A DNA stretch of 64,000 nt from Prevotella sp. ne3005 (GTDB taxonomy: Bacteria; Bacteroidota; Bacteroidia; Bacteroidales; Bacteroidaceae), in contig NZ_FOCK01000001.1 in NCBI RefSeq assembly GCF_900110085.1, positions 248,001 to 312,000 on the forward strand, in the 5' to 3' direction. This document shows, piece after piece, positions 1-64,000 of the stretch. Each line of letters begins with the position of its first letter. Within the stretch, counting starts at the first letter, position 1. Made by a program: the position numbers and the translations under genes. The notes beneath the pieces are model-generated. The model worked only from the letters and a program-made list of their open reading frames with translations, did no database searches and was not told the origin of the DNA.

Positions 1-1653
1 GGCACAGAGGATAGCATCAGGCAGATCCTTCCAAGAAGCAGTCTCGATGACGCCACCGATATTCAGCAGCACGACCACCTGCTTGCCAGCCTTATGATAC
101 ACCTCACACACCTGCTCGATGAGCTTACGCTCAGAGTCGCTCAGATTAAAGTCGGCAGACTTACGATCGAAGAACTCGCCAGAGATGCGTCCAATAGTCA
201 GCACGGCGATGTCAGCCTTGGCGGCCTGAGTCTCAAGTTCCGCAGCAGTAAACTGCTTCTCTGCAGGCAGACCGCTGGGCAGGAACTTCATCATCATTGC
301 CCGCTGCTTATCTGTCTTCTCGATTTCAGCAATCTCGGCCTCACGTGCCTTATGGTAGTCGCTCCAGAACTGCTCATACGCCTGTTTCAGATCGTCAGAG
401 ACAGCGTAGCCTCCGTTCTTCAGACCATCGAGCAGCGACACCACATAAGCATGGTTCACATTACCAGAGCCCGTACCTCCGGCGATAAACTCGTATGATG
501 TATTGCCATAGAGAGCCACATTCTTCACACTCTCCTTCAGAGGCAGAGCCTCGTTGTTCTTCATCAGCACCATACCTTCAGCAGCACTCTGACGGGTAAC
601 GGCTGCATGAGCCTCGAGGTCGGGCTTGTTGGAATACTGATAGCCCTGGTATCGAGGTGTTTTCTCAATGAGATTCAGGATACGGCTCACGTTGCGGTCG
701 AGGTCAGCCTCTGCGAGCTTACCACTCTTCACGCCAGCCACGATAGAGTCAAACTGGGCTTTCTTTCCAGGCTGGAGCATATCGTTACCTGCCCACATCT
801 GCACAGCACCGTCTTTACCTCCGAACCAGTCGGTCATCACAGTTCCCTCATAGCCCCACTCATCACGAAGGATGGTCTGTACGAGGTCTTTGCTCTCAGA
901 GGTATAGACACCGTTGATATAGTTATAAGAGGTCATCACCGTCCAAGGCTTGCTCTCCTTGATGGCAATCTCAAAGCCCTTCAGGTAGATCTCGCGGAGA
1001 GCGCGCTGCGACATATTGGCATCGTTGCCCATGCGGTTGGTCTCCTGATTGTTGGCCGCAAAGTGCTTGATGCTGGTGCCTACATCGTTCTTCTGAACGC
1101 CAGTGATATAGGCGCCAGCGGTCTTACCTGCCACCACGGGATCCTCAGAGTAATACTCGAAGTTACGACCGCAGAGGGGGTTACGCATAATGTTCAAGGC
1201 AGGTGCCAACAACACATCGGCACCATATTCCTTCACCTCCTGTCCCATGGCGGTACCCACCTCTTCTACGAGCTGAGTGTTCCATGTAGAGGCCAGCAGC
1301 GTTCCGATGGGGAAATGCGTGCAATAGTAGGTAGCAGAGTCACCCTCACGCGTGGGGTCGATACGTAGTCCAGCAGGACCGTCGGCCAATACGATGGCAG
1401 GGATTCCCAGTGAGTCGAGAGGATAGGTGGTACCAGCAGCACCAGGCACCAGGTTCTTAGTGGCGCCAATCACGGCCTCATCACCAGAGAAGCCTTGCAT
1501 TCCTGTACCAATCACAAAATGTGCCTTGTCCTCAAGCGAGAGTTTGGCCATCACCTCTTCCTGATTGATGGTGTTCTTAGTCACTTTGTCGGCAGAGTTG
1601 CAACCCGTCATCAGGGCTACCATACCGAAGGCGAAAAAAATGGTCTTCTTCAT
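1..1653 (-). CDS. GH3 family beta-glucosidase-like lipoprotein (C-terminus cut by window edge)
   Basis: The frame stays open from the ATG at 1653 to base 1, so 551 N-terminal residues are visible and the C-terminal part is outside. The first residues (MKKTIFFAFGMVALMTGCNS) form a lipoprotein signal with lipobox Cys. Glycoside hydrolase 3 signatures follow in order: the DGPAGLR loop, the RNPLCGRNFEYYSEDP block, the KHFAANNQE block, and MTDW, where Asp275 is the expected catalytic nucleophile. The family releases terminal beta-linked sugars from oligosaccharides. The gene lies 6 bp downstream of an esterase gene and closes the SusC-SusD-esterase-GH3 run, so it probably trims oligosaccharides at the cell surface or in the periplasm. 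Its exact sugar specificity cannot be read from sequence. A second GH3 enzyme with the same core blocks is encoded at 38199-40547. Confidence 0.93.
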   Translation of the reverse strand, partial: MKKTIFFAFGMVALMTGCNSADKVTKNTINQEEVMAKLSLEDKAHFVIGTGMQGFSGDEAVIGATKNLVPGAAGTTYPLDSLGIPAIVLADGPAGLRIDPTREGDSATYYCTHFPIGTLLASTWNTQLVEEVGTAMGQEVKEYGADVLLAPALNIMRNPLCGRNFEYYSEDPVVAGKTAGAYITGVQKNDVGTSIKHFAANNQETNRMGNDANMSQRALREIYLKGFEIAIKESKPWTVMTSYNYINGVYTSESKDLVQTILRDEWGYEGTVMTDWFGGKDGAVQMWAGNDMLQPGKKAQFDSIVAGVKSGKLAEADLDRNVSRILNLIEKTPRYQGYQYSNKPDLEAHAAVTRQSAAEGMVLMKNNEALPLKESVKNVALYGNTSYEFIAGGTGSGNVNHAYVVSLLDGLKNGGYAVSDDLKQAYEQFWSDYHKAREAEIAEIEKTDKQRAMMMKFLPSGLPAEKQFTAAELETQAAKADIAVLTIGRISGEFFDRKSADFNLSDSERKLIEQVCEVYHKAGKQVVVLLNIGGVIETASWKDLPDAILCA

Positions 1654-1659
1654 ACGCTA

Positions 1660-2880
<1,221 letters not shown>

Positions 2881-2903
2881 TTACGTTATAGTCTTTTTAG
2901 GTT

Positions 2904-2940
2904 GGTGCAAAGATACAAAATATTTTTGAACCTTTGCACC
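2904..2940 (-). promoter_or_regulatory. -7 promoter element inside a 9-bp inverted repeat upstream of the esterase gene
   Basis: On the minus strand TATCTTTG (2908-2915) matches the Bacteroidota -7 consensus TAnnTTTG, 28 bp before the esterase ATG. The element is overlapped by a perfect inverted repeat, GGTGCAAAG (2904-2912) and CTTTGCACC (2932-2940), with a 19-nt spacer. This suggests an internal promoter within the PUL, possibly with an operator or mRNA stem-loop. Confidence 0.55.
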
Positions 2941-2985
2941 ATTTCCTATTCTTTTATAATCTTTTTTACCTTTTACCTTTACAAA

Positions 2986-4551
2986 TCACCATCCGGGATT
3001 CTGCTGCATGTTAGGATTCAACTCGAGTTCCTTCAGAGGAATAGGCAACAGCATGTTCCTATCCTGGAAGCCATACTTGGTGTTGTGCCAGTTCCATTGT
3101 ACGCCATTGGTTGTGAAGGCAGGCACATCCTTACCCTGCTCACCCATAGCACTTTTGGCGTCACCCCAGCGCACCAGATCCTGGAAACGGATAGCTTCGT
3201 TGCAGAGCTCCAGACGCTTCTCCATCTTAATGTCACTCATGGAGACTTCTGTCAGCGGTGTTTCCTTGGCACGTGCACGCACTTCATTGACATACTCCAG
3301 AGCCTTCGATGCGTTGCCTGACTGAAGCTGAGCCTCTGCAGCCATCAGCAACACCTCTGCATAGCGCATCACCTTCTGGTCGATATATTGTCCACCCTGG
3401 AAGTACGACATATCCACAATCACGTCCGACTTCAGCGACTGGTTCTTCCAGTAGAAATAACCTTCGTTGCCATAGACGCTGGCACCGGGCTGAGCCTCTA
3501 CGCCGTAAGCCTTAATCTGATCGTAGGTCATGATGGACTTGTTCAGACGATAGCCGTCGGCACCTTCCCAAGCCACGAAAGCATCATAGAGCGACTTGCG
3601 TGGATTGAAGAAGCCATAGGTACCTGTTGCCAACTCCTGGGCAGCCTGTCCGCTATACATCAGTACGCTCGTACGCCAGCCCTGCATCAGGAAGAGCATG
3701 TCTAACTGGTTCCACATCTGCTCTGCATCGTTACGCTTCTGGAGTTCAAAGAGCGACTCGCAGTTGTTGTTAGCCAGAGCATGGAACTGGGCATCGTACT
3801 CACCTGGATAGAGGGCGTACTTCTTAGAGTTGATCACATTGTCGAGCATCGAGGCTGCCTCGCTGTACTTTCCCTGGAAGAGGTAAGCCTTACCCAACAG
3901 TGCCTGGGCGTATTCCTTGGTCACACGGATACCGGTTTCCTGATCGTTGACATCGTTCTTTGAAGGCAGCGTACCAGAGCCTATAGCCTCGGTGAGGTCC
4001 TTCTCCACGAAAGCCCAGAGGTCGGCTGCGGTACCATTAGCCTGACGATACTCGCCCGGTTCCAGCAGATGGTCAACCACCGGGGCCGTTCCAAAGAGAG
4101 AAGCCAGTTCGAAGTGTCCGAAAGCACGAAACACCTTGGCCTCGTTGATAGCGTGTTTCATCACAGGCGTATCACCCTCAGTCTTGTCGATAATCAGATT
4201 GGCCTTGTAGATGATACCATAAAGTCCTGAGTAGAGGCTCTCAATCATGCTGTGATTAGTGTCGAAAGAGTACTCGTTCAACTCCTCCATCTGGCCATTG
4301 TCATTACGCTGACCACCGCCACACCAAGAGTCGTCAGAGAGCAGGTTCTTGGTGAAGAACCAGTTATAGTAGTTGCTGCGCATCTGCAGATAGAGCGATG
4401 CCGAAGCCGTGTTAATATTCTCGTCGGTGGTGTAGTATGTGTCCATGCTACCCATATTGCCGTGTTTCTCGATGTCGAGTTCGCTGTCGCAAGCGGTAAA
4501 GGCGAGTGACATCAGACCCAGCAGTGCTATATATAATCTGTTCTTTTTCAT
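2986..4551 (-). CDS. SusD/RagB-family nutrient-binding outer-membrane lipoprotein
   Basis: 521 aa. The N-terminus (MKKNRLYIALLGLMSLAFTAC) is a lipoprotein signal. The body has SusD features: an N-terminal part ending near TDENINTAS, TPR-like helices (KEYAQALLGKAYLFQGKYSEA), the MRYAEVLLMAAEAQLQSG block, and a C-terminus with LLPIPLKELELNPNMQQN. SusD proteins cap the SusC barrel and bind glycan at the cell surface. It follows the susC gene by 53 bp, a gap containing four perfect TTCAATY heptamers, so the two are almost certainly co-transcribed. The divergence of SusD proteins prevents a substrate call from this sequence alone. Confidence 0.95.
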   Translation of the reverse strand: MKKNRLYIALLGLMSLAFTACDSELDIEKHGNMGSMDTYYTTDENINTASASLYLQMRSNYYNWFFTKNLLSDDSWCGGGQRNDNGQMEELNEYSFDTNHSMIESLYSGLYGIIYKANLIIDKTEGDTPVMKHAINEAKVFRAFGHFELASLFGTAPVVDHLLEPGEYRQANGTAADLWAFVEKDLTEAIGSGTLPSKNDVNDQETGIRVTKEYAQALLGKAYLFQGKYSEAASMLDNVINSKKYALYPGEYDAQFHALANNNCESLFELQKRNDAEQMWNQLDMLFLMQGWRTSVLMYSGQAAQELATGTYGFFNPRKSLYDAFVAWEGADGYRLNKSIMTYDQIKAYGVEAQPGASVYGNEGYFYWKNQSLKSDVIVDMSYFQGGQYIDQKVMRYAEVLLMAAEAQLQSGNASKALEYVNEVRARAKETPLTEVSMSDIKMEKRLELCNEAIRFQDLVRWGDAKSAMGEQGKDVPAFTTNGVQWNWHNTKYGFQDRNMLLPIPLKELELNPNMQQNPGW

Positions 4552-4572
4552 AACTTTTTCTATTATTCAGTT

Positions 4573-4600
4573 TTCAATCTTCAATTTTCAATTTTCAATC
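4573..4600. repeat. Tandem heptamer repeat, 4 x TTCAATY
   Basis: Four perfect tandem heptamers (TTCAATC, TTCAATT, TTCAATT, TTCAATC) fill the susC-susD gap. This is one of about a dozen similar junction repeats in the window. Confidence 0.9.
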
Positions 4601-4604
4601 TTAA

Positions 4605-7600
4605 TTAGAACTCTATATTGAAGCCCAGTACCACCTTCTTAGATGTAGGATAAGCACCCTTGTCTACGCCCATGCCAGTGGTGGCGTTGGCGCTGGCCTC
4701 AGGATCGAAACCGGGATACTTCGAGATGGTAAAGAAGTCGTCGAGAGAGCAGTATATGCGAGAGTGGCTGATGCCTACCTTACTGATCAGGCTCTTCGGT
4801 AGGGTGTAACCCAGCTGGATCTGCTTGAACTTGAAGTAGCTACCATCGTAAACCATAGCGCTGGAGTCCACATACTTATCGATGTCGTTGGCTCCTGCAC
4901 GGGGCTTCGTACCATTGGTGTTGGTGGGAGTCCAACGGTCGTCGAACATCACCTCCTTCATCTTATTAGAGGTAGCGTAGTCCGGGCGGTTGATACAATT
5001 GAAAATCTTGTTGCCTGCAGCACCTGTGCCGAATACGGTCAGGTCGAAGCCCTTATAGGCTGCCGTCAGGGTGATACCATAGGTAATATTGGGAATGGCG
5101 TTGCCGATATCGGTCATATCATCGTTGGTGATCTGATTGTCACCATTGATGTCTACGAACATCGGGTCACCAGTCTCAGGATTGATCTTGTCGAACTTGA
5201 AGCCTCGGAAGTAGTATACAGGATAGCCCTGCTCGAAGTAAGTGATCGTATAGGTATGGAAGGTGCTGCCAGACAGACGGGTGATTGACGGGTCAATATA
5301 GGTCACCTCATTCTTCAGGGTAGAGAGGTTGGCACGGATGCCATAGCTGAAGTCGCCGATATGGTCTCTCCAACCCAGGTCGAACTCGAAGCCTTTGTTC
5401 TCCACATTACCGGCATTGATAGGCGATGTAGAACCACCGATGACCAGCGAAGGGGTGGTGTTCCAAACCAGCAGGTCCTTGGTCTTTTTGATGAAGTAGT
5501 CGATACCGAAGGTCAGACGCCCACCCAGCAGGATACCGTCGAGACCGAAGTTCAGCTGCTCAGACGTTTCCCACTTCAGGTCATCGTTACCCATCGTTGA
5601 GGGGGCAGCAGCCTGTGTGTACTGGATACCTGAGTTGAAGGGATACAGCCCGCCCAGAGCAATGTCTGTGCTGTAGCTATAGCCGCTCAAGGCCGAGAGA
5701 CTACCGTTCTGGCCCCAAGATGCACGGAATTTCAAGCTGTCGAACCAGCTCTTCAGTGGATTGAAGAACTTCTCCTCGCTGATAGTCCAACCTACAGATA
5801 CGGCAGGGAAGTATCCCCAGCGACTCTTTTTAGAGAGCTTCGAGAGGTCGGCAGCATCAGCACGCAGCGAAGCCTGGAAGAGGTAACGACCCATGTAGTC
5901 ATAGCCCACACGACCGAAGTATGAATATTTCGTAGTGTTGGTGGTCTCACCGCTGACGCTCTTGGTAGCTGAGGCATTGGCGTAGTTCAGATAGTAGAAG
6001 AGCGGATCGTTCTTTTTCAGGGCATCCTCACCGTTAGCGTCCAGACCGCCAGTCACGTAGTCGTAGTTATTGTCTTGGAACGACATACCGACCATGGCAC
6101 TCACGGTGTGGGCATCAGCGAAGGTCTTCATATAGTTTGCGAAGTTCTCCCACTGATAGTAGATCGTGGTAGAAGAGGTGTTGCTCTGGCTTACGTAGTC
6201 GCGGCTCTGAACGGCATTGCCGTAGAAAGGCAGCGAGGTAGAAGAGCTACGAGAGCCAGCCAGACGATAACCGAAACGAGACGTGATGGTCAGGTTGGGA
6301 ATCAGCGTGAAGTCGCCATAGATACTTCCCGTCACGTTATAGCCAGAGCTCTTGCTCAGACCATTGTCGCGCATGACCATGGGGTGATATTGCTCACCAT
6401 TGTAGAACTGAGAGATACCATAGTAGTTGCCTGCACCATCCTGCAGGAATGTCTTTCCTGCGGCCTGATAGGTCTGATATATTTCTGGCAGGGTCTTTCC
6501 ATAGGTGTCAGGGGTCAGCGGATCCATCATCAGCACAGCCGTCAGCAGAGAGCCGTACTCATTGTTAGAAGATACCTGACGCACGTTGTACTTCTCCACC
6601 TGGTTCGTTGTACCAACCTTCAGCCAATCTTTTATCTTATACTCTCCATTGATGGTGGCTGTCAGACGCTTATAAGTGTCTGCATCGCCCTTTACGATAC
6701 CATTATTATTCAAGTATGAGAGGGCCAGGTAGTAGTTGCCGCGATCGTTACCACCAGTGAACGAGAAGTTGTGCTTCTGCATGTGACCGTGGGTGAAAGC
6801 CACGTCCGTCCACTTGGTGTTGGTGGTGCCGTCCCAGTTGGCGTTAATGTAGTCCTCAGTAAAGAGGTTACCCTCCATCATATACTGCTTATACTCCTGT
6901 GCGCTCAGCATCTTGGGGATGCGGGCCAGACTCTCGTCAGTCCATTGGAAGTCATAACTGATCTTACCCTGTCCGGCCTTACCCTTCTTGGTGGTAATCA
7001 GCACCACGCCGTTACCAGCCTCAGCACCATAGATGGCAGCCGAAGCAGCGTCCTTCAGGATTTCCATCGAGGCGATGGTGGCAGGGTCGATACCGCTGAT
7101 GTCGCTCAGGCGCACACCGTCCACCACGTAGAGAGGTTCAGAACTACTATTAGAGGAATAACCGCGCACACGTACGGTAGGCGAGCTGCCTGGGGCTGCA
7201 CTCGACTGAATGATCTGCACACCAGAGGTCTTACCCTGCAGAGCTTGCTGGGCATTCGAGATGGTACGGTTTTCCATATCCTCTGGTTTAACCTGCGAGA
7301 TGGCACCCGTCACCGAACTCTTCTTCTGTACACCATAACCAACTACGACCACCTCGTCGAGCACCTTGTTGTCAGGCTGAATCTTAATGGTCATGCCATT
7401 CTTGGCTGCCAACTCCTGGGTCTCATAGCCGATGTAAGAGACCACAATGCTCTGTCCAGTCTTCACATTAATTACAAAGTTTCCGTCGAAGTCGGTAATG
7501 GTAGCGTTCTTGCTGTCGTTCTTGTCAGCAATCGTTGCACCGATTACGGCCTCACCGTTCTCATCAATCACAGTGCCCTTGATTCCTTGGGCGAATGAAG

Positions 7601-7652
7601 TCACCGACATCATCAGTGCCATCATCATCATCAAAATACTGCTCTTTTTCAT
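4605..7652 (-). CDS. SusC/RagA-family TonB-linked outer-membrane transporter
   Basis: 1015 aa. Signal peptide 1-21, then a carboxypeptidase-regulatory-like beta-sandwich domain (GTVIDENGEAVIGATI at about 25-100), the TonB box region DEVVVVGYG (about 98-106), a plug domain (LQGKTSGVQIIQSS, VRVRGYSS, LYVVDGVR) and a long 22-stranded beta-barrel ending in the typical aromatic residue (GFNIEF). SusC proteins import oligosaccharides using TonB energy, with SusD as the lid. First gene of the PUL transcript, reading away from the hybrid regulator at 7934. A TACTTTTG -7 element lies at 7729-7736. Length and motif order are normal for the family. Confidence 0.97.
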   Translation of the reverse strand: MKKSSILMMMMALMMSVTSFAQGIKGTVIDENGEAVIGATIADKNDSKNATITDFDGNFVINVKTGQSIVVSYIGYETQELAAKNGMTIKIQPDNKVLDEVVVVGYGVQKKSSVTGAISQVKPEDMENRTISNAQQALQGKTSGVQIIQSSAAPGSSPTVRVRGYSSNSSSEPLYVVDGVRLSDISGIDPATIASMEILKDAASAAIYGAEAGNGVVLITTKKGKAGQGKISYDFQWTDESLARIPKMLSAQEYKQYMMEGNLFTEDYINANWDGTTNTKWTDVAFTHGHMQKHNFSFTGGNDRGNYYLALSYLNNNGIVKGDADTYKRLTATINGEYKIKDWLKVGTTNQVEKYNVRQVSSNNEYGSLLTAVLMMDPLTPDTYGKTLPEIYQTYQAAGKTFLQDGAGNYYGISQFYNGEQYHPMVMRDNGLSKSSGYNVTGSIYGDFTLIPNLTITSRFGYRLAGSRSSSTSLPFYGNAVQSRDYVSQSNTSSTTIYYQWENFANYMKTFADAHTVSAMVGMSFQDNNYDYVTGGLDANGEDALKKNDPLFYYLNYANASATKSVSGETTNTTKYSYFGRVGYDYMGRYLFQASLRADAADLSKLSKKSRWGYFPAVSVGWTISEEKFFNPLKSWFDSLKFRASWGQNGSLSALSGYSYSTDIALGGLYPFNSGIQYTQAAAPSTMGNDDLKWETSEQLNFGLDGILLGGRLTFGIDYFIKKTKDLLVWNTTPSLVIGGSTSPINAGNVENKGFEFDLGWRDHIGDFSYGIRANLSTLKNEVTYIDPSITRLSGSTFHTYTITYFEQGYPVYYFRGFKFDKINPETGDPMFVDINGDNQITNDDMTDIGNAIPNITYGITLTAAYKGFDLTVFGTGAAGNKIFNCINRPDYATSNKMKEVMFDDRWTPTNTNGTKPRAGANDIDKYVDSSAMVYDGSYFKFKQIQLGYTLPKSLISKVGISHSRIYCSLDDFFTISKYPGFDPEASANATTGMGVDKGAYPTSKKVVLGFNIEF

Positions 7653-7728
7653 TGAGTTTTAATTGTTTGAGTTAAATTGTTAGAACTATTATTTGAAAAT
7701 TTTAATGCTTTGGTCTCGTTTTCGGCTG

Positions 7729-7736
7729 CAAAAGTA
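7729..7736 (-). promoter_or_regulatory. Probable susC promoter -7 element
   Basis: Minus-strand TACTTTTG fits TAnnTTTG. It leaves a 5' leader of about 70 nt before the susC ATG. No good -33 TTTG is seen at the expected distance, which fits an activator-dependent promoter. Confidence 0.6.
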
Positions 7737-7780
7737 TATAATATTTAAAAAGGTAGCGTTCTGAATCTGTTTTTCGTTTT

Positions 7781-7845
7781 TCCCCTTTGTTCAAATCGTT
7801 TCCGGCACTTTCCTATTTGTTCAAAACTTATCCGATTCGTTCAAA
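7781..7845. promoter_or_regulatory. Triple direct repeat TCCNNTTYGTTCAAA, candidate binding site of the hybrid regulator
   Basis: Three copies start at 7781, 7811 and 7831 and share TCC-N2-TTYGTTCAAA. Their spacing (30 and 20 bp) keeps them on one DNA face. They lie 45-109 bp upstream of the susC -7 element and 60-125 bp upstream of the regulator's own. Hybrid two-component regulators use AraC-type domains that bind tandem sites in the promoter of their PUL, so this is the best operator candidate. The assignment is inference. Confidence 0.6.
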
Positions 7846-7905
7846 AACACCTCTGCCCGATTAAACCTTTCTGTAAAAAAGCACCATAAATTCAAAAAAT
7901 CATCG

Positions 7906-7913
7906 TATCTTTG
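7906..7913 (+). promoter_or_regulatory. -7 promoter element of the hybrid two-component regulator gene
   Basis: TATCTTTG matches TAnnTTTG and lies 20 bp before the ATG at 7934. Confidence 0.65.
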
Positions 7914-7933
7914 CAGCATAAAATTACGACACT

Positions 7934-10900
7934 ATGAGACTAAAAGAGAATCTTGCCGTAGCACTGGCTGCGTTTTTCAGTACGTTGATGATTGTTTCCT
8001 GTCAGCAAAAGGATTTGTGCGATGGGAGCAAGGATAAGGACGAGGAACATGGACTGGTGGTGGCTGGCGAACTATCTAACAGCCGCGTGCAGGACATCGA
8101 GGAGGATGCTACGGGTCAGCTATGGATTGCGACGTTCAGAGGACTGAACCGCTATGACGGACATGCGTATCACCAATATTTCTGCACGGAGGACTCGCTG
8201 GGACTGCCTGACAATAACGTGCAGGATCTGCTCAACGACAAGCAGGGACGGCTCTGGGTGGCGACAGTGAACGGCGTATGCCGATATACCAGACAAGACA
8301 ATTTCGAGCGCATACCCATGCAGACGAGCAACCGCAACGCCCGTAAGCTGCTGATGGACTCGAAGGGACGCGTGATGGTCTACAACGGCACGGAGGTAAT
8401 GGTTTACGACGAGCATCACCATATCTTCCTGCCTCGCATCAACCGTCAGCTGACAAACCAGTCTTGGGGCGACTTCTTCATCGACTCAAGCGACGACATT
8501 CTGCTGATTGGTTCTGAGAACCTGTTAATCTATAGCGGCAACGACTTTAAGCTACGCACGGAACTGAAGCACCCCGAGGGAGCTGGATTCTACTATTTCG
8601 CCATGCTGAAGAACGGGTTGCTGCTGTCGTCTGGCAACGGTACGTTGATGCTTTTCGACACGAAAGGCCGTCAGGAGGTGCCGTTAAATACAGAGATGAA
8701 GGCGAGGTTACTGAAGAACGGCAGCGTGGTACAGGCTGCCTGTCTGCTGGAAAACAACACCATCCTGCTGAACACCTCGAAGAATGGTCTCTTCGAACTG
8801 AACCTGCTCACCCACACACTGGTGGGCGAGGGCGAAGCCGGCTTTACCCTACCCGTGCCAGATGCCTACGTGACGCAGATTTTCCAAGACTCCAGGAAAA
8901 ATATCTGGCTGGGCTCTTACGACAAGGGGCTCTTCGTAGACTACTATTATAAAGAGAAGTTCGGCGGCAGCGACAGCTATCTGAACCGAATGATCGAGAA
9001 CTCATCGGTGATGGCCGTGGCTATAGACAAGCAGGAGAACCTCTGGGTATCGACGATGCTGAAAGGTGTGTTCGTGTATCATACTGCGACGCAGAAAGCC
9101 GAACAGATTGGGATTGAGGGACTGCCAGCTGGTGAGACAAAGAACGCCGTAAACCACATTTTCTGCGACCGCGATGGACTGTTATGGCTCTCGACGAGCA
9201 ATATCGTGATGAAATGCCGATACGACGGGACGAGACTGAATATCCTCGGCCAGTGGCCCGTGCCGATGGCGATGGACATTGAGCAGACGGACGACGGTAC
9301 GGTATGGGCCTCGACAGCATCGACTTATCTTTATGGGTTCCACCCTGGCAGCAGCGAGCCCGAGATGAAGCAGGCATTTAATGTGGACTATACCTTCATC
9401 CCCTCATTGCTGAAACTGAGTGACGGACAGATGCTGATATCAGCCTTCTATCAAAATATCCTACAGATGAATCCCACGACGGGTAAGCTGACACAGCTGG
9501 AGATACAGGACATGCAGAAGTGTATCCGCAGAAGCGTATATATCCCCACCAGCATGCATGAGGACAAGCAGGGCTATGTGTGGATAGGCACCGTGAGCAA
9601 CGGATTACTGAGGTACGACATCCAAGCGAACAGGATGACGCGTATTGGCGGTCTCTCATGTTCTGACGTGGCGAGCATCGAGGAGGACTGTCAGGAGAAC
9701 ATCTGGATCAGCACCATGAAGGGGTTGAACAGATGGGACAGAAAGACAGGACGCATCACAACACTCTATAAGGCCGACGGCATTGGTGGCGATGAGTTCG
9801 TGGATCGTGCCTCGTGCCAGCTACCCAACGGCAGTCTGGTATTTGGCAGTACGGAGGGCATTACCATGTTCAACCCTGCCGACATCGACACCATCCGACA
9901 GATTCCACTGATATTCTGCGACTTGAAGATTCACAACCAACTGGTACGTCCTGCCGCAGAAGGTCCTATAGAGGCGATACTCGACAGTTGTCGTGAGGTG
10001 CGTCTGAAGCATCATGAGAACAGCTTCGGCATCTCGTTTACCGCCCTCGACTTCGGCGAATACGAACGCGTACATTATTATTATAAGCTCGACGGATTCG
10101 ACAGCGAATGGATTGATGCGGGCAATGACCACTGGGCCAACTACGCCAACTTGCCCTCAGGCCACTACACCCTGCGCGTTCGCACCACCGACAGTGCTAG
10201 CGACGAGGTAGCTGGCGACGAGCGCTCGATCCGCATTGTCATCGAGTCGGCTCCTGCCCTATCGTGGTGGGCGTGGATCATCTATCTGGTACTGGCATCG
10301 GCCCTCGCGTGGTATCTCTATCAGAACGCCCATAGAGTGGTGATGGCACGCAGGGCAGCCCGTCAGGCACAAATGGAGAAGGAACAGGAAAAGCGCGTCA
10401 ACGCGATGAACATGAGTTTCTTTGCCAATATCGCCCATGAGTTCCGTACGCCCTTGACGATGATCGCAGGGCCCGTCAGACAACTGTCAAAGAGCGGTTC
10501 ACTGGACAGTGGTGAGCGTAATCTGCTGACTGTGGCCCAGCGCAGCATCCAAAGGATGTTTAAACTCGTGAACCAGCTGATGGATTTCAACAAACTGGAG
10601 AATGACACCCTACGACTTTGCGTGGAGCAGACCGACGTGGTGAAGGCGATGAACGACATCTGCGACACCTTTGAGTTTAACGCCCACGAAAAAGGCCTGA
10701 CGCTGAACCGATTCGGGATGGAAGACCAGCTCATGGCTTGGACAGACAGTGACAAATTGGAGAAGATTGTGTCGAACCTGCTGTCGAACGCCCTGAAGTT
10801 TACGCCCCGTGGAGGCCATATCGACGTATCGTTGGATGTAGCAGACAATCAGGTGAAGGTGACCATTGCCGATACAGGCAAGGGCATCCCTGAGGAGCAG

Positions 10901-11974
10901 AAAGAGAATATCTTTAAGCGCTACTACCAGCTCGACAACCAGACGAAAGCAATCGTGAATTGGGGTACGGGCATCGGCCTCTACTACTCGCGCCGTCTGG
11001 CAGAACTACACCACGGAAGTCTGACGGCAGGCAATCGTACAGAGGGCACTGGTGCCGTCTTTACGCTCATCTATCCCATGAACGAGAGCGCTTATACCGA
11101 GGCAGAACGAAGTCTATTACAGGAAGACAAGACTCCCCCCACTTCAGCTATGGTCTTGGACTCCTTGTCCACATATTCCCCTGTCTCCCCGGAAAAGGAC
11201 GACGACCACCGTCCGACCATCCTCGTCGTCGACGACGACACAGAGATCATCAACTACATGCGCATACTCTTCTCACAAGACTATAGGCTCATCACCTGTC
11301 TCGATGCAGACACGGCCCTTGAGGAGATGCGGGCAGAGGAACCCAACATCGTGTTGAGCGATGTGGCGATGCCAGGAAAAGACGGTTACGAGCTGTGTCA
11401 GGAGATTAAGCAGGACATCCAGCTAAGTCATATACCCGTAATTCTGGTGACGGCCAAGGTAACGGCCGAGAATCAGGTGGAGGGATTGAACGTGGGTGCA
11501 GACGCCTACGTGACAAAGCCTTTCGAGCCTGCCGTACTATCAGCTCTGATACAGAGTCAGCTGAAAAATCGCGAACGTGTGAGGCAATTATTGACCTCGA
11601 ACACCAACTCCCAGCTTTCAGCCCTCAACTCTCAACTCGACAACGCCCTCTCCGAGCAGGACAAGCACTTCATGGAGGAACTCTACAAGCTGATGGAGGA
11701 AGAACTCTGGAACTCAGAACTCGATGTGACACGTATCACCAGACTACTGCTCATCTCGCGAACCAAGCTCTACTACAAAATCAAAGGACTGACTGGCGAG
11801 ACACCCTCGAACTTTTTCCGTACTTACAAACTAAACCGCGCCGCGGAACTCCTGAAGAGCGGCAAATATACCGTCTCAGAAGTTTCCGACAAGTGCGGTT
11901 TCAGTACACAAAGCCACTTCTCTGTGGTGTTCAAGAAGCAGTTTGGCGTGACGCCTACGGAGTATAGGGGTTAA
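7934..11974 (+). CDS. Hybrid two-component system regulator (HTCS) of the PUL
   Basis: 1346 aa, one-polypeptide sensor and regulator. The N-terminal signal ends in a lipobox-like IVSC (Cys23). Residues of about 40-670 are repeated propeller blades with W-x-A/G-T motifs ([48 protein letters not shown]), followed by a Y_Y_Y domain at about 680-770 and a membrane helix at about 775-797. The cytoplasmic part has HisKA (His835 in AHEFRTP), HATPase ([27 protein letters not shown]), a receiver domain (DDD near the start, phospho-acceptor Asp1143) and a C-terminal AraC HTH. Residues of about 1224-1235, between receiver and HTH, are encoded by tandem CCAACTC-like heptamers. It is divergent from susC and probably activates that PUL on binding its oligosaccharide. 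Confidence 0.96.
11604..11638. repeat. In-frame tandem heptamers in the HTCS linker
   Basis: Five consecutive YCARCYY units (CCAACTC, CCAGCTT, TCAGCCC, TCAACTC, TCAACTC) encode the receiver-to-HTH linker. They resemble the TTCAATY intergenic heptamers and suggest that the repeat invaded a tolerant linker. Confidence 0.7.
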
Positions 11975-12918
11975 AGAGGATAATCCTCGAAGGCGTAGAG
12001 AACGGTAGAGAGATAGCGCTCACCCGTATCAGGCAGCAGGACTACAATCTTCTTTCCCTTGTTCTCTGGACGCTTGGCCACCTGGATGGCTGCATAGAGG
12101 GCAGCACCCGCAGAGATACCCACCAGCAGACCTTCTGACTGGGCCACCTCACGACCTGTGCGGATGGCATCGTCGTTTTCTACGTCGAACACCTCGTCGA
12201 TCACCTCAGCATCGTAAGTCTTGGGAATGAAACCTGCACCGATACCCTGAATCTTGTGAGGACCGCTCTTGCCACCGTTCAAGACGGGGCTCGACTTTGG
12301 CTCAACGGCGATGATCTTCACGTTGGGGTTCTGCTCCTTCAGATACTTACCTGTTCCAGAGATAGTACCGCCAGTACCTACACCCCCTACGAAGATATCC
12401 ACCTTTCCATCGGTATCACGCCAGATCTCCGGACCCGTAGTGGCATAATGCTTGGCGGGATTGGCTGCGTTCTCAAACTGCTGCAGGATGACAGCACCAG
12501 GGATAGAGTCGCGCAACTCCTCGGCAGCGCGGATGGCGCCTGGCATACCGTCTTTACCAGAGGTGAGGCGAACCTCGGCGCCATAGGCCTTCACAAGATT
12601 ACGGCGCTCAATGCTCATGGTCTCAGGCATGGTAAGGATAAGATGGTAGCCCTTGACGGCAGATACCAGTGCCAGTCCTACGCCCGTATTTCCTGATGTG
12701 GGTTCGATGATGGTGGCACCGGGCTTCAAGATACCCTTAGCCTCAGCGTCCTCGATCATGGCGAGGGCAATACGGTCCTTTACGCTACCGCCGGGGTTGA
12801 AAAACTCTACTTTAGCAATAACCGGGGTCTCGAGACCCTTTGCCTGTGAATACTTGTTGAGCTCAAGAATTGGAGTGTTGCCGATGAGCTCAGTCAGCTG
12901 TTTTGCAATCTTTGTCAT
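11971..12918 (-). CDS. cysK: Cysteine synthase A (O-acetylserine sulfhydrylase)
   Basis: 315 aa, usual length for CysK. PLP-dependent fold type II enzyme making L-cysteine from O-acetylserine and sulfide in the cytoplasm. Visible motifs: [21 protein letters not shown] with the PLP lysine Lys47, the substrate loop [11 protein letters not shown], the phosphate-binding [10 protein letters not shown] and the C-terminal [10 protein letters not shown]. Its stop codon overlaps that of the convergent HTCS gene (shared bases 11971-11974), leaving no room for an intergenic terminator. Promoter element at 12962-12969. Specificity for O-acetylserine over other donors is by family resemblance. Confidence 0.96.
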
Positions 12919-12961
12919 AATCTTATCCTTTTATAAATAAATAACTAAATGTTTCTGGGTG

Positions 12962-12969
12962 CAAAGGTA
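12962..12969 (-). promoter_or_regulatory. cysK -7 promoter element
   Basis: Minus-strand TACCTTTG matches TAnnTTTG, about 44 bp before the cysK ATG. Confidence 0.65.
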
Positions 12970-13035
12970 GGCTGTTTTTTCCACCTCCACAATACCGCGG
13001 GCGCGTTATTCGCATACCACAAACATGGTATTTTG

Positions 13036-14220
13036 CTATAAATCGTGGTTAGTCATGGCCACAACGCAGGAGTCCGACCATACATTTTCAGCCGTTTCCA
13101 CCATATCTATAATAGTATAGATGGGCAGGATGACACCCAGGATGGCGACAGGAGCACCTATGCCCGACATCAGCGAGAGCGTCAGGAAATAGCAGCCCAT
13201 GGGCACACCAGCATTACCTACAGCAGAGACGACGGAGATGAGAATCCACAAGAGGATGGTCGACCATGTAAGCGGTGTACCGCCATTCTGCATCACGAAG
13301 AGCGAGGTGACGAGGATAAAGGCTGCACAGCCGTTCATATTGATTGTGGTGCAGATGGGCAATACGAAGCGGGCAATATTCTTCTTGACACCCAGACGAT
13401 TCTCAGCAGTATCCATCGTCACTGGCAGCGTGGCTGCACTGCTCTTGGTGAAGAGGGCCATCAGCACGGCGGGCATCATCCGCCCTAGCACATGGATAGG
13501 GTTCAGGCCTCGCGCCAACAGGAACAGCGGCAGCACAACGAAGAACTGTATCACATTACCACCCAGCACCACCAGCACATACTTGCCGATGCTGTCGGCT
13601 ACGACACCTGCCGACACCTGGGCAGACAGCTGGGCAGAGAAAGCCACGATGCCAAGGGGCAGGGTCCAGATAAGGCCGCGAATCAGCAGGAAGAGCAGCT
13701 CCTGAAGTCCCAGCAGCCCCTTTACGACCACAGCCTTATTCTCGGATTCAGGCAACTTCGACAGTCCGATGCCGATGGCAAAGGCCAGCAGCAACAGCGA
13801 GAGCACATTGCCTTCAAGGAAAGGCTTGACGATGTTATTCGGTATGAGACCCATCAGATGACTGTAATAAGAGAGGTGTGGAGTATCGGCGGCAACCTCC
13901 TCACCCTGTCCGATAGCGTCAGCAGGCAGATTGCCAGGAGCCACCAGCACATAGAGCACCGCTCCCACTGCCGCCGCTGCAAAGGTCGTCAGAAGGGTGT
14001 AAGTCAACGTACGGCCAAAAACCCTGCCAGAGCCCTTCGAGCCGAATGTGGCAAACGTTGTGATGACCGCCAAGACGATTGTAGGCACGGCCAACAGCTG
14101 GAACAGTCGTGTGTAAACCACAGCCACAAACTCCATCGTCTGGTCGAGCCAATGCAGCCCTAACAGTCCCAATACCGCACCAACCACGAGTGCAGCTATC
14201 CATAATATCGTTTTTTTCAT
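13036..14220 (-). CDS. Dicarboxylate/amino acid:cation symporter (DAACS family)
   Basis: 394 aa when started at the ATG at 14218-14220 (MKKTILWIAALVVG). An upstream in-frame start at 14283 would run through the promoter element at 14248-14255 and add an unlikely N-terminus. About eight hydrophobic helices are present. Family signatures include the serine-rich re-entrant loop (ALFTKSSAATLPVTMD), the NMNGCAAF helix (the family's NMDG-like segment) and the TSVVSAVGNAGVP-type loop (VVSAVGNAGVPMG). Members take up glutamate, aspartate, C4-dicarboxylates or serine/threonine with sodium or protons. The substrate is not resolvable here. The gene is monocistronic and divergent from tcdA. Confidence 0.9.
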   Translation of the reverse strand: MKKTILWIAALVVGAVLGLLGLHWLDQTMEFVAVVYTRLFQLLAVPTIVLAVITTFATFGSKGSGRVFGRTLTYTLLTTFAAAAVGAVLYVLVAPGNLPADAIGQGEEVAADTPHLSYYSHLMGLIPNNIVKPFLEGNVLSLLLLAFAIGIGLSKLPESENKAVVVKGLLGLQELLFLLIRGLIWTLPLGIVAFSAQLSAQVSAGVVADSIGKYVLVVLGGNVIQFFVVLPLFLLARGLNPIHVLGRMMPAVLMALFTKSSAATLPVTMDTAENRLGVKKNIARFVLPICTTINMNGCAAFILVTSLFVMQNGGTPLTWSTILLWILISVVSAVGNAGVPMGCYFLTLSLMSGIGAPVAILGVILPIYTIIDMVETAENVWSDSCVVAMTNHDL

Positions 14221-14247
14221 AATCCTCTTTTCTTTCGTTTTCGGGTG

Positions 14248-14255
14248 CAAAGGTA
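14248..14255 (-). promoter_or_regulatory. -7 promoter element of the symporter gene
   Basis: Minus-strand TACCTTTG, 28 bp before the ATG at 14220. Its position argues against the longer reading frame start. Confidence 0.65.
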
Positions 14256-14341
14256 CGAAAAATAGCGGAACAGGGAATACCAACAGTGAGGTATTATGCT
14301 AAAAAATGTATATGATTGGTGATTAGTTCTAAAATTAGTCG

Positions 14342-14349
14342 TACCTTTG
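14342..14349 (+). promoter_or_regulatory. -7 promoter element of tcdA
   Basis: TACCTTTG, 30 bp before the tcdA ATG at 14380, with a TTGG sequence about 24 bp further upstream as a possible -33 element. Confidence 0.65.
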
Positions 14350-14379
14350 CAGCCGTGAAAACCTTCACGAAGAGACCGT

Positions 14380-15108
14380 ATGGCATTAGAACAAGCTATT
14401 TTCAGTAGATCAGAACTCTTGTTGGGTCAGGAAGCGATGGAGCGCATCGGCGAGAAGCGCGTCATCATCTTCGGTGTGGGCGGCGTAGGCTCGTGGTGCG
14501 CCGAGAGTCTGGTGCGCTCAGGAATCAAACATCTGACCATTGTCGATAGCGATACTGTATGTGCCAGCAATATCAATCGCCAGCTGATGGCCACCACGGA
14601 GACGATAGGACAAGTGAAGGTGGATGTGCTTCGCCAACGTTTGCTCACCATCAATCCCTCTGCTGAGATTACGGCTATTCATGAGTTCTTCACAGCCGAA
14701 ACCGCCGAGAGCTTCCATCTCAACAGCTATGACTATATTATCGATGCGATTGACTCGCTCAAGGATAAGGCATTACTCATTCTAATGGCTTGCGAAACCA
14801 ATGCCACGTTCTTCGCATCGATGGGTGCAGCCTTAAAGCTAGACCCTACACGCATCAAAATTGCAGAATTCTGGAAGATTCAAGGCGACCCCCTGGCTCG
14901 TGCCCTCCGCAAGCGTTTCAAGGTTCAACCGCAGGTCAAACTCCAGGGCCTGTATCCCTCGCGTAAGTTCCTGTGCGTCTATTCCGACGAACTCATCGAG
15001 CCCCAAGGCGAGGGCAAAGGCTCCCTCGTACACATCACCGCCATTTTCGGCAACATGCTGGCGGGACTGGTCATTCAGGATGCCGTCAAAGAACCACCTC
15101 TTTCTTAA
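14380..15108 (+). CDS. tcdA: tRNA threonylcarbamoyladenosine dehydratase (t6A cyclase)
   Basis: 242 aa ThiF/E1-fold enzyme. TcdA (CsdL) adenylates and cyclises the threonylcarbamoyl group of t6A37 in tRNA to give ct6A. The nucleotide-binding GVGGVGS (Gly32 to Gly37), the IVDSDTVCASNINRQ block and the Asp in IDAIDSLKDK match the family, and the length agrees. It lacks the CxxC zinc pair and catalytic cysteine region expected of a ubiquitin-type E1. It is therefore read as housekeeping tRNA modification and not as part of the Ubl system at 45917-52180. The next gene starts 12 bp downstream. Confidence 0.9.
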   Translation: MALEQAIFSRSELLLGQEAMERIGEKRVIIFGVGGVGSWCAESLVRSGIKHLTIVDSDTVCASNINRQLMATTETIGQVKVDVLRQRLLTINPSAEITAIHEFFTAETAESFHLNSYDYIIDAIDSLKDKALLILMACETNATFFASMGAALKLDPTRIKIAEFWKIQGDPLARALRKRFKVQPQVKLQGLYPSRKFLCVYSDELIEPQGEGKGSLVHITAIFGNMLAGLVIQDAVKEPPLS

Positions 15109-15120
15109 AGATTGAACGAT

Positions 15121-16521
15121 ATGAAAAAATGGTTGATAATGGTAGCAGCAGCCATCATTGCTGCAACGAGCCTACAGGCTCAGACAGAACGCTCCGATGT
15201 CTTCAAGGCAAAGTATGAACTGAAAGAAGTGGTGGTGATGAGCCGTCACAACATCCGTTCGCCACTGACATCTGGTGGTGCTGCCCATATGAGGGTGACA
15301 CCATACGAATGGTTTAAGTGGACATCACCCAGCAGCCAGCTGTCGCAGCGCGGCGGTGTGCTCGAGACAGAGATGGGCCAGTTCTTCCGTAAATGGGTGG
15401 TCAGCGCAGGCCTTTTACCCGATAACTACCGTCCAACAGACAACGAGGTGCTGTTCTATGCCAACTCGCGCCAGCGCACATTCACTACGGCGAAATACTT
15501 CTCAGCAGGTTTCCTGCCTTTTGCCAATGTGGAGATAAAACATAAGTACGACGAGGACAAGATGGATCCCGTGTTCAAACCCCAGTTCACAAAGATGAAC
15601 GATCAGTATCGCCAGCAGATTCTTGCTGAGATGGAGGCTTTGCATGGCGGTCCGGAGGCATGGATGCAGAGTGTACAGCCCACGCTGACCCTGATGGAGG
15701 AGGTGATAGACATGGCCCACTCGCCTGCTGCCGCCAACGATACGACCCATTTCCGCTTCGACGATATGCAGTACAAGTTGGAAAAGGACGACGAGCCCAA
15801 GATGTCGGGCGGCTTCAAATTGGCCTACAGCGTGTCGGATGCCCTCGTGCTTCAGTGCTTTGAGAGCGAGAACATGGCGGCCTTTGGTCATGAACTGACA
15901 GAGGAACAATGGCGCGCCATCTGTCATGTCAAGGAGGTGCACGACGGTTTGCTCTACTCCACTCATAGTGCTGCTGTCAATCTGGCCTATCCCCTGGTGA
16001 GCCTTATCCGTGAGGAGCTTGCCAACGTCAATCGCAAGTTCACTTTCCTCTGTGGTCATGATGTCAATCTGACATCTATCGGAGCAGCCTTGCGTCTGAA
16101 TCTTCCGGAGACAGAGCATGCATTGGAGGTGCGCACGCCCATCGGTTCGAAGCTCGTCTTCGAGAAATGGAGCGATGGCAGCGAAGACTATGTCGCCATC
16201 AATCTGGTCTATCCGAAATACACTCAGATGCATGCCCGCTCACTGCTCTCGCTTGAAGAGCCTCCGATGGTTCAGTCCGTCACGATCGAGGGTCTGACAG
16301 CCAATAGCGACGGGCTCTACCGTCTGACAGACCTCGACGCCCGTATGACTGAGGCGATGGCAGAATACGACGCCATCGAGGATATGCCGACAGCTGTGAC
16401 CTCTGCTACTCGCACCGTCACTACTGGTGAAGAGCGTTCCTATACGCTGAGCGGAACACCTGCCAATGCTTCTACCCGTGGAATAGTGATCAGCAATAAT
16501 AAGAAAATCATCAGGAAATAA
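15121..16521 (+). CDS. Secreted histidine acid phosphatase
   Basis: 466 aa from the ATG at 15121. A TTG nine bases earlier is also in frame, but the ATG begins a clean signal peptide (MKKWLIMVAAAIIAATSLQA). Branch-2 histidine phosphatase signatures: MSRHNIRSP near the N-terminus (Arg42, His43, Arg46 as the RHxxR-type active site) and GHDVNL (His313, Asp314) as the proton-donor motif. The family includes glucose-1-phosphatase, phytases and multiple inositol polyphosphate phosphatases. RHN replaces the more usual RHG, a noted variation. It acts in the periplasm. The substrate is undetermined. The gene runs just downstream of tcdA and 2 bp before the DUF4421 gene. Confidence 0.85.
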   Translation: MKKWLIMVAAAIIAATSLQAQTERSDVFKAKYELKEVVVMSRHNIRSPLTSGGAAHMRVTPYEWFKWTSPSSQLSQRGGVLETEMGQFFRKWVVSAGLLPDNYRPTDNEVLFYANSRQRTFTTAKYFSAGFLPFANVEIKHKYDEDKMDPVFKPQFTKMNDQYRQQILAEMEALHGGPEAWMQSVQPTLTLMEEVIDMAHSPAAANDTTHFRFDDMQYKLEKDDEPKMSGGFKLAYSVSDALVLQCFESENMAAFGHELTEEQWRAICHVKEVHDGLLYSTHSAAVNLAYPLVSLIREELANVNRKFTFLCGHDVNLTSIGAALRLNLPETEHALEVRTPIGSKLVFEKWSDGSEDYVAINLVYPKYTQMHARSLLSLEEPPMVQSVTIEGLTANSDGLYRLTDLDARMTEAMAEYDAIEDMPTAVTSATRTVTTGEERSYTLSGTPANASTRGIVISNNKKIIRK

Positions 16522-16523
16522 CG

Positions 16524-17669
16524 TTGGCACAAGTCACCAAAACAATCTTTATATCGGTTGTATTTCTTTGCCTGAATTTCTGTGGGCAGACGATGGCGCA
16601 AGGGAAACTGGTTTCTCTTGTCAATAAAGTGGGTACCCTTCTCGACTCCATGGCCGTCAAGGGTGTTGACCGCAGCTATATAGGTGCCCCCGAGAAGCCC
16701 TGGCAGGTTATCCTGAGAGGCAATGTGAGCCAGACCATCGTGAGTATGAAGTCCCAAGGGGATATGGCAGGCGAAGAATACAGTGCCAACCCGCACTTGA
16801 AGACCACTCCTTCGCAGTATGTCGGCCTGTGGGCAGGATATAGGGGCTATGGTCTGGGCTACACGTTCAACGTTGGCGGCGACAAAGGTAGCTATTTCAC
16901 GATTGGTGCCACGGGAGGCTCCTATGGCATCAATGTGCGCATCCACTCGTTTGAAAACAGCACCCCGAACTTCAATCTGAACAGCAGCCTTATATCAGAA
17001 GAAGACCTGGACACATGGCAAGAAGTGAAGCTGATAGACCCTATCCACGTGAAAACGATTATCGCCGACGGATACTATATGTTCAATGGCAAGAAATTCT
17101 CCTATGCGGCAGCCTACGACCAGTCGGTGATACAGAAACGCTCGGCGGGTTCGCTGATGGCCGGACTCATGTACAACTACACCGACATCGACTATGCCTC
17201 AGACCTTAATGGCGACATCATCTATGCGATGGAAGGACTGGGCCGCATGAAACTATGGCAAGGCAGTGTTGGTGTAGGCTATGCATACAACTGGGTACCG
17301 GCTCGCGGTCTGCTCATCAACATCCTCGCCATGCCCATGCTCACCTTCGTCAACAAGCTCAAGGCCTATGCCTATGAAACAAACGTCGAGACACTGATGG
17401 AAGCCCCCATCTTCTGGGACCCGGACATCTCCAACGAAGACTGGGATAAGTGGTTCTATGGGAATCTGCATATAACCCCCATAGGTGATAAGACCTTCAA
17501 CAGCGGACTCAGCATAGGCTTCGATGCCCGCATGTCGCTAACCTATAGCTTTGGGCGCTGTTTCCTCAATGCATACGGGCAGTTCAACAATATCCGTTAT
17601 CATCACAACAGCACCAAAGGTTATCTGAACGACTGGTTCATCAACACCTCCTTTGGCGTACGGCTATAA
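16524..17669 (+). CDS. DUF4421 family outer-membrane protein
   Basis: 381 aa with TTG start at 16524, preceded by AGGAAA seven bases upstream. No ATG would preserve the hydrophobic signal segment (FISVVFLCLNFCGQTMAQ). The mature protein is rich in alternating hydrophobic and glycine-aromatic strands (WAGYRGYGLGYTFNVGG, GVGYAYNWVPARGLLIN) and ends on an aromatic-rich strand plus RL, as in outer-membrane barrels. DUF4421 proteins are common in Bacteroidota and have no established function. It begins 2 bp after the phosphatase stop and is probably co-transcribed with it. It ends 7 bp from the convergent antiporter gene. Confidence 0.75.
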   Translation: MAQVTKTIFISVVFLCLNFCGQTMAQGKLVSLVNKVGTLLDSMAVKGVDRSYIGAPEKPWQVILRGNVSQTIVSMKSQGDMAGEEYSANPHLKTTPSQYVGLWAGYRGYGLGYTFNVGGDKGSYFTIGATGGSYGINVRIHSFENSTPNFNLNSSLISEEDLDTWQEVKLIDPIHVKTIIADGYYMFNGKKFSYAAAYDQSVIQKRSAGSLMAGLMYNYTDIDYASDLNGDIIYAMEGLGRMKLWQGSVGVGYAYNWVPARGLLINILAMPMLTFVNKLKAYAYETNVETLMEAPIFWDPDISNEDWDKWFYGNLHITPIGDKTFNSGLSIGFDARMSLTYSFGRCFLNAYGQFNNIRYHHNSTKGYLNDWFINTSFGVRL

Positions 17670-17676
17670 CCTGCAG

Positions 17677-19029
17677 CTAATTTGCCTTTTCATCGTGAGC
17701 ACTCATGTTCTTGATAAACAGATTGACAAGATGCTTCATGATAAAAGTGTTCCTGACGGCATGTCGAACCTTTTCTGCAAATGACTTCGTGTCGCCGGAT
17801 GGCGTAGCCGCCTCTGCCTCTGCTGCTGCCACTTGCTGCTCACGCTGGTCGATCTTAGCACGTAAGCCCGCTGGGGCGTGATTATAAAGGAACGTATAGC
17901 ATGGCACAGCAGCCTTCATAATATAAGGTGTGAGGAAGGTGGTCACCACACTGGATGCCACGATGATAGGATAGATCACGGGATTGAGAACGCCCAGGCT
18001 GGTACCCAGCGAAGCGATGATGAACGAGAACTCGCCAATCTGGACGAACGAGAAACTAGTGAGCATAGAGTCGCGCATGGTCTGACCGCCCCACCAGCAA
18101 CCCAAGGTAGCAAAGAGAATCATTCCGATGATAATGACCAGGCTGACATAGGCGATGCTCACCCAATATTCCGCCAATGAAGCCGGGTTGATCAGCATGC
18201 CCACGGAGATGAAGAAGATGGCAGCAAAGACATTCTTGAGCGGTGTCATCAGCTTTTCGATACGATGCGACTCCACCGTCTCGGCAAGGATGGAACCCAT
18301 CACGAAAGCACCGAGAGCGCTGCTGAACCCTGCTTCCTCAGCCGTCAGCACCATACCCAGGCACAGACCCAAGGCGAGGATGATAAGCGTCTCGTCATTC
18401 AAATGTTTCTTCACTTTGCGTATCAGTGTCGGGATAATCAGAATGCCGCAGATGAACCATGCCGCGAGGGTAATAGCCAGATCGATGACCTTGCCTACCA
18501 ATTCGGCACCCTCGAACTGATGGCGGATGGCTATACTGGAGAGCAATACCATCAGGACCACAGCCACCACATCCTCAACGATGAGAATGCTGGTGGCGCC
18601 CTTCACGAAACGCTCCTTTTTCAAGCCTGCCTCATCAATAGCCTTCATCACAATCGTGGTGCTCGACATACAAAGCATGCCTGCCAAGAAAAGGGAGTTG
18701 ACCATATCCAATTGGGCATCCTTGCCCACGGCATAGCCAAAGAGCATCATACCACCGATGATAGTCAACGCACCGATTGCTGCCACCTTGCCGCTGCTGA
18801 TGAGGTTCTTGAGGCGGAACTCCAGGCCGATGCAGAACAACACAAACAGCACGCCGATGTCGCCCCATGCCTTGACGTTTTCCTCATTCACCCAAGTCCC
18901 TCCAAACAGATTGGGGCCTACCAAGACGCCGGCAACGATATAGCCCAGCACCACAGGCTGCTTTAACAACTTAAACAGAATACTGACTACAGCTGCTGTA
19001 ATCATCAAAACGTATAAATCTTGTACCAT
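17677..19029 (-). CDS. CPA2-family cation:proton antiporter (KefB/NapA-like)
   Basis: 450 aa integral membrane protein with about 12 helices. Family features: VLGYIVAGVLVGPNLFGG near the N-terminus, LFVLFCIGLEF in the third helix, the SSTTIVMKAI segment, SALGAFVMGSILAETVESHRIE and FFISVGMLINP. It exchanges monovalent cations (Na+ or K+) for protons across the inner membrane. Unlike KefB/KefC it has no C-terminal TrkA-N domain. Instead it ends in a charged, alanine-rich tail of about 60 residues. A TATATTTG -7 element lies at 19085-19092. Ion specificity cannot be stated. Confidence 0.9.
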   Translation of the reverse strand: MVQDLYVLMITAAVVSILFKLLKQPVVLGYIVAGVLVGPNLFGGTWVNEENVKAWGDIGVLFVLFCIGLEFRLKNLISSGKVAAIGALTIIGGMMLFGYAVGKDAQLDMVNSLFLAGMLCMSSTTIVMKAIDEAGLKKERFVKGATSILIVEDVVAVVLMVLLSSIAIRHQFEGAELVGKVIDLAITLAAWFICGILIIPTLIRKVKKHLNDETLIILALGLCLGMVLTAEEAGFSSALGAFVMGSILAETVESHRIEKLMTPLKNVFAAIFFISVGMLINPASLAEYWVSIAYVSLVIIIGMILFATLGCWWGGQTMRDSMLTSFSFVQIGEFSFIIASLGTSLGVLNPVIYPIIVASSVVTTFLTPYIMKAAVPCYTFLYNHAPAGLRAKIDQREQQVAAAEAEAATPSGDTKSFAEKVRHAVRNTFIMKHLVNLFIKNMSAHDEKAN

Positions 19030-19084
19030 ACTTAATATTTATAGAATTATTGTCTTGAAAGTGTCATAAAGACTGTTTACGATG

Positions 19085-19092
19085 CAAATATA
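19085..19092 (-). promoter_or_regulatory. -7 promoter element of the antiporter gene
   Basis: Minus-strand TATATTTG matches TAnnTTTG, about 56 bp before the antiporter ATG. Confidence 0.55.
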
Positions 19093-19487
19093 CTAAAAAC
19101 ATCCGACATATTTGCATTTCCGCCCACCCTTTAATATTTTTTGTCTAAAAACTTGTCATCTCGAGCCCCCCCTCCCCTGACAGGCTACGCTCACGTCTGT
19201 AAAAACTCCGTCTTTCTCCGATGGTTTCCCGTGAGCTGCGCAATCTCCAACGAGGTCATGTGCTGTGCCACATTCTGGAAGAGTTGAAAGGGCAAGACAG
19301 ATGGTAAAAGTGAAAAACGAAATGTACCATTTGTACCATGTACCACGTGTACCACCAAGGTAGTTTATCTTATAATAGTTTAGACGGAGCAAAGGCTCGG
19401 TTTACTCGGAGTAAAGCTGGAGTTTACTTGGAGGAATGATGAATAAGAAAGAGACGTTGAAGCGGACATGGGTATATAGACAAAGAG
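19093..19487. other. Gene-free stretch with short direct repeats
   Basis: No convincing gene is present. It contains a C-run (19165-19175 area), a short plus-strand open stretch reading RELRNLQRGHVLCHILEEL that ends at a TAA near 19309 and may be a gene remnant, and four GTACCA copies (19324, 19333, 19340, 19349). There is also a GTTTACTYGGAG direct repeat (19400-19411 and 19422-19433), the first of which is part of the near-palindrome TTTACTCGGAGTAAA. Confidence 0.5.
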
Positions 19488-19513
19488 TAATCCCCGCTGA
19501 TTGGCGGGGATTA
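19488..19513 (-). terminator. Hairpin terminator after the five-gene lipid/DUF5686 run
   Basis: Perfect 10-bp inverted repeat TAATCCCCGC / GCGGGGATTA with a 6-nt loop, starting 8 bp beyond the DUF5686 stop codon. A T-rich tract on the plus side makes it possibly bidirectional. Confidence 0.65.
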
Positions 19514-19520
19514 TTGTTTG

Positions 19521-22217
19521 TTAGAATGTGGTGCGGATCATGAAACGGAAACCGTGTTTGTGGGCGGTGGGGAGCTCGTTATAGTTCAAGCGGCGCACGT
19601 ACTCCACATGGATGAGCTTGAAGATGTTGTGAATGCCCAACGACATTTCCATGTAAGGCCGCTTGGAGTCGATGACATAAGAGCCCTCGGGGAAGTACAT
19701 CAACAACGGCGAACCAGCGTTCTCTTCAAGGAGGGGGTTGTTCTTGTCCGTCAAGTCACCCCAGAGGATGCGGAACCCGATAAACTCGCGCCACTTAAGC
19801 TTCTTCAACAGCGGGATGCGGTTCAAGATCTTACCATTCAGGTCCCACCCGATGTTACCTGAGAGGAAACGGTCGGTGGGGAACTCCATGTTGTTGATGG
19901 AGGAGAAGGTGAAGTCCTGCAGGATATAGGAGAGGTTGGTCTCTGGCATGATGAGGAGCGGATAAGGCACTTTCTCCCACTGGAGACCACCCTTGAGCAT
20001 GATGTCGAGCTTACCCCATGACTTGAGCCAGAAGCGCTTGTAGATAGAGGCTTCGGTGTAGTTATAGCTGTAGTCGCTGCCCAGGACACCCTTGATGCCA
20101 AGGGTATGGCTGAGGGTGAAGACAGGGGCATCGAGGTTGATGCGCACACGACGCTGCTTGGTGTTGATGAAGCTCTCGCCAGGGGCAAAGCGCAGCTGGG
20201 CAAAGAGTTCTGTTGTACGGAACTTTCGGGAGGCCACAGGAGCAAGGTTAGCTGTAATAAAGCCATTGCCCTCGAACATAGGCGCCACGGGATGACTCCA
20301 GTTGGTCCACAGACTGCGGTCGGAGCTCTCCGACAAGGGGATATAATATAGTTCTCCAGCGGCCTCGTTTTCTTCAGTCTTCAGACGCACGGTGGTGCGG
20401 AAGCCCCAGTCTTCCTCACGTTCGAAGGTGAGCGACTGACGGTTGTAGAAGAGCATCTTGTCGACCTTAGACCACTTGAAGGCCGTGAACACATTATCCT
20501 TATCGGTATGCATGAACTTGTCGGAGGGTGACTCGATGTCGTAGCTCGACGAGAAGGTGAGTGTGCGCATGGGGAACTCACGGGGCAGGTATTCCTTCTT
20601 GTTGAACGACCAGATGACATCACCTTTATAATACATTTTCTTCGATCCCCAGCCTCGGGCAATATAGCCACGGAAGAAGAAGTTGGAGTCGAGGTTGGCC
20701 GTAGTCTGCGCTGAGAGTCGTGTACGGAGACCATCGATGAAGTTGGACGTCACAGTGGTGTTAATAGGTCCTAAGTCAACCTTCGAGGGATGCTTCTTGG
20801 AACCCGTCTCGACAAAGTTCTCAATGAAAGCCTTGAGTACAAAGATGATGTACTTGAAGCCCTTGATATTTTCAATATTACTGATAAAGTTGCCCATGGA
20901 GCTCTCGCTCTTTGTGAGTTCCACCTGACGGTACTGCGCCCAGAAGTCGTCGCCACGCATCATGGCATTCGCATCCTTCACCTCCTTTTTCTTTCCCTTG
21001 AAGAGCTGACGGGGCAGTTCGTCGAAGGCATAGTCGGTAAGACGGGTATTGCGAATCACGGCAAAGGTGTTGAGGAAGCTGGCGAACTTCAACTCCGTAA
21101 AGAAGTCGTCGACCGTGAGCACCCAACCACCATCGGGCAGCTGACTGAACTCCTGAACAATCTGCATGTTCTCCACGAAGTTGACATCGCTCTTCTTGGG
21201 GATGGTCATCTCACAGCGCTTCACCTGCCACGAGCTGTCGGCCAGGATATAGAGATCGCCACGGAAGCCGAAGTCCTGCTGGTTGTTGGGCAGGAAGTGG
21301 AGATGGAAGCACTTGTCGCCGTTCACCATCAGCGTGTCCTGGATATAATAGCGGTAGAAGGCTATGGCATCCTTTCCGATGGGCGAGGTGAAGGGATACT
21401 GCAGCATGCGGATCTGGTCGTCGTAGATATTGACATCAGTAAAGATGTCCTTGATCACCGTATTGAGGATGTCACCCGTCTGGATCAGGTCGTTGATACC
21501 CGTGGAGTTCATACCCTTGATGATGGTCTTCTCGTCGTGGGGCTTCTTGCGATAGATCTTCTGCGACACCGTCTCATCCACGCTGACGGGCAGGATGAGC
21601 TTGTTGTTGTAGGGGCAGGGCTCTATCTGGTCTACAAGCCACTGGCGCTTCTTGAACTTCGGCAAGGAGTCGAGTTCCTCGGCTTTGAAGTCGTTGAGGG
21701 CCAAGGTGATTTTCTGATACTTATTATACTGGTAGAAGTCACGATTCGACAGGTCGGTGAGTTTCTTGGCAGCCACCACCTTCTTCATCATCTCTACGGC
21801 AGGGTTGTTCTTACGACTATAGCGTCCACGCTTGGCTTTGACCGTCACCTCCTTCAGCACTTTATTATCCGGCTGCAGACGCACCCTGACGATGTTCTTG
21901 GCAGAGGCATTGACCAGAATGGTCTGCGACACATAGCCGACGGCAGAGAACGTGAGATACCACCCGTTATGACGGGCAATGGAATAGTTGCCCTCGATAT
22001 CCGACACCATACCGATGTTGTGGCCCTTATACTGGCACGATGCAAAGGGAACGGGTTCGCCTGTTGTGGCATCGAGAATCTGACCTGTTAAAAGGTGAGG
22101 ATTCTGGGCAAGGGCAATGGAATATTGAAAATTGAAGATTGAAGATTGAAAAAAGAAAAACGTAAACGGGAGATGGAGAATGAACAATAAAACGACCATT
22201 CTCTTTACCAGCTGCAT
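19521..22217 (-). CDS. DUF5686 outer-membrane protein with carboxypeptidase-regulatory-like domain
   Basis: 898 aa from the ATG at 22217 (MQLVKRMVVLLFILHLPF). In-frame ATG at 22256 and TTG at 22268 are alternatives with longer charged N-termini. After the signal comes a CarboxypepD_reg-like beta-sandwich (LTGQILDATTGEPVPFASC, about 38-120), then the DUF5686 region with barrel-like strands, ending in MIRTTF. Function is unknown; the family resembles TonB-independent outer-membrane assembly or receptor proteins. The signal-peptide end (SSIFNFQYSI) is encoded by four tandem TTCAATY-type heptamers (22124-22151). It is the last gene of a five-gene minus-strand run. Confidence 0.82.
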   Translation of the reverse strand: MQLVKRMVVLLFILHLPFTFFFFQSSIFNFQYSIALAQNPHLLTGQILDATTGEPVPFASCQYKGHNIGMVSDIEGNYSIARHNGWYLTFSAVGYVSQTILVNASAKNIVRVRLQPDNKVLKEVTVKAKRGRYSRKNNPAVEMMKKVVAAKKLTDLSNRDFYQYNKYQKITLALNDFKAEELDSLPKFKKRQWLVDQIEPCPYNNKLILPVSVDETVSQKIYRKKPHDEKTIIKGMNSTGINDLIQTGDILNTVIKDIFTDVNIYDDQIRMLQYPFTSPIGKDAIAFYRYYIQDTLMVNGDKCFHLHFLPNNQQDFGFRGDLYILADSSWQVKRCEMTIPKKSDVNFVENMQIVQEFSQLPDGGWVLTVDDFFTELKFASFLNTFAVIRNTRLTDYAFDELPRQLFKGKKKEVKDANAMMRGDDFWAQYRQVELTKSESSMGNFISNIENIKGFKYIIFVLKAFIENFVETGSKKHPSKVDLGPINTTVTSNFIDGLRTRLSAQTTANLDSNFFFRGYIARGWGSKKMYYKGDVIWSFNKKEYLPREFPMRTLTFSSSYDIESPSDKFMHTDKDNVFTAFKWSKVDKMLFYNRQSLTFEREEDWGFRTTVRLKTEENEAAGELYYIPLSESSDRSLWTNWSHPVAPMFEGNGFITANLAPVASRKFRTTELFAQLRFAPGESFINTKQRRVRINLDAPVFTLSHTLGIKGVLGSDYSYNYTEASIYKRFWLKSWGKLDIMLKGGLQWEKVPYPLLIMPETNLSYILQDFTFSSINNMEFPTDRFLSGNIGWDLNGKILNRIPLLKKLKWREFIGFRILWGDLTDKNNPLLEENAGSPLLMYFPEGSYVIDSKRPYMEMSLGIHNIFKLIHVEYVRRLNYNELPTAHKHGFRFMIRTTF
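22124..22151. repeat. Four tandem heptamers within the DUF5686 signal peptide
   Basis: Plus strand ATTGAAA, ATTGAAG, ATTGAAG, ATTGAAA; the minus-strand reading is TTCAATY x4, translated as part of SIFNFQYSI. Confidence 0.9.
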
Positions 22218-22263
22218 GCTACATTTTTTTTTGTTACCTTTTATATTTATATTCATCCTAATC

Positions 22264-22291
22264 TTCAATTTTCAATCTTCAATCTTCAATT
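22264..22291. repeat. Four tandem TTCAATY heptamers between HAD and DUF5686 genes
   Basis: TTCAATT, TTCAATC, TTCAATC, TTCAATT, the last overlapping the stop codon of the HAD gene. Confidence 0.9.
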
Positions 22292-22977
22292 TATAGCTCA
22301 CCGAGATCCGTAATAATCTTCTCGGGAATCGACTCGTCGACGGGAGCGTCGGTCCATCCCTCACCTCGGAACCACACTGTATGGCATCCTGCCTGACGGG
22401 CGGGGATGATGTCCTTGTCAATGCTGTCGCCCACAACTACGATCTCATCCGGCTTCATATTCAGCGCCTCCACACCGAGGGTAAAGATACGGGGGTCGGG
22501 CTTACGCACGCCCACCACAGCCGATTCGATAATCTGAGAGAAGATACCATCAAGACCAAACTCCTTCAAGACGGTCTCGATGTTACCATAGAAGTTGCTG
22601 ACGAGTACCATCGGGTATTGCTCCCTCAGGCGGAGCAGCACTTCACGACTTTTCCGCGTCTCGTTCTGCGTGTGGGTATAGAGATCATTCAGGACGGCCT
22701 GAAGATACTGCCCGCAGATCGTTTTTCCACACTTCGTTTCCATATACTCCATCTGCAGCTGGAGTTTCTTCTCCAGTGTCTGACGGAAGGTAAAATCCGG
22801 CTGGATGATAGGATTCTTACCCAGTGTGCGCTCCACGTAGACATAAGCCTCACGGAACAACGCCTCATCGACGGGCACCTGCTGCCGCTCATAGGCATGC
22901 CAGATGACCTTGCCCCAGTGATGGCCACCAGTGTCGAGGGTACCCCCGTAGTCGAATATATAGCCTTTTATCATCAT
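22291..22977 (-). CDS. HAD-superfamily hydrolase-like protein with altered motif I
   Basis: 228 aa. HAD fold: motif I FDYGGTLD (Asp9), motif II VLVSNFYGN, motif III with the Lys in VRKPDPRIFTLG and motif IV VVVGDSIDKDI. Canonical HAD phosphatases have DxD in motif I; here the second Asp is Gly11, so the general acid/base residue is missing or supplied otherwise. It sits 9 bp downstream of the CDP-alcohol phosphatidyltransferase gene and may dephosphorylate a lipid head group or precursor. That role is inferred from neighbourhood. Two adjacent ATGs exist at the start (22977 and 22974). Confidence 0.8.
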   Translation of the reverse strand: MMIKGYIFDYGGTLDTGGHHWGKVIWHAYERQQVPVDEALFREAYVYVERTLGKNPIIQPDFTFRQTLEKKLQLQMEYMETKCGKTICGQYLQAVLNDLYTHTQNETRKSREVLLRLREQYPMVLVSNFYGNIETVLKEFGLDGIFSQIIESAVVGVRKPDPRIFTLGVEALNMKPDEIVVVGDSIDKDIIPARQAGCHTVWFRGEGWTDAPVDESIPEKIITDLGEL

Positions 22978-22986
22978 TGTCCCGCC

Positions 22987-23895
22987 TTATTTTTCAGTCA
23001 ACGAAGCGCAGAGTTGCTCATGCGTGCGGTGCATATAGACATACATCGCCTGGAATACAGTGAGTTCGACAAGTGGATAGACCCACGGGCAACCCAGCAG
23101 ACAGGTGACATAGATGGTGATGGCACGCGAGTTGAACGTCAGCAGGTTGGTGTATTTCATCAGCGGACGGCTACCTGCAAGCAGCTGCTGGCGTACGGTC
23201 TCCGACGGTTGCTGCTTCCATTGCGCGAAGAAGCGCTGGAAGTGGGGCGTACGCTGTTCCTGACTCTTACAATAGTTCGCGTAATTATAGTAGAACGTGC
23301 GCGCGAGGAGCTCTCCCTTAGGCAGGTTCTCATAAATCTGGCGCTGCTGCTGGTAATTATCAAGTTCACTACCCTCCTTACCCAAGAGGAAGAAGAGGTG
23401 AATCTGACGATAGTAGTCGGCCAGGGAGCTCTGCTTGGAGTGGAAGCCAAAACCCGCCAAGGCACACAGTACAAGCCCTGCGAGGCCCCACTGGTAATCC
23501 GTAAAGGGGACATTCTGATGCCAGAGACGGACCACGATACCCAAGTAGATGGCGACAAACCACACATCACCGGCAAAACCATCGAGCATTCGACCAATAA
23601 GGGTCTTCTTACCCGTGATACGTGCCATCTGTCCGTCGGTAGAGTCACAGAAGTTGGCGAACATCAACAGCAACACACCACAGACATTCGACCAGAGGTC
23701 TGTATATTGGAACATCCATCCAGCTGCCACTCCCAGGAAGATGGAGAGGATGGTGATAACGTTGGGATGGATATCGAACTTGTTCCACAACAAGGCAAAA
23801 GCCAAACCTATAGGACGCGTAAAGTGGACATCGAGCCACTCTTCTGTATCCTCCGACTTAAATGATAATTTCAGTAATTCCTTAAATGTTGCCAT
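22987..23895 (-). CDS. CDP-alcohol phosphatidyltransferase
   Basis: 302 aa inner-membrane enzyme. Transfers a phospho-alcohol from or to a CDP-linked partner to build a phospholipid or related lipid. The signature is present: Asp84, Asp87-Gly88, Ala91-Arg92, Gly101, Asp105. The last Asp is at 110, one residue further than the usual D-x3-D spacing (Gly109 is in the canonical place). Several hydrophobic segments lie around the motif (VITILSIFLGVAAGWMF, VWFVAIYLGIVV, WGLAGLVLCALAGFGF, IYVTCLLGCPWVYPLVEL). The neighbouring nucleotidyltransferase and ATP-grasp genes suggest a non-standard head group. Alcohol substrate unknown. Confidence 0.85.
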   Translation of the reverse strand: MATFKELLKLSFKSEDTEEWLDVHFTRPIGLAFALLWNKFDIHPNVITILSIFLGVAAGWMFQYTDLWSNVCGVLLLMFANFCDSTDGQMARITGKKTLIGRMLDGFAGDVWFVAIYLGIVVRLWHQNVPFTDYQWGLAGLVLCALAGFGFHSKQSSLADYYRQIHLFFLLGKEGSELDNYQQQRQIYENLPKGELLARTFYYNYANYCKSQEQRTPHFQRFFAQWKQQPSETVRQQLLAGSRPLMKYTNLLTFNSRAITIYVTCLLGCPWVYPLVELTVFQAMYVYMHRTHEQLCASLTEK

Positions 23896-23929
23896 ATTCT
23901 ATTTTTTTAAGCATTAAGCTTTGAGCTTT

Positions 23930-23957
23930 TTCAATTTTCAATCTTCAATCTTCAATA
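23930..23957. repeat. Four tandem heptamers at the ATP-grasp gene 3' end
   Basis: TTCAATT, TTCAATC, TTCAATC, TTCAATA. The repeat encodes the last residues (IIED) and the stop codon of the ATP-grasp protein. Confidence 0.9.
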
Positions 23958-24727
23958 ATTCCCGCTATTGCGGAAGCTGCTTCGGGGCGGCAGCGTGAGA
24001 AGCTGGGCCAATCGTTGAAATCAATCACAGCCCAGGAGCCGTCACTACGTATGATACAATCGCCTCCGTACACCTGAAGTCCCACAGCCTTTGCCAGTTG
24101 CTCCATCTGTTGTTGGAGTCTGGTCTCATCGAAGGGATAGTGATGGGCATCGCCATTTCGCTGTTCGTCGCCAAACTTCGACTGACGGTCGTCGGTGGGG
24201 TAAAAGTAACGGAAGAAGCCCGACCCGGCAACCCCATAGAATTTCACCAGATCACCCACGACATGGGCACTTACCACATACTCATGGATGCCTCGAGCCT
24301 CGAAGGCTGCCACCTTCTCAATCAGTTCGGCCTTAGTGGCAGCAAACTGCACATCATCCTTGGATTGGGCGGCCGCATCGCCCCGTTTCAGCCAGAAGCC
24401 GTCAGGGCCTTCTTTGGGAGGCACAGGGATACCCGTCTGCTCCATGATAGCCTGTAGCTTCGTCCGAGCGCAATTATCAATGCCCTCAGGGGTGTTGATG
24501 ACTCTCACACCTTTCAAGGCTTTCAGGGTTTGGAGCGTTTCAGGCTCACGACCCATCGTAAAGATCGCATCGTAAGCGATGGGCGTCTTGAGCGCCAACT
24601 CGCTTATCATATCTATTTGATGACCAGCAGCAGTGAGGTTGGCGCCTACTGCCTGGAGTATCGCCTTATCGTTCTCTACCGAGTTTGGCGAGAACCTCTC
24701 CGCCCGCTGTATTAATAGAATCTTCAA
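23945..24727 (-). CDS. ATP-grasp domain protein of the lipid head-group run
   Basis: 260 aa. Starts with a strand (MKILLIQ) from a TTG codon at 24727 that lies inside a heptamer repeat; no ATG occurs for about 55 codons, so TTG is preferred. The fold pattern fits ATP-grasp: NTPEGIDNCARTKLQAIMEQ as the pre-ATP region, DGFWLKRGD with ATP-binding lysine, and the C-terminal metal-binding strand AVIDFNDWPSFSRC with acidic and Asn ligands. Such enzymes form amide or phospho-bonds using ATP; inositol polyphosphate kinases share the fold. The exact substrate is unknown. Its start is 3 bp after the nucleotidyltransferase stop, so translation is probably coupled. Confidence 0.7.
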   Translation of the reverse strand: MKILLIQRAERFSPNSVENDKAILQAVGANLTAAGHQIDMISELALKTPIAYDAIFTMGREPETLQTLKALKGVRVINTPEGIDNCARTKLQAIMEQTGIPVPPKEGPDGFWLKRGDAAAQSKDDVQFAATKAELIEKVAAFEARGIHEYVVSAHVVGDLVKFYGVAGSGFFRYFYPTDDRQSKFGDEQRNGDAHHYPFDETRLQQQMEQLAKAVGLQVYGGDCIIRSDGSWAVIDFNDWPSFSRCRPEAASAIAGIIED

Positions 24728-24750
24728 TTCTCAATCTTCAATCTTCAAAA
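24723..24750. repeat. Tandem heptamers spanning a stop-start junction
   Basis: TTCAATT, CTCAATC, TTCAATC, TTCAAAA. The repeat supplies the C-terminal IED and stop of the nucleotidyltransferase and the TTG start of the ATP-grasp gene. Confidence 0.9.
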
Positions 24751-25447
24751 AAGCCTCAGCTTTTTGAATGTCGCTTGCATGGTCGATATCGAGTACCTTA
24801 GAGAAAGGCCACGCCTGAAGACGAAGTCCATCACTGACAAGGGCCCTCTGGAAGTTACGCATTCGGCTCTCACCACGTTCAATGCAACGATTCAGGGTGG
24901 CGATACTCCCAGGAGTAAGACCATAGATACCCCCACTGATATAGCGGGGATTGTCACAGCTGTCGAGGAAGCCTGTAATACGCAGTGAGTCATCAGTAGC
25001 CACATAGAGTGGTTTCTCGTCGTCGATATAGTCGGTGACGCCCATCAGGCCGTCGCCCCTACCCTGTTCCAACAGCGTCTGGAAGTCACGCACATAAGTA
25101 GCAAACTCCTGTTCGCGGAAGATGGTGTCGACGGTGGTAAGCACAAAAGGCTCATGGTCGAGCCAACGGCTCAACTCCCACATACTGTGCATCGAGCTAG
25201 GTGTTGACTTGACCAAATATCGCAGGGGGATGTCCCCACGTTCCTGTACAGCTGCCAGATGGTCCTTCACGGCGGTCATCTGCTCATTACAGATCACCAC
25301 AATCTCCGAAGCACCATTGGCCATGAAGACCCGCATCAGACGGTCTATCAGCCGTTCTCCACCAATCTCCACAAGGGGTTTCGGCTTCTGAATGCCCTCC
25401 TGGGCCAATCGCGAACCTTCTCCTGCAGCAATAATTGCATATTTCAT
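24731..25447 (-). CDS. Sugar/alcohol-phosphate nucleotidyltransferase
   Basis: 238 aa. N-terminal NTP-transferase signature AAGEGSRL (Gly9, Gly11, Arg13) followed by QKPKPLVEIGG with the substrate lysine. TTVDTIFR carries the acidic metal ligand. The family condenses NTP with a phosphorylated sugar or alcohol to give an NDP-activated donor. Located first in the run, ahead of the ATP-grasp and CDP-alcohol phosphatidyltransferase genes, it may make the CDP-activated alcohol used by that transferase, as in published Bacteroidota inositol-lipid clusters. No myo-inositol-phosphate synthase is seen nearby, so that analogy is only suggestive. Confidence 0.82.
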   Translation of the reverse strand: MKYAIIAAGEGSRLAQEGIQKPKPLVEIGGERLIDRLMRVFMANGASEIVVICNEQMTAVKDHLAAVQERGDIPLRYLVKSTPSSMHSMWELSRWLDHEPFVLTTVDTIFREQEFATYVRDFQTLLEQGRGDGLMGVTDYIDDEKPLYVATDDSLRITGFLDSCDNPRYISGGIYGLTPGSIATLNRCIERGESRMRNFQRALVSDGLRLQAWPFSKVLDIDHASDIQKAEAFLKIED

Positions 25448-25482
25448 CCTGATTTTCTTATACGTACATCTAATTCAGGCCG

Positions 25483-25490
25483 CAAAGGTA
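25483..25490 (-). promoter_or_regulatory. -7 promoter element of the nucleotidyltransferase-led run
   Basis: Minus-strand TACCTTTG, 36 bp before the ATG at 25447. Confidence 0.65.
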
Positions 25491-25529
25491 CGCATTTCCC
25501 TTGAAAATCAGAAAACTATTTAGATTTAT

Positions 25530-26300
25530 TTATTTTTCTATGGTTAAATTCGCAATGTCGATATCCCCCGAACCATGTTTTTCTCCACGAAAATGTCCGA
25601 TTTTACCTGAAAGGCCGATATCGCCGGAACCATTGACCGTACAGTCTACCGAACGGCACCCTTCAGAAAAATCCACCTTGATGTCGCCAGAACCTTTCAG
25701 CGAGAGACGAGTGTCGGCCACCTTGGAGAGGCCCATCTTGATATCACCGGAGCCTACCAGCACCGCAGAGGTTTCTTTGGCCTCCACCTCGGGCAGATCA
25801 ATGTCGCCGGAGCCTATCAACTCAACATCACAACGGTCACAAAGCAACTTGTCTATATTGATGTCGCCAGAACCCCGTAAGGTGATGTTCATGTTATCGG
25901 TATCTATTAGATCGGTACTGATAAAATCGCCAGAGCCGTTCACGCGTACAGCCACTAGATCGGGCGAGGTCACATAGACAGCCAGTTCGTCCTCATCGCT
26001 GAAGGAGATATTGACAACGCCCCACTTCCCCTTGTTACGGACGGTTAGTGTCTTGCCGTTTTTCTCTGTGAGGATGTTATCCACAAAATTATCGGGTCCC
26101 TTCACTCGCACCGAGAAGCTGTCGGCCTGAGTGTAATACACATTGGGAGAGCCAACGACCTCTACTTCTTCAAAGCCCTTGATGAGGCGGTCTTCTGTAA
26201 CGTAATCCTTACTGATCACAGCTGTGTTATGGCATGACACCAACGTTGCTGAACCCATCAGTAACATCATTCCAACGATTGCAAACTGTTTCCTTTTCAT
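25530..26300 (-). CDS. Head-GIN domain (DUF2807) lipoprotein with GSGDI repeats
   Basis: 256 aa. Lipoprotein signal with lipobox LVSC, then a right-handed beta-helix-like body in which GSGD recurs seven times (NGSGDF, RGSGDI, IGSGDI, VGSGDI, KGSGDI, NGSGDI, HGSGDI) at roughly 20-residue intervals. DUF2807 proteins are annotated as putative auto-transporter adhesin head domains; their biochemical role is not established. The protein is probably anchored to the outer membrane. The gene is 76 bp downstream of no other reading frame on its own strand except the histidine kinase (27627-26377), with which it does not overlap. It may therefore be transcribed separately or as the upstream neighbour's partner. 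Confidence 0.85.
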   Translation of the reverse strand: MKRKQFAIVGMMLLMGSATLVSCHNTAVISKDYVTEDRLIKGFEEVEVVGSPNVYYTQADSFSVRVKGPDNFVDNILTEKNGKTLTVRNKGKWGVVNISFSDEDELAVYVTSPDLVAVRVNGSGDFISTDLIDTDNMNITLRGSGDINIDKLLCDRCDVELIGSGDIDLPEVEAKETSAVLVGSGDIKMGLSKVADTRLSLKGSGDIKVDFSEGCRSVDCTVNGSGDIGLSGKIGHFRGEKHGSGDIDIANLTIEK

Positions 26301-26376
26301 TTGTCTTCCTTCTTTTTTTATAACTTCTGACTGTTAGACGTGATAAGGAGCGGGAAAGTTGCAAGCACTAAAAAAA

Positions 26377-27627
26377 TCACATCAACGACAAATCCACCCA
26401 GAAGGTTGAGCCCTTGTTAATAGCCGACTCCACACCGATCTTTCCGCCCAAGCTCTCGATATGCGATTTTGCCACAGAGAGTCCGAGACCTGTACCTGGG
26501 ATATAGTCGTCGACCTTGATGAAACGTTCGAAGATACGCTGCTGATCCTCTGGAGCAATACCCTTACCAGTATCTGCCACGCTGATACGCACACGGTCGC
26601 CTTCTGCCAGGCTGAAGCCCAAGGTAATAGTACCATGGTCTGTAAACTTGATGGCATTCTGCATAAGGTTGTCGATGGCCTCACGCAACTTATCTGCATC
26701 AGTATTCACCAACAGCTCATTATAGGGGAACTGTGTGACGATTTTCACCGTCTCACCGTCGACAAGGGTTCTGCAGTTGTCGGCAATCTCCTTCAATATA
26801 GGTACAATATCGGTCTGCGCCCTTACAAGGCTCTTCGCCTCAGCCTCAACCTTCGACATGCTGACAAGACCATCGATAATCTGCAGCAGTTTGTGGTTGT
26901 TCATTTGTATCTCAGAGATCAGCTGCTGACGGTCTTCATCACTCTCCACCACAGGAAGGAGGTCGGCAAAGCCCACAATGGCATTCAAAGGCGTACGGAT
27001 TTCATGCCCCATATTCGCCAAAAAGGCAGTCTTCAACCGGTCACTTTCCTCTGCCCTGTTACGGGCATTGATAAGGGCCGTTTCCATATGTTTCTGCTCG
27101 TCGATACGCATCGAGGCACCCACAATCTTCGTGGGCATGCCATCGGCATCGCGATCAGCCACCATGGCAAAACTCTGTTCCCAATAGATCTGTCCAGGGG
27201 TCATACCCTTGGCCTGATACTGCTGGTTGTAGAACATCGTACGTCCAGAGATCATATTCTCCAGAGCCGACATCACGCGCTGAGAGTCATTAGGCACAAG
27301 CAAATCAGGCAGAAGGTCGAGAGAGGTCTCAACAGCCGTATAATAATTATCAATTCCTTCACGGAAATCAGCATCGAAAGTAAGGGTACGCGCTTGACAA
27401 TCGATATGCCACGTAGCCAACTTCATGGCCTTCAGTACAAGATCATACTCAATATTATCCTGACGAACCTTATCCAGCTCCAACAGCTCCTGACGGATTT
27501 TTTTCCCGTTGCGATATTGAAAAATGATACTCATAATGAGAAGAATCATCAAAAGGATGCCAATACCCCACATAATGGGGTAAAAGTAGGTATCTGAGAA
27601 CTGGACAACTAATAGTAATCTGAGCAT
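26377..27627 (-). CDS. Membrane-bound PAS sensor histidine kinase
   Basis: 416 aa. One N-terminal membrane helix (about 18-37, MWGIGILLMILLIMSIIFQY), then a PAS-like domain at about 60-185, HisKA with His208 in GHEIRTPLNAIVGF, and HATPase with N box (NLMQNAIKF), G1 (DTGKGIAPED) and G2 (GTGLGLSVAKSH). It autophosphorylates on His and should donate to a separate response regulator; none is encoded next to it, so it is an orphan kinase here. With no periplasmic sensor domain, it probably senses a cytoplasmic or membrane signal through PAS. A TACTTTTG promoter element lies 23 bp upstream. Confidence 0.93.
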   Translation of the reverse strand: MLRLLLVVQFSDTYFYPIMWGIGILLMILLIMSIIFQYRNGKKIRQELLELDKVRQDNIEYDLVLKAMKLATWHIDCQARTLTFDADFREGIDNYYTAVETSLDLLPDLLVPNDSQRVMSALENMISGRTMFYNQQYQAKGMTPGQIYWEQSFAMVADRDADGMPTKIVGASMRIDEQKHMETALINARNRAEESDRLKTAFLANMGHEIRTPLNAIVGFADLLPVVESDEDRQQLISEIQMNNHKLLQIIDGLVSMSKVEAEAKSLVRAQTDIVPILKEIADNCRTLVDGETVKIVTQFPYNELLVNTDADKLREAIDNLMQNAIKFTDHGTITLGFSLAEGDRVRISVADTGKGIAPEDQQRIFERFIKVDDYIPGTGLGLSVAKSHIESLGGKIGVESAINKGSTFWVDLSLM

Positions 27628-27649
27628 AGGTTCTTATTCTTTATTTGGG

Positions 27650-27657
27650 CAAAAGTA
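27650..27657 (-). promoter_or_regulatory. -7 promoter element of the histidine kinase gene
   Basis: Minus-strand TACTTTTG, 23 bp before the ATG at 27627. Confidence 0.6.
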
Positions 27658-27762
27658 CGTATTTTATTTGGAATTACCGCATTTTAGTTCTCTTTTTTCA
27701 CAAAAACTGATGTTTTTTATTAGATTAACAGAAAAAAAGGCGGTTTTTCGGTCAACTTGCAT

Positions 27763-27770
27763 TAACTTTG
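27763..27770 (+). promoter_or_regulatory. -7 promoter element of the rRNA methyltransferase gene
   Basis: TAACTTTG, 21 bp before the ATG at 27792. It overlaps an in-frame TTG, which shows that the TTG is not the start. Confidence 0.65.
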
Positions 27771-27791
27771 CAGGCTGTAATTGACACATTC

Positions 27792-29300
27792 ATGGAACAA
27801 AGTTTTGAAATAATCGCCAAAACGTTTATGGGACTGGAACCTGTACTGGCGAAAGAGCTGACCCAAATGGGGGCTAAGGATGTAGAAATCGGTAGACGAA
27901 TGGTTTCGTTTACAGGTGATAAGGAAATGATGTATCGTGCAAACTTCCAATTGCACACAGCCATCAGAATTTTAAAACCTATCCGTCATTTCAAGGCGAA
28001 GAGCGCTGACGACGTGTATGAGGAAATCAAGAAGATAGACTGGACAGAATATTTAGGCACAGAGAAGACCTTTACCGTTGATTCAGTGGTTTTCTCAGAA
28101 GAGTTCCGTCATTCAAAGTTCGTATCATATAAAGTAAAGGACGCCATCGTGGACCAGTTCCGCGAGAAGACGGGTAAGCGCCCCAACATCTCCGTGGCCA
28201 ATCCCGACATCCGACTGAATATGCATATTGCAGACGACAAGTGTACGCTGAGTCTCGACTCCAGTGGTGAATCTCTGCATCGTCGCGGTTACCGTCAGGA
28301 AAGCGTAGAAGCACCGCTTAACGAAGTGCTGGCAGCAGGTATGATTCTGCTCTCCGGATGGCAGGGCGACACTGACTTTATCGATCCGATGTGTGGTAGC
28401 GGCACCCTGCTCATCGAGGCAGCCCTCATTGCCAAGAATATGGCACCCGGACTCTTCCGTAAGGAGTATGCCTTTGAGAAATGGCCCGACTTCGATGCTG
28501 AACTTTTCGACGCCATCTACAATGACGAGAGTCTGGAGCGTGACTTCAACCATAAGATCTATGGCTACGACATCGACATGAAGGCTGTGAACACGGCCCG
28601 CATGAACGTGAAGGCTGCTGGCCTCTCCGACGTCATCAGCGTAGAGCAGCAGGACTTCAAGGAGTTCACACAGCCACAAAACAAGAGCATCATGATCACG
28701 AACCCGCCTTATGGCGAGCGTATCTCCACACCCGACCTCATGGGTACCTATAAGATGATTGGCGAACGCCTGAAGCACCAGTTCAAGGGCAACGACGCCT
28801 GGGTGCTCAGCTATCGGGAGGAGTGTTTCGACCAGATTGGTCTGAAGCCCAGCATCAAGATTCCTCTCTATAACGGATCGTTGGAGTGCGAATTCCGCAA
28901 GTACCAGATGTTCGACGGCAAACTGAAAGATTTCCGTTCCGAGGGCGGTATTGTGAAGACTGAAGAAGAGAAGCGTCAGATGGCAGAGAAGCACCGCTTC
29001 AAGAAAGAGCGCGAGTTCAAGAAGCGCCTAGAGGAACAGGAGGAGAACGAGGAGGCCGACATCCGCTCGTTTACCTTCCACCGCCATGACATGGAGAAAA
29101 AAGAGCGTTCGGAGCGCAAAGGCCGTAGAGATGGAAAACGCGAAGACCGTGAGGAGCGCAGAGACCGTAAAGGTGGCTATAAAGGCGCCAACAAGGGCGG
29201 TCACGAGCGTTTTGATAGAAGCGGAAAGAGCCGCTCCTTTGGAAAAGGCAAGAGTTTTACGGACAAAAGGAAAAGGATGTTCGAAGATGATGAAGAATAA
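27792..29300 (+). CDS. THUMP-domain class I rRNA guanine-N2 methyltransferase (RlmL-like)
   Basis: 502 aa from ATG 27792; an upstream TTG lies within the promoter. N-terminal ferredoxin-like/THUMP region (about 1-165), then a Rossmann methyltransferase: PMCGSGTLLIEA for SAM binding and TNPPYGER (Asn304-Pro-Pro-Tyr307) as the catalytic motif of N2-guanine methylation. Closest to the N-terminal half of E. coli RlmL (23S rRNA G2445) and to the YpsC group. The last 80 or so residues are unusually rich in Lys, Arg, Glu and Gly (EERRDRKGGYKG, RSFGKGKSFTDKRK), probably an RNA-binding disordered tail. The gene overlaps the following peptidase gene by 14 bp. Confidence 0.88.
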   Translation: MEQSFEIIAKTFMGLEPVLAKELTQMGAKDVEIGRRMVSFTGDKEMMYRANFQLHTAIRILKPIRHFKAKSADDVYEEIKKIDWTEYLGTEKTFTVDSVVFSEEFRHSKFVSYKVKDAIVDQFREKTGKRPNISVANPDIRLNMHIADDKCTLSLDSSGESLHRRGYRQESVEAPLNEVLAAGMILLSGWQGDTDFIDPMCGSGTLLIEAALIAKNMAPGLFRKEYAFEKWPDFDAELFDAIYNDESLERDFNHKIYGYDIDMKAVNTARMNVKAAGLSDVISVEQQDFKEFTQPQNKSIMITNPPYGERISTPDLMGTYKMIGERLKHQFKGNDAWVLSYREECFDQIGLKPSIKIPLYNGSLECEFRKYQMFDGKLKDFRSEGGIVKTEEEKRQMAEKHRFKKEREFKKRLEEQEENEEADIRSFTFHRHDMEKKERSERKGRRDGKREDREERRDRKGGYKGANKGGHERFDRSGKSRSFGKGKSFTDKRKRMFEDDEE

Positions 29301-31449
29301 CACATGGCTTTTAGCACTGCTTGCTTTTCACTTATCGTTATTCACTCCCATGAGCGCACAGGATAAGTTATTCTCATTGGAAGACCTGAACTACGGAGGC
29401 AACAACTACCACCGTATGCAGCCCAAGGATTTGTTTCTCACCTGGTGGGGAGAGAAACTGGTCAATACCGATGTGGAGGAGTGTTATCTCATCGATACCA
29501 AAACGGGTAAAAAAGAGCTACTCTTCACCCTTGATGATATCAACACCTGGGCAAAGAGCGACGACGTGAAGTACGTGCGGCACTTGATGAATGCCACTTT
29601 CCCCTACCCCGACAAGCCCATTGTGGCCGTAGGCAATAGGAAGGCATTTATCCTCGTTGACTTCGAGGCAAAGAAAATTGTCTGGCAGGATAGTATCTCC
29701 GGGCAGGACGCCAATGACTGGAATCCGCAATCGCGGGCCACAGCCTACGTGGAGGATCATCAGCTTTTTGTAGTTGACAGCCATGGCCAAAAGTACCAGT
29801 TATCAACCGATGGAAGTCGTGAGATTGTGTATGGACAGTCTGTACATCGTAACGAGTTCGGCATCAACAAAGGCACTTTCTGGAGTCCTGACGGCACTAA
29901 ATTGGCCTTCTATCGCATGGATCAGCAAATGGTGGCAGACTATCCGCAGGTAAACATCTTCCCCCGTGAAGCCACCTATGAGCCCGATAAATACCCTATG
30001 GCCGGAATGACCAGCCATCAGGTGACAGTGGGCGTCTATGACCTGAACACTCAAAAGACCGTTTATCTGCAGGCCGGAAGCCCTATCGACCGTTATTTTA
30101 CAAATATCGCATGGAGTCCCGATAGCAAAACCGTCTATATGTTTGAGCTGAACCGTGGTCAGAACGATTGTCGGCTCGTATCCTATAACGCAGAAACGGG
30201 TGCCAAGATTGCAGAGCTCTATCGCGAGACCTCCGACAAGTATGTAGAACCCCAGAACCCCATCCTTTTCCTGCCCTGGGACCATTCGAAGTTCATCATG
30301 CAGAGTGAGAAGGACGGTTATAACCACCTGTATCTTTTTGACCATAGTGGCAAGGAGCTGAAACAGCTCACCAAAGGCCCGTGGGTAGTCATCAGCGTGG
30401 TGGGTTTCAATACCAAGACGCAAAGTATCCTCATCCTGAGCAATGAAGCGGATCTGCGTCAGAAAAACCTCTATGCCGTCAACATCAAGAGTGGCAAGCG
30501 TACCCTGTTGGGCAGAAATATCGGCGTGACAAGAAGTGCGGAGCTGTCAGCCTCAGGCCAGCAAGTTTTCCTGAAGCTCTCGGCCCCCGATTGTCCGCGC
30601 ATCATCGATGTTGTCAATACCAACAACGGCCGACAGACAGAACTGTTGAATGCTGAGGATCCTTGGAAAGATTACCGTCAGCCTATCTTTACCAATGGTT
30701 CCATCAAGGCCGCCGACGGTGTGACAGACCTGTTTTATCGTATGGTGAAGCCCCACGACTTTGATGCCAGCAAGAAATATCCGACGGTGGTATATGTCTA
30801 TGGCGGACCGCATGCCCATAACGTGGATGCCTCCTGGCACTGGGCCAGTCGCTCGTGGGAGACCTACATGGCTCAAAAGGGGTATATTGTGTTCATCCTC
30901 GACAATCGAGGTTCGGAAAACCGTGGACGCGACTTCGAGCAGGCCACATTCCACCAACTGGGACAGATAGAGATGCAAGACCAGATGAAAGGTGTCGAGT
31001 ATCTCCGTACCCAACCCTATATAGATATGGACCGTCTAGGTGTACATGGATGGAGTTTTGGAGGTTTCATGACCATCTCACTGATAACCAACTACCCCGA
31101 CGTGTTTAAAGTTGCTGTGGCTGGAGGCCCCGTCATCGACTGGAAGTGGTATGAGGTGATGTATGGTGAGCGCTATATGGGCACCCCCGAGAATAATCCC
31201 GAAGGCTATGCCAAGGTCAGTCTCATAAGCAAAGCCAAGAATCTGAAAGGTAAGTTGCAGATTATCACGGGGTACAACGACCCGACGGTGGTACCCCAGC
31301 ATTGTCTGTCGTTCCTCGATGCCTGTATCAAGGCAGGCACTCAGCCAGACTTCTTCGCCTACCCTGGTGAAGAGCATAACATGCGCGGCCATGCCAGTGT
31401 TCATCTGCATGAGCGCATCACTCAGTATTTTGAAGATTATTTAAAATAA
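29287..31449 (+). CDS. Dipeptidyl peptidase IV-like S9 serine peptidase
   Basis: 720 aa starting at ATG 29287 (or 29290), inside the 3' end of the methyltransferase gene; upstream in-frame starts lie in that gene's coding region. Signal peptide (MMKNNTWLLALLAFHLSLF...AQ), beta-propeller domain at about 60-480, then the alpha/beta hydrolase with GWSFGGF (Ser590), Asp665 in GYNDPT and His697 in EEHNMRGH. DPP-IV removes N-terminal Xaa-Pro or Xaa-Ala dipeptides in the periplasm and feeds peptide use. The signal-peptide segment FHLSLF is coded by degenerate TTCACTY-like heptamers. purD begins 3 bp after the stop. Confidence 0.9.
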   Translation: MMKNNTWLLALLAFHLSLFTPMSAQDKLFSLEDLNYGGNNYHRMQPKDLFLTWWGEKLVNTDVEECYLIDTKTGKKELLFTLDDINTWAKSDDVKYVRHLMNATFPYPDKPIVAVGNRKAFILVDFEAKKIVWQDSISGQDANDWNPQSRATAYVEDHQLFVVDSHGQKYQLSTDGSREIVYGQSVHRNEFGINKGTFWSPDGTKLAFYRMDQQMVADYPQVNIFPREATYEPDKYPMAGMTSHQVTVGVYDLNTQKTVYLQAGSPIDRYFTNIAWSPDSKTVYMFELNRGQNDCRLVSYNAETGAKIAELYRETSDKYVEPQNPILFLPWDHSKFIMQSEKDGYNHLYLFDHSGKELKQLTKGPWVVISVVGFNTKTQSILILSNEADLRQKNLYAVNIKSGKRTLLGRNIGVTRSAELSASGQQVFLKLSAPDCPRIIDVVNTNNGRQTELLNAEDPWKDYRQPIFTNGSIKAADGVTDLFYRMVKPHDFDASKKYPTVVYVYGGPHAHNVDASWHWASRSWETYMAQKGYIVFILDNRGSENRGRDFEQATFHQLGQIEMQDQMKGVEYLRTQPYIDMDRLGVHGWSFGGFMTISLITNYPDVFKVAVAGGPVIDWKWYEVMYGERYMGTPENNPEGYAKVSLISKAKNLKGKLQIITGYNDPTVVPQHCLSFLDACIKAGTQPDFFAYPGEEHNMRGHASVHLHERITQYFEDYLK

Positions 31450-31452
31450 GAT

Positions 31453-32721
31453 ATGAAAATATTACTGTTAGGAAGTGGCGGACGTGAGCACGCCTTAGCA
31501 TGGAAAATTGCTCAGAGCAGCAAGTGTGAGAAACTGTTTATTGCCCCAGGCAATGCCGGTACCGGCAATTGTGGCGAGAACGTAGCCATGAAGGCCGACG
31601 ATTTCGAAGCTATCAAGAATTTCGTAGTGGAGAAAGGTGTCGACATGGTGGTGGTAGGTCCTGAGGATCCTCTGGTAAAAGGTATCTATGACGAGTTGAA
31701 GGCCGACAGCCGCACTAAGGACGTGCCTGTTATCGGTCCTTCAAAGGCTGGTGCCGTGCTCGAAGGTTCCAAGGATTTCGCCAAAGGCTTCATGCAGCGT
31801 CATCACATCCCCACAGCCCGTTATCAGACATTCGATGGTGAGCACCTCCAGGAAGGTCTCAAATTTCTTGAGACTCTAGAAGCCCCTTATGTTCTCAAGG
31901 CCGATGGCCTCTGTGCCGGTAAGGGCGTACTGATTCTCCCTACCCTCGACGAGGCAAAAAAGGAACTGAAGGAGATGTTGGGCGGCATGTTCGGTAACGC
32001 TTCCAGTCAGGTGGTCATCGAAGAGTTCCTGAGTGGTATAGAATGTAGTGTCTTCGTTCTTACGGACGGCCAACACTATAAAATCCTGCCCGAGGCCAAG
32101 GATTACAAGCGCATCGGCGAGCACGATACGGGTCTGAATACTGGTGGCATGGGTTCCGTCACCCCTGTGCCCTTCGCCACAAAGGAGTGGATGCAGAAGG
32201 TGGAGGACCGTATCATCCGGCCTACCGTTGAGGGTCTGGCTGCCGAGCATATCGACTACAAAGGCTTTATCTTCTTCGGACTCATCAACGTGAAGGGGGA
32301 GCCGATGGTCATCGAATATAACTGCCGTATGGGCGACCCAGAGACCGAGAGTGTCATGCTGCGCTTGCAGAGCGACATCGTGGACCTCTTCGAAGGTGTG
32401 GCTCAGGGAGACCTCGACCAGCGTGCCATCACGTTTGATCCCCGTTCAGCCGTCTGTGTCATGCTCGTCAGCGGTGGATATCCAGAGGCCTATCAGAAGG
32501 GATATCCCATTACTGGAATCGATCAGGTCGAAGGATCCATCGTATTCCACAGCGGCACAGCCATAAAGGATGGCAACGTCGTCACTAATGGCGGTCGTGT
32601 CATCGCCGTTTCATCTTACGGTAAGGATAAGGCCGAGGCTCTGCAGAAGTCGTTCGAAGAGGCTCAGAAGATTCAGTTCACCGATAAATATTTCCGTCGT
32701 GACATTGGTGCCGACCTATGA
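31453..32721 (+). CDS. purD: Phosphoribosylamine-glycine ligase
   Basis: 422 aa ATP-grasp enzyme of the purine pathway: phosphoribosylamine plus glycine plus ATP gives GAR. Clear motifs: [18 protein letters not shown], the [10 protein letters not shown] block, [11 protein letters not shown] in the ATP-binding lid, [16 protein letters not shown] and [11 protein letters not shown] with metal-binding acids. Full, normal length. Second last of a plus-strand run; its stop overlaps the ATG of the next gene (ATGA). Confidence 0.97.
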
Positions 32722-33662
32722 TCAGACGCATACAGAACATTGTCGCTGAAAGCCGTGTAACCCTACCTGTAACGGTGGTTTATGCGGTGGCCATCTGGCT
32801 GCTGACAGGACTACTGAAAGAGCAGTGGTGGATACAGTTCGTTTGCTTTGCCGCCTCCGTGGCACTGATGATGGAGCTCAACAACCAAAATCTGCTGATC
32901 CGCGTCTTCAGCAGGATGGTGTCGTCGACATACATTGTTCTGACGTGTACGGCAGTCTTCCTTTTTCCTTCCCTTTCGGGAGCCATTCTCCAGCTCTGCA
33001 CCATCGCCGCCCTCTGTCTGCTCTATCACACCTATCAGGACAAGGCCTCGATGGGATGGATTTACTTTGCATTCCTTTGTGTGGGATTGGGCAGCCTCAT
33101 GGACATCCACATGTTCTGGTACGTGCCGCTCCTCTGGGTCATCATGACATGGTTCACCTATTCCCTCTCCTGGCGCACATTCTTTGCCTCACTTCTGGGA
33201 TTGCTGACACCCTACTGGTTCATTGCGGCTTGGAAATCCTATCATGGGAAAGAAGCTCTAATAGCCGGAATAAAAGAAGTGAGCCATTCCTTCGACCTCA
33301 TCGTGCAGCCCGATTATGCCGCTTTGACCCTCCAACAGACACTGTTCTTGGCATTTCTTGTGATCCTGGCGATTGCTGGTACCATCCATTTCCTGCTGAC
33401 AAGCTATCACGACAAAATCCGCGTACGACAGCTCTACTATAGTTTCATCATCATGACCTGTTTCTCGTGTGTACTGATAGGCTTACAGCCCCAGCACTAT
33501 GACATGGTCATCCACCTGATGATTATTACCGTCAGTCCGCTCATCGCCCATTACGTCGCCCTTACCCATTCCAGACTTAGCAACATCGTGTTCATTGTCA
33601 TCTCAGCGATTACCTTGATTCTGACAGGCTTTAACATATGGATGTCATCATTTCTCTTCTAA
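32718..33662 (+). CDS. Multi-pass membrane protein of unknown function
   Basis: 314 aa, overlapping purD by 4 bp (ATGA), which implies translational coupling. About eight hydrophobic helices separated by short loops ([67 protein letters not shown] and others), no signal peptide and no recognised catalytic motif. Resembles hypothetical integral membrane proteins found beside YqaA-type genes in Bacteroidota. The following gene starts within its last 25 bases. Function not known. Confidence 0.75.
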
Positions 33663-34090
33663 GTCAGTATGGCTACTGGGGCATGCTGTTGGCAGCCTTT
33701 TTGGCCGGCAGTTTCTTCCCGTTCTCGAGCGAGGCAGTCATGGTGGCTCTCATGGCTACAGGTCTTGACCCATGGCTGCTGATGGTCTATGGTACCATTG
33801 GCAACGTACTTGGCAGCATTTTCAACTATACGTTAGGGCGCATGGGCAAGATGGAGTGGATTGAGAAGTATCTCCATGTAAAAAAGGAAGACCTCGACAA
33901 AGCCCACCGTTTTATGGCAGGCCGTGGCTCATGGATGGGCTTCTTTGCCTTCCTACCAGTTTTGGGATCGGCCATCACGATTGCCTTAGGACTCATGCGT
34001 TCCAATATCATCATCACATTTATCGCCATCACATTAGGAAAGATTTTCCGTTATATCGTCCTCATCTATGGTGCTGGTTTGTTCATATAA
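33638..34090 (+). CDS. YqaA/DedA-like (VTT domain) small membrane protein
   Basis: 150 aa. VTT/SNARE-associated family features: FLAGSFFPFSSEAVMVALM, GTIGNVLGSIFNYTLGRMG and FFAFLPVLGSAITIALGLM, with four to five membrane segments. DedA-family proteins affect lipid flipping and envelope homeostasis. This is the short YqaA type. It overlaps the upstream membrane-protein gene by 25 bp. The start ATG at 33638 is supported by the hydrophobic N-terminal helix that follows. Substrate unknown. Confidence 0.8.
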   Translation: MDVIISLLSQYGYWGMLLAAFLAGSFFPFSSEAVMVALMATGLDPWLLMVYGTIGNVLGSIFNYTLGRMGKMEWIEKYLHVKKEDLDKAHRFMAGRGSWMGFFAFLPVLGSAITIALGLMRSNIIITFIAITLGKIFRYIVLIYGAGLFI

Positions 34091-34119
34091 CGTTAATTTA
34101 TGTAGAGCAACCATAAATT

Positions 34120-34147
34120 CTCAATTTTCAATTCTCAATTTTCAATT
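34120..34147. repeat. Four tandem YTCAATT heptamers upstream of the DUF2723 promoter
   Basis: CTCAATT, TTCAATT, CTCAATT, TTCAATT, ending 8 bp before the -7 element. Confidence 0.9.
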
Positions 34148-34155
34148 AATATTCG

Positions 34156-34163
34156 TACCTTTG
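34156..34163 (+). promoter_or_regulatory. -7 promoter element of the DUF2723 gene
   Basis: TACCTTTG, about 43 bp before the ATG at 34207. Confidence 0.65.
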
Positions 34164-34206
34164 CAGTCACAATTGTAGTTTTAACGTTAGAATAGCATCT
34201 TTTTCA

Positions 34207-37200
34207 ATGAAACAATTCAGACTGGTGGATAATACCCTCGGCTGGCTCTCGTTCTTGATTGCCGCCTTCGTTTATTGTTCCACAATCGAACCGACAGCCA
34301 GTTTCTGGGACTGTCCGGAGTTTATCACGACAGGTTACAAACTGGAAATAGGCCATCCCCCTGGGGCACCGTTCTTTATGCTCACGGCCAATCTGTTCTC
34401 ACAGTTCACGAGTGATGCCACGCAGGTGGCCCGGATGGTCAACATCATGAGTGCTTTGCTCTCAGCTACCTGTATCCTCTTTCTTTTCTGGACCATCACG
34501 CACCTCACCAGAAAGTTATTCATCAGTGAATGGAGTGAGATGACGCTGCCAAAGCTGATAGCCATCGAGGCCTCCGGTCTTGTCGGTGCCCTGATATACA
34601 CCTTCAGCGACACGTTCTGGTTCTCGGCTGTCGAGGGTGAGGTCTATGCCTACTCCTCTGCCTTCACGGCTGTTGTATTCTGGCTTATCCTGAAATGGGA
34701 AGATCAGGCCGACGAGCCTCACAGCGACCGTTGGCTGGTACTAATCATGTATATGACGGGCCTCTCCATCGGCGTCCACCTGCTGAACCTGTTGTGTGTC
34801 CCCGCCATCGGCCTCGTCTGGTACTACCGCCGCTTTCCAAATGCCAACCTCAAAGGCTCTCTCATTGCCTTAGGCATCTCCATCGTGATCCTGGCAGCCG
34901 TGCTCTATGGTGTCGTGCCCGGCATCATCACCGTAGGCGGATGGTTCGAGCTGTTCTTTGTCAATACGCTCGGCATGCCGTTCAATACCGGTGAGATTAT
35001 CTATATCATACTGCTTGTAGCCTGTGTCATCTGGGCCGTCTATGAGACTCAGACCCAGCGCCATGGGCAGAAGATACAGAACCTGGCCTTCCTGCTCTCC
35101 GTAGGTATGCTCGGTATCCCCTTCTATGGTTGGGGATGGTCGGCCTTCATCATCGGCATCATCGTACTCGCAGCCCTCTGGTTCGTCCTTGGCTACACCC
35201 GCGAGAAGCAGCCGTTGATCTCCGCCCGCGTGAAGAACACCATGCTGCTCTGCATGCTCATGCTGATGATTGGCTATTCCTGCTACGCGCTGATAGTTGT
35301 CCGCTCGGCGGCCAATCCCCCGATGGACCAAAACTCACCGGAAGATATCTTCACTCTGGGCGACTACCTCGGACGTGAGCAGTACGGACAGCGTCCGTTG
35401 CTCTACGGACAGGCCTACACCTCCCAGGTGGCCCTTGAGCAGGATGGCAACTACTGCCGTCCCGTGATGTCGAAGGGCAAGCCTGTCTGGCAGCGTAAGG
35501 AGAAAGCCTCCGAGGATGAGAAGGATTCCTACTTTGTAGTCCGCACGAAAGATGAATACAAATATGCCCAGAACATGCTGTTCCCACGTATGTACGACAG
35601 TGGCCATGCCCCTGCCTACGAGTCGTGGATGGGCGGTGTCGACGGTACTGAGGTGCCTTACGACCGCTGTGGTGAGATGACAACCGTCAAGGTGCCCACC
35701 CAGTTCGAGAACATCCGTTTCTTCCTATCCTACCAGTGTAACTTCATGTACTGGCGCTATTTCATGTGGAACTTCGCAGGCCGTCAGAACGACATTCAGG
35801 GTAACGGCGAACTCGAGCACGGCAACTGGCTCACAGGTATCCCCTTCATCGACAATGCCCGTCTGGGAAATCAGGAACTCCTGCCCGACGAGTTGAAGGA
35901 GAACAAGGGGCATAACGTGTTCTACTGCATGCCACTGATCCTCGGCCTCCTCGGCCTCTTCTGGCAAGCCTGGTATACCCGTAAGCGCAAGGATGGTGAG
36001 AAAACCGTCGAAGACCCCATCGGCATCCGCCAATTCTGGGTGGTATTCTTCCTCTTCTTTATGACTGGTCTGGCCATCGTCATCTACCTGAACCAGACAC
36101 CGATGCAGCCCCGTGAGCGCGACTATGCCTATGCCGGTTCCTTCTATGCCTTCGCCATCTGGTGTGGCATGGGTGTGGCAGCCATCATCGACTGGCTCAA
36201 CCGCAAGCTTAAAAAAGAAAGCCTCATCGTAGCTGCTGTGGCTGGCATCGTTTGTCTCTTTGTACCTATCCAAATGGCCAGTCAGACCTGGGACGACCAC
36301 GACCGCTCAGGCCGTTACTGCTGCCGTGATTTCGGACAGAACTACCTGATGACCCTGCAGGAAGAGGGTAACCCCATCATCTTCACCAACGGCGATAACG
36401 ACACATTCCCACTCTGGTACAACCAGGACACCGAGGGTGTGCGCACCGATGCCCGTGTCTGCAACCTCTCTTATCTGCAGACCGATTGGTATATCGACCA
36501 GATGCGCCGTCAGGCTTATGATTCACCTTCCGTACCCATCACATGGAGCCGACTGGAATACTGTGCCGGCACTAATGAGTACGTACAGGTAGATCCCTCA
36601 CTGAAAGAACAGGTACTCGAACTCTACCGTCAGAACCCCGAAGAAGCCAAGGCACAACTTGGCGAAGAGCCCTTCGAACTGAAGAACATTCTGAAGAACT
36701 GGGTGCGCTCGAAGATCAAGGACTTCCACGTAATTCCCACCGACACCGTCTATGTCACCATCGACAAGGAGGCTGTCCGCAAGAGCGGTATGATGATGGC
36801 CGCCGACTCCATCCCCGACAAGATGGTCATCTCGCTCAAAGGTAAGAGTGCCCTCTATAAGGGTGACCTGATGATGCTGGAGATGATTGCCAACGCCAAC
36901 TGGACACGCCCCATCTACGTCGCGCTGACCGTGGGTTCAGAGAACTATATGAATCTTGGAGACAACTTCGTACAGGAGGGTCTGGCCAACCGCATCACAC
37001 CGTTCACGACCAATGCTCCTGGCGCCAAGAACTTCGATACCGAGAAGACCTTCAACAACGTCATGAACAAGTTTAAGTTCGGTGGTGTCGACGTGCCGGG
37101 CATCTATCTCGATGAGACCGTGACACGTATGTGTTATACCCATCGCCGTCTGATGGCATCCCTGGCCATTAACCTCATTCAGGAAGGACAGGACGAGAAG

Positions 37201-37560
37201 GCCAAGCAAGTACTCGACAAGTGTGAAAAGGAACTCCCAAGCTACAACATCCCGCACGACTACCAGAGCGGCTCTTTGGACCTGGCCCGCGGCTATGCCC
37301 TCACCGGACAGAACAAAAAAGCTCAGCAGCTGATCGACGATCTATGGAAGAAAGCCGCTCAGTACCTCAAGTGGTATTGTTCGCTCGATGGCTCACGCTT
37401 CAGCATGTCACAGCAGGATAGTATTATCCACCTCTACATCATGCAGCGTATCCTAGAAATCCAGGAACTTGTCGATGAAAAGAAAGCCGAGAAGATGGAT
37501 CAGCAGATTCAGAGCTTTATGAGTCTATACGAATCTAAAGGAGGAAGCTACGGACAATGA
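34207..37560 (+). CDS. DUF2723 glycosyltransferase-like membrane protein (TMEM260-related)
   Basis: 1117 aa. The N-terminal half has about 11-13 membrane helices; the first extracytoplasmic loop carries FWDCPEF with acidic residues as in GT-C fold glycosyltransferases, followed by GHPPGAPFFML. The central part contains QPRERDYAYAGSF and the C-terminal half is soluble (NGDNDTFPLWYNQD, then TPR-like helices at about 970-1100). Human TMEM260 shares the DUF2723 domain and is an O-mannosyltransferase, so a role in extracytoplasmic protein or envelope glycosylation is reasonable but inferred. Its stop overlaps the deacetylase ATG (ATGA), indicating a functional pair. Confidence 0.85.
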   Translation: MKQFRLVDNTLGWLSFLIAAFVYCSTIEPTASFWDCPEFITTGYKLEIGHPPGAPFFMLTANLFSQFTSDATQVARMVNIMSALLSATCILFLFWTITHLTRKLFISEWSEMTLPKLIAIEASGLVGALIYTFSDTFWFSAVEGEVYAYSSAFTAVVFWLILKWEDQADEPHSDRWLVLIMYMTGLSIGVHLLNLLCVPAIGLVWYYRRFPNANLKGSLIALGISIVILAAVLYGVVPGIITVGGWFELFFVNTLGMPFNTGEIIYIILLVACVIWAVYETQTQRHGQKIQNLAFLLSVGMLGIPFYGWGWSAFIIGIIVLAALWFVLGYTREKQPLISARVKNTMLLCMLMLMIGYSCYALIVVRSAANPPMDQNSPEDIFTLGDYLGREQYGQRPLLYGQAYTSQVALEQDGNYCRPVMSKGKPVWQRKEKASEDEKDSYFVVRTKDEYKYAQNMLFPRMYDSGHAPAYESWMGGVDGTEVPYDRCGEMTTVKVPTQFENIRFFLSYQCNFMYWRYFMWNFAGRQNDIQGNGELEHGNWLTGIPFIDNARLGNQELLPDELKENKGHNVFYCMPLILGLLGLFWQAWYTRKRKDGEKTVEDPIGIRQFWVVFFLFFMTGLAIVIYLNQTPMQPRERDYAYAGSFYAFAIWCGMGVAAIIDWLNRKLKKESLIVAAVAGIVCLFVPIQMASQTWDDHDRSGRYCCRDFGQNYLMTLQEEGNPIIFTNGDNDTFPLWYNQDTEGVRTDARVCNLSYLQTDWYIDQMRRQAYDSPSVPITWSRLEYCAGTNEYVQVDPSLKEQVLELYRQNPEEAKAQLGEEPFELKNILKNWVRSKIKDFHVIPTDTVYVTIDKEAVRKSGMMMAADSIPDKMVISLKGKSALYKGDLMMLEMIANANWTRPIYVALTVGSENYMNLGDNFVQEGLANRITPFTTNAPGAKNFDTEKTFNNVMNKFKFGGVDVPGIYLDETVTRMCYTHRRLMASLAINLIQEGQDEKAKQVLDKCEKELPSYNIPHDYQSGSLDLARGYALTGQNKKAQQLIDDLWKKAAQYLKWYCSLDGSRFSMSQQDSIIHLYIMQRILEIQELVDEKKAEKMDQQIQSFMSLYESKGGSYGQ

Positions 37561-38168
37561 TTATTGAGCAACCGGCAATCTACCTCCGCTGGCTTTATCC
37601 AAAAGCTTACTGGAGAATGGACCGTCACGAGAAGGCCGTCTATCTGACCTTCGACGACGGTCCCATACCGGAAGCGACACCTTTTATCCTCGACACCCTA
37701 CGTGACTTTAATGCCAAGGCCACCTTTTTCATGGTGGGCGATAATGTCCGCAAGTACCCTGAGCTCTACAAGCGTATTCTGGCAGAAGGTCACCAGGTGG
37801 GTAACCACACCCACAACCACATCCAAGGGCTCACCCACAGCATCAAGGAGTACAGTTACAACGTGGAGAAGGCCAATGCCTATATCCAGAGCCACTACGT
37901 GCGGCCACCTCACGGATGGATGCGCCTCAGCCAGTACGCCTGGCTCAGTCGGAAGTACAAGATTGTGATGTGGGACCTCGTTACGCGCGACTATTCCAAA
38001 TGGTTGTCGGCTGAGGATGTGGTGAACAATGTGAAGAAGTATGCGCGCAATGGCTCCATCATCACCTTCCACGATTCGTTGAAGTCTATCGACAAGCTCC
38101 GCACCGCCCTACCCGAGAGTTTGCAATGGCTCAAGGATCAAGGCTATGCCTTCCGCACATTCCCATAA
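37557..38168 (+). CDS. Polysaccharide deacetylase (NodB domain)
   Basis: 203 aa, CE4/NodB homology domain only. Catalytic features: LTFDDGP (Asp33, Asp34), the His pair in GNHTHNH (His84, His88) that binds zinc, and RPPHGWMR as motif 3. Removes N-acetyl groups from sugars of peptidoglycan or surface glycan. No signal peptide is obvious; the N-terminus (MIIEQPAIYLRWLYPKAYW) is amphipathic. Overlaps the DUF2723 gene by 4 bp, so it may modify the product made or transferred there. Confidence 0.88.
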   Translation: MIIEQPAIYLRWLYPKAYWRMDRHEKAVYLTFDDGPIPEATPFILDTLRDFNAKATFFMVGDNVRKYPELYKRILAEGHQVGNHTHNHIQGLTHSIKEYSYNVEKANAYIQSHYVRPPHGWMRLSQYAWLSRKYKIVMWDLVTRDYSKWLSAEDVVNNVKKYARNGSIITFHDSLKSIDKLRTALPESLQWLKDQGYAFRTFP

Positions 38169-38198
38169 ACATGGCATTTACTCTAAACAATAAACAAT

Positions 38199-40547
38199 AT
38201 GAAGAAATTACTAACAACCTGCTTATTAGCAACATCATTCGTTATGACAACAAATGCCCAGCCTCAGCTCCGCGCTGACAACATCGATGAGGTAATCAAG
38301 GCCATGACCCTTGAGGAGAAAGCCAAACTGCTCGTTGGCGGTGCCAACAACTTCTTCGGCGCAGGAGCCGTCGTTGGCGGTGAAGCCGACCTCGTAGCAG
38401 GTGCCGCCGGTACCTCGCCCGCCATTCCCCGTTTGGGAATCCCTGCCACTGTATTGACCGACGGTCCTGCCGGTGTACGTATTGACCCCACCCGTAAAGG
38501 AACGGACAAGACCTATTACGCCACAGCCTTCCCCATCGGCTCCTGTCTTGCCTCCACCTGGAACACGGAGCTCGTTGGCAAGGTAGGTGAAGCCATCGGC
38601 AACGAGACCAAGGAGTATCGCTGCGACGTGATTCTCGGTCCTGGTATGAATCTGCACCGCAATCCGCTTTGTGGCCGTAACTTCGAGTACTATTCAGAGG
38701 ATCCGCTGCTGACGGGTAAGATTGCCGCCGCCTATATCAATGGCGTACAAAGCCAGGGTGCAGGTGTCTCTGCCAAGCACTTCGCCGTGAACTCACAGGA
38801 GACCGATCGTACCGCTGTCGACGAGCGTGTCTCGCAGCGTGCTGCCCGTGAACTCTACCTCCGTGGCTTCGAGATAGCCGTCCGCGAGAGCGATCCCTGG
38901 ACCATCATGGCCTCATATAATAAGGTCAACGGCGAGTTCTCTATGGGCAACCACGACCTGCTCACCAAGATCCTGCGCGACGACTGGGGGTATAAAGGTA
39001 TCGTGATGACCGACTGGATTGGCATCCGTGAAGGTCTGCCCACCACCCGTGAGGTACATGCAGGCAACGACCTGATGGAACCAGGACAGCCCGCCCAGGT
39101 CGAAGAGATTATCGCAGGTGTCAAGAACGGCAGTCTCGACATCGCCGATGTCGACCGCAATGTGCACCGCATGCTCGAATACATTGTCAAGACCCCAAGC
39201 TTCCATAAGTATCCTGCTTCCAATGCCCCCAACTTCAAGGCCCACGCAGCCATCACGCGTCAGAGCGCTGCCGAGGGTATCGTCCTGCTGAAGAACAATG
39301 GCGCCCTGCCCTGGAAGAGTGGTGCCATCAAGACCGTTGCCCTCTTCGGTGAGAACTCTTACGACTTCCTCTCCGGTGGTACTGGTTCCGGTTGCGTACA
39401 CCCGCCTTATGTGGTTGACATGCTCGAAGGTCTGAAGAACGCAGGCATCAGCTCATCTGAGACCCTAACCGACATCTACCGCAAGTACATTGCCTACGCC
39501 CGAGTGAAGTTCCAGGCCGAGCGCCATCCCGCCAAGTGGTTCCAGACCGAGATGATGGGCCAGCAGAAATATCCCGAGATCAGCATCTCTCCCATCGCCG
39601 TCAACAAGGAGGTTCAGGCCGCCGATGCCGCCATCATCACCATTGGCCGTCAGGCAGGTGAAGGCATCGACCGCGACATCGCCACCGAGTTCAACCTCAT
39701 CCCCGAGGAGCGTGCCCTCATCACCGATGTGTGCAATGCCTTCCACGCTGCCGGTAAGCCCGTCATCGTAATCATCAACTCCGGCAGCGTCATCGAGACC
39801 GCCTCTTGGAGCAGCTATCCCGACGCTATCCTCTGCGCCTGGCAGCCAGGTATGGAGGGCGGCAACTCTATCGCCGACCTGCTCACCGGTAAAGTAAACC
39901 CCTCCGGCAAGCTTACGATGACATGGCCCATCGCCGCCACCGACCACGCCTCCACTCCGAACTTCCCCGGTCAGATCGACAGCTATACCTACGAGGTGAT
40001 GATTGCCAACAAGATGCCCGTCCCGGGCCATGCCTACACCAACCACGATGAAGACATCTACGTGGGCTATCGCTATTTCGACACTTTCCAGAAGGATGTC
40101 GCCTACCCCTTCGGCTTCGGTCTGAGCTACACCACATTCAGCTTCTCCAAGCCCGTTGTGAAGGCTAAGGGTAACAGCGCCGTTGAGGTGAGCATCACCA
40201 TCAAGAACACCGGTGCCGTAGCTGGTAAGGAAGTGGCTCAAGTCTATGTTCAGGCTCCCAAGGGAAAGTTGGAGAAGCCCGCTCAGGAGCTGAAGGCCTT
40301 CGCCAAGACCCGTGAGCTGAAGCCCGGCGAGAGCCAGACGCTCACAATGACCATCCCCGTGCGCGACCTCGCCTCGTTCGATGAAGCGGGTTCACAGTGG
40401 CTCACCGAGGCAGGCACCTACACCTTCTGCATCGGTAACAGCAGCCGCAACCTCCCCTGCTCAGCCTCTCTGAAACTCGCAGAGTATACCGAGAAGACCA
40501 GCAACGCCCTTGCTCCCCAGCAGCCGCTGAATCTTCTCAAGCAATAA
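38199..40547 (+). CDS. GH3 family beta-glucosidase, secreted
   Basis: 782 aa. Signal peptide (MKKLLTTCLLATSFVMTTNA), then the GH3 TIM-barrel: DGPAGVR, RNPLCGRNFEYYSEDP, KHFAVNSQE, VMTDW with nucleophile Asp272. The C-terminal sandwich follows, and the fibronectin type III-like domain at about 640-750 (GFGLSYTTF, then GKEVAQVYVQAP). It hydrolyses terminal beta-glucosides in the periplasm. It is the full-length counterpart of the truncated enzyme at 1-1653 and shares several blocks with it, but no SusCD genes are next to it. A strong terminator follows. Confidence 0.95.
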   Translation: MKKLLTTCLLATSFVMTTNAQPQLRADNIDEVIKAMTLEEKAKLLVGGANNFFGAGAVVGGEADLVAGAAGTSPAIPRLGIPATVLTDGPAGVRIDPTRKGTDKTYYATAFPIGSCLASTWNTELVGKVGEAIGNETKEYRCDVILGPGMNLHRNPLCGRNFEYYSEDPLLTGKIAAAYINGVQSQGAGVSAKHFAVNSQETDRTAVDERVSQRAARELYLRGFEIAVRESDPWTIMASYNKVNGEFSMGNHDLLTKILRDDWGYKGIVMTDWIGIREGLPTTREVHAGNDLMEPGQPAQVEEIIAGVKNGSLDIADVDRNVHRMLEYIVKTPSFHKYPASNAPNFKAHAAITRQSAAEGIVLLKNNGALPWKSGAIKTVALFGENSYDFLSGGTGSGCVHPPYVVDMLEGLKNAGISSSETLTDIYRKYIAYARVKFQAERHPAKWFQTEMMGQQKYPEISISPIAVNKEVQAADAAIITIGRQAGEGIDRDIATEFNLIPEERALITDVCNAFHAAGKPVIVIINSGSVIETASWSSYPDAILCAWQPGMEGGNSIADLLTGKVNPSGKLTMTWPIAATDHASTPNFPGQIDSYTYEVMIANKMPVPGHAYTNHDEDIYVGYRYFDTFQKDVAYPFGFGLSYTTFSFSKPVVKAKGNSAVEVSITIKNTGAVAGKEVAQVYVQAPKGKLEKPAQELKAFAKTRELKPGESQTLTMTIPVRDLASFDEAGSQWLTEAGTYTFCIGNSSRNLPCSASLKLAEYTEKTSNALAPQQPLNLLKQ

Positions 40548-40564
40548 GCAATCATACATCCCAC

Positions 40565-40606
40565 AAAAAAAGTACGGCTCTCATCCCTCAGAGCCGTACT
40601 TTTTTC
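40565..40606. terminator. Strong bidirectional terminator between GH3 and AlkD-like genes
   Basis: AGTACGGCTCT / AGAGCCGTACT stem (40571-40581, 40590-40600) with an 8-nt loop, flanked by an A-run on the left and a T-run on the right. It serves both converging transcripts, and would also end the T6SS run if the AlkD-like gene is its last member. Confidence 0.9.
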
Positions 40607-40609
40607 ATA

Positions 40610-41380
40610 TTACGCATTCATCCACTCTTTTCGTTCCCTCTCCGGCATTTTCTCAATCGCATAACGGAGCATCGTCCGAGGCATCTCCTGGACATGTTGG
40701 CTCAGGAACTCACGGAGCAGCTCCATCGATACGCGCTTTCCCATCTCACGAAGCATCCATCCTACGGCTTTGTGCATCAGGTCATGAGGATGGTGCAAGT
40801 GAACCTCGGCATAGCGCAAGCACCACGAGGGATCCCCCATCTGCGAGGTCTTCCACGAACAGACGATACTCATACGCTGTTTCCATAGACAAGAACTTGC
40901 AGCCAACTCATCAAGCACCTTCATCTTGTAATCCTTATCTCCAAGATTCGACGGCAGCATCAACCAATGCCCCAGTATCTTTGGTGCAGAGAGATCCACG
41001 AGATCCCAGTTATTTGCCTGCTCAGCATACTGCAGGTACATCGTCACGATCTCATCCCGTTTCCTGATAGCTTCTGCATCGGCCTCCAACCGTTTCGTGG
41101 CCAGCTTCTCAAACATCGACACAAGAATCAGAAAGCCACAAAGCCGGATCTCATGCCAACGGTTCATCAGCAGTTCTGGCACGTCATCGAGCGAAACATC
41201 TTTAGCCACTGCCCGAACGACCTCTCTTGTCTGCGGCACCTTCAGCCCCAGGAACTCATCGCCATAACCATACTCACCTGGTCCCGTCTTAAAGAATCCC
41301 ATGAGTATCTTTCGCTGTTCGTCATTGCGCAACGATTCCATATACGCGATGATCTCCTGTGCATAGTTTCCATTGTTCAA
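40610..41380 (-). CDS. AlkD-like DNA alkylation repair protein
   Basis: 256 aa, all-helical HEAT-like repeat protein. Typical of the family: FFKTGPGEYGYGDEFLGL near the N-terminus, the WDLVDLSAPKILG helix, and HDLMHKAVGWMLREMGKR. AlkD-type glycosylases excise alkylated bases such as N3- and N7-alkyl purines. The start is a TTG at 41380; the next in-frame ATG (41341) would remove the first helix of the family fold. It follows the TssR-like gene by 12 bp on the same strand, so it may be co-transcribed with the T6SS run, although it is not a known T6SS component. Confidence 0.85.
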   Translation of the reverse strand: MNNGNYAQEIIAYMESLRNDEQRKILMGFFKTGPGEYGYGDEFLGLKVPQTREVVRAVAKDVSLDDVPELLMNRWHEIRLCGFLILVSMFEKLATKRLEADAEAIRKRDEIVTMYLQYAEQANNWDLVDLSAPKILGHWLMLPSNLGDKDYKMKVLDELAASSCLWKQRMSIVCSWKTSQMGDPSWCLRYAEVHLHHPHDLMHKAVGWMLREMGKRVSMELLREFLSQHVQEMPRTMLRYAIEKMPERERKEWMNA

Positions 41381-41392
41381 TTTTATAATTCC

Positions 41393-43816
41393 TTAGTTAT
41401 CTTTCTCGACATAAGTGAAGGAAGTGTTACCGATAGTGAAGTGGCGGCCGTGATAGAGCCACACTTCTTTGCCGATGGGCAGCGGCTTGTCATTGTCGAC
41501 ATAGACACCATTCTCCAAGGCGATGAGGCGCATGCTGCCCACGTACTGACGTATCTCGGCCTGTACGGCTGCCACATTGCCGTTGAGGTCCCATGACAGC
41601 TGTAGGCTGCAGTCGACAGACTTACCGATAGTGACCACATGGTCGGGTGAGGTACGCATCCACTTGTAGAGGGCGACATCCATCTCCTTGACGGCCCCCT
41701 CGATATGCAGGAAGTAACGCTCCGACCTCGGAGCCACACGGGCGATACTCACAGCAATACAGACCGCATAGGTAATGAAACTCATCAACAATGCCACACG
41801 GTAGTCGAGGAAAGAGTAGGTATAGACCACCGACCAAATGAACATGGAAAGGAAACCGATGATACAGGCAGCCACCAGGAACACTTTCTCAATTCGGGTA
41901 CGCGTTGCATATGTGATGGCAAACATGATAACCCAGCTCATCAGTGCCCAGGGAATCCAGTCGACCAGGAACGAGTTGGAATCCAGATGTAAGGCGATGG
42001 GGATAATACTACCCACGACACAGCAGAAAAAGCTGGCTATACCAGCCAATATGGCACGAATCACCATCTCAAGGATGCGCAGATGCCACTGGCGGCGACG
42101 GATAGTGAGGAACGACAGGAACAGCGTGACATAGAAGCTGACATAGAGGCCAAAAGCAGGCAGATAAGTCAGACGTGAGCCATACTCTGCCACGGAGAGT
42201 TCGGCCTCCTTGGTACCATCCTTCAAACCATTGATCAAGAGCACGATGCGTTCTACAATATAGGTCGACACCGGATGATCCAATATAGTGTATAAGAACC
42301 AAGCCACGAAGCCAGAAACGATGGCCACGAATATCCACTTCAAATAGAAAAGGGCATTACGCGAGTCGTAGATATTCTTACTATTGTAATAGTGAGAGCC
42401 TTCCTTGCAGTGACGGCCATGCTCCGGACAATGGTACTCGTTCTCATCCCAGCATTGTTTGTGCATGGTGTGCTTACACTTGGTGACAATCTCATCACCC
42501 TCTACGAAAGGAGCCTTACAGAGGTAACAGGTCTCTGCCACCATCTGGCCCCCAAAGCTCATCTTGTTGCCTCCATAAACGTTCACATATTTGCGTTTGA
42601 AGATCTGATAGCGGATATAGGGCTCCAATAGCTGGAACACCAACCACGTCACCAATAACAGTACAAACAGTACGATAAATCCTTGGATAATCACATCGAG
42701 CGTGGAACCGCCATTGACAATGATAGGTGCATAGACGCTACCCAGATAGAAGAAGGTAGAGCCCGTCACGATCAGATCGTTATTAGTGACATCACGGAAA
42801 GTAAGCTGGAGGTTATGGCGATTGCCACGGAACACCTTATTGTCAGGCTGCTCAAGCGTGATGATATAATTGGAATAGTTGACATTGAAGTCCTTCATGA
42901 TGTCATCTTCAATCTCGGGCCAGTTGAACTCTCCCTGCCACAAACCATTCATATCCTTACAGAAGTATTGCATGATATTGGCATCGGCCTGTTTGCCCGG
43001 CACCATGAAGAGAGAGTCTTGGTTCGTGGTGCTCTTCTCTGCGAAGTTGGAATAGTAGGCCAACAGCTGTCCCCTGCCCTCCTTCACCTTATCAGCCAAC
43101 TGTTGCTGCATCTCAAAGTGTTTGGGGTCGATAGGTTGGTCACCATCGTAGGTCTTACCGCCTGAAAGGATGAGCATCACCTTATAACGGGCGCTGCCCA
43201 GCACGGTAGACTTATCCTGAAGTTCAGAGAACTTGGTCAGTATCGAGCGATAGAGATAGGTATAGTCTGGATCATGATGCACGAAATAGTTATTGATCAC
43301 ATAGTCAGTGGCCTGATAGGTCTCCGACACATTGTCGCCCTGCATGAAAGAAAGGAAGAGGTTTTGATCGCCAAAGAGGGTTCTGATCTCACGTACGGCA
43401 TCGCGCTCCTCGTCGACGAGCGACTGAGGCAGGCTGAGGTCGACGAGAACGAGCAGGCGCATCTTGAGCTTGGCCACCTGCTCCCGGCTGACATTCGTGA
43501 CACCGGTAACGACGGGTTGGGTCTCCTGTCTGGTCTGTCCGGAGATGAGTTTCACCTCTTGCTGCACATCGACATTCACCATGGCAGAATCCGTGAGGTC
43601 ATAGGTTCCAACATCGTGCAGCAGACGGGCTGACACGGTCATCACCTTATAATCGTCGGAGAACTTTATATCATGTATCTGAAGGCCTTCGCCCGAAACC
43701 ACCACGGAGTCCTCAGGCGACATCAAATCGTCGATATTGGGAACGCTCTGTTCATCGCAGGCCGCCGCTCCAAGAGCGACACCTACAGCCAATAACCATT
43801 TATATACCTTATTCAT
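41393..43816 (-). CDS. tssR: TssR-like T6SS-iii membrane protein with vWA, RING-H2-like and FHA-like domains
   Basis: 807 aa. Lipoprotein signal with lipobox GAAAC (Cys20). About 115-350 is a vWA-like domain (KLKMRLLVLVDLSLP, then KVMLILSGG). A first membrane helix (375-397) precedes a zinc-ligand pattern: Cys430-x2-Cys433, Cys447-x-His449, His452-x2-Cys455, Cys463-x2-His466, the RING-H2 arrangement with His as last ligand. Six further helices lie between 491 and 694, and an FHA-like domain is at about 725-805 (VVTIGKSVDCSLQL, ENGVYVDNDKPL), lacking the usual Ser-x-x-His. Seven helices with a periplasmic vWA put the RING and FHA domains in the cytoplasm. vWA-bearing TssR is specific to T6SS-iii. 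It lies downstream of the E2-Ubl genes in the same run and is an E3 candidate (inference). Confidence 0.78.
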   Translation of the reverse strand: MNKVYKWLLAVGVALGAAACDEQSVPNIDDLMSPEDSVVVSGEGLQIHDIKFSDDYKVMTVSARLLHDVGTYDLTDSAMVNVDVQQEVKLISGQTRQETQPVVTGVTNVSREQVAKLKMRLLVLVDLSLPQSLVDEERDAVREIRTLFGDQNLFLSFMQGDNVSETYQATDYVINNYFVHHDPDYTYLYRSILTKFSELQDKSTVLGSARYKVMLILSGGKTYDGDQPIDPKHFEMQQQLADKVKEGRGQLLAYYSNFAEKSTTNQDSLFMVPGKQADANIMQYFCKDMNGLWQGEFNWPEIEDDIMKDFNVNYSNYIITLEQPDNKVFRGNRHNLQLTFRDVTNNDLIVTGSTFFYLGSVYAPIIVNGGSTLDVIIQGFIVLFVLLLVTWLVFQLLEPYIRYQIFKRKYVNVYGGNKMSFGGQMVAETCYLCKAPFVEGDEIVTKCKHTMHKQCWDENEYHCPEHGRHCKEGSHYYNSKNIYDSRNALFYLKWIFVAIVSGFVAWFLYTILDHPVSTYIVERIVLLINGLKDGTKEAELSVAEYGSRLTYLPAFGLYVSFYVTLFLSFLTIRRRQWHLRILEMVIRAILAGIASFFCCVVGSIIPIALHLDSNSFLVDWIPWALMSWVIMFAITYATRTRIEKVFLVAACIIGFLSMFIWSVVYTYSFLDYRVALLMSFITYAVCIAVSIARVAPRSERYFLHIEGAVKEMDVALYKWMRTSPDHVVTIGKSVDCSLQLSWDLNGNVAAVQAEIRQYVGSMRLIALENGVYVDNDKPLPIGKEVWLYHGRHFTIGNTSFTYVEKDN

Positions 43817-43821
43817 ATATA

Positions 43822-43842
43822 TTCAATTTACAATCTTCAATA
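43822..43842. repeat. Three heptamers between the coiled-coil protein gene and tssR
   Basis: TTCAATT, TACAATC, TTCAATA in the 29-bp gap. Confidence 0.8.
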
Positions 43843-43845
43843 TCA

Positions 43846-44724
43846 TTATATCGTCGGGTAGTCACGCTGCCCCATCATACTTTCTTTCAACTTCTTAGCC
43901 TGATCTCGGGCAGCCTTGATCTGCTTCAGCTTCTGGGCAAACAGGTTGAAGAACATCATTAGGATGGCCACTGCCGCCAAGCCAATCAGATAATCCTTGA
44001 TACGCTGGATAAAGGGTTTGTAGACCATCTCCTGTATCTTCGTCGAGACGCTCTGCAACTCAATAAACTTCTTTTCCATGCCCTTCATGCGCACCTCTAA
44101 TCCCGGGAAAGCCTCTGCCGCCTCTTTAGCCTGCGCAAAGAGGGTCTGGGCCTCGGTAAAGATATTGGCCTCCTCAGCCTTCACCTTTTCCAGTTGGGAG
44201 GCCAGCTTCGGTGACAGCGAATATTTCGTCGCATCCTGATAGAGCTTACGGTATTTCTTGTCCTGTCCCCAAATAAAACGCTCAGCCTTTGAGAAGGTAG
44301 ACAACTGCTCATATTGTTGCTGACGCACAGTCAGGGTGTCGGTCACTATCTGTTGCATCTGCTGGATCTGTGCCACCTTATTGAGCAAAGAGTCATTGTC
44401 GGCGACATACACCTGCTGAGCCTGGGAATAAGTGTTCCATCTGACGGAGAAGGAGTTGAGGGCATTCGACAACGAGTTCAGACGATTGGAAACAGCATCA
44501 AGCAACGAGGCATTGAGTGGCATCTCTAAATCGATGTTCATCTGGAAGCGACTGAGAGCATAGAGCTGGTTCAGTTCTTCCTCAAACAAAAGCATGCGCT
44601 CCTGAATGTCCATGTAGGTGGACTCCAAGTCCTCCTCAGCAGGCGCTGCGGACTCCTGAGCCCCAGCCACTAGCGGCATCAGGGTCAGAAAGGCCATGAG
44701 TAGCATACTTCTTATTCTTATCAT
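43846..44724 (-). CDS. Periplasmic coiled-coil protein with C-terminal membrane helix (T6SS-associated)
   Basis: 292 aa from ATG 44724, which overlaps the upstream stop (TGATG); the in-frame TTG at 44736 is less likely. Signal peptide MIRIRSMLLMAFLTLMPLVAGA, then long helical, glutamine-rich coiled-coil segments (about 35-245), then one membrane helix (IKDYLIGLAAVAILMMFFNLF) near residue 260 and a short basic cytoplasmic tail. Probably an inner-membrane-anchored periplasmic structural or regulatory subunit. It stands where T6SS-iii loci carry poorly characterised envelope genes, but I cannot assign it to TssN, O, P or Q. Confidence 0.65.
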   Translation of the reverse strand: MIRIRSMLLMAFLTLMPLVAGAQESAAPAEEDLESTYMDIQERMLLFEEELNQLYALSRFQMNIDLEMPLNASLLDAVSNRLNSLSNALNSFSVRWNTYSQAQQVYVADNDSLLNKVAQIQQMQQIVTDTLTVRQQQYEQLSTFSKAERFIWGQDKKYRKLYQDATKYSLSPKLASQLEKVKAEEANIFTEAQTLFAQAKEAAEAFPGLEVRMKGMEKKFIELQSVSTKIQEMVYKPFIQRIKDYLIGLAAVAILMMFFNLFAQKLKQIKAARDQAKKLKESMMGQRDYPTI

Positions 44725-45920
44725 CACTTCTGACAATTCTTCCTAAAATATTGTTCTGCCTCACGGAACACCGACAGAGCATGACGCTGTTCTGCGCTAT
44801 AGACGCCCATGGACTTTACTGAGGCATTGACTTCCTTGATTGTTCCCTCACACTGGAGGATGATATCGCGCCGCTCGATGGGATCGCTGGAGAGCAACCA
44901 ACGAGCCACGGCAGCATCTATCTGACGAGCCTTCGACAGTAATGACTTCGCATTGACACCACTGCCACCGGCACCGCCGCCACCTTCAGAACCGCCCAAC
45001 ACACATTTCATGTTGGCAATAGAGTCGGCATAAGCATTATAGTCGTCCAACGCCTTCTGCAGATCGGGACAAGCGCTCTGTTCGTCCTTACGCGGGAACT
45101 GCTTGACAAGCAGATCCTTCAGGTCCTGGAACAACTTCAAACTCTCCTGATTGGTAGCGATGCCATTGGGGAATTTACTATGAAGATTATTATAACTCTT
45201 CTGGATGCCTTCCAGCGCTGTTGTGGCCGAGGCGATCTCTTCATCCAGGCCGAAACAGGGATTACGCTGGATATCTACATGATACTCCATATAGAGGTCG
45301 CGGCCAAAGCGTATCTCATACTCTTTCTTATTCGGTTTCTTGCTGACATCATCCATCAGGAGCACGTCACGAAGGCGAACCACGACAGAAGAGCGTTTGT
45401 TCATAATGTCAAACGTCTGGGTAATATAGTCATTAACCATTGCATACTCCTGTGGTGCAGGCTGGAGGCCCTCATAGTCTATCCAGCGATGGAACACATA
45501 CTGACTACGGGGCTTGGGGACCGTACTCCTGAAGAGTTTGGAGAAACGGTATTTTTCTTTCGGGTCGAAGGTTACCACATACGGCAGTAAGTCTGGGCGT
45601 ATGGTACGGCCCTTGATGGTGGGCTTGAAACGAGTATCCTCACGGAATACGAAGATATTACGATAGGAGATCAGGCTGACGGTCAGCTGATTGGCAGCCT
45701 CATCGAACACGAACTTGACCATGATGTCCTTGTCGGTAGCATCATCGTCGAGACTGATGTGGTCAGTAAAGGCCTGCCCCTGACTGACGGTCACATTCCT
45801 GACTGTCTGAGCGGAAGAAGTGAGAAGAGAGGAATGGAAAGTGAAAAGTACTACCAGTACTTTCGCAATCCACCAGTCTTTCACACCATACGTTATTTTA
45901 TATCTCATATATCTTTTCAT
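44724..45920 (-). CDS. Periplasmic protein of unknown function in the T6SS run
   Basis: 398 aa. Basic N-terminus and signal segment (IAKVLVVLFTFHSSLLTSSAQ), then an N-terminal beta-rich domain (about 40-150) and helical C-terminal region containing a flexible GGGGAGG linker near residue 320. Two or more in-frame ATGs exist at the start; ATG 45920 overlaps the E2-like gene stop (ATGA), so translation is coupled. Part of the signal segment is encoded by degenerate seven-base units (45819-45846). No known domain was recognised. It is presumably an envelope-side partner of the secretion machine. Confidence 0.6.
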   Translation of the reverse strand: MKRYMRYKITYGVKDWWIAKVLVVLFTFHSSLLTSSAQTVRNVTVSQGQAFTDHISLDDDATDKDIMVKFVFDEAANQLTVSLISYRNIFVFREDTRFKPTIKGRTIRPDLLPYVVTFDPKEKYRFSKLFRSTVPKPRSQYVFHRWIDYEGLQPAPQEYAMVNDYITQTFDIMNKRSSVVVRLRDVLLMDDVSKKPNKKEYEIRFGRDLYMEYHVDIQRNPCFGLDEEIASATTALEGIQKSYNNLHSKFPNGIATNQESLKLFQDLKDLLVKQFPRKDEQSACPDLQKALDDYNAYADSIANMKCVLGGSEGGGGAGGSGVNAKSLLSKARQIDAAVARWLLSSDPIERRDIILQCEGTIKEVNASVKSMGVYSAEQRHALSVFREAEQYFRKNCQK

Positions 45921-45934
45921 TTTTCACTTTTCAC
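45914..45934. repeat. Three TTTTCAY heptamers at the E2/periplasmic-protein junction
   Basis: TTTTCAT, TTTTCAC, TTTTCAC. The repeat encodes the C-terminal residues of the E2-like protein (EVKSEK), its stop, and the start ATG of the next gene. Confidence 0.8.
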
Positions 45935-46519
45935 TTCATCACTATCAAAGTAAATCCATTCATTGGGTTCACCCTGACGGATAACCCAGGAGGCCACCTT
46001 CAGGTCCTCGGGGTAAGGTGGTTCCGAGACAGCGTGATAGACGTCGTAGCGCAGATAATGGGCCACGCGCTCCACTCCCCATACGAGGTCGGTATAGGTG
46101 TCGGCCATATTGATGCACACCCGCCCGGCAAAGTCACCGAACCAACGGATGTTCGGATGCCATGGATGCGGAATGGGATTCCCCTCTTCGTCATGGGTCA
46201 GGAAACGGAACACTGCCGGACTGTCCACGGAGGGATAACCCTCAGGGATGTCTATACGCATCTGGAAACCTGTGGCGAAGACAGGGGCATGGGTGACACC
46301 CCGCTCACCGAAATGTGCCAGATTGCTGACACCGCAGATACTCCGGAGCTGATAGCTGACCAGATAGCCTACGGGCAGTCCGTCGGCATTGCGACGGACA
46401 ACCTGTAGCTGGATGTCGCGTCTGTTCTCCAAATGCTCCTCCAGCTTTCGCCACTCGTTCAACAGGCGTCTGTTGCGCCCGATGAACTTCCGGTCGGCAT
46501 ATCGTTCACTTTCTCTCAT
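45917..46519 (-). CDS. E2 ubiquitin-conjugating enzyme-like protein in T6SS-iii locus
   Basis: 200 aa. The order of elements is that of an E2 (UBC) fold: N-terminal helix (NRRLLNEWRKLEEHLENR, about 16-33), beta-meander (about 37-105), IPEGYPSVDSPAVFRF like the E2 YPxxPP segment, then HPWHPNIRWFG with His121-Pro122-Asn123 (the oxyanion HPN motif) and GRVCINM with Cys135 12 residues after Asn123 as expected for the catalytic cysteine. Trp147 matches the conserved post-cysteine Trp. Its ATG overlaps the Ubl stop (ATGA) and its stop overlaps the next ATG, so it is translated within the T6SS run. It should carry the Ubl as a thioester received from the E1 encoded at 51044-52180. Assignment is by motif, not by a search. 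Confidence 0.82.
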   Translation of the reverse strand: MRESERYADRKFIGRNRRLLNEWRKLEEHLENRRDIQLQVVRRNADGLPVGYLVSYQLRSICGVSNLAHFGERGVTHAPVFATGFQMRIDIPEGYPSVDSPAVFRFLTHDEEGNPIPHPWHPNIRWFGDFAGRVCINMADTYTDLVWGVERVAHYLRYDVYHAVSEPPYPEDLKVASWVIRQGEPNEWIYFDSDEVKSEK

Positions 46520-46833
46520 CCCGGAAACGGATCTGGCATTAAGAACACTTTGTCACCATTCTGCACGTTATAGTCGGCCAGTGTCTGGTCGTTACGGCCG
46601 ATACGCGGACGAAGCACTCGGATTTCATGAATCTCCGGGTCCTCACGTCCGAAGAAGTAGTCGAGCGGCGCTCCCGTTTCATCAATCGACGGGAAATCGA
46701 AGATCAGACGACCGTCACTGCCTACGGCATGACGTAGATTGTTCATCAGCGTCGACAACGGGGCCTCTGGGTTGATCACCTTAAACCTCACCGTCTTGTT
46801 CTTATAAACTATATCTAAAAAGAATTCATCCAT
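46516..46833 (-). CDS. Ubiquitin-like beta-grasp protein ending in Gly, T6SS-associated
   Basis: 105 aa. The ends resemble ubiquitin: an N-terminal hairpin (FFLDIVYKNKTVRFKVI), a helix (LSTLMNNLRHAV) and a C-terminal section TLADYNVQNGDKVFLM that lines up with ubiquitin TLSDYNIQKESTLHLV. An extra loop of about 25 residues (PLDYFFGREDPEIHEI region) explains the length above 76 aa. The protein ends PDPFPG, so its C-terminal residue is Gly and no protease maturation would be required for activation. Encoded directly before the E2-like gene with a 4-bp overlap and 21 bp after TssF. Likely the modifier conjugated by the E1 and E2 of this run (inference). Confidence 0.8.
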   Translation of the reverse strand: MDEFFLDIVYKNKTVRFKVINPEAPLSTLMNNLRHAVGSDGRLIFDFPSIDETGAPLDYFFGREDPEIHEIRVLRPRIGRNDQTLADYNVQNGDKVFLMPDPFPG

Positions 46834-46854
46834 ATAGCATGATAGGTTTTATGT

Positions 46855-48558
46855 TTACTTAATCTGAATACTCACAAGAATAGGATAGATGTTGGTACTT
46901 CTCACCTCAATCATCTTCTGCAGCAGGATCTCTACCTGCGGAATCTTATCGGCAAAGCTGCGCTTCACGAAAGAGTTGTCGGCCAAGAGAATCTCCACGA
47001 CGATTTCATAACCACAGTCACGATAGTCCATCTGCTGACGACGCCGCACACTGATGTCGCTGACCATGTCACGAACGATACCATAGCGCGACAGGAGTTC
47101 GTTGTAACAGAATATCTTAATGTCGGCAGGTGTCACAATACGGTCGTTAGTGGCCAGGTAATAGCGCGACAGACTGGCCAGCGCGCCTTCTTCACGGATT
47201 TCATCGCTACCCAATACCGGGCTGGCAATCTGATGTGTCTCGGCGGCATTAAAGCCTGTAGGCACAGTAAACGTGCTGCTGGCATTGAGAGAGGCATTCA
47301 CATTGGCACCAGCAGTCGTCATGTAGTTTATATCCACACTGCCACCACCTGCTCGCATGGCATTCATCTCACGCAACAGGATATAAACACCAGGCAACTG
47401 GCGCAGTTTGTCTTTCTGGGCAGCATCCAACAGTCGTGCCAGAATCTCCTGCAACGCCTGAATGGTCTTATCGCCCGAGATGCCCTTCAGGTCTTGGAAG
47501 GCGTAATAGTCAGAATGATATTTCGCTATCAGGGCGTGCAGCAGACGAACCAGCTGTCCCTGGTTGAAACGGTCAGCTGCCACGCGACGTACCTCCACGA
47601 GGCTGTTGCCGTAGATCTGCTCTTCCGGTGGGCGAATGGCATGCAGGAACTGCTGTCCGCCCTGAGTGTCCTGGCTGTCGTATCCCGCCACACGGGCTAA
47701 AGGCGAGGCTGCCGAGAGCGTCACTGTGTGCATCTGCGCATTGGCTAGCAATACGGTGTTCAGAGAGAAGTTTTCCTTATCAAACTGGAACTTGTCGCTG
47801 ATACCCATAAACTCAAACAGCAGGTCGACGGTCTCCATCTCTGTTGGCAACAGCTTGCCTGCAGCATGAGGCTTCACACAGAAGATCCGGATGTTCTGAC
47901 GGGCAAAGAGGTCGAGACAGGAGGCCTGCGCCTGATAGGTCAGTGAACGGTTATAGAGGATCGTATCCAGGCCGAAGCACTCCGACATCGGGAGGTCGGC
48001 AAAATCCCAGGGCTTGACCAAGGGAACAGGTTGTCCCTTGATGGTCACTTTCAGATCCTGGAAGTTCATATTGCGCACGGCAAAGGACAGGCCCGATATC
48101 TCGCTGACTGGCGACTTGAACTGCAGGCTCACCTTCCAACGGCGGCCATCCATCCTGACGATGGAACGCACCCTAGCATTCATCACCCTGGTGTGCAGCA
48201 CAGGAATAAACACATGGTTGGTACCTGCAAGCGTAAACTCGTTCTGGGGCGTCATGTCCACCTCATGTATCGTATCCTGCAAGGCCGTTTCCAACACTAC
48301 CGTAGCAGGTACAGCATGTCCCACCTCATAAGGTGTCAGCAGATGAGCGTACTCCTCGAGCACTTCGGTCTTCAGCATTTCCATATCGCCTACAGCCTCA
48401 TTCATCTGATAGGCCAATGCTGTCAACATCAGCGAGAGCACCGGGTCGGTCTCCAGACCTTCCAGGAAATCATTCATGTCGCTCTGCCGCCAGATATTGA
48501 TGGCTTCACGCATTAACTCATCGGCTCGTTGCCTGGTCTCAAATATTGTTTGTTTCAT
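46855..48558 (-). CDS. tssF: T6SS baseplate subunit TssF
   Basis: 567 aa. TssF-like: an N-terminal helical region (about 1-75, FLEGLETDPVLSLMLTAL) with the A-H-L-L-TPYE segment, central beta-rich wing domains, and C-terminal RIVTPADIKIFCYNELLSRYG followed by an ending typical of gp6-like baseplate wedge proteins. TssF binds TssG and TssE to form the baseplate wedge around the VgrG spike. Placed between tssE and the Ubl gene. Length agrees with the family. Confidence 0.85.
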   Translation of the reverse strand: MKQTIFETRQRADELMREAINIWRQSDMNDFLEGLETDPVLSLMLTALAYQMNEAVGDMEMLKTEVLEEYAHLLTPYEVGHAVPATVVLETALQDTIHEVDMTPQNEFTLAGTNHVFIPVLHTRVMNARVRSIVRMDGRRWKVSLQFKSPVSEISGLSFAVRNMNFQDLKVTIKGQPVPLVKPWDFADLPMSECFGLDTILYNRSLTYQAQASCLDLFARQNIRIFCVKPHAAGKLLPTEMETVDLLFEFMGISDKFQFDKENFSLNTVLLANAQMHTVTLSAASPLARVAGYDSQDTQGGQQFLHAIRPPEEQIYGNSLVEVRRVAADRFNQGQLVRLLHALIAKYHSDYYAFQDLKGISGDKTIQALQEILARLLDAAQKDKLRQLPGVYILLREMNAMRAGGGSVDINYMTTAGANVNASLNASSTFTVPTGFNAAETHQIASPVLGSDEIREEGALASLSRYYLATNDRIVTPADIKIFCYNELLSRYGIVRDMVSDISVRRRQQMDYRDCGYEIVVEILLADNSFVKRSFADKIPQVEILLQKMIEVRSTNIYPILVSIQIK

Positions 48559-48560
48559 GC

Positions 48561-48581
48561 TTTAATCTTCAATTTTCAATC
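48561..48581. repeat. Heptamer repeat between tssE and tssF
   Basis: TTTAATC, TTCAATT, TTCAATC in the 27-bp gap. Confidence 0.8.
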
Positions 48582-48585
48582 ATCA

Positions 48586-49041
48586 TCAGTTCCAGACTCT
48601 GATTGTCTGTTTGTAGACATAATTCTCCTTTGTACTTACAATCACCCCTTTGACAGTAATATATATCTGCCGTTCCTCACGGATGTATGTCATCGATACA
48701 GCCACATCTTCCAAACGGCGCTCATATTTCAGAACCGACTCCTTCAGTTCGGAAGCGAAGGTGTTGATACTCTTCGACGAACCGGAGATCTTCTTGTCGT
48801 AGATGCCCTGCAGGTCGTCCATGGACTTGGTATCACCTGAATCGTAGACCACGCCTTCATTCTCGTTGAAGATCTCGAAACGCAGGTTGTTGAACACAAA
48901 TCCGAACTGCGGGTCGGCAGGTGTACTGAACTGTGGCGTTGTCAGAATCAGGAATATCGACGCATCCAGAGACTTCTTCAGTTTCTCTTCTCTCGCGAGT
49001 CCTTTTGGACTCACACGTAGTGGCAAGCTAAGACTGGTCAT
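48586..49041 (-). CDS. tssE: T6SS baseplate subunit TssE (gp25-like)
   Basis: 151 aa from ATG 49041; a GTG at 49047 is also in frame and would lie one base after the tssK stop. GPW/gp25 fold: hydrophobic strand FLILTTPQFSTPADPQFGFVF, helix and the C-terminal strands (RQIYITVKGVIVSTKENYVY). TssE initiates sheath assembly with the TssF/TssG wedge. Divergent from proteobacterial TssE, as is usual for T6SS-iii. Confidence 0.8.
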   Translation of the reverse strand: MTSLSLPLRVSPKGLAREEKLKKSLDASIFLILTTPQFSTPADPQFGFVFNNLRFEIFNENEGVVYDSGDTKSMDDLQGIYDKKISGSSKSINTFASELKESVLKYERRLEDVAVSMTYIREERQIYITVKGVIVSTKENYVYKQTIRVWN

Positions 49042-49048
49042 AAGCACA

Positions 49049-50251
49049 TCAGATTAGCGGTATATACTCTTTCTCCTCAGGCTCCGGCACGTAAAGGGCA
49101 TTGAACAGATGGTCGAACATGTTGAAATAGAGTTTCTCATAGAGCGACTCTGAGAGATCCTTGCCCAACTGATCGAACTTCTGGTTCAACGAAACGCTGA
49201 GCTGGGTCATGCGATTGTCCATCTCCGATCCCAACTGTTCCATAATGGCAGCCTTAAGATTATTATTGATATAGTTGGTGAGCGACTCGGTCTGCTGCTG
49301 CATCTCGGCGCGCAATTCCTCCTTCATGTCGGCCAACAGCTTTGCTATCAGCTCTGGATGCAGCTGGGAATACAGTTCGGCCTTAGCCTGTGCCAGCAGA
49401 GCCTCGTAGTCGATGGTGTTATCTTCTAGCACCACACCGTCGAGGATGACGGCGGCACCGGCCAGATAGTCGTCGAGCCACTGCAGCCAGATCTGGATAT
49501 CGGTATATGACGGCAGCGGCACATCCGTGGGCTGCTCCCTGTTGGGGGTGACGATATAATAGTCGATGGCCTGCGCAATCTCCTGGGTCAGCAAGACGAA
49601 GTCCTGCATACTGTTCTGTAGGTTATAGCCCTTCAGACGGAACACATAACGGAGTAATGTCCGCTTACCTTCTCCATCGGCAAGGCTCTTGTGGGATGCC
49701 AGGATGAACAGCTTATCCACATACCTTTCGATATAGTCCAAAAAGCGCAGGTCGGCAGACAGTAGCAGGCAGGGCGGAATAAACTCCGTATCCATGGAGA
49801 ACACACCGTCGGTGACCTTAAACCTCAACAGGGGGAACAGGTCATTGGCCTCAATATCTTCCATGGTAGAGATACCATAGACATAATGCGGGCGAACGTA
49901 CGGCACCCCATCCATCTCGTACTCCGTCAGTTCTTCGCCGAAACCTACAGTCAGGTAATAGCGCTCACCGAAGAGCATAGGAATCGTGACTTGCACATCC
50001 TCGTCGGCACTGACAATCCTGCCTGATGCCAGGAGCGCCAGACACTGAAGGTGGTCAACTTCGAAACGGTTCTTTACAAAGATACCGTTACAGTTGAAGA
50101 CCGACTCGGGCAAGAGTCCCATCCTATTGTTACCAAGAGCTGCACGCAGGGATAACCTGTACTTGTAGTTCCAGTTCTCGGCCATCCCGAGGAAGGTCTC
50201 CGCAGTGACCTCCATGCCCGGCATCCAGTTGATTCTCGAGTTGATATCCAT
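49049..50251 (-). CDS. tssK: T6SS baseplate subunit TssK
   Basis: 400 aa. N-terminal INWMPGMEVTAETFLGMAENW corresponds to the start of TssK (W-x-x-GM-x-v-x-x-x-x-F), followed by shoulder and neck-like beta domains and helical regions; residues of about 300-390 are long amphipathic helix (LLADMKEELRAEMQQQTESL). TssK links the baseplate to the membrane complex. It overlaps none of its neighbours but is only 4 bp from the tssG-like gene and 7 bp or less from tssE. Confidence 0.85.
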   Translation of the reverse strand: MDINSRINWMPGMEVTAETFLGMAENWNYKYRLSLRAALGNNRMGLLPESVFNCNGIFVKNRFEVDHLQCLALLASGRIVSADEDVQVTIPMLFGERYYLTVGFGEELTEYEMDGVPYVRPHYVYGISTMEDIEANDLFPLLRFKVTDGVFSMDTEFIPPCLLLSADLRFLDYIERYVDKLFILASHKSLADGEGKRTLLRYVFRLKGYNLQNSMQDFVLLTQEIAQAIDYYIVTPNREQPTDVPLPSYTDIQIWLQWLDDYLAGAAVILDGVVLEDNTIDYEALLAQAKAELYSQLHPELIAKLLADMKEELRAEMQQQTESLTNYINNNLKAAIMEQLGSEMDNRMTQLSVSLNQKFDQLGKDLSESLYEKLYFNMFDHLFNALYVPEPEEKEYIPLI

Positions 50252-50255
50252 ATCG

Positions 50256-51047
50256 TCATTCGTTTTTTAATTCCATATTATAGCCCAAAGTCAGACGGGT
50301 GTTCACCTGCTGCTCTGAATGATGTTCCTTAATCAGTATGTCGCACTTCACCTCGAAGGGGATGAACCACTCGCAGATGAATTCGCGCAAAGGCTGCAAC
50401 GCTGTATTCAGCGACCTGAACTCTTCAGGCGACAGACCGGGAATGAGTAGCTCATACCTGATGCGAGGCAGCCAGCGGAGCGTCGTGTCCGTCTGACTGT
50501 AGCGGCCTGTCATCGTATTCACCTTGCAATGGAGCAGCGCACCCAATAGCGCGCCAACATATCCGAAGTTCCCACGCATCCTGCTCACATAGGGCAGCAT
50601 GAGCGCAGCCTCTTTCACCAGCGGGCTCTCCACCTCGTCCAGATTAATGCCGAAATACTCTTTCAGAATATACGACAGTTTGTTCTGCAGGAGTTCCGAC
50701 ACCTGACGCTCCACATACAGGCGCTGTCGGAAGGCAGTTGTATCGATAGGCAGAAACGCCTCGTTCAACAGTCGGATGCGGCGCTGTATCTTCTTGAACT
50801 TCTCGGCGGCATCCTCTCCCCTCAGGTCATTGTCGTTGTTGATGACACCCTGCGGCAACAGGTTCAGGAAGGTGTCGCGCGCCAGCCATGCCTCCATCGT
50901 CTCATCATCGAAATCAAGGAGGTCATTATTATAGTTGCGGTAGAAAGAGCCTTCACCATGGGCAATCCACTTCCGTTCCACCTCCGGATAGAGGTAGTTC
51001 AGCAGCATCTCTGCACTGGCTTCAGATATTTTGTTTCTTTGTCTCAT
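50256..51047 (-). CDS. tssG: Probable T6SS baseplate subunit TssG
   Basis: 263 aa. The position next to tssK and the gp53/TssG-like features (an N-terminal helical stretch, YVSRMRGNFGYVGALLGALLHC core and SLNTALQPLREFICEWFIPF near the C-terminus) support TssG of the T6SS-iii type. No distinctive catalytic motifs, as expected. Its ATG overlaps the E1 gene stop (ATGA), so E1 and baseplate translation are coupled. The call rests partly on gene order. Confidence 0.65.
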   Translation of the reverse strand: MRQRNKISEASAEMLLNYLYPEVERKWIAHGEGSFYRNYNNDLLDFDDETMEAWLARDTFLNLLPQGVINNDNDLRGEDAAEKFKKIQRRIRLLNEAFLPIDTTAFRQRLYVERQVSELLQNKLSYILKEYFGINLDEVESPLVKEAALMLPYVSRMRGNFGYVGALLGALLHCKVNTMTGRYSQTDTTLRWLPRIRYELLIPGLSPEEFRSLNTALQPLREFICEWFIPFEVKCDILIKEHHSEQQVNTRLTLGYNMELKNE

Positions 51048-52180
51048 GCTTCTTCCATTTCAAAATAATAATCACCCGCTCCGGTTGACACATGCAGTAC
51101 ATCATGGGGCGGCAAGCCCAGTTCTGCAAGCGTCAGTTCCTGATAGGGGAACGAGCGGTCGACATGACGATACTCGTGCTGGTAGAGTCCGCTCAAGGGG
51201 ACGCCCTGTAGGGTCTTATCCCGTGCGGTGACCTCCTCCACAGCCCTTCCGGGACACATCACCGTAGTGCGCTCGTCATTGTCGCGCCGCGCCACGTAGT
51301 CCACGTAACAGTCCCGTGTCAGACAGAGCGTCACATCCTGCGTTTCCAACTCCTGCGACAGTTTCCGGAGTGCTTCTGCCACGCTGTCGGTGGGCATCAC
51401 ACGGCACGGTTTGACAGGCGTCCACGGCTCATGTTCGGCACAGTCGTCATCATAGGCGGCAAAGTCAGCGATGCGGGTCGTCAGATGTTCCCCGTCGTAA
51501 TACAGCATCTTCCCACAGAGGGAGGTCAGCCTGCCGGCCTCCAGTTCCTCACGGTGGATCAGTTTCAGTGCCTCCTGCACCTGTACGGCTCCGATCACCG
51601 AAGCCACGATAGAGGTGGTGGGTGCCGACCCTGCCTGTTCCTGCCGGCGGATGATGCCCGAGCAGGGCATGCGCCTCGCCAGATCCTTCAGGCCCTCAGG
51701 TCCGAGGTTGCAGGCGTAGCAGTTCTTTCCCGGCATAAACACACGGGCCGTTCCTTCCAGACCGTCGATGCCGCCGTCTACCCAAGGGATGCCTGCCCGC
51801 ATACAGAGGCGGTTGATGCAGTAACGTGCCCAACGGCTGTCGACACAGCCGATGACCACATCCATCTGGCGGACCAGTCCCAGTCCGACATCATAGGCGA
51901 TGTCGCCACAGACGGTCCATACCTCCATGGCCGGATTCATGGCCACCAGGCGCTCTGCCACCACGTCGACCTTCAGGCGACGGGCCTCGGCATCAGCCTC
52001 GGTGAAAAGGACAGAACGGGAGAGGTTACCCATCTCCACCACATCGAAGTCGACAGCCACGATGTGCTCCACGCCCATCAGCACTAGATTCTTCAGTACC
52101 TCGTTTCCCAAGGCACCGCAGCCAACCACCATCACACGGGCGGACTGAATCAGGCTCTGACTGAAGCAACTGTCCTTCAT
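51044..52180 (-). CDS. E1-like Ubl-activating enzyme (ThiF/MoeB fold) in T6SS-iii locus
   Basis: 378 aa. Adenylation domain: VVGCGALGNEVLKNL (Gly20, Gly22, Gly25), VDFDVVEMGNLSRSVLF with Asp44, Asp46, Asn52 and Arg55, Lys70 and VIGCVDSRWAR with Asp114, all as in E1/MoeB enzymes. GKNCYACNLG supplies a Cys154/Cys157 zinc pair, probably completed by Cys247 and His250, and Cys173 in RRMPCSGI occupies the position of the E1 catalytic cysteine. The C-terminal 100 residues (LTLAELGLPPHDVLHVS near the end) could be a ubiquitin-fold domain for E2 recruitment. It lies 2 bp after the PEGA gene stop and overlaps the tssG-like ATG. It should activate the Ubl of this run (inference). Confidence 0.83.
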   Translation of the reverse strand: MKDSCFSQSLIQSARVMVVGCGALGNEVLKNLVLMGVEHIVAVDFDVVEMGNLSRSVLFTEADAEARRLKVDVVAERLVAMNPAMEVWTVCGDIAYDVGLGLVRQMDVVIGCVDSRWARYCINRLCMRAGIPWVDGGIDGLEGTARVFMPGKNCYACNLGPEGLKDLARRMPCSGIIRRQEQAGSAPTTSIVASVIGAVQVQEALKLIHREELEAGRLTSLCGKMLYYDGEHLTTRIADFAAYDDDCAEHEPWTPVKPCRVMPTDSVAEALRKLSQELETQDVTLCLTRDCYVDYVARRDNDERTTVMCPGRAVEEVTARDKTLQGVPLSGLYQHEYRHVDRSFPYQELTLAELGLPPHDVLHVSTGAGDYYFEMEEA

Positions 52181-52182
52181 CC

Positions 52183-53535
52183 TTATATCTTCTTCATTTT
52201 AATATTCACGTCGACCATATCGTTGCCGATCACCTGCACCATGGTCTCACTGTCGCGGAAGCCATCCTTCGTCAGCTTCACCTTACAGTTCATACCCGCA
52301 GGGAGGTTCTCGACCACCAGGGGCGTAACCCCTTTCAGGGCACCGTTGATATAGACCTTCGCACCAATCTCCTCACTGTGGATATTGAGCAGGCCATAGT
52401 TGGTCATCGGCGGGAGCAGCTCAAGCTTCTTCGGCGTCTCATCGTCGATCCAGACAGCCGTCGTCCGCGACTCCAGACCATCCTTCTCGGTGCTCACCTG
52501 ATAATAGCCCAATGGCAACTGCCCTTCCCAGGTGCCGTAGCCCATGAGCTCACGGTTCACCCAGATGGCCGTACTGTCGTCGGGGGCCACAATCGTCACA
52601 GGCGCCTTCTTCACGACGGCAGCCACGCTCACGGAGTCGGTGACCTGCGTAGAGTCGGTGGCCACCACTGGCAGACTGGCCATCAAGGGCACCCTACCCT
52701 CATGACTCGTCACGCGCGGATAGAGATCCGAGGCAGCCAGTTCTATCTGTTTCTTCTCTGCCCTACCGATGGTCACCATGCCCTCGTAGTAGCACTGCTG
52801 ACCGACCATCACCGTCAGGCGGTGACTGCCCTCCAGCAGATGTCCGCTCGTAGCCTCGTGGTTGCCTATCCACTGACCGTCGACCATGATACGCCCCTCG
52901 TCCAGGGGGGTCTTCACGGTAAGATAGGAATAGAACGGCTTCAGGGCCACCGGCACGATGAGCCGCGCCGTGTCGGAGAGTTCAAAGCTGTCGACCACCT
53001 CTTCGTGGAAAGGGGCCTCCACCTTATAGGGGTGTGTGCCCACCGACAGATTGAACTGGCAGATGCCCGTACGAACCGCCGTCGTCACACTGTCTATGGT
53101 GACGATGGCATCCTTAGGCTGTATTTCAAAGATCACCCACTGCTTCTGCAGCTTATATGACTTGGTAGGACTGAAGGTCAGCAAGTTGGCCTCATAGTGC
53201 TGTTTCTTCCGAAGGCCCTTCTTTCCCGGCACCTTCCAGGTGTACTGACCATAGTCCGGATGACTGATCACCAGAAACGTGGTCTTGTCGGGCGTCTTCA
53301 GCGACAGTGCACCGTCGGCCTCCTCTGCCTGCACCTCTTCCTTTCCGTTGGCAAGAAACTTAAAGCCTTTCTCGCCTGTCTTCATGTCAATAGTGGCCAA
53401 CTGCTTGTCGGTCTTCACATGATTCATGTTGAACGGTCCTTTCTTCTGCTTGGAAAACCGTTCCACGCGCATCTGCTGCGCACTTACAGTGAGTGCCAGC
53501 ACCAGCAGCCCAACTATCGACAGCCACCGTTTCAC
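52183..53535 (-). CDS. PEGA-domain periplasmic protein in the T6SS run
   Basis: 450 aa. Signal peptide (MKRWLSIVGLLVLALTVSA), then beta-rich domains. Three PEGA-like repeats: IMVDGQWIGNHEATSGHLLEG, IWVNRELMGYGTWEGQLPLGYY, and the C-terminal VYINGALKGVTPLVVENLPAG. PEGA domains occur in surface-layer or envelope proteins and usually mediate binding. Its ATG overlaps the PAAR-like gene stop (ATGA), and the E1 gene starts 2 bp after its end. Its role in the secretion machine is not known. Confidence 0.78.
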   Translation of the reverse strand: MKRWLSIVGLLVLALTVSAQQMRVERFSKQKKGPFNMNHVKTDKQLATIDMKTGEKGFKFLANGKEEVQAEEADGALSLKTPDKTTFLVISHPDYGQYTWKVPGKKGLRKKQHYEANLLTFSPTKSYKLQKQWVIFEIQPKDAIVTIDSVTTAVRTGICQFNLSVGTHPYKVEAPFHEEVVDSFELSDTARLIVPVALKPFYSYLTVKTPLDEGRIMVDGQWIGNHEATSGHLLEGSHRLTVMVGQQCYYEGMVTIGRAEKKQIELAASDLYPRVTSHEGRVPLMASLPVVATDSTQVTDSVSVAAVVKKAPVTIVAPDDSTAIWVNRELMGYGTWEGQLPLGYYQVSTEKDGLESRTTAVWIDDETPKKLELLPPMTNYGLLNIHSEEIGAKVYINGALKGVTPLVVENLPAGMNCKVKLTKDGFRDSETMVQVIGNDMVDVNIKMKKI

Positions 53536-53921
53536 TTACCCTGCGTCGTCATACTGCCACTGGGGTTAGTAACCGATATCTGACCGCCCCAGTTACACAT
53601 GCACTTGGCATTGTTGATAAGTGCCGGCATATTCATCACTTTCACCTGACCACCGGGCGTCCAAGGGGCTGCTATCACAGGGATGCAAGGCATCGGCGTG
53701 AGCACACCCATGGCTGCAGCTGTGGCTGAAGCCACCGTCGGGTTGGCCATCGACTGGCACATACCGAAAGGCATGATGTTAACCATCGGAATATTATCCA
53801 TAATGTTGGCCATCAACATATTGCCACATTTGGGACGAAGGGGCACGATGACGTTCAGCGTCGAAGGTGCCATCCCAAAAGAACACTGGAGCATTGCTCC
53901 CTGACATACGAAATTTCCCAT
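53532..53921 (-). CDS. PAAR-like (DUF4280) spike-tip protein
   Basis: 129 aa. Starts MGNFVCQGAMLQCSFG as in DUF4280 proteins and has regularly placed cysteines (CGN, MCQSM, MPCIP, KCMCNWGG). PAAR and PAAR-like proteins form the conical tip on VgrG and can bind metal and effectors. Cytoplasmic; no signal peptide. Its start is followed on the other side by a 22-bp tandem repeat. Confidence 0.85.
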   Translation of the reverse strand: MGNFVCQGAMLQCSFGMAPSTLNVIVPLRPKCGNMLMANIMDNIPMVNIMPFGMCQSMANPTVASATAAAMGVLTPMPCIPVIAAPWTPGGQVKVMNMPALINNAKCMCNWGGQISVTNPSGSMTTQGK

Positions 53922-53944
53922 ATACCTTATTATTTATTAAACAT

Positions 53945-53996
53945 TATCTTTTATCATGCGAAAGACTATCTTTTATCATGCGAAAGACTATCTTTT
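53945..53996. repeat. 22-bp tandem direct repeat, 2.4 copies
   Basis: The unit TATCTTTTATCATGCGAAAG + AC runs 53945-53966 and is repeated exactly at 53967-53988; a third copy begins TATCTTTT at 53989. It lies between the PAAR-like ATG and the stop codon of the gene at 54002-54997. Confidence 0.9.
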
Positions 53997-54001
53997 GTTA
54001 C

Positions 54002-54997
54002 TCAAAACAACGTCTTTGCAAACCTGACACTCAGGACAGGATAGATCTTCAGGGCCTCGACCAGGGCTATGCTATGCCCCATCGTGCCTTTGATATTACA
54101 GACATCCTCGAGGTCGGTGCCATCCTGAGTCTGCTGCAACGGCGTACCGCCCCAGATCAGGACACCCAGTGCGGCAGACACCTTCCAGTCGTCGCGACTC
54201 TTGATCAGACGTCCGGTATAGCCTACACCCAGATAGGGCTTCACAGACCACGACTTGGCAGTGATGCGCACCGTGCCGTCTTCAGCCGGCTGCAGCAGGA
54301 AGGGATCGCCCTTCTTGTGCATCACGCCCTTGACCACAAAGTCACGGCCGTAGTCACCGGGATAGAGATCCAGACGCCCGTATTTCTTGATGGGGTCGTC
54401 GGCAGCTGCCTCGTCATAGAGCTTGTTATAGCTGGCCATATAGCTCAGCATGACATCGGCCCCGGAACCCTTCTCTGCCACGGCGAACTGCTGCGGTCCC
54501 CAATAGATACCGGCAGTGACATGAAGGTGCTTGTTATAAGACAGCGGATAGACATCGAAGAGCAACTTCAGGTTGTTCATCGTCAGCTTACCATCCAACT
54601 GGATATGATCCTCCATCTCGTAACCGGACTGCTGATACATGTACTCCGCAATCTCAGTAAACGGCGTCACCTTGCGATTGCCTTTCTCGTCATACTGACG
54701 GGCAGCCTGTCCGCCGCCAGCCAGTGGCATTTCAAACTTACGCTTGAAAGGCAGCATATAGTCATAGCCCAGACGCACCTGTATGAAATCGCATATAGGC
54801 GTAGCCACGTCGATACCGATGCCGGTAGTACCCAGCGAGACCGACACCTCCAGATGCTTGAAGGTGTTACCCTCGTCCCAGTACCCCTTACCAGGATCTT
54901 TCGTCTCCATGGTATCCGTACGGAATGCCGGGATGTACTGGGCATCAGCCAGTGCAGCCATACAAGCCATCAGTATACACAGAATACCTTTCTTCAT
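54002..54997 (-). CDS. Outer-membrane-type protein of unknown function in the T6SS run
   Basis: 331 aa. Signal peptide (MKKGILCILMACMAALADA). The mature sequence has beta-barrel-like alternating strands (HLEVSVSLGTTGIGIDV, VRLGYDYMLPFKR, KPYLGVGYTGRLI) and ends in the aromatic RFAKTLF, typical of outer-membrane barrels. No domain recognised. It lies between the coiled-coil gene and the PAAR-like gene. Confidence 0.6.
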   Translation of the reverse strand: MKKGILCILMACMAALADAQYIPAFRTDTMETKDPGKGYWDEGNTFKHLEVSVSLGTTGIGIDVATPICDFIQVRLGYDYMLPFKRKFEMPLAGGGQAARQYDEKGNRKVTPFTEIAEYMYQQSGYEMEDHIQLDGKLTMNNLKLLFDVYPLSYNKHLHVTAGIYWGPQQFAVAEKGSGADVMLSYMASYNKLYDEAAADDPIKKYGRLDLYPGDYGRDFVVKGVMHKKGDPFLLQPAEDGTVRITAKSWSVKPYLGVGYTGRLIKSRDDWKVSAALGVLIWGGTPLQQTQDGTDLEDVCNIKGTMGHSIALVEALKIYPVLSVRFAKTLF

Positions 54998-55012
54998 ACT
55001 TCTTTCCGCTCT

Positions 55013-55720
55013 TTATTCATCCTCCTGATTGATGTTGAACGCCTGACCCGCATTCTCTCCACGGGCAGCCGCTTTCTCGTCGGCAGCCGTCTGCTTTTCA
55101 GCCTGCTCCTTCAGATAGCGCTGATAAGCCTCCTCAATCTCTTTCAGCTTGGCATCTTTATACTGGAGACATATCTCGTCATGCTTATTATAGATTTCCT
55201 CCAGCTTATCCTCAGCCTCCTTAGCATCTTCTTTTGAACTGCCCAATAACTTGGTTGTCAGACGAGACTTATAGATAGTATGGTTAGCATCAAGCTTTGC
55301 CTTACACTGGTCGTAAAGCATACCTACTCCATCGGTCAATGAATCATGACGGTCCTTGTTGACCTCTGGCATAGTACAGAGAAGATACTTGTTTTCATCT
55401 TCACCAGAATCATTACTATTTTCCTCTGACTTAACATCTATCTTGAACTCCGGATGAGCATGTTTAATGCCCTTGCTGATGGCAAAGACCATCTTCGAAT
55501 CATGTGGGTAGATTGCAAACTGATAGTCGTTGGCCAAACATGCTGAGGCCACGCTCTCAAGATCCTTCTCTTCTCCTTCTTCATCGATGACAGAGATTGC
55601 CAAAAGAGCTGCAGGCTCTGCTTTTATGCAAAGATTCATAAACCGATACTGCAACAAGACGGCGTAACCGCTCATCTTGGTCTTCATCTCACCAATCAGG
55701 GTTTCTATACTCTTTTTCAT
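55013..55720 (-). CDS. Cytoplasmic helical protein of unknown function in the T6SS run
   Basis: 235 aa, no signal peptide. N-terminal mixed region (about 1-90), acidic central loop (EENSNDSGEDENK), and a long charged coiled coil from about 150 to 215 (AEDKLEEIYNKHDEICLQYK), then a Gly/Ala/Glu-rich tail. Its position beside the VgrG and repeat-protein genes suggests a chaperone or effector-linked role; this is a guess from context. Confidence 0.55.
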   Translation of the reverse strand: MKKSIETLIGEMKTKMSGYAVLLQYRFMNLCIKAEPAALLAISVIDEEGEEKDLESVASACLANDYQFAIYPHDSKMVFAISKGIKHAHPEFKIDVKSEENSNDSGEDENKYLLCTMPEVNKDRHDSLTDGVGMLYDQCKAKLDANHTIYKSRLTTKLLGSSKEDAKEAEDKLEEIYNKHDEICLQYKDAKLKEIEEAYQRYLKEQAEKQTAADEKAAARGENAGQAFNINQEDE

Positions 55721-55755
55721 TGCTCACTTATCACTATTCATTTTTCACTATTCAT
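55721..55755. repeat. Five heptamers of the TnnTCAY type between two T6SS genes
   Basis: TGCTCAC, TTATCAC, TATTCAT, TTTTCAC, TATTCAT. The last two run into the stop codon of the 55748-57760 gene. Confidence 0.8.
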
Positions 55756-57760
55756 TATTGTCTCCTTCCTCGTCATCCTTAGGCAGTTCCACATCCTTCG
55801 CCTTAGGCGCATCAGCCTCTTTCAACTTGGCACTGAGCTTAGCCGATGACGGAGCACCAGGCACAGCAATACCGTCGCTGATGTTCTTGCTCTTGAACGA
55901 GGTCTTGGCCTCCACGTTGTCGGCCGTCAGTTTCGTCATGGTGGTATCAGCCTTGAAGTCGGTCTTGCCGTTCACGGTGTTATCACCATAAAACTCTGCC
56001 TTCGAACCACTGATGGCCACATTGCCACCATCGAGCTGTACCACAGCTTTGGCCTCACCCTGTTGCATCTCGGCAGTCGTCTTACCGTAGATACCCGTCT
56101 TGTCGGCAGATACCAACAGCTCCTTAGCCTGGTTGTCTGCATCGGTACGTCCGATATACATCTTCTCAGCCAACAGTGTCAGGCTACTGCCTTCTGCCAT
56201 ATTCTTATCAGTCAGTTTCTCCGCATCCACGTCGGTAGCTTTCACATACACATCCTTGGCATCAAGACTGATCTGACCCTTTGCCTTGCCTTCCTTGTCG
56301 ATGGCAGCAACACTAGCCAATTCGGTAACGAGTGTGAACTGACCCGTGGCGTTCTTATCCTTGTCGGTAGAAGATAGAGCCATATTCTGTGCCTGAACTG
56401 TGAAGGTACCTGTAGTATTCTTATCTTTATCAATAGATCCGAACTTCGTGTCGGCTGCATAGACAGAAAACTGACCCGTTGTATTTCCGTCCTTATCTTG
56501 TGAGAGCAAATCTATATTTTCTGCACGAATACTAACACTACTCTCAGACGCTTGATCTTTTTCTTCCAGTTCACCATCCTTGATGTCGTAGTCAACTGCC
56601 ACAACACTAAAGTCCTTCGTTTCTATAAATACAGAACCGCCAGAAGTGACACTTCCATTCGTCTCATCGGTCATTTCCGTATTAGCTGTCGATATTGACA
56701 ACGACTCAGTGTTGAACGAGATACTGCTATCTGCTATCAATGTTCCATCAACATTGAGGGTATCAGCACTCATGTGACGAGCCTGCATATGGATGGATGA
56801 CTCATCATTCGTACGGATATTACCATCTCCATCAACAGACGAGAATAGCATCTGTTCGGCATTCACTGTGAGACGTGTACCCGTTGTCTTATCCGTAAAT
56901 TCCGACTTGGCATTATCCACATCTGTCTGCTCAGCCTCCAAAGCTGTAATACGCCTATTAGTTTCAGCTAAACGGGAGAGAGTATCGATACAGTTGGTTA
57001 CAGCATTATAGAGAGCCGGTATCATTCCTTCGTACTGGTTCTGTAGTTCAACCAGGTCTACAAGATTTGACCTGATATCCAACTCCCCATCCTTCAGGTC
57101 TTCCTCCGACTTCAGAATATCCTCCACGTCAGAAATGATACTGTTCACCTGCTTCATCTTTGCAGAAGCCTCAGAGTTCAAATCAGACTTGACACTTTTC
57201 AAGTCGCTCAACTTATCAGAGATAGAGTTACCCCGGTTCTCCACTGACTTGGTGGCACTAATTTCTATCGTGTCATCGGCATGGATGCGCACACCAGCAC
57301 CTCCAGAAACTGGGGCTTCTGAAAAATAACCATTGGATTCGTTACTCTGAAGGACGATATTACGGGCTTGACTAACCACTTGCGAATGAGGCCATACGAC
57401 CTCTTCCACGCCATCAGGTCCCGGATCAACGGCTATCTGTGAAATAAAGGGTGCACGACTTGTCACAGTTCCTGTTTCACCGGTACCTTCCAAACTCACG
57501 TTGCCACCTCTGACCACGACGGCTCCGCCATCGCCCCAGAGAGTACCACTTTTATCCACATCACCGATAATGATCTCAGGCGCAGAAATCACAATCCGCT
57601 TGTCATCACGGAAATACTTGCCTTCAGCCAGCCGGTTGAAGATATCTATCTTGATCTGTTGCACCTCTGCCTTCTGCTTGCGTATCTCTTCCAGATCCTT
57701 CTCAACGCAATCCTGCAGGTTCTGAAGCGCTTCCTTCCAATCACTGAATACTGTATCCAT
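55748..57760 (-). CDS. Large repeat-rich protein downstream of vgrG
   Basis: 670 aa from ATG 57760; an in-frame GTG at 57766 is close and less likely. N-terminal helix (ALQNLQDCVEKDLEEIRKQK), a beta region (residues 60-170), a coiled coil (about 180-290) and a C-terminal series of repeats of roughly 25-30 residues with D-x-D-x-x-x-TG-x-F motifs (DKDGNTTGQFSVYA, DKDKNTTGTFTVQA, DKDKNATGQFTLVT, DKEGKAKGQISLDA). The repeats suggest a beta-solenoid. The last 60 residues are charged. With VgrG 5 bp upstream, it could be a spike-extension or effector-associated protein; no toxin motif was recognised. Confidence 0.6.
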   Translation of the reverse strand: MDTVFSDWKEALQNLQDCVEKDLEEIRKQKAEVQQIKIDIFNRLAEGKYFRDDKRIVISAPEIIIGDVDKSGTLWGDGGAVVVRGGNVSLEGTGETGTVTSRAPFISQIAVDPGPDGVEEVVWPHSQVVSQARNIVLQSNESNGYFSEAPVSGGAGVRIHADDTIEISATKSVENRGNSISDKLSDLKSVKSDLNSEASAKMKQVNSIISDVEDILKSEEDLKDGELDIRSNLVDLVELQNQYEGMIPALYNAVTNCIDTLSRLAETNRRITALEAEQTDVDNAKSEFTDKTTGTRLTVNAEQMLFSSVDGDGNIRTNDESSIHMQARHMSADTLNVDGTLIADSSISFNTESLSISTANTEMTDETNGSVTSGGSVFIETKDFSVVAVDYDIKDGELEEKDQASESSVSIRAENIDLLSQDKDGNTTGQFSVYAADTKFGSIDKDKNTTGTFTVQAQNMALSSTDKDKNATGQFTLVTELASVAAIDKEGKAKGQISLDAKDVYVKATDVDAEKLTDKNMAEGSSLTLLAEKMYIGRTDADNQAKELLVSADKTGIYGKTTAEMQQGEAKAVVQLDGGNVAISGSKAEFYGDNTVNGKTDFKADTTMTKLTADNVEAKTSFKSKNISDGIAVPGAPSSAKLSAKLKEADAPKAKDVELPKDDEEGDNNE

Positions 57761-57771
57761 AGTCACATCTT

Positions 57772-60700
57772 TTATTTTACAGCATTAACTATACGTCTTA
57801 ATTCTATAGGATGAGAATTGGTCACTTCACCGAAATTATGATCGGTTACCAATTGCTCAGCATCGAAATGAATGGTTCGTCCCGGTGTATCAGAGATTAG
57901 AATTCGTCCTTTCTCCGGAGCCTTCCATTTCCATTGATTACTTAAAGGATTACCAACGGCATCAATCCAGTCATTAAGGAAATTCGTCTTGAAATAATTC
58001 TTAAAGTAGGTTTTTGCACCTACATCGTAAGACGCAACCGAGGTCGGATCGCCAATATAGTCAGCGTACTCTTTCCACTTGGCATCATCTCCAAAGTCAG
58101 GCTTAGTTGCTTTGGAATCAACACTAAACATATCCTTATAGCCATCCTTCGTCTTTACTTCAGTTATCAGTTCATAAACAATCTCACGGTGAATCTTAAT
58201 AAGATCCTTGTCAAAATCTTTAAAGACGTCCTTATCAAATTCTACCGTACCACCGTCCACTTTGCTAACAAAATTGTCAAAGATATTAAGATCTTGAACT
58301 TTCTTGATAATACTATCTGAAGAATAATAGAGATCTCCCTGATGAGCCGCATTAAATTTAAAGTTCTTCCAAGCGGCAACTGTATCAAACAGGACTTTCA
58401 GCTGAAAACCAAGTATCCTGGCTTTCTCAAGAACAACAGCACGCCTAGGTCTGATTATCTTATTATCATCGGCCTTGTCTCTTTTATACGCCTCATAGGC
58501 TTCCTTTATCCTCAAACCATAAGCCTTCTTTTCTTCGTTTTCTTTCTGGTTCGGTTTTTCGAACTTTTTATCTCCAATCTTGAGCTTAAAGCCTTCTGTA
58601 TTGTCAAAGTCAAAGTCTTTCTCCTCAATAACTGTATAAATACTAAAATTTTTATCAGTTCTCTTGGCATATACCTTCTGAACAATATCATTCACTTTCA
58701 TCTTTGTCAGGCTATCATAACATTTGAAGCCCGACACATCAGTCTTCTCGTAATCCGATTTCTTCGTTTTAGATTTGTTAAAGGCTGTCTTCATCTTCTG
58801 ACAAACAGTTGTTGTGTCTGAAGTAAGGGCATCTATCGTATTTGTTAACTTGCCCAACAATGGAGCCTGTGCCACATAGTCATTACCTTGTACTCCTTCC
58901 CATTTAGGTCTATTAAAGTCAGCATGAGGAACCTGAGCAGAACCCTTACCGGCTTCAAGAAGCAGATAAGTGTTCGACCTGATTTTAAGCGTACCGTCTA
59001 CCGGACGAGTAAACACCTCAAAGATTGTACGGAAGAATGACAGATCGATGAGTTTGCCCAAAGTTCTGTCTAACATATCTGTACCTATCCCCACCAACGA
59101 AGTCAAGAAACCATCCTTGGATGTAAAAGCATCCTTATTGATATAACGATCGCTGACAGCAGAACCAGACTCAAGAGTCAGTTTATTGCTGGCTGCTATA
59201 GTCACATTCTTACCCTTGATATCAATATTGCCGTTGGGGGCTGAGATCGTTATTCCCGTAAAGGCATTGAGCTTTACGTCACCCAACGGGGAATTGATAT
59301 TGACCTGTCTGCCGTCCGACGACATGTTGATGGAATACAATCCGTAACGGTCGCTGATTTTGATACCGCCAGTCAGGTCTACCATATTCTGGAACGTTAT
59401 CAGTTGATCGGAAGCAGGAAGGAAACTCTTGATAAACGTAACCAGAGGATTCACCTGAGGAGCCATACCTGTCAGGAATGCCAGACCGTCGTCCTTGTCT
59501 GTGAAGGTTATCGCATGACCATTCTTCGACTGAACAACACGATCGGCCAAAGCCCCCCAGTTGTCTGTGACGTACTTCGACTGAAGAGAGCCAACGATAT
59601 ACGGACGTTCAATATTTCCGTCTTCGAAGTTAAGCAAGACCTCATCACCTTTCTCTGGTTTGAACGTCACACCGCCACCATTAGTGGCAAAGGGTGTCGC
59701 CATACGGATCCAAGGAGAACAATCACCATCCTTGAGCTGCCAGGGGAATCTCACACGGACGCGTCCAAGTTTGTTCGGGTCGAGATTGTTCTCTACAAAG
59801 GCCACCTGCGCATCCGATGTCCTGACATCAGGAATCTCCGGCATCAGTGGCGGACATGGGATGGCTGCACTAAGTTTATTGTTCTCTACTTTCTTATAGA
59901 AAGGAGGAATAGCCTCTACAACATGGTCCTTACCATCCAGTTCCACCTGTACGACCACATAGTAGTCGTCATCCACCTTAATGACATCTCCTAAGCAGAG
60001 TCCGGGATTCGAACTTCCATAGTTCAGTCTGACACGTACCTGACTGACAGTCGTCGCTGCCATCCGCATCTTGGAATAGAAATCTGCCACCAGCAAAGAC
60101 ACGACTGACCCTTCCTTATTCACATCAAATGTGGATGGCTTCATATTCGCCTTCAGCGTAGAGAACAGGTTAAAGGTGCTATCATCTGTCTGGTCCGGAT
60201 TCTTAGTGCTTGTAAGTGTCAGATTGACGTCGTTGTTCTTGTTGTTCTTCTTTCTCTGAGCCATATCAGCCTCTCCGAGACCCCAGAGCAATCCAGAAGC
60301 CAAATCTGCTATAGCATCGTAGAGCGTCGTACTGTCAAGCAGGTTCAGGAACAGATCATTGAACAGGAACGTCCTGTAATCAAACCATTCATCCACAAGA
60401 CTGGTATAGCCGTCTTTCTTTAATTCCTCAAAAACAGCATCGTTAGACATTGGCAGGTTGTAGTTGCCTAAGGATGTTTCGTCATTCGAGCCTGTTGTCG
60501 GCTCTGTTATCGTCTTCTTTGTCGTATAGACGTATTTGCCGTCTTCCTTCTTGTAATCATTCTTTCCTTTGTCAAGCTCATAGATATATTCCACCTTTTC
60601 AGTTTCCATCAACAATGCATTACCGCTGGAGTCTTCCACCTTGTAGGTTGTTGTCACACTACTAAGTTCTCCCTTCAGTTTGTTGGCAGGAGATGTGGAT

Positions 60701-61671
60701 TTATCAGTGAAATAGACCTTCTCTACCGTGATGGTTGTTTTTCCACATTCACAATTATTCGTAGTGACCTCCGTCACCTTTCCATCTTCCTTCTTCCCTG
60801 TTATTACAGGATCCTCGGTCGAGACGAACCTGCCTATCAGCGAGAAGGTAGAATTGGTATACCGGTTGTCGTTGTCCTTCGAACGGTCCATGTAGTTATA
60901 GTGGCGGTCGGAAAGGGGTACCGCCCGTTCCATGCAGTCTTCAAGATCCACGCTGTCAGCCTTTGTGGCCTGATCGTCTGTCACCTTAAGAACCACAGGC
61001 ATACCCAGGTGCAGCTTGCCACCCTCGAAATACAGCATCTCACCACAACGGATGGCACTACGCGCCATGAAGTCGTAGAAACTCTCATTATACTGCACCA
61101 GATAGGGTTGACGCACCTCGACTGTCTTCTTATTGTCCTTATCGTCTTTCTCCACTTCACTGACATAATTCAGGATCTGCAGGTTTACTGCGCCCTCTAA
61201 CGCAGTACTTCCAATCTTGAATTTTTTGATCTCATCCGTGAAGATCTCGCCTCCAAGTTTCTTGCCAGTAAAGGCATTGCAATATTTGTCGATTGTTAGA
61301 AGTTTATCGAGACTGTAGATAAAAAGTTCCACTTTCAGGACGGAAGACTGTTGGCCATCCTTACTCCTGCTGGGTTTCATCTTATACACGAAGAAATTCT
61401 CTGCCACCTTGACTGTGTCGTCATACAGTGTCACCAGCTTCTTTGAGAAGACGGATTGAAGCTCACTTAATTTGGGAGGATCAGCTATTGTATCTGTTTT
61501 TTTCACAATGCTGAGTACGGTATGAATTTCATTGGGAGCAAAGATCTTTTTCGTATAAGTCAGGCTCTCCATGATTACCGAATAGACAATGCTGTTGATT
61601 GTGACTTTAGCTGTATCTTTGCTCAACTCAATATCCTTGATGTCACCGACAGTCAGTTTATAGGTTGCCAT
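57772..61671 (-). CDS. vgrG: Large T6SS spike protein VgrG (TssI) with C-terminal extension
   Basis: 1299 aa, larger than most T6SS-iii VgrGs. N-terminal gp27-like region (about 1-330) with a Cys-x-Cys loop near TTNNCECGKTT, then an inserted loop and helical stretch (about 330-480). The gp5 OB-fold core (LGRVRVRFPWQLKDG, PWIRMATPFA, GDEVLLNFEDGNIERPYIVG) lies near residues 630-700, and a beta-solenoid needle (VNINSPLGDVKLNAF, ITISAPNGNIDIKG) at about 775-840. About 390 C-terminal residues after about 910 match no domain I know and are the candidate effector or adaptor. The DNA coding the C-terminal part is visibly more AT-rich than the core, suggesting separate acquisition. Confidence 0.88.
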   Translation of the reverse strand: MATYKLTVGDIKDIELSKDTAKVTINSIVYSVIMESLTYTKKIFAPNEIHTVLSIVKKTDTIADPPKLSELQSVFSKKLVTLYDDTVKVAENFFVYKMKPSRSKDGQQSSVLKVELFIYSLDKLLTIDKYCNAFTGKKLGGEIFTDEIKKFKIGSTALEGAVNLQILNYVSEVEKDDKDNKKTVEVRQPYLVQYNESFYDFMARSAIRCGEMLYFEGGKLHLGMPVVLKVTDDQATKADSVDLEDCMERAVPLSDRHYNYMDRSKDNDNRYTNSTFSLIGRFVSTEDPVITGKKEDGKVTEVTTNNCECGKTTITVEKVYFTDKSTSPANKLKGELSSVTTTYKVEDSSGNALLMETEKVEYIYELDKGKNDYKKEDGKYVYTTKKTITEPTTGSNDETSLGNYNLPMSNDAVFEELKKDGYTSLVDEWFDYRTFLFNDLFLNLLDSTTLYDAIADLASGLLWGLGEADMAQRKKNNKNNDVNLTLTSTKNPDQTDDSTFNLFSTLKANMKPSTFDVNKEGSVVSLLVADFYSKMRMAATTVSQVRVRLNYGSSNPGLCLGDVIKVDDDYYVVVQVELDGKDHVVEAIPPFYKKVENNKLSAAIPCPPLMPEIPDVRTSDAQVAFVENNLDPNKLGRVRVRFPWQLKDGDCSPWIRMATPFATNGGGVTFKPEKGDEVLLNFEDGNIERPYIVGSLQSKYVTDNWGALADRVVQSKNGHAITFTDKDDGLAFLTGMAPQVNPLVTFIKSFLPASDQLITFQNMVDLTGGIKISDRYGLYSINMSSDGRQVNINSPLGDVKLNAFTGITISAPNGNIDIKGKNVTIAASNKLTLESGSAVSDRYINKDAFTSKDGFLTSLVGIGTDMLDRTLGKLIDLSFFRTIFEVFTRPVDGTLKIRSNTYLLLEAGKGSAQVPHADFNRPKWEGVQGNDYVAQAPLLGKLTNTIDALTSDTTTVCQKMKTAFNKSKTKKSDYEKTDVSGFKCYDSLTKMKVNDIVQKVYAKRTDKNFSIYTVIEEKDFDFDNTEGFKLKIGDKKFEKPNQKENEEKKAYGLRIKEAYEAYKRDKADDNKIIRPRRAVVLEKARILGFQLKVLFDTVAAWKNFKFNAAHQGDLYYSSDSIIKKVQDLNIFDNFVSKVDGGTVEFDKDVFKDFDKDLIKIHREIVYELITEVKTKDGYKDMFSVDSKATKPDFGDDAKWKEYADYIGDPTSVASYDVGAKTYFKNYFKTNFLNDWIDAVGNPLSNQWKWKAPEKGRILISDTPGRTIHFDAEQLVTDHNFGEVTNSHPIELRRIVNAVK

Positions 61672-61697
61672 ATATTCTTGTTCTTAGTTTTACTGTG

Positions 61698-62189
61698 TTA
61701 TTGATTATCTCGCGAGATGATGATGGAGCGGTTACCATTCATGCCTATATAAGTGATATTGGCAACCAGCAGCTTCACGTGGATCATCATCTGTTCCGTA
61801 CTTCCATCCGCCACCGGGGTCGTGGAATAGTCGTCTTCAACGTCTACCACATAACCACAAACCACCATACCATCCTCGTAACCAGTCACAAACTGACGTT
61901 TCTGAATATCTGCATTAAACATGAATGTAAAGTCACCTGGCTCATTCTGTTGCATCAGCTGATAGAAATATCTACCATCATCAGGTTGTAACAGTCGGAT
62001 AGTGAATTCAAGGAAAGTGGTCGTGGTATTCCCTTGGGGAAATCCCGACTTGTTCCGTTCCCGACTACACGCATAGTTAAAATGGAGTATGGTGAAGCAC
62101 TTGTCTAAAGGTATCCTGCATATCTCTTCCGTGAGGATATTGGCAGGATAGAGCGTTGCCTTCAAATGGTTGGATAGCGTTATTGCCAT
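61698..62189 (-). CDS. Hcp-like tube protein (divergent TssD paralogue)
   Basis: 163 aa, no signal peptide. Strand and helix pattern resembles Hcp: ILHFNYACSRERNKSG, TTTTFLEFTIRLLQP, RYFYQLMQQNEPGDFTFMFN and MVVCGYVVDVEDDY. Encoded 26 bp upstream of vgrG, where a specialised tube or chaperone subunit would be expected. Identity to the 62719 and 63179 proteins is low, so the call is tentative. Confidence 0.5.
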   Translation of the reverse strand: MAITLSNHLKATLYPANILTEEICRIPLDKCFTILHFNYACSRERNKSGFPQGNTTTTFLEFTIRLLQPDDGRYFYQLMQQNEPGDFTFMFNADIQKRQFVTGYEDGMVVCGYVVDVEDDYSTTPVADGSTEQMMIHVKLLVANITYIGMNGNRSIIISRDNQ

Positions 62190-62205
62190 AGTCGTTGGGG
62201 ATTTA

Positions 62206-62622
62206 TCAGATGGGACTATTATATTCTACATCATTCACGATCATTTTCTCTGCCATGAAAGAGAGCTTCAAACAGCGACGGTTTGAGGTGTCTACATGAT
62301 AGTCTTCTGCCAATGAAAAACAATAGGCATCTTCAAACAGCAGCTCCTTCGCCGACGTAAATTCTCCGCCATGCATAGATGACAAGTCGAACAATAAACG
62401 ACCACTGAGCGGGTTACCGCTGATATACCAGTCGAAGAGATTAAGGTTCTCTTTTCCTGGTGCCACGACAATCACTTCAACTCGTTCACAACGGGCATCT
62501 GCATCGGGATGGAACTGATTGTGGTGACGCGTAAAATGACAGTGGCAGTCTGCTACCAGATATTCTGTCGGGTAGGTTTTTGACTCGTTATCGCCGAACT
62601 GAAGACGTGCTGTTAGTGCCAT
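62206..62622 (-). CDS. Hcp family tube protein (TssD)
   Basis: 138 aa from the ATG at 62622 (MALTARLQFG); a longer frame to 62667 has an unlikely start. Hcp fold signatures: YLVADCHCHFTRHHNQFH, RVEVIVVAPGKENLNLFDWYISG, LFEDAYCFSLAEDYHV and MAEKMIVNDVEYNSP, which match Bacteroidota Hcp (TssD) proteins. Forms hexameric rings of the inner tube. Cys-x-Cys and three His residues near the N-terminus are unusual compared with the other copies. Confidence 0.75.
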   Translation of the reverse strand: MALTARLQFGDNESKTYPTEYLVADCHCHFTRHHNQFHPDADARCERVEVIVVAPGKENLNLFDWYISGNPLSGRLLFDLSSMHGGEFTSAKELLFEDAYCFSLAEDYHVDTSNRRCLKLSFMAEKMIVNDVEYNSPI

Positions 62623-62664
62623 AGAATTGTAATGGTTTTTAGGGTTCTTATTTACACGGCAAAT

Positions 62665-62698
62665 CAATTGACCCGGTCTTTTCAGGCCGAATCAATTG
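62665..62698 (-). promoter_or_regulatory. RNA hairpin between tssD genes
   Basis: On the minus-strand RNA, a 12-bp stem (two G-U pairs) with a 10-nt loop lies 21 bp beyond the stop of the gene at 62719-63117. No U-run follows. It may be a processing or attenuation site that raises Hcp mRNA relative to downstream genes. The arms contain the 10-bp direct repeat AATCAATTGA (62662-62671, 62690-62699). Confidence 0.55.
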
Positions 62699-62718
62699 AT
62701 TATGAGGGTATTGGAATA

Positions 62719-63117
62719 TTACTTCCAAGGATTTTCGTAGCTGACAGGACCGTTCTCGAGTTTCTGACATACGATTTCGATTTCCTCGTAGTGCTGCTCA
62801 CCATCCTCCCACTTCTCAACATAGTTGACGCAGTAGCAGTTGGTGCCCTTCAGCTCCTTCATAGCTGCACCGTCCACAGTGTTCACGAACTTTACTGAGA
62901 AATCCTTCGGGGCTGTTGGATCGAGCATCCAGGCAATCAGCTGGTTGTTGCCGTCGTTCATTGCCTTCACACGAACTGTTACCTTACCACCACGGGGGAT
63001 ACCTGCAATCTGTCCTTCACGATCGGTAGCCTGATCAAACTTATAGTCTACCATCATCACCTCACGAGGCTCAAAATCCTTGATCTCAAGTACTACTGGG
63101 GTTACATTTTCTGCCAT
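62719..63117 (-). CDS. Hcp family tube protein (TssD)
   Basis: 132 aa. Same organisation as its 63179 neighbour: VLEIKDFEPREVMMVDYKF, GQIAGIPRGGKVTVRVKAMN, WMLDPTAPKDFSVKF and YYVNYVEKWEDG-type segment NCYCVNYVEKWEDG. Full-length Hcp protein forming the T6SS inner tube. Multiple tandem hcp copies in the run may give tubes of different cargo preference. Confidence 0.85.
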   Translation of the reverse strand: MAENVTPVVLEIKDFEPREVMMVDYKFDQATDREGQIAGIPRGGKVTVRVKAMNDGNNQLIAWMLDPTAPKDFSVKFVNTVDGAAMKELKGTNCYCVNYVEKWEDGEQHYEEIEIVCQKLENGPVSYENPWK

Positions 63118-63178
63118 AATAATGATGTTTTAATATGGTTCAACTTAATTTTTACTTTTTTACCTTTTCACCTTTGGG

Positions 63179-63571
63179 TTATGCCCAGTCGTTCTCGTAC
63201 TTCACGTTGCCGAACTCGATGGCCTTGCAGGTGATAGTGATCTCCTCGAAGTGACCCATCTTGTCCTCCCACTTCTCCTCGAAGTTGACGCAGTAGCCGT
63301 TGGTGAACTTGATGCTCTTCATCTCCTTGTTGGTCTTGGTCTCCAAGAACTTGATCTCACCGTTCTTCGGGAGGCTGCGCTCTGTCATCCATGCCAGCAG
63401 GTCGGGAGTTCCGTCGTTCAGAGCCTTCACACGCACAGTAATCTTACCGCCACGTGGAATGCCAGCCATCTGGCCTTCTACATCTGTTGCCTGGTTGAAC
63501 TCATAGGTCACCATCAGGACTTCTCTGTCTTTGTAACCATCAATGGTCATTGAAACTGGAGTCTTTGCCAT
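63179..63571 (-). CDS. Hcp family tube protein (TssD)
   Basis: 130 aa. Hcp-like: MTIDGYKDREVLMVTYEF, GQMAGIPRGGKITVRVKALN, LLAWMTERSLPKNGEIKF and YCVNFEEKWEDKMGHFEEI. Close paralogue of the 62719 product, with which it lies in tandem (61-bp gap holding T-rich heptamer-like sequence). Its start is 33 bp from the tssC stop. Confidence 0.87.
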   Translation of the reverse strand: MAKTPVSMTIDGYKDREVLMVTYEFNQATDVEGQMAGIPRGGKITVRVKALNDGTPDLLAWMTERSLPKNGEIKFLETKTNKEMKSIKFTNGYCVNFEEKWEDKMGHFEEITITCKAIEFGNVKYENDWA

Positions 63572-63604
63572 AATTGTTTGTTTTTAATTGTTGATAAAAT
63601 ATTT

Positions 63605-64000
63605 TTATGCGCTTGCCATAGCGGCTTCTTTGTCCTTCTTGTCAGCAGCCACCTTGATCACGAAGTTCTTGGCAGCATAGAACGGGGTCAGCGTAATGTC
63701 ACAGGTAATCTGCTTGGTAACAGGATCCTGACGCGGCTCACCAATCTCATAATTCTGGAACAGGTTGCCATAACCCTTGTAAGCATTCAGGAACTCCTGG
63801 ATCTTAGCCTTCAGGTTCTTCGGGCTGTTGTATGGATCCCAGTTCTCAAGAGCCACCTCGTGTACGAAGTTCATCAGCACCTTCTTCACCCAGTCGAACA
63901 CGCGTACGATAGGATACTCCTTCATAGCGTCGAGGTCACCGTTGTAAAGCGTGGTGTTGTTGAATGCCATCACACGACCCTCAGAGTAAACCATAGGAAT
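63605..64000 (-). CDS. tssC: TssC contractile sheath subunit (C-terminal part; start beyond window)
   Basis: The frame is open to base 64000 and therefore partial; 131 C-terminal residues are visible. Sequence matches the TssC C-terminus: SEGRVMAFNNTTLYNG, YPIVRVFDWVKKVLMNFVHE, PKNLKAKIQEFLNAYKG, and the strand CDITLTPFYAAKNFVIKV. TssC assembles with TssB into the contractile sheath. The remaining T6SS genes (tssB, clpV, envelope subunits) should lie beyond 64000 on the minus strand. Confidence 0.85.
   Translation of the reverse strand: MPMVYSEGRVMAFNNTTLYNGDLDAMKEYPIVRVFDWVKKVLMNFVHEVALENWDPYNSPKNLKAKIQEFLNAYKGYGNLFQNYEIGEPRQDPVTKQITCDITLTPFYAAKNFVIKVAADKKDKEAAMASA

Follow-up and report, generated by a model that had tools for sequence, protein, structure and literature searches.

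A predicted ubiquitin-like conjugation cascade with a candidate membrane RING ligase in the core of a T6SS-iii subtype

Bacterial ubiquitin-like conjugation is, to our knowledge, known mainly from anti-phage defence. What would a whole set of such genes do in the operon of a secretion machine? The question is raised by a 64,000-nt stretch of Prevotella sp. ne3005 (GCF_900110085.1, NZ_FOCK01000001.1, positions 248,001-312,000 of the forward strand), hereafter the window, for which an initial annotation had proposed a ubiquitin-like protein (Ubl), an E2, an E1 and a RING-H2-like motif inside a T6SS-iii operon. An ORF check of the window recovered every ORF named there, the Ubl, E2 and E1 genes at the same positions, on the minus strand, where all features given with coordinates below lie. 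The cascade genes occur in a group of Bacteroidales bacteria, and 80 related loci (the close set, L011-L090) were gathered through homology to the E2.

Among these 80 loci there was no violation of the order E1-TssG-TssK-TssE-TssF-Ubl-E2-x-x-RING. The ten-gene core is complete in 71/80 and interrupted by contig ends in the remaining 9/80, and the interleaving with tssK, tssE, tssF and tssG first described for the window extends, contig ends aside, to the whole set. E1 and E2 are encoded separately, with five other genes in between, in the window and in the related loci. The 4-bp start-stop overlaps said to join these genes exist at three window junctions (E1/TssG, Ubl/E2 and E2/next gene), but elsewhere in the core there are short gaps or, once, a 13-bp overlap; among the fetched loci the E1/TssG overlap is common (56/75), the Ubl/E2 and E2/next-gene overlaps rare (11/80 and 10/79). 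When core proteins were compared across loci, the Ubl had the highest conservation, and the distances of the cassette genes parallel those of the baseplate genes. Outside the fixed core, a variable T6SS-locus gene (52183..53535, 450 aa) was found in 64/80 loci, with varying place and strand.

The machine itself was identified by profile matches above cut-off to TssC (PF17541, 3.1e-101), TssD (PF17642, 3.2e-23) and the gp25-like baseplate protein TssE (48586..49047; PF04965, 8.8e-7), together with the OB domain of VgrG (57772..61671; PF04717, 1.3e-19; TIGR01646, 3.1e-20, below cut-off). ClpV has AAA_2/ClpB domains above cut-off and matches TIGR03345 below its cut-off (2.4e-148). The match of the baseplate protein TssK (49049..50251) to TIGR03353 is weak (2.4e-5, below cut-off), and orthologues of it are found in TssN-type loci. 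No Pfam match was obtained for the baseplate protein TssF itself (46855..48558), nor a meaningful one for the baseplate protein TssG itself (50256..51047); both owe their names to orthologues in other, TssN-type T6SS-iii loci, one of which matches PF05947 (1.9e-9) and one PF06996 (8.9e-6), respectively. A DUF4280 tip protein (53532..53921; PF14107, 3.2e-31) is presumably PAAR-like in role.

The Ubl gene (46516..46833) encodes 105 aa ending in PFPG, the last Gly (codon 46519-46521) standing directly before the stop. This exact C-terminal Gly is present in 80/80 loci and in all 120 matches listed of 1132 Ubl homologues. The structure prediction proposed earlier as a check returned the ubiquitin fold: the AF2 model (pLDDT 91.7, pTM 0.80) matches ubiquitin, SUMO, EccD and talin F0, and Rad60-SLD was hit at 1.1e-3, below the Pfam cut-off. 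The protein thus combines the beta-grasp fold and the C-terminal Gly of ubiquitin-like modifiers, a fold also common to non-conjugated domains. The same check was passed by the E2 (45917..46519, 200 aa; pLDDT 85.0, pTM 0.83), whose model found E2s or complexes with them in 26/26 Foldseek matches at E <= 0.001 and in all 50 VIA rows listed; UQ_con was hit at 1.3e-3, below the Pfam cut-off. HPN occupies residues 121-123 (46151-46159) and the active-site Cys135 (codon 46115-46117) is invariant in 81/81 rows. As modelled, the predicted enzyme has the UBC fold, HPN and catalytic Cys of an E2.

The E1 (51044..52180, 378 aa) contains one ThiF domain (PF00899, 2.2e-50, above cut-off), and by sequence it matches eukaryotic E1s best in the PDB (UBA7, 2e-21; SAE2, 1.7e-20). 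The ATP-binding motif GCGALGN and the zinc pairs C154xxC157 and C247xxH250 show little or no variation across 75-76 rows, and Cys173 (codon 51662-51664) is, from its position and conservation, the likely catalytic residue. Adenylation domain, ATP motif, zinc site and Cys are those of the E1 superfamily. The C-terminal region (residues 253-378), a candidate ubiquitin-fold domain (UFD), could be aligned but had no convincing PDB match by sequence.

The last core gene (41393..43816) encodes a predicted membrane protein of 807 aa with a lipobox-like Cys20, a vWA region, a TM, a RING, further TMs and an FHA domain (41429..41635; PF00498, 2.2e-4, above cut-off), the TMs being placed from hydropathy only. 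Its RING (42407..42529) has eight zinc ligands in RING order (C430 C433 C447 H449 H452 C455 C463 C470), which bears out the motif noted initially; the pattern is present in 75/76 ORFs, the remaining one being interrupted by a contig end. The RING profile retrieves RING E3s from PDB (best 2.2e-4), and zf-RING_2 matches at 1.9e-3, below the Pfam cut-off. The last ligand pair has a longer spacing, as reported for prokaryotic RINGs (PMC11354881). In a homologue, L146:305-2725, vWA was found by Pfam, and this protein aligns with the RING-protein family from residue 35 to 773 (hhalign 99.8%). The RING protein is a candidate E3 and membrane hub. The label TssR-like, which it had been given, had to be dropped, as neither hhalign nor HMM comparison gave profile similarity to TssR. 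The RING-protein HMM also gave a weak match (2e-3) in a TssN-type locus, to L111:18095-18955, by eye an unrelated lipoprotein.

Two further genes separate the RING gene from that of the E2. The product of 44724..45920 has a signal-like N-terminus and occurs in 79/80 loci, the remaining one interrupted by a contig end; it has no Pfam match and no profile match to TssN/R/P/O/Q, and is likely a periplasmic part of the membrane complex. That of 43846..44736 (76/80 loci, four interrupted by contig ends) has a signal-like N-terminus, a helical region and a C-terminal hydrophobic stretch, with no Pfam match over cut-off; it too is likely a membrane-complex part, and in L019, L024 and L033 its counterpart and the RING protein share a single open reading frame.

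How does this system relate to other T6SS-iii? That of B. fragilis GA3 has homologues of the same TssB/C/D/E/F/G/K, ClpV and VgrG, but where it has a TssNQOPR membrane complex, the Ub-type has a free Ubl, E1, E2 and RING/FHA protein (PMC10781749). The TssR lipoprotein of GA3 contains a vWA-like domain, and GA3 TssN combines TM helices with a ubiquitin-fold domain in the cytosol; tssN and tssP are nearly ubiquitous among 443 T6SS-iii (PMC10781749). HMMs for TssN/O/P/Q/R, those for TssO, TssP, TssQ and TssR each built on 2-3 sequences, recovered their own TssN-type source loci and had no match in Ub-type T6SS loci, and PF17555 had none in genome G000. Comparison with the canonical TssNQOPR by hhalign gave 0.1-0.4% (controls 97.5-100%), and no homology between the Ubl and the TssN beta-grasp domain was found by hhalign, also in the run with controls. 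The products of 44724..45920 and 43846..44736 may nevertheless be remote counterparts of canonical membrane-complex genes.

PF05943 as a TssC marker matched 0/393 genomes, being the wrong family for Bacteroidota, and a custom TssC profile was used instead. Of 17 genomes with full-length TssC, five have the E2, seven TssN, three neither, and two are not assignable. The cassette is linked to T6SS-iii in all 80 loci, and a subset of T6SS-iii carries it. Folds, catalytic and zinc residues, gene order and this co-occurrence support the proposed Ubl/E2/E1/RING set within a T6SS-iii operon, and by the profiles used here the locus characterises a subtype of T6SS-iii in which no TssN/O/P/Q/R is recognised.

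More divergent loci add a protease. The initial annotation saw no JAB protease, and indeed JAMM/JAB had no match in the window genome nor, with a custom HMM, in L011-L090; divergent loci, however, do encode JAMM (HxHP..S..D motif), namely L120, L122, L127 and L128, also L146 and L148. In the four divergent loci covering that place, the JAMM deubiquitinase-like gene adjoins the RING gene. Gene order differs in G388 and other divergent loci, with linkage kept after rearrangement. Homologous cassettes without T6SS-iii TssC were found in three genomes; in two of these, of one genus, an eCIS lies on the cassette contig. In G456, PAAR and eCIS_core genes lie between eCIS and cassette, which is adjoined by an nSTAND1 NTPase. 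The TssP HMM matches the eCIS-side loci L146 (6e-13) and L148 (1e-11).

The set differs from the closest known conjugation systems. A 2011 account of prokaryotic RING E3 systems by Burroughs, Iyer and Aravind reportedly has E1-E2-RING-Ubl with JAMM, as in our divergent loci. Unlike in such systems, the RING of the T6SS-linked set lies inside a vWA/TM/FHA protein. We know of no such system, nor of an archaeal cascade, within a contractile injection machine. The archaeal E1/E2/RING cascade (PMC5654768) is alike in its E1-E2-RING-Ubl composition. BilABCD shares Ubl, E1 and E2 within one operon, but its Ubl consists of two domains, its E1 pairs an inactive with an active adenylation domain, a JAB is also encoded, and none of the four genes is described as encoding a RING (PMC11354881); the window locus has instead one 105-aa Ubl, a single-ThiF 378-aa E1 and a RING, with JAMM confined to divergent members. 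CBASS Cap2/Cap3 likewise offers E1 and E2 domains and a JAB, but Cap2 joins the two domains in one protein, its target is the cGAS-like enzyme, and no separate Ubl or E3 is known (PMC10097602); here E1 and E2 are separate. The operons of Iyer et al. 2006 also bring Ubl, E1-like and E2-like genes, with JAB, into one neighbourhood, and type 6d includes B. thetaiotaomicron; type 6d and preceding-row E2s lack the classical His, whereas the T6SS-linked E2 keeps HPN, and the operon descriptions as excerpted make no mention of a T6SS link (PMC1779556). Sulfur carriers of the ThiS/MoaD kind work with no E2 or E3, both of which have predicted counterparts in the same core. No publication linking a Ubl cascade to T6SS was among the matches listed from the open-licence literature, a result that does not by itself establish absence from print.

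Since Ubl, E1, E2 and RING genes lie in the T6SS cluster, ubiquitin-style tagging probably serves to build or switch this weapon, and covalent tagging of T6SS parts by the Ubl is predicted. We think it somewhat better than an even chance that this core encodes a ligase tagging machine subunits, and a membrane-hub ligase acting on the T6SS machine is our best inference. The E1 would adenylate the Ubl C-terminal Gly and take the Ubl onto Cys173, from which it would pass to Cys135 of the E2. The RING protein, with periplasmic vWA, several TM helices and cytosolic RING and FHA, would be both membrane-complex hub and E3, steering the Ubl to a subunit of the baseplate or membrane complex, perhaps in answer to a phospho-signal that the FHA would read. 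Such modification could license baseplate docking, the job of the cytosolic beta-grasp domain of TssN in B. fragilis, and in divergent members the JAMM protease might trim a Ubl precursor or remove the tag. That the RING/FHA docking hub places the Ubl on the baseplate, licenses docking and firing and replaces TssNQOPR, the Ubl-E1-E2-JAMM-membrane cassette common to T6SS-iii and eCIS being a general ubiquitin-based control module of contractile injection, is a more tentative proposal, to which we give slightly less than an even chance. Lysines kept as Lys in at least 95% of close loci were only TssE K85/K86 and TssK K196; as candidate acceptors these were set aside, none proving specific when divergent and other T6SS loci were included.

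The cascade could instead act on what is delivered, marking effectors for loading or modifying the toxins of neighbours. Cassette relatives near two unlike injection systems with delivery in common, and the PAAR and eCIS_core genes of G456, would fit this; yet in 80 loci the neighbours of the four genes encode baseplate and likely membrane parts, the variable VgrG/effector regions lying elsewhere, and cassette distances track those of the baseplate genes; we consider cargo tagging rather unlikely. Bil serves in anti-phage defence. So does CBASS ubiquitin-like conjugation (PMC10097602), and a defence or stress module placed in the operon for co-regulation, with phage or other cell proteins as targets, might account for cassettes in genomes lacking TssC and for the adjoining NTPase. 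Against it, the cassette stays with TssF in every one of the 80 loci, and with TssG/K/E wherever the contig extends far enough; moreover, Ub-type systems have no TssNQOPR, so that the membrane genes of the cassette are likely needed for injection, and this explanation seems less likely still.

Ligation might also not occur at all, the E1 making a thiocarboxylate or the Ubl acting as a non-covalent scaffold like the Ubl domains of T7SS EccD. ThiF-family E1s often serve sulfur carriers, and the Ubl model matches the EccD5 Ubl as well as ubiquitin; HPN and the invariant Cys of the E2, the RING, the JAMM protease of divergent loci and the free Gly end of the Ubl nonetheless make this improbable. 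Accidental neighbours or hitch-hikers on a T6SS element might be suspected from the altered gene order of G388 and other divergent loci and from cassettes found elsewhere, but the unbroken order in 80 loci, along with the Ubl and E2 structure models, excludes chance adjacency, and linkage survives rearrangement; we give accident almost no weight.

All genes of a predicted ubiquitin-like cascade, a candidate membrane RING E3 included, are fixed members of the operon for a secretion machine across 80 loci, with the Ubl as the best-kept core protein, and ubiquitin-style ligation therefore likely has a part in assembling or controlling the nanomachine. The locus supplies a membrane-complex candidate for T6SS-iii without TssNQOPR and bears on the origin of the eukaryotic E1-E2-RING-JAMM set. 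It also opens a predicted bacterial E1-E2-E3 cascade to study through outputs that can be assayed (Hcp secretion, killing), in carriers such as Xylanibacter ruminicola D31d, Mediterranea massiliensis Marseille-P2645T and Bacteroides mediterraneensis An793.

The E1-like gene of the cassette (51044-52180; ThiF, 2e-50, above cut-off) is followed, all on the minus strand, by the genes for TssG (50256-51047), TssK (49049-50251), TssE (48586-49047), TssF (46855-48558), the Ubl (46516-46833), the E2-like enzyme (45917-46519), two products with signal-like N-termini, g44724 (44724-45920) and g43846 (43846-44736), and a predicted membrane protein of 807 aa with a RING motif (41393-43816). The coordinates given in the initial annotation for the Ubl, E2, E1 and RING-motif proteins were all correct. 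Its placement of these genes inside a T6SS-iii operon also holds, since they lie among tssG, tssK, tssE and tssF, and TssC and TssD of the system match the T6SS-iii Pfam families PF17541 (3e-101) and PF17642 (3e-23). Upstream of the E1 gene on the same strand are a DUF4280 (PAAR-like) gene and then vgrG; past the window edge, the strand carries two hcp genes, tssC, tssB and one clpV. Taken alone, Pfam gives thin support to the putative Ubl, E2 and RING genes: Rad60-SLD, UQ_con and zf-RING_2, respectively, fell below cut-off, and FHA (2e-4) was above it in the RING protein. A second ThiF-family gene of the window (14413-15093, plus strand; G000:C8:262413-263093; 130.8 bits), distant from the T6SS, probably encodes a housekeeping ThiF/MoeB/TcdA-type enzyme.

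E2 peptide patterns, searched once against 84,980 species genomes, returned 131 candidate stretches including 120 relatives, the best 80 of which were kept (L011-L090); these loci are close relatives selected through the E2. The order E1-TssG-TssK-TssE-TssF-Ubl-E2-g44724-g43846-RING protein was found with no violation of order or strand. All ten genes were present in 71 of the 80 loci, the remainder being interrupted by contig ends (Ubl, E2 and TssF, 80; g43846 and the RING protein, 76 each; E1, 75). L089 has a gene of the 52183 type inserted between TssF and Ubl. Natural fusion of g43846 and the RING protein in a single open frame in three loci (L019:5645-8974, L024:11803-15078 and L033:11725-14922) suggests that the two act together.

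The Gly end noticed in the window Ubl recurs in the close relatives: the protein ends exactly in Gly in 80/80 loci (PFPG in 66, PIPG in 14), as do the closest 120 listed of 1132 database homologues. Similarly, the HPN and following Cys that had marked the E2 are invariant in all 81 aligned rows (H121, P122, N123 and C135); because the first three residues were already built into the scan patterns, C135 is the independent test of conservation. HPN..C was retained in 119 of the 120 listed among 727 E2 homologues; the exception, P0003, is without the stretch bearing the active-site Cys. In the close loci the E1 retains its ATP motif, C154xxC157, C173 and C247xxH250, and of 76 RING-protein ORFs, 75 have all eight RING ligands and one is truncated by a contig end. 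In a comparison restricted to loci where each of the ten genes reaches at least 85% length (70 loci and the window), mean identity was by far highest for the Ubl (0.78), followed by E2 (0.60), E1 (0.59) and the other core genes (0.38-0.52). Distances of E1, E2 and Ubl correlated with those of TssG, TssK, TssE and TssF at 0.69-0.88, values that may partly reflect shared descent.

The proposed co-occurrence of the cassette with T6SS-iii held for one part of these systems only. Profile searches of 393 genomes of the order matched E2 in 6, TssN (PF17555) in 8 above cut-off and 14 at E <= 0.001, and TssC in 20 (17 full length, a contig-edge fragment in G273, and marginal matches in G187 and G342). 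Five of the 17 full-length-TssC genomes have E2 (G000, the window genome, and G388, G046, G178 and G242), but seven have TssN instead (G019, G100, G144, G250, G285, G287 and G308) and three have neither, as read in their flanks (G258, G247 and G331); the contigs of G270 and G239 are too short to judge. E2 and TssN were together in no genome, a disjointness that, taken alone, is weak at such small numbers. More telling are the reciprocal searches, which gave no E1, E2 or Ubl match in the TssN-type stretches L106-L119 and no match of the TssN, TssR, TssP, TssO and TssQ models in the Ub-type T6SS loci, i.e., those with the cassette. Also, hhalign gave no link between Ub-type and TssNQOPR profiles (0.1-0.4%; controls 97.5-100%). 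According to the text consulted of Bongiovanni et al. (PMC10781749), tssN and tssP are nearly ubiquitous in their 443 detected T6SS-iii, and the Ub-type therefore likely fell outside their detection models. The T6SS-iii of L131 (G258, from the family of the window genome) lacks both TssN and the Ubl cassette; visual inspection of its flank suggests FHA-like proteins and two genes resembling those of Ser/Thr kinases, which may represent a third control scheme. By eye, L003:10562-17649 contains a second VgrG and genes resembling 55013-55720 and 55748-57766, upstream of the T6SS cluster there.

In G388, G178 and G046, the Ubl, E2, RING protein and E1 all accompany T6SS genes; in G242 the Ubl and E2 do, and the contig stops where E1 and RING protein are expected from the order in L122. 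Gene order in these divergent loci is unlike that of the window type. Their four Ubls, at about 30% identity in three of the four, all end in IAG, and HPN..C is retained in all four E2s, as are the RING ligands in L120, L122 and L127. The initial annotation saw no JAB protease, and this absence extends to the whole window genome (no PF14464 or PF01398 match), but not to the divergent loci: the gene immediately before the RING gene has a JAB/JAMM domain in L122 (12798-14441; PF01398, 7.9e-5) and L128 (5008-7641; PF01398, 1.7e-8), both above cut-off, and in L127 (1824-4781; PF01398, 0.0048) and L120 (11609-13720; Prok-JAB, 0.002), both below it. All four ORFs have HSHP or HTHP, then S and D. An HMM built from them had no match in the ORFs of L011-L090; the JAMM gene was thus either lost by the close type or gained by the divergent type. 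The four proteins share a basic C-terminal tail (..WTRRKR-like). G388 has a further strong Prok-JAB match (1e-13; G388:C3:94164-94496, L144), on a contig different from that of its T6SS.

The genes and their folds are present, and from this anatomy we infer every later mechanistic step. E1 and E2 would charge the Ubl, and the RING protein would be membrane hub and E3 in one; its hydropathy suggests a periplasmic vWA domain with RING and FHA in the cytosol. The likely target would be a baseplate or membrane-complex protein. TssK of B. fragilis is recruited by the cytosolic domain of TssN, as described in the portion consulted of PMC10781749, and by analogy ligated Ubl may take over that role. 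Rival explanations are that the cascade tags cargo, that it serves defence, or that the Ubl is used non-covalently. RING-containing prokaryotic systems were reportedly predicted in a 2011 paper. With that prediction, with bacterial Ubl cascades already known from the excerpts consulted (PMC1779556, PMC11354881, PMC10097602), and with no text linking such cascades to T6SS or eCIS found in open-licence papers, mostly among the matches listed, we regard the link as a new element of a known kind.

In a phylum-wide sample of 395 genomes, the wide E2 profile matched G000, G456 and G550. Three genomes, G456, G550 and G016, have the cassette and no match to the T6SS-iii TssC profile, for which the order-level matches were the positive control. 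Each has E1, E2, Ubl, a JAMM ORF, a vWA/FHA-type protein and a phage-sheath gene; the Ubl of G016 was recognized by eye in the reading frame. In G456, structural genes of an eCIS, a second kind of contractile injection system (sheath, tube, Pvc16, gp25 and spike), lie some 20 kb away from the cassette, and the interval contains eCIS_core and PAAR genes. The sheath of G550, from the same genus, is about 43 kb from the cassette on the same contig, and in the fragmented assembly of G016 the two are on separate contigs. With G456 and G550 treated as a single lineage, the eCIS link comes down to one clear case. The RING ligand pattern is absent from the membrane protein of this lineage, and at the RING position its vWA/FHA protein has DPIT.. 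and a Cys cluster, which is reminiscent of a U-box; G016 retains the RING. Among seven divergent Ubls, two continue past the Gly, by four residues in G016 and by GK in G550, and both of these genomes have a JAMM ORF.

Genes for an nSTAND1 NTPase, an ion channel and PAAR adjoin the cassette in G456 and G550 (L145-L148, L153-L156). The TssP HMM matches L146 (6e-13) and L148 (1e-11), outside any T6SS-iii, perhaps merely through a common PKD-type domain. In G016 (L128, L149), SrfB and Virul_Fac genes follow the cassette, the latter presumably SrfC-like, and there is a second JAMM ORF (L149:4924-5790).
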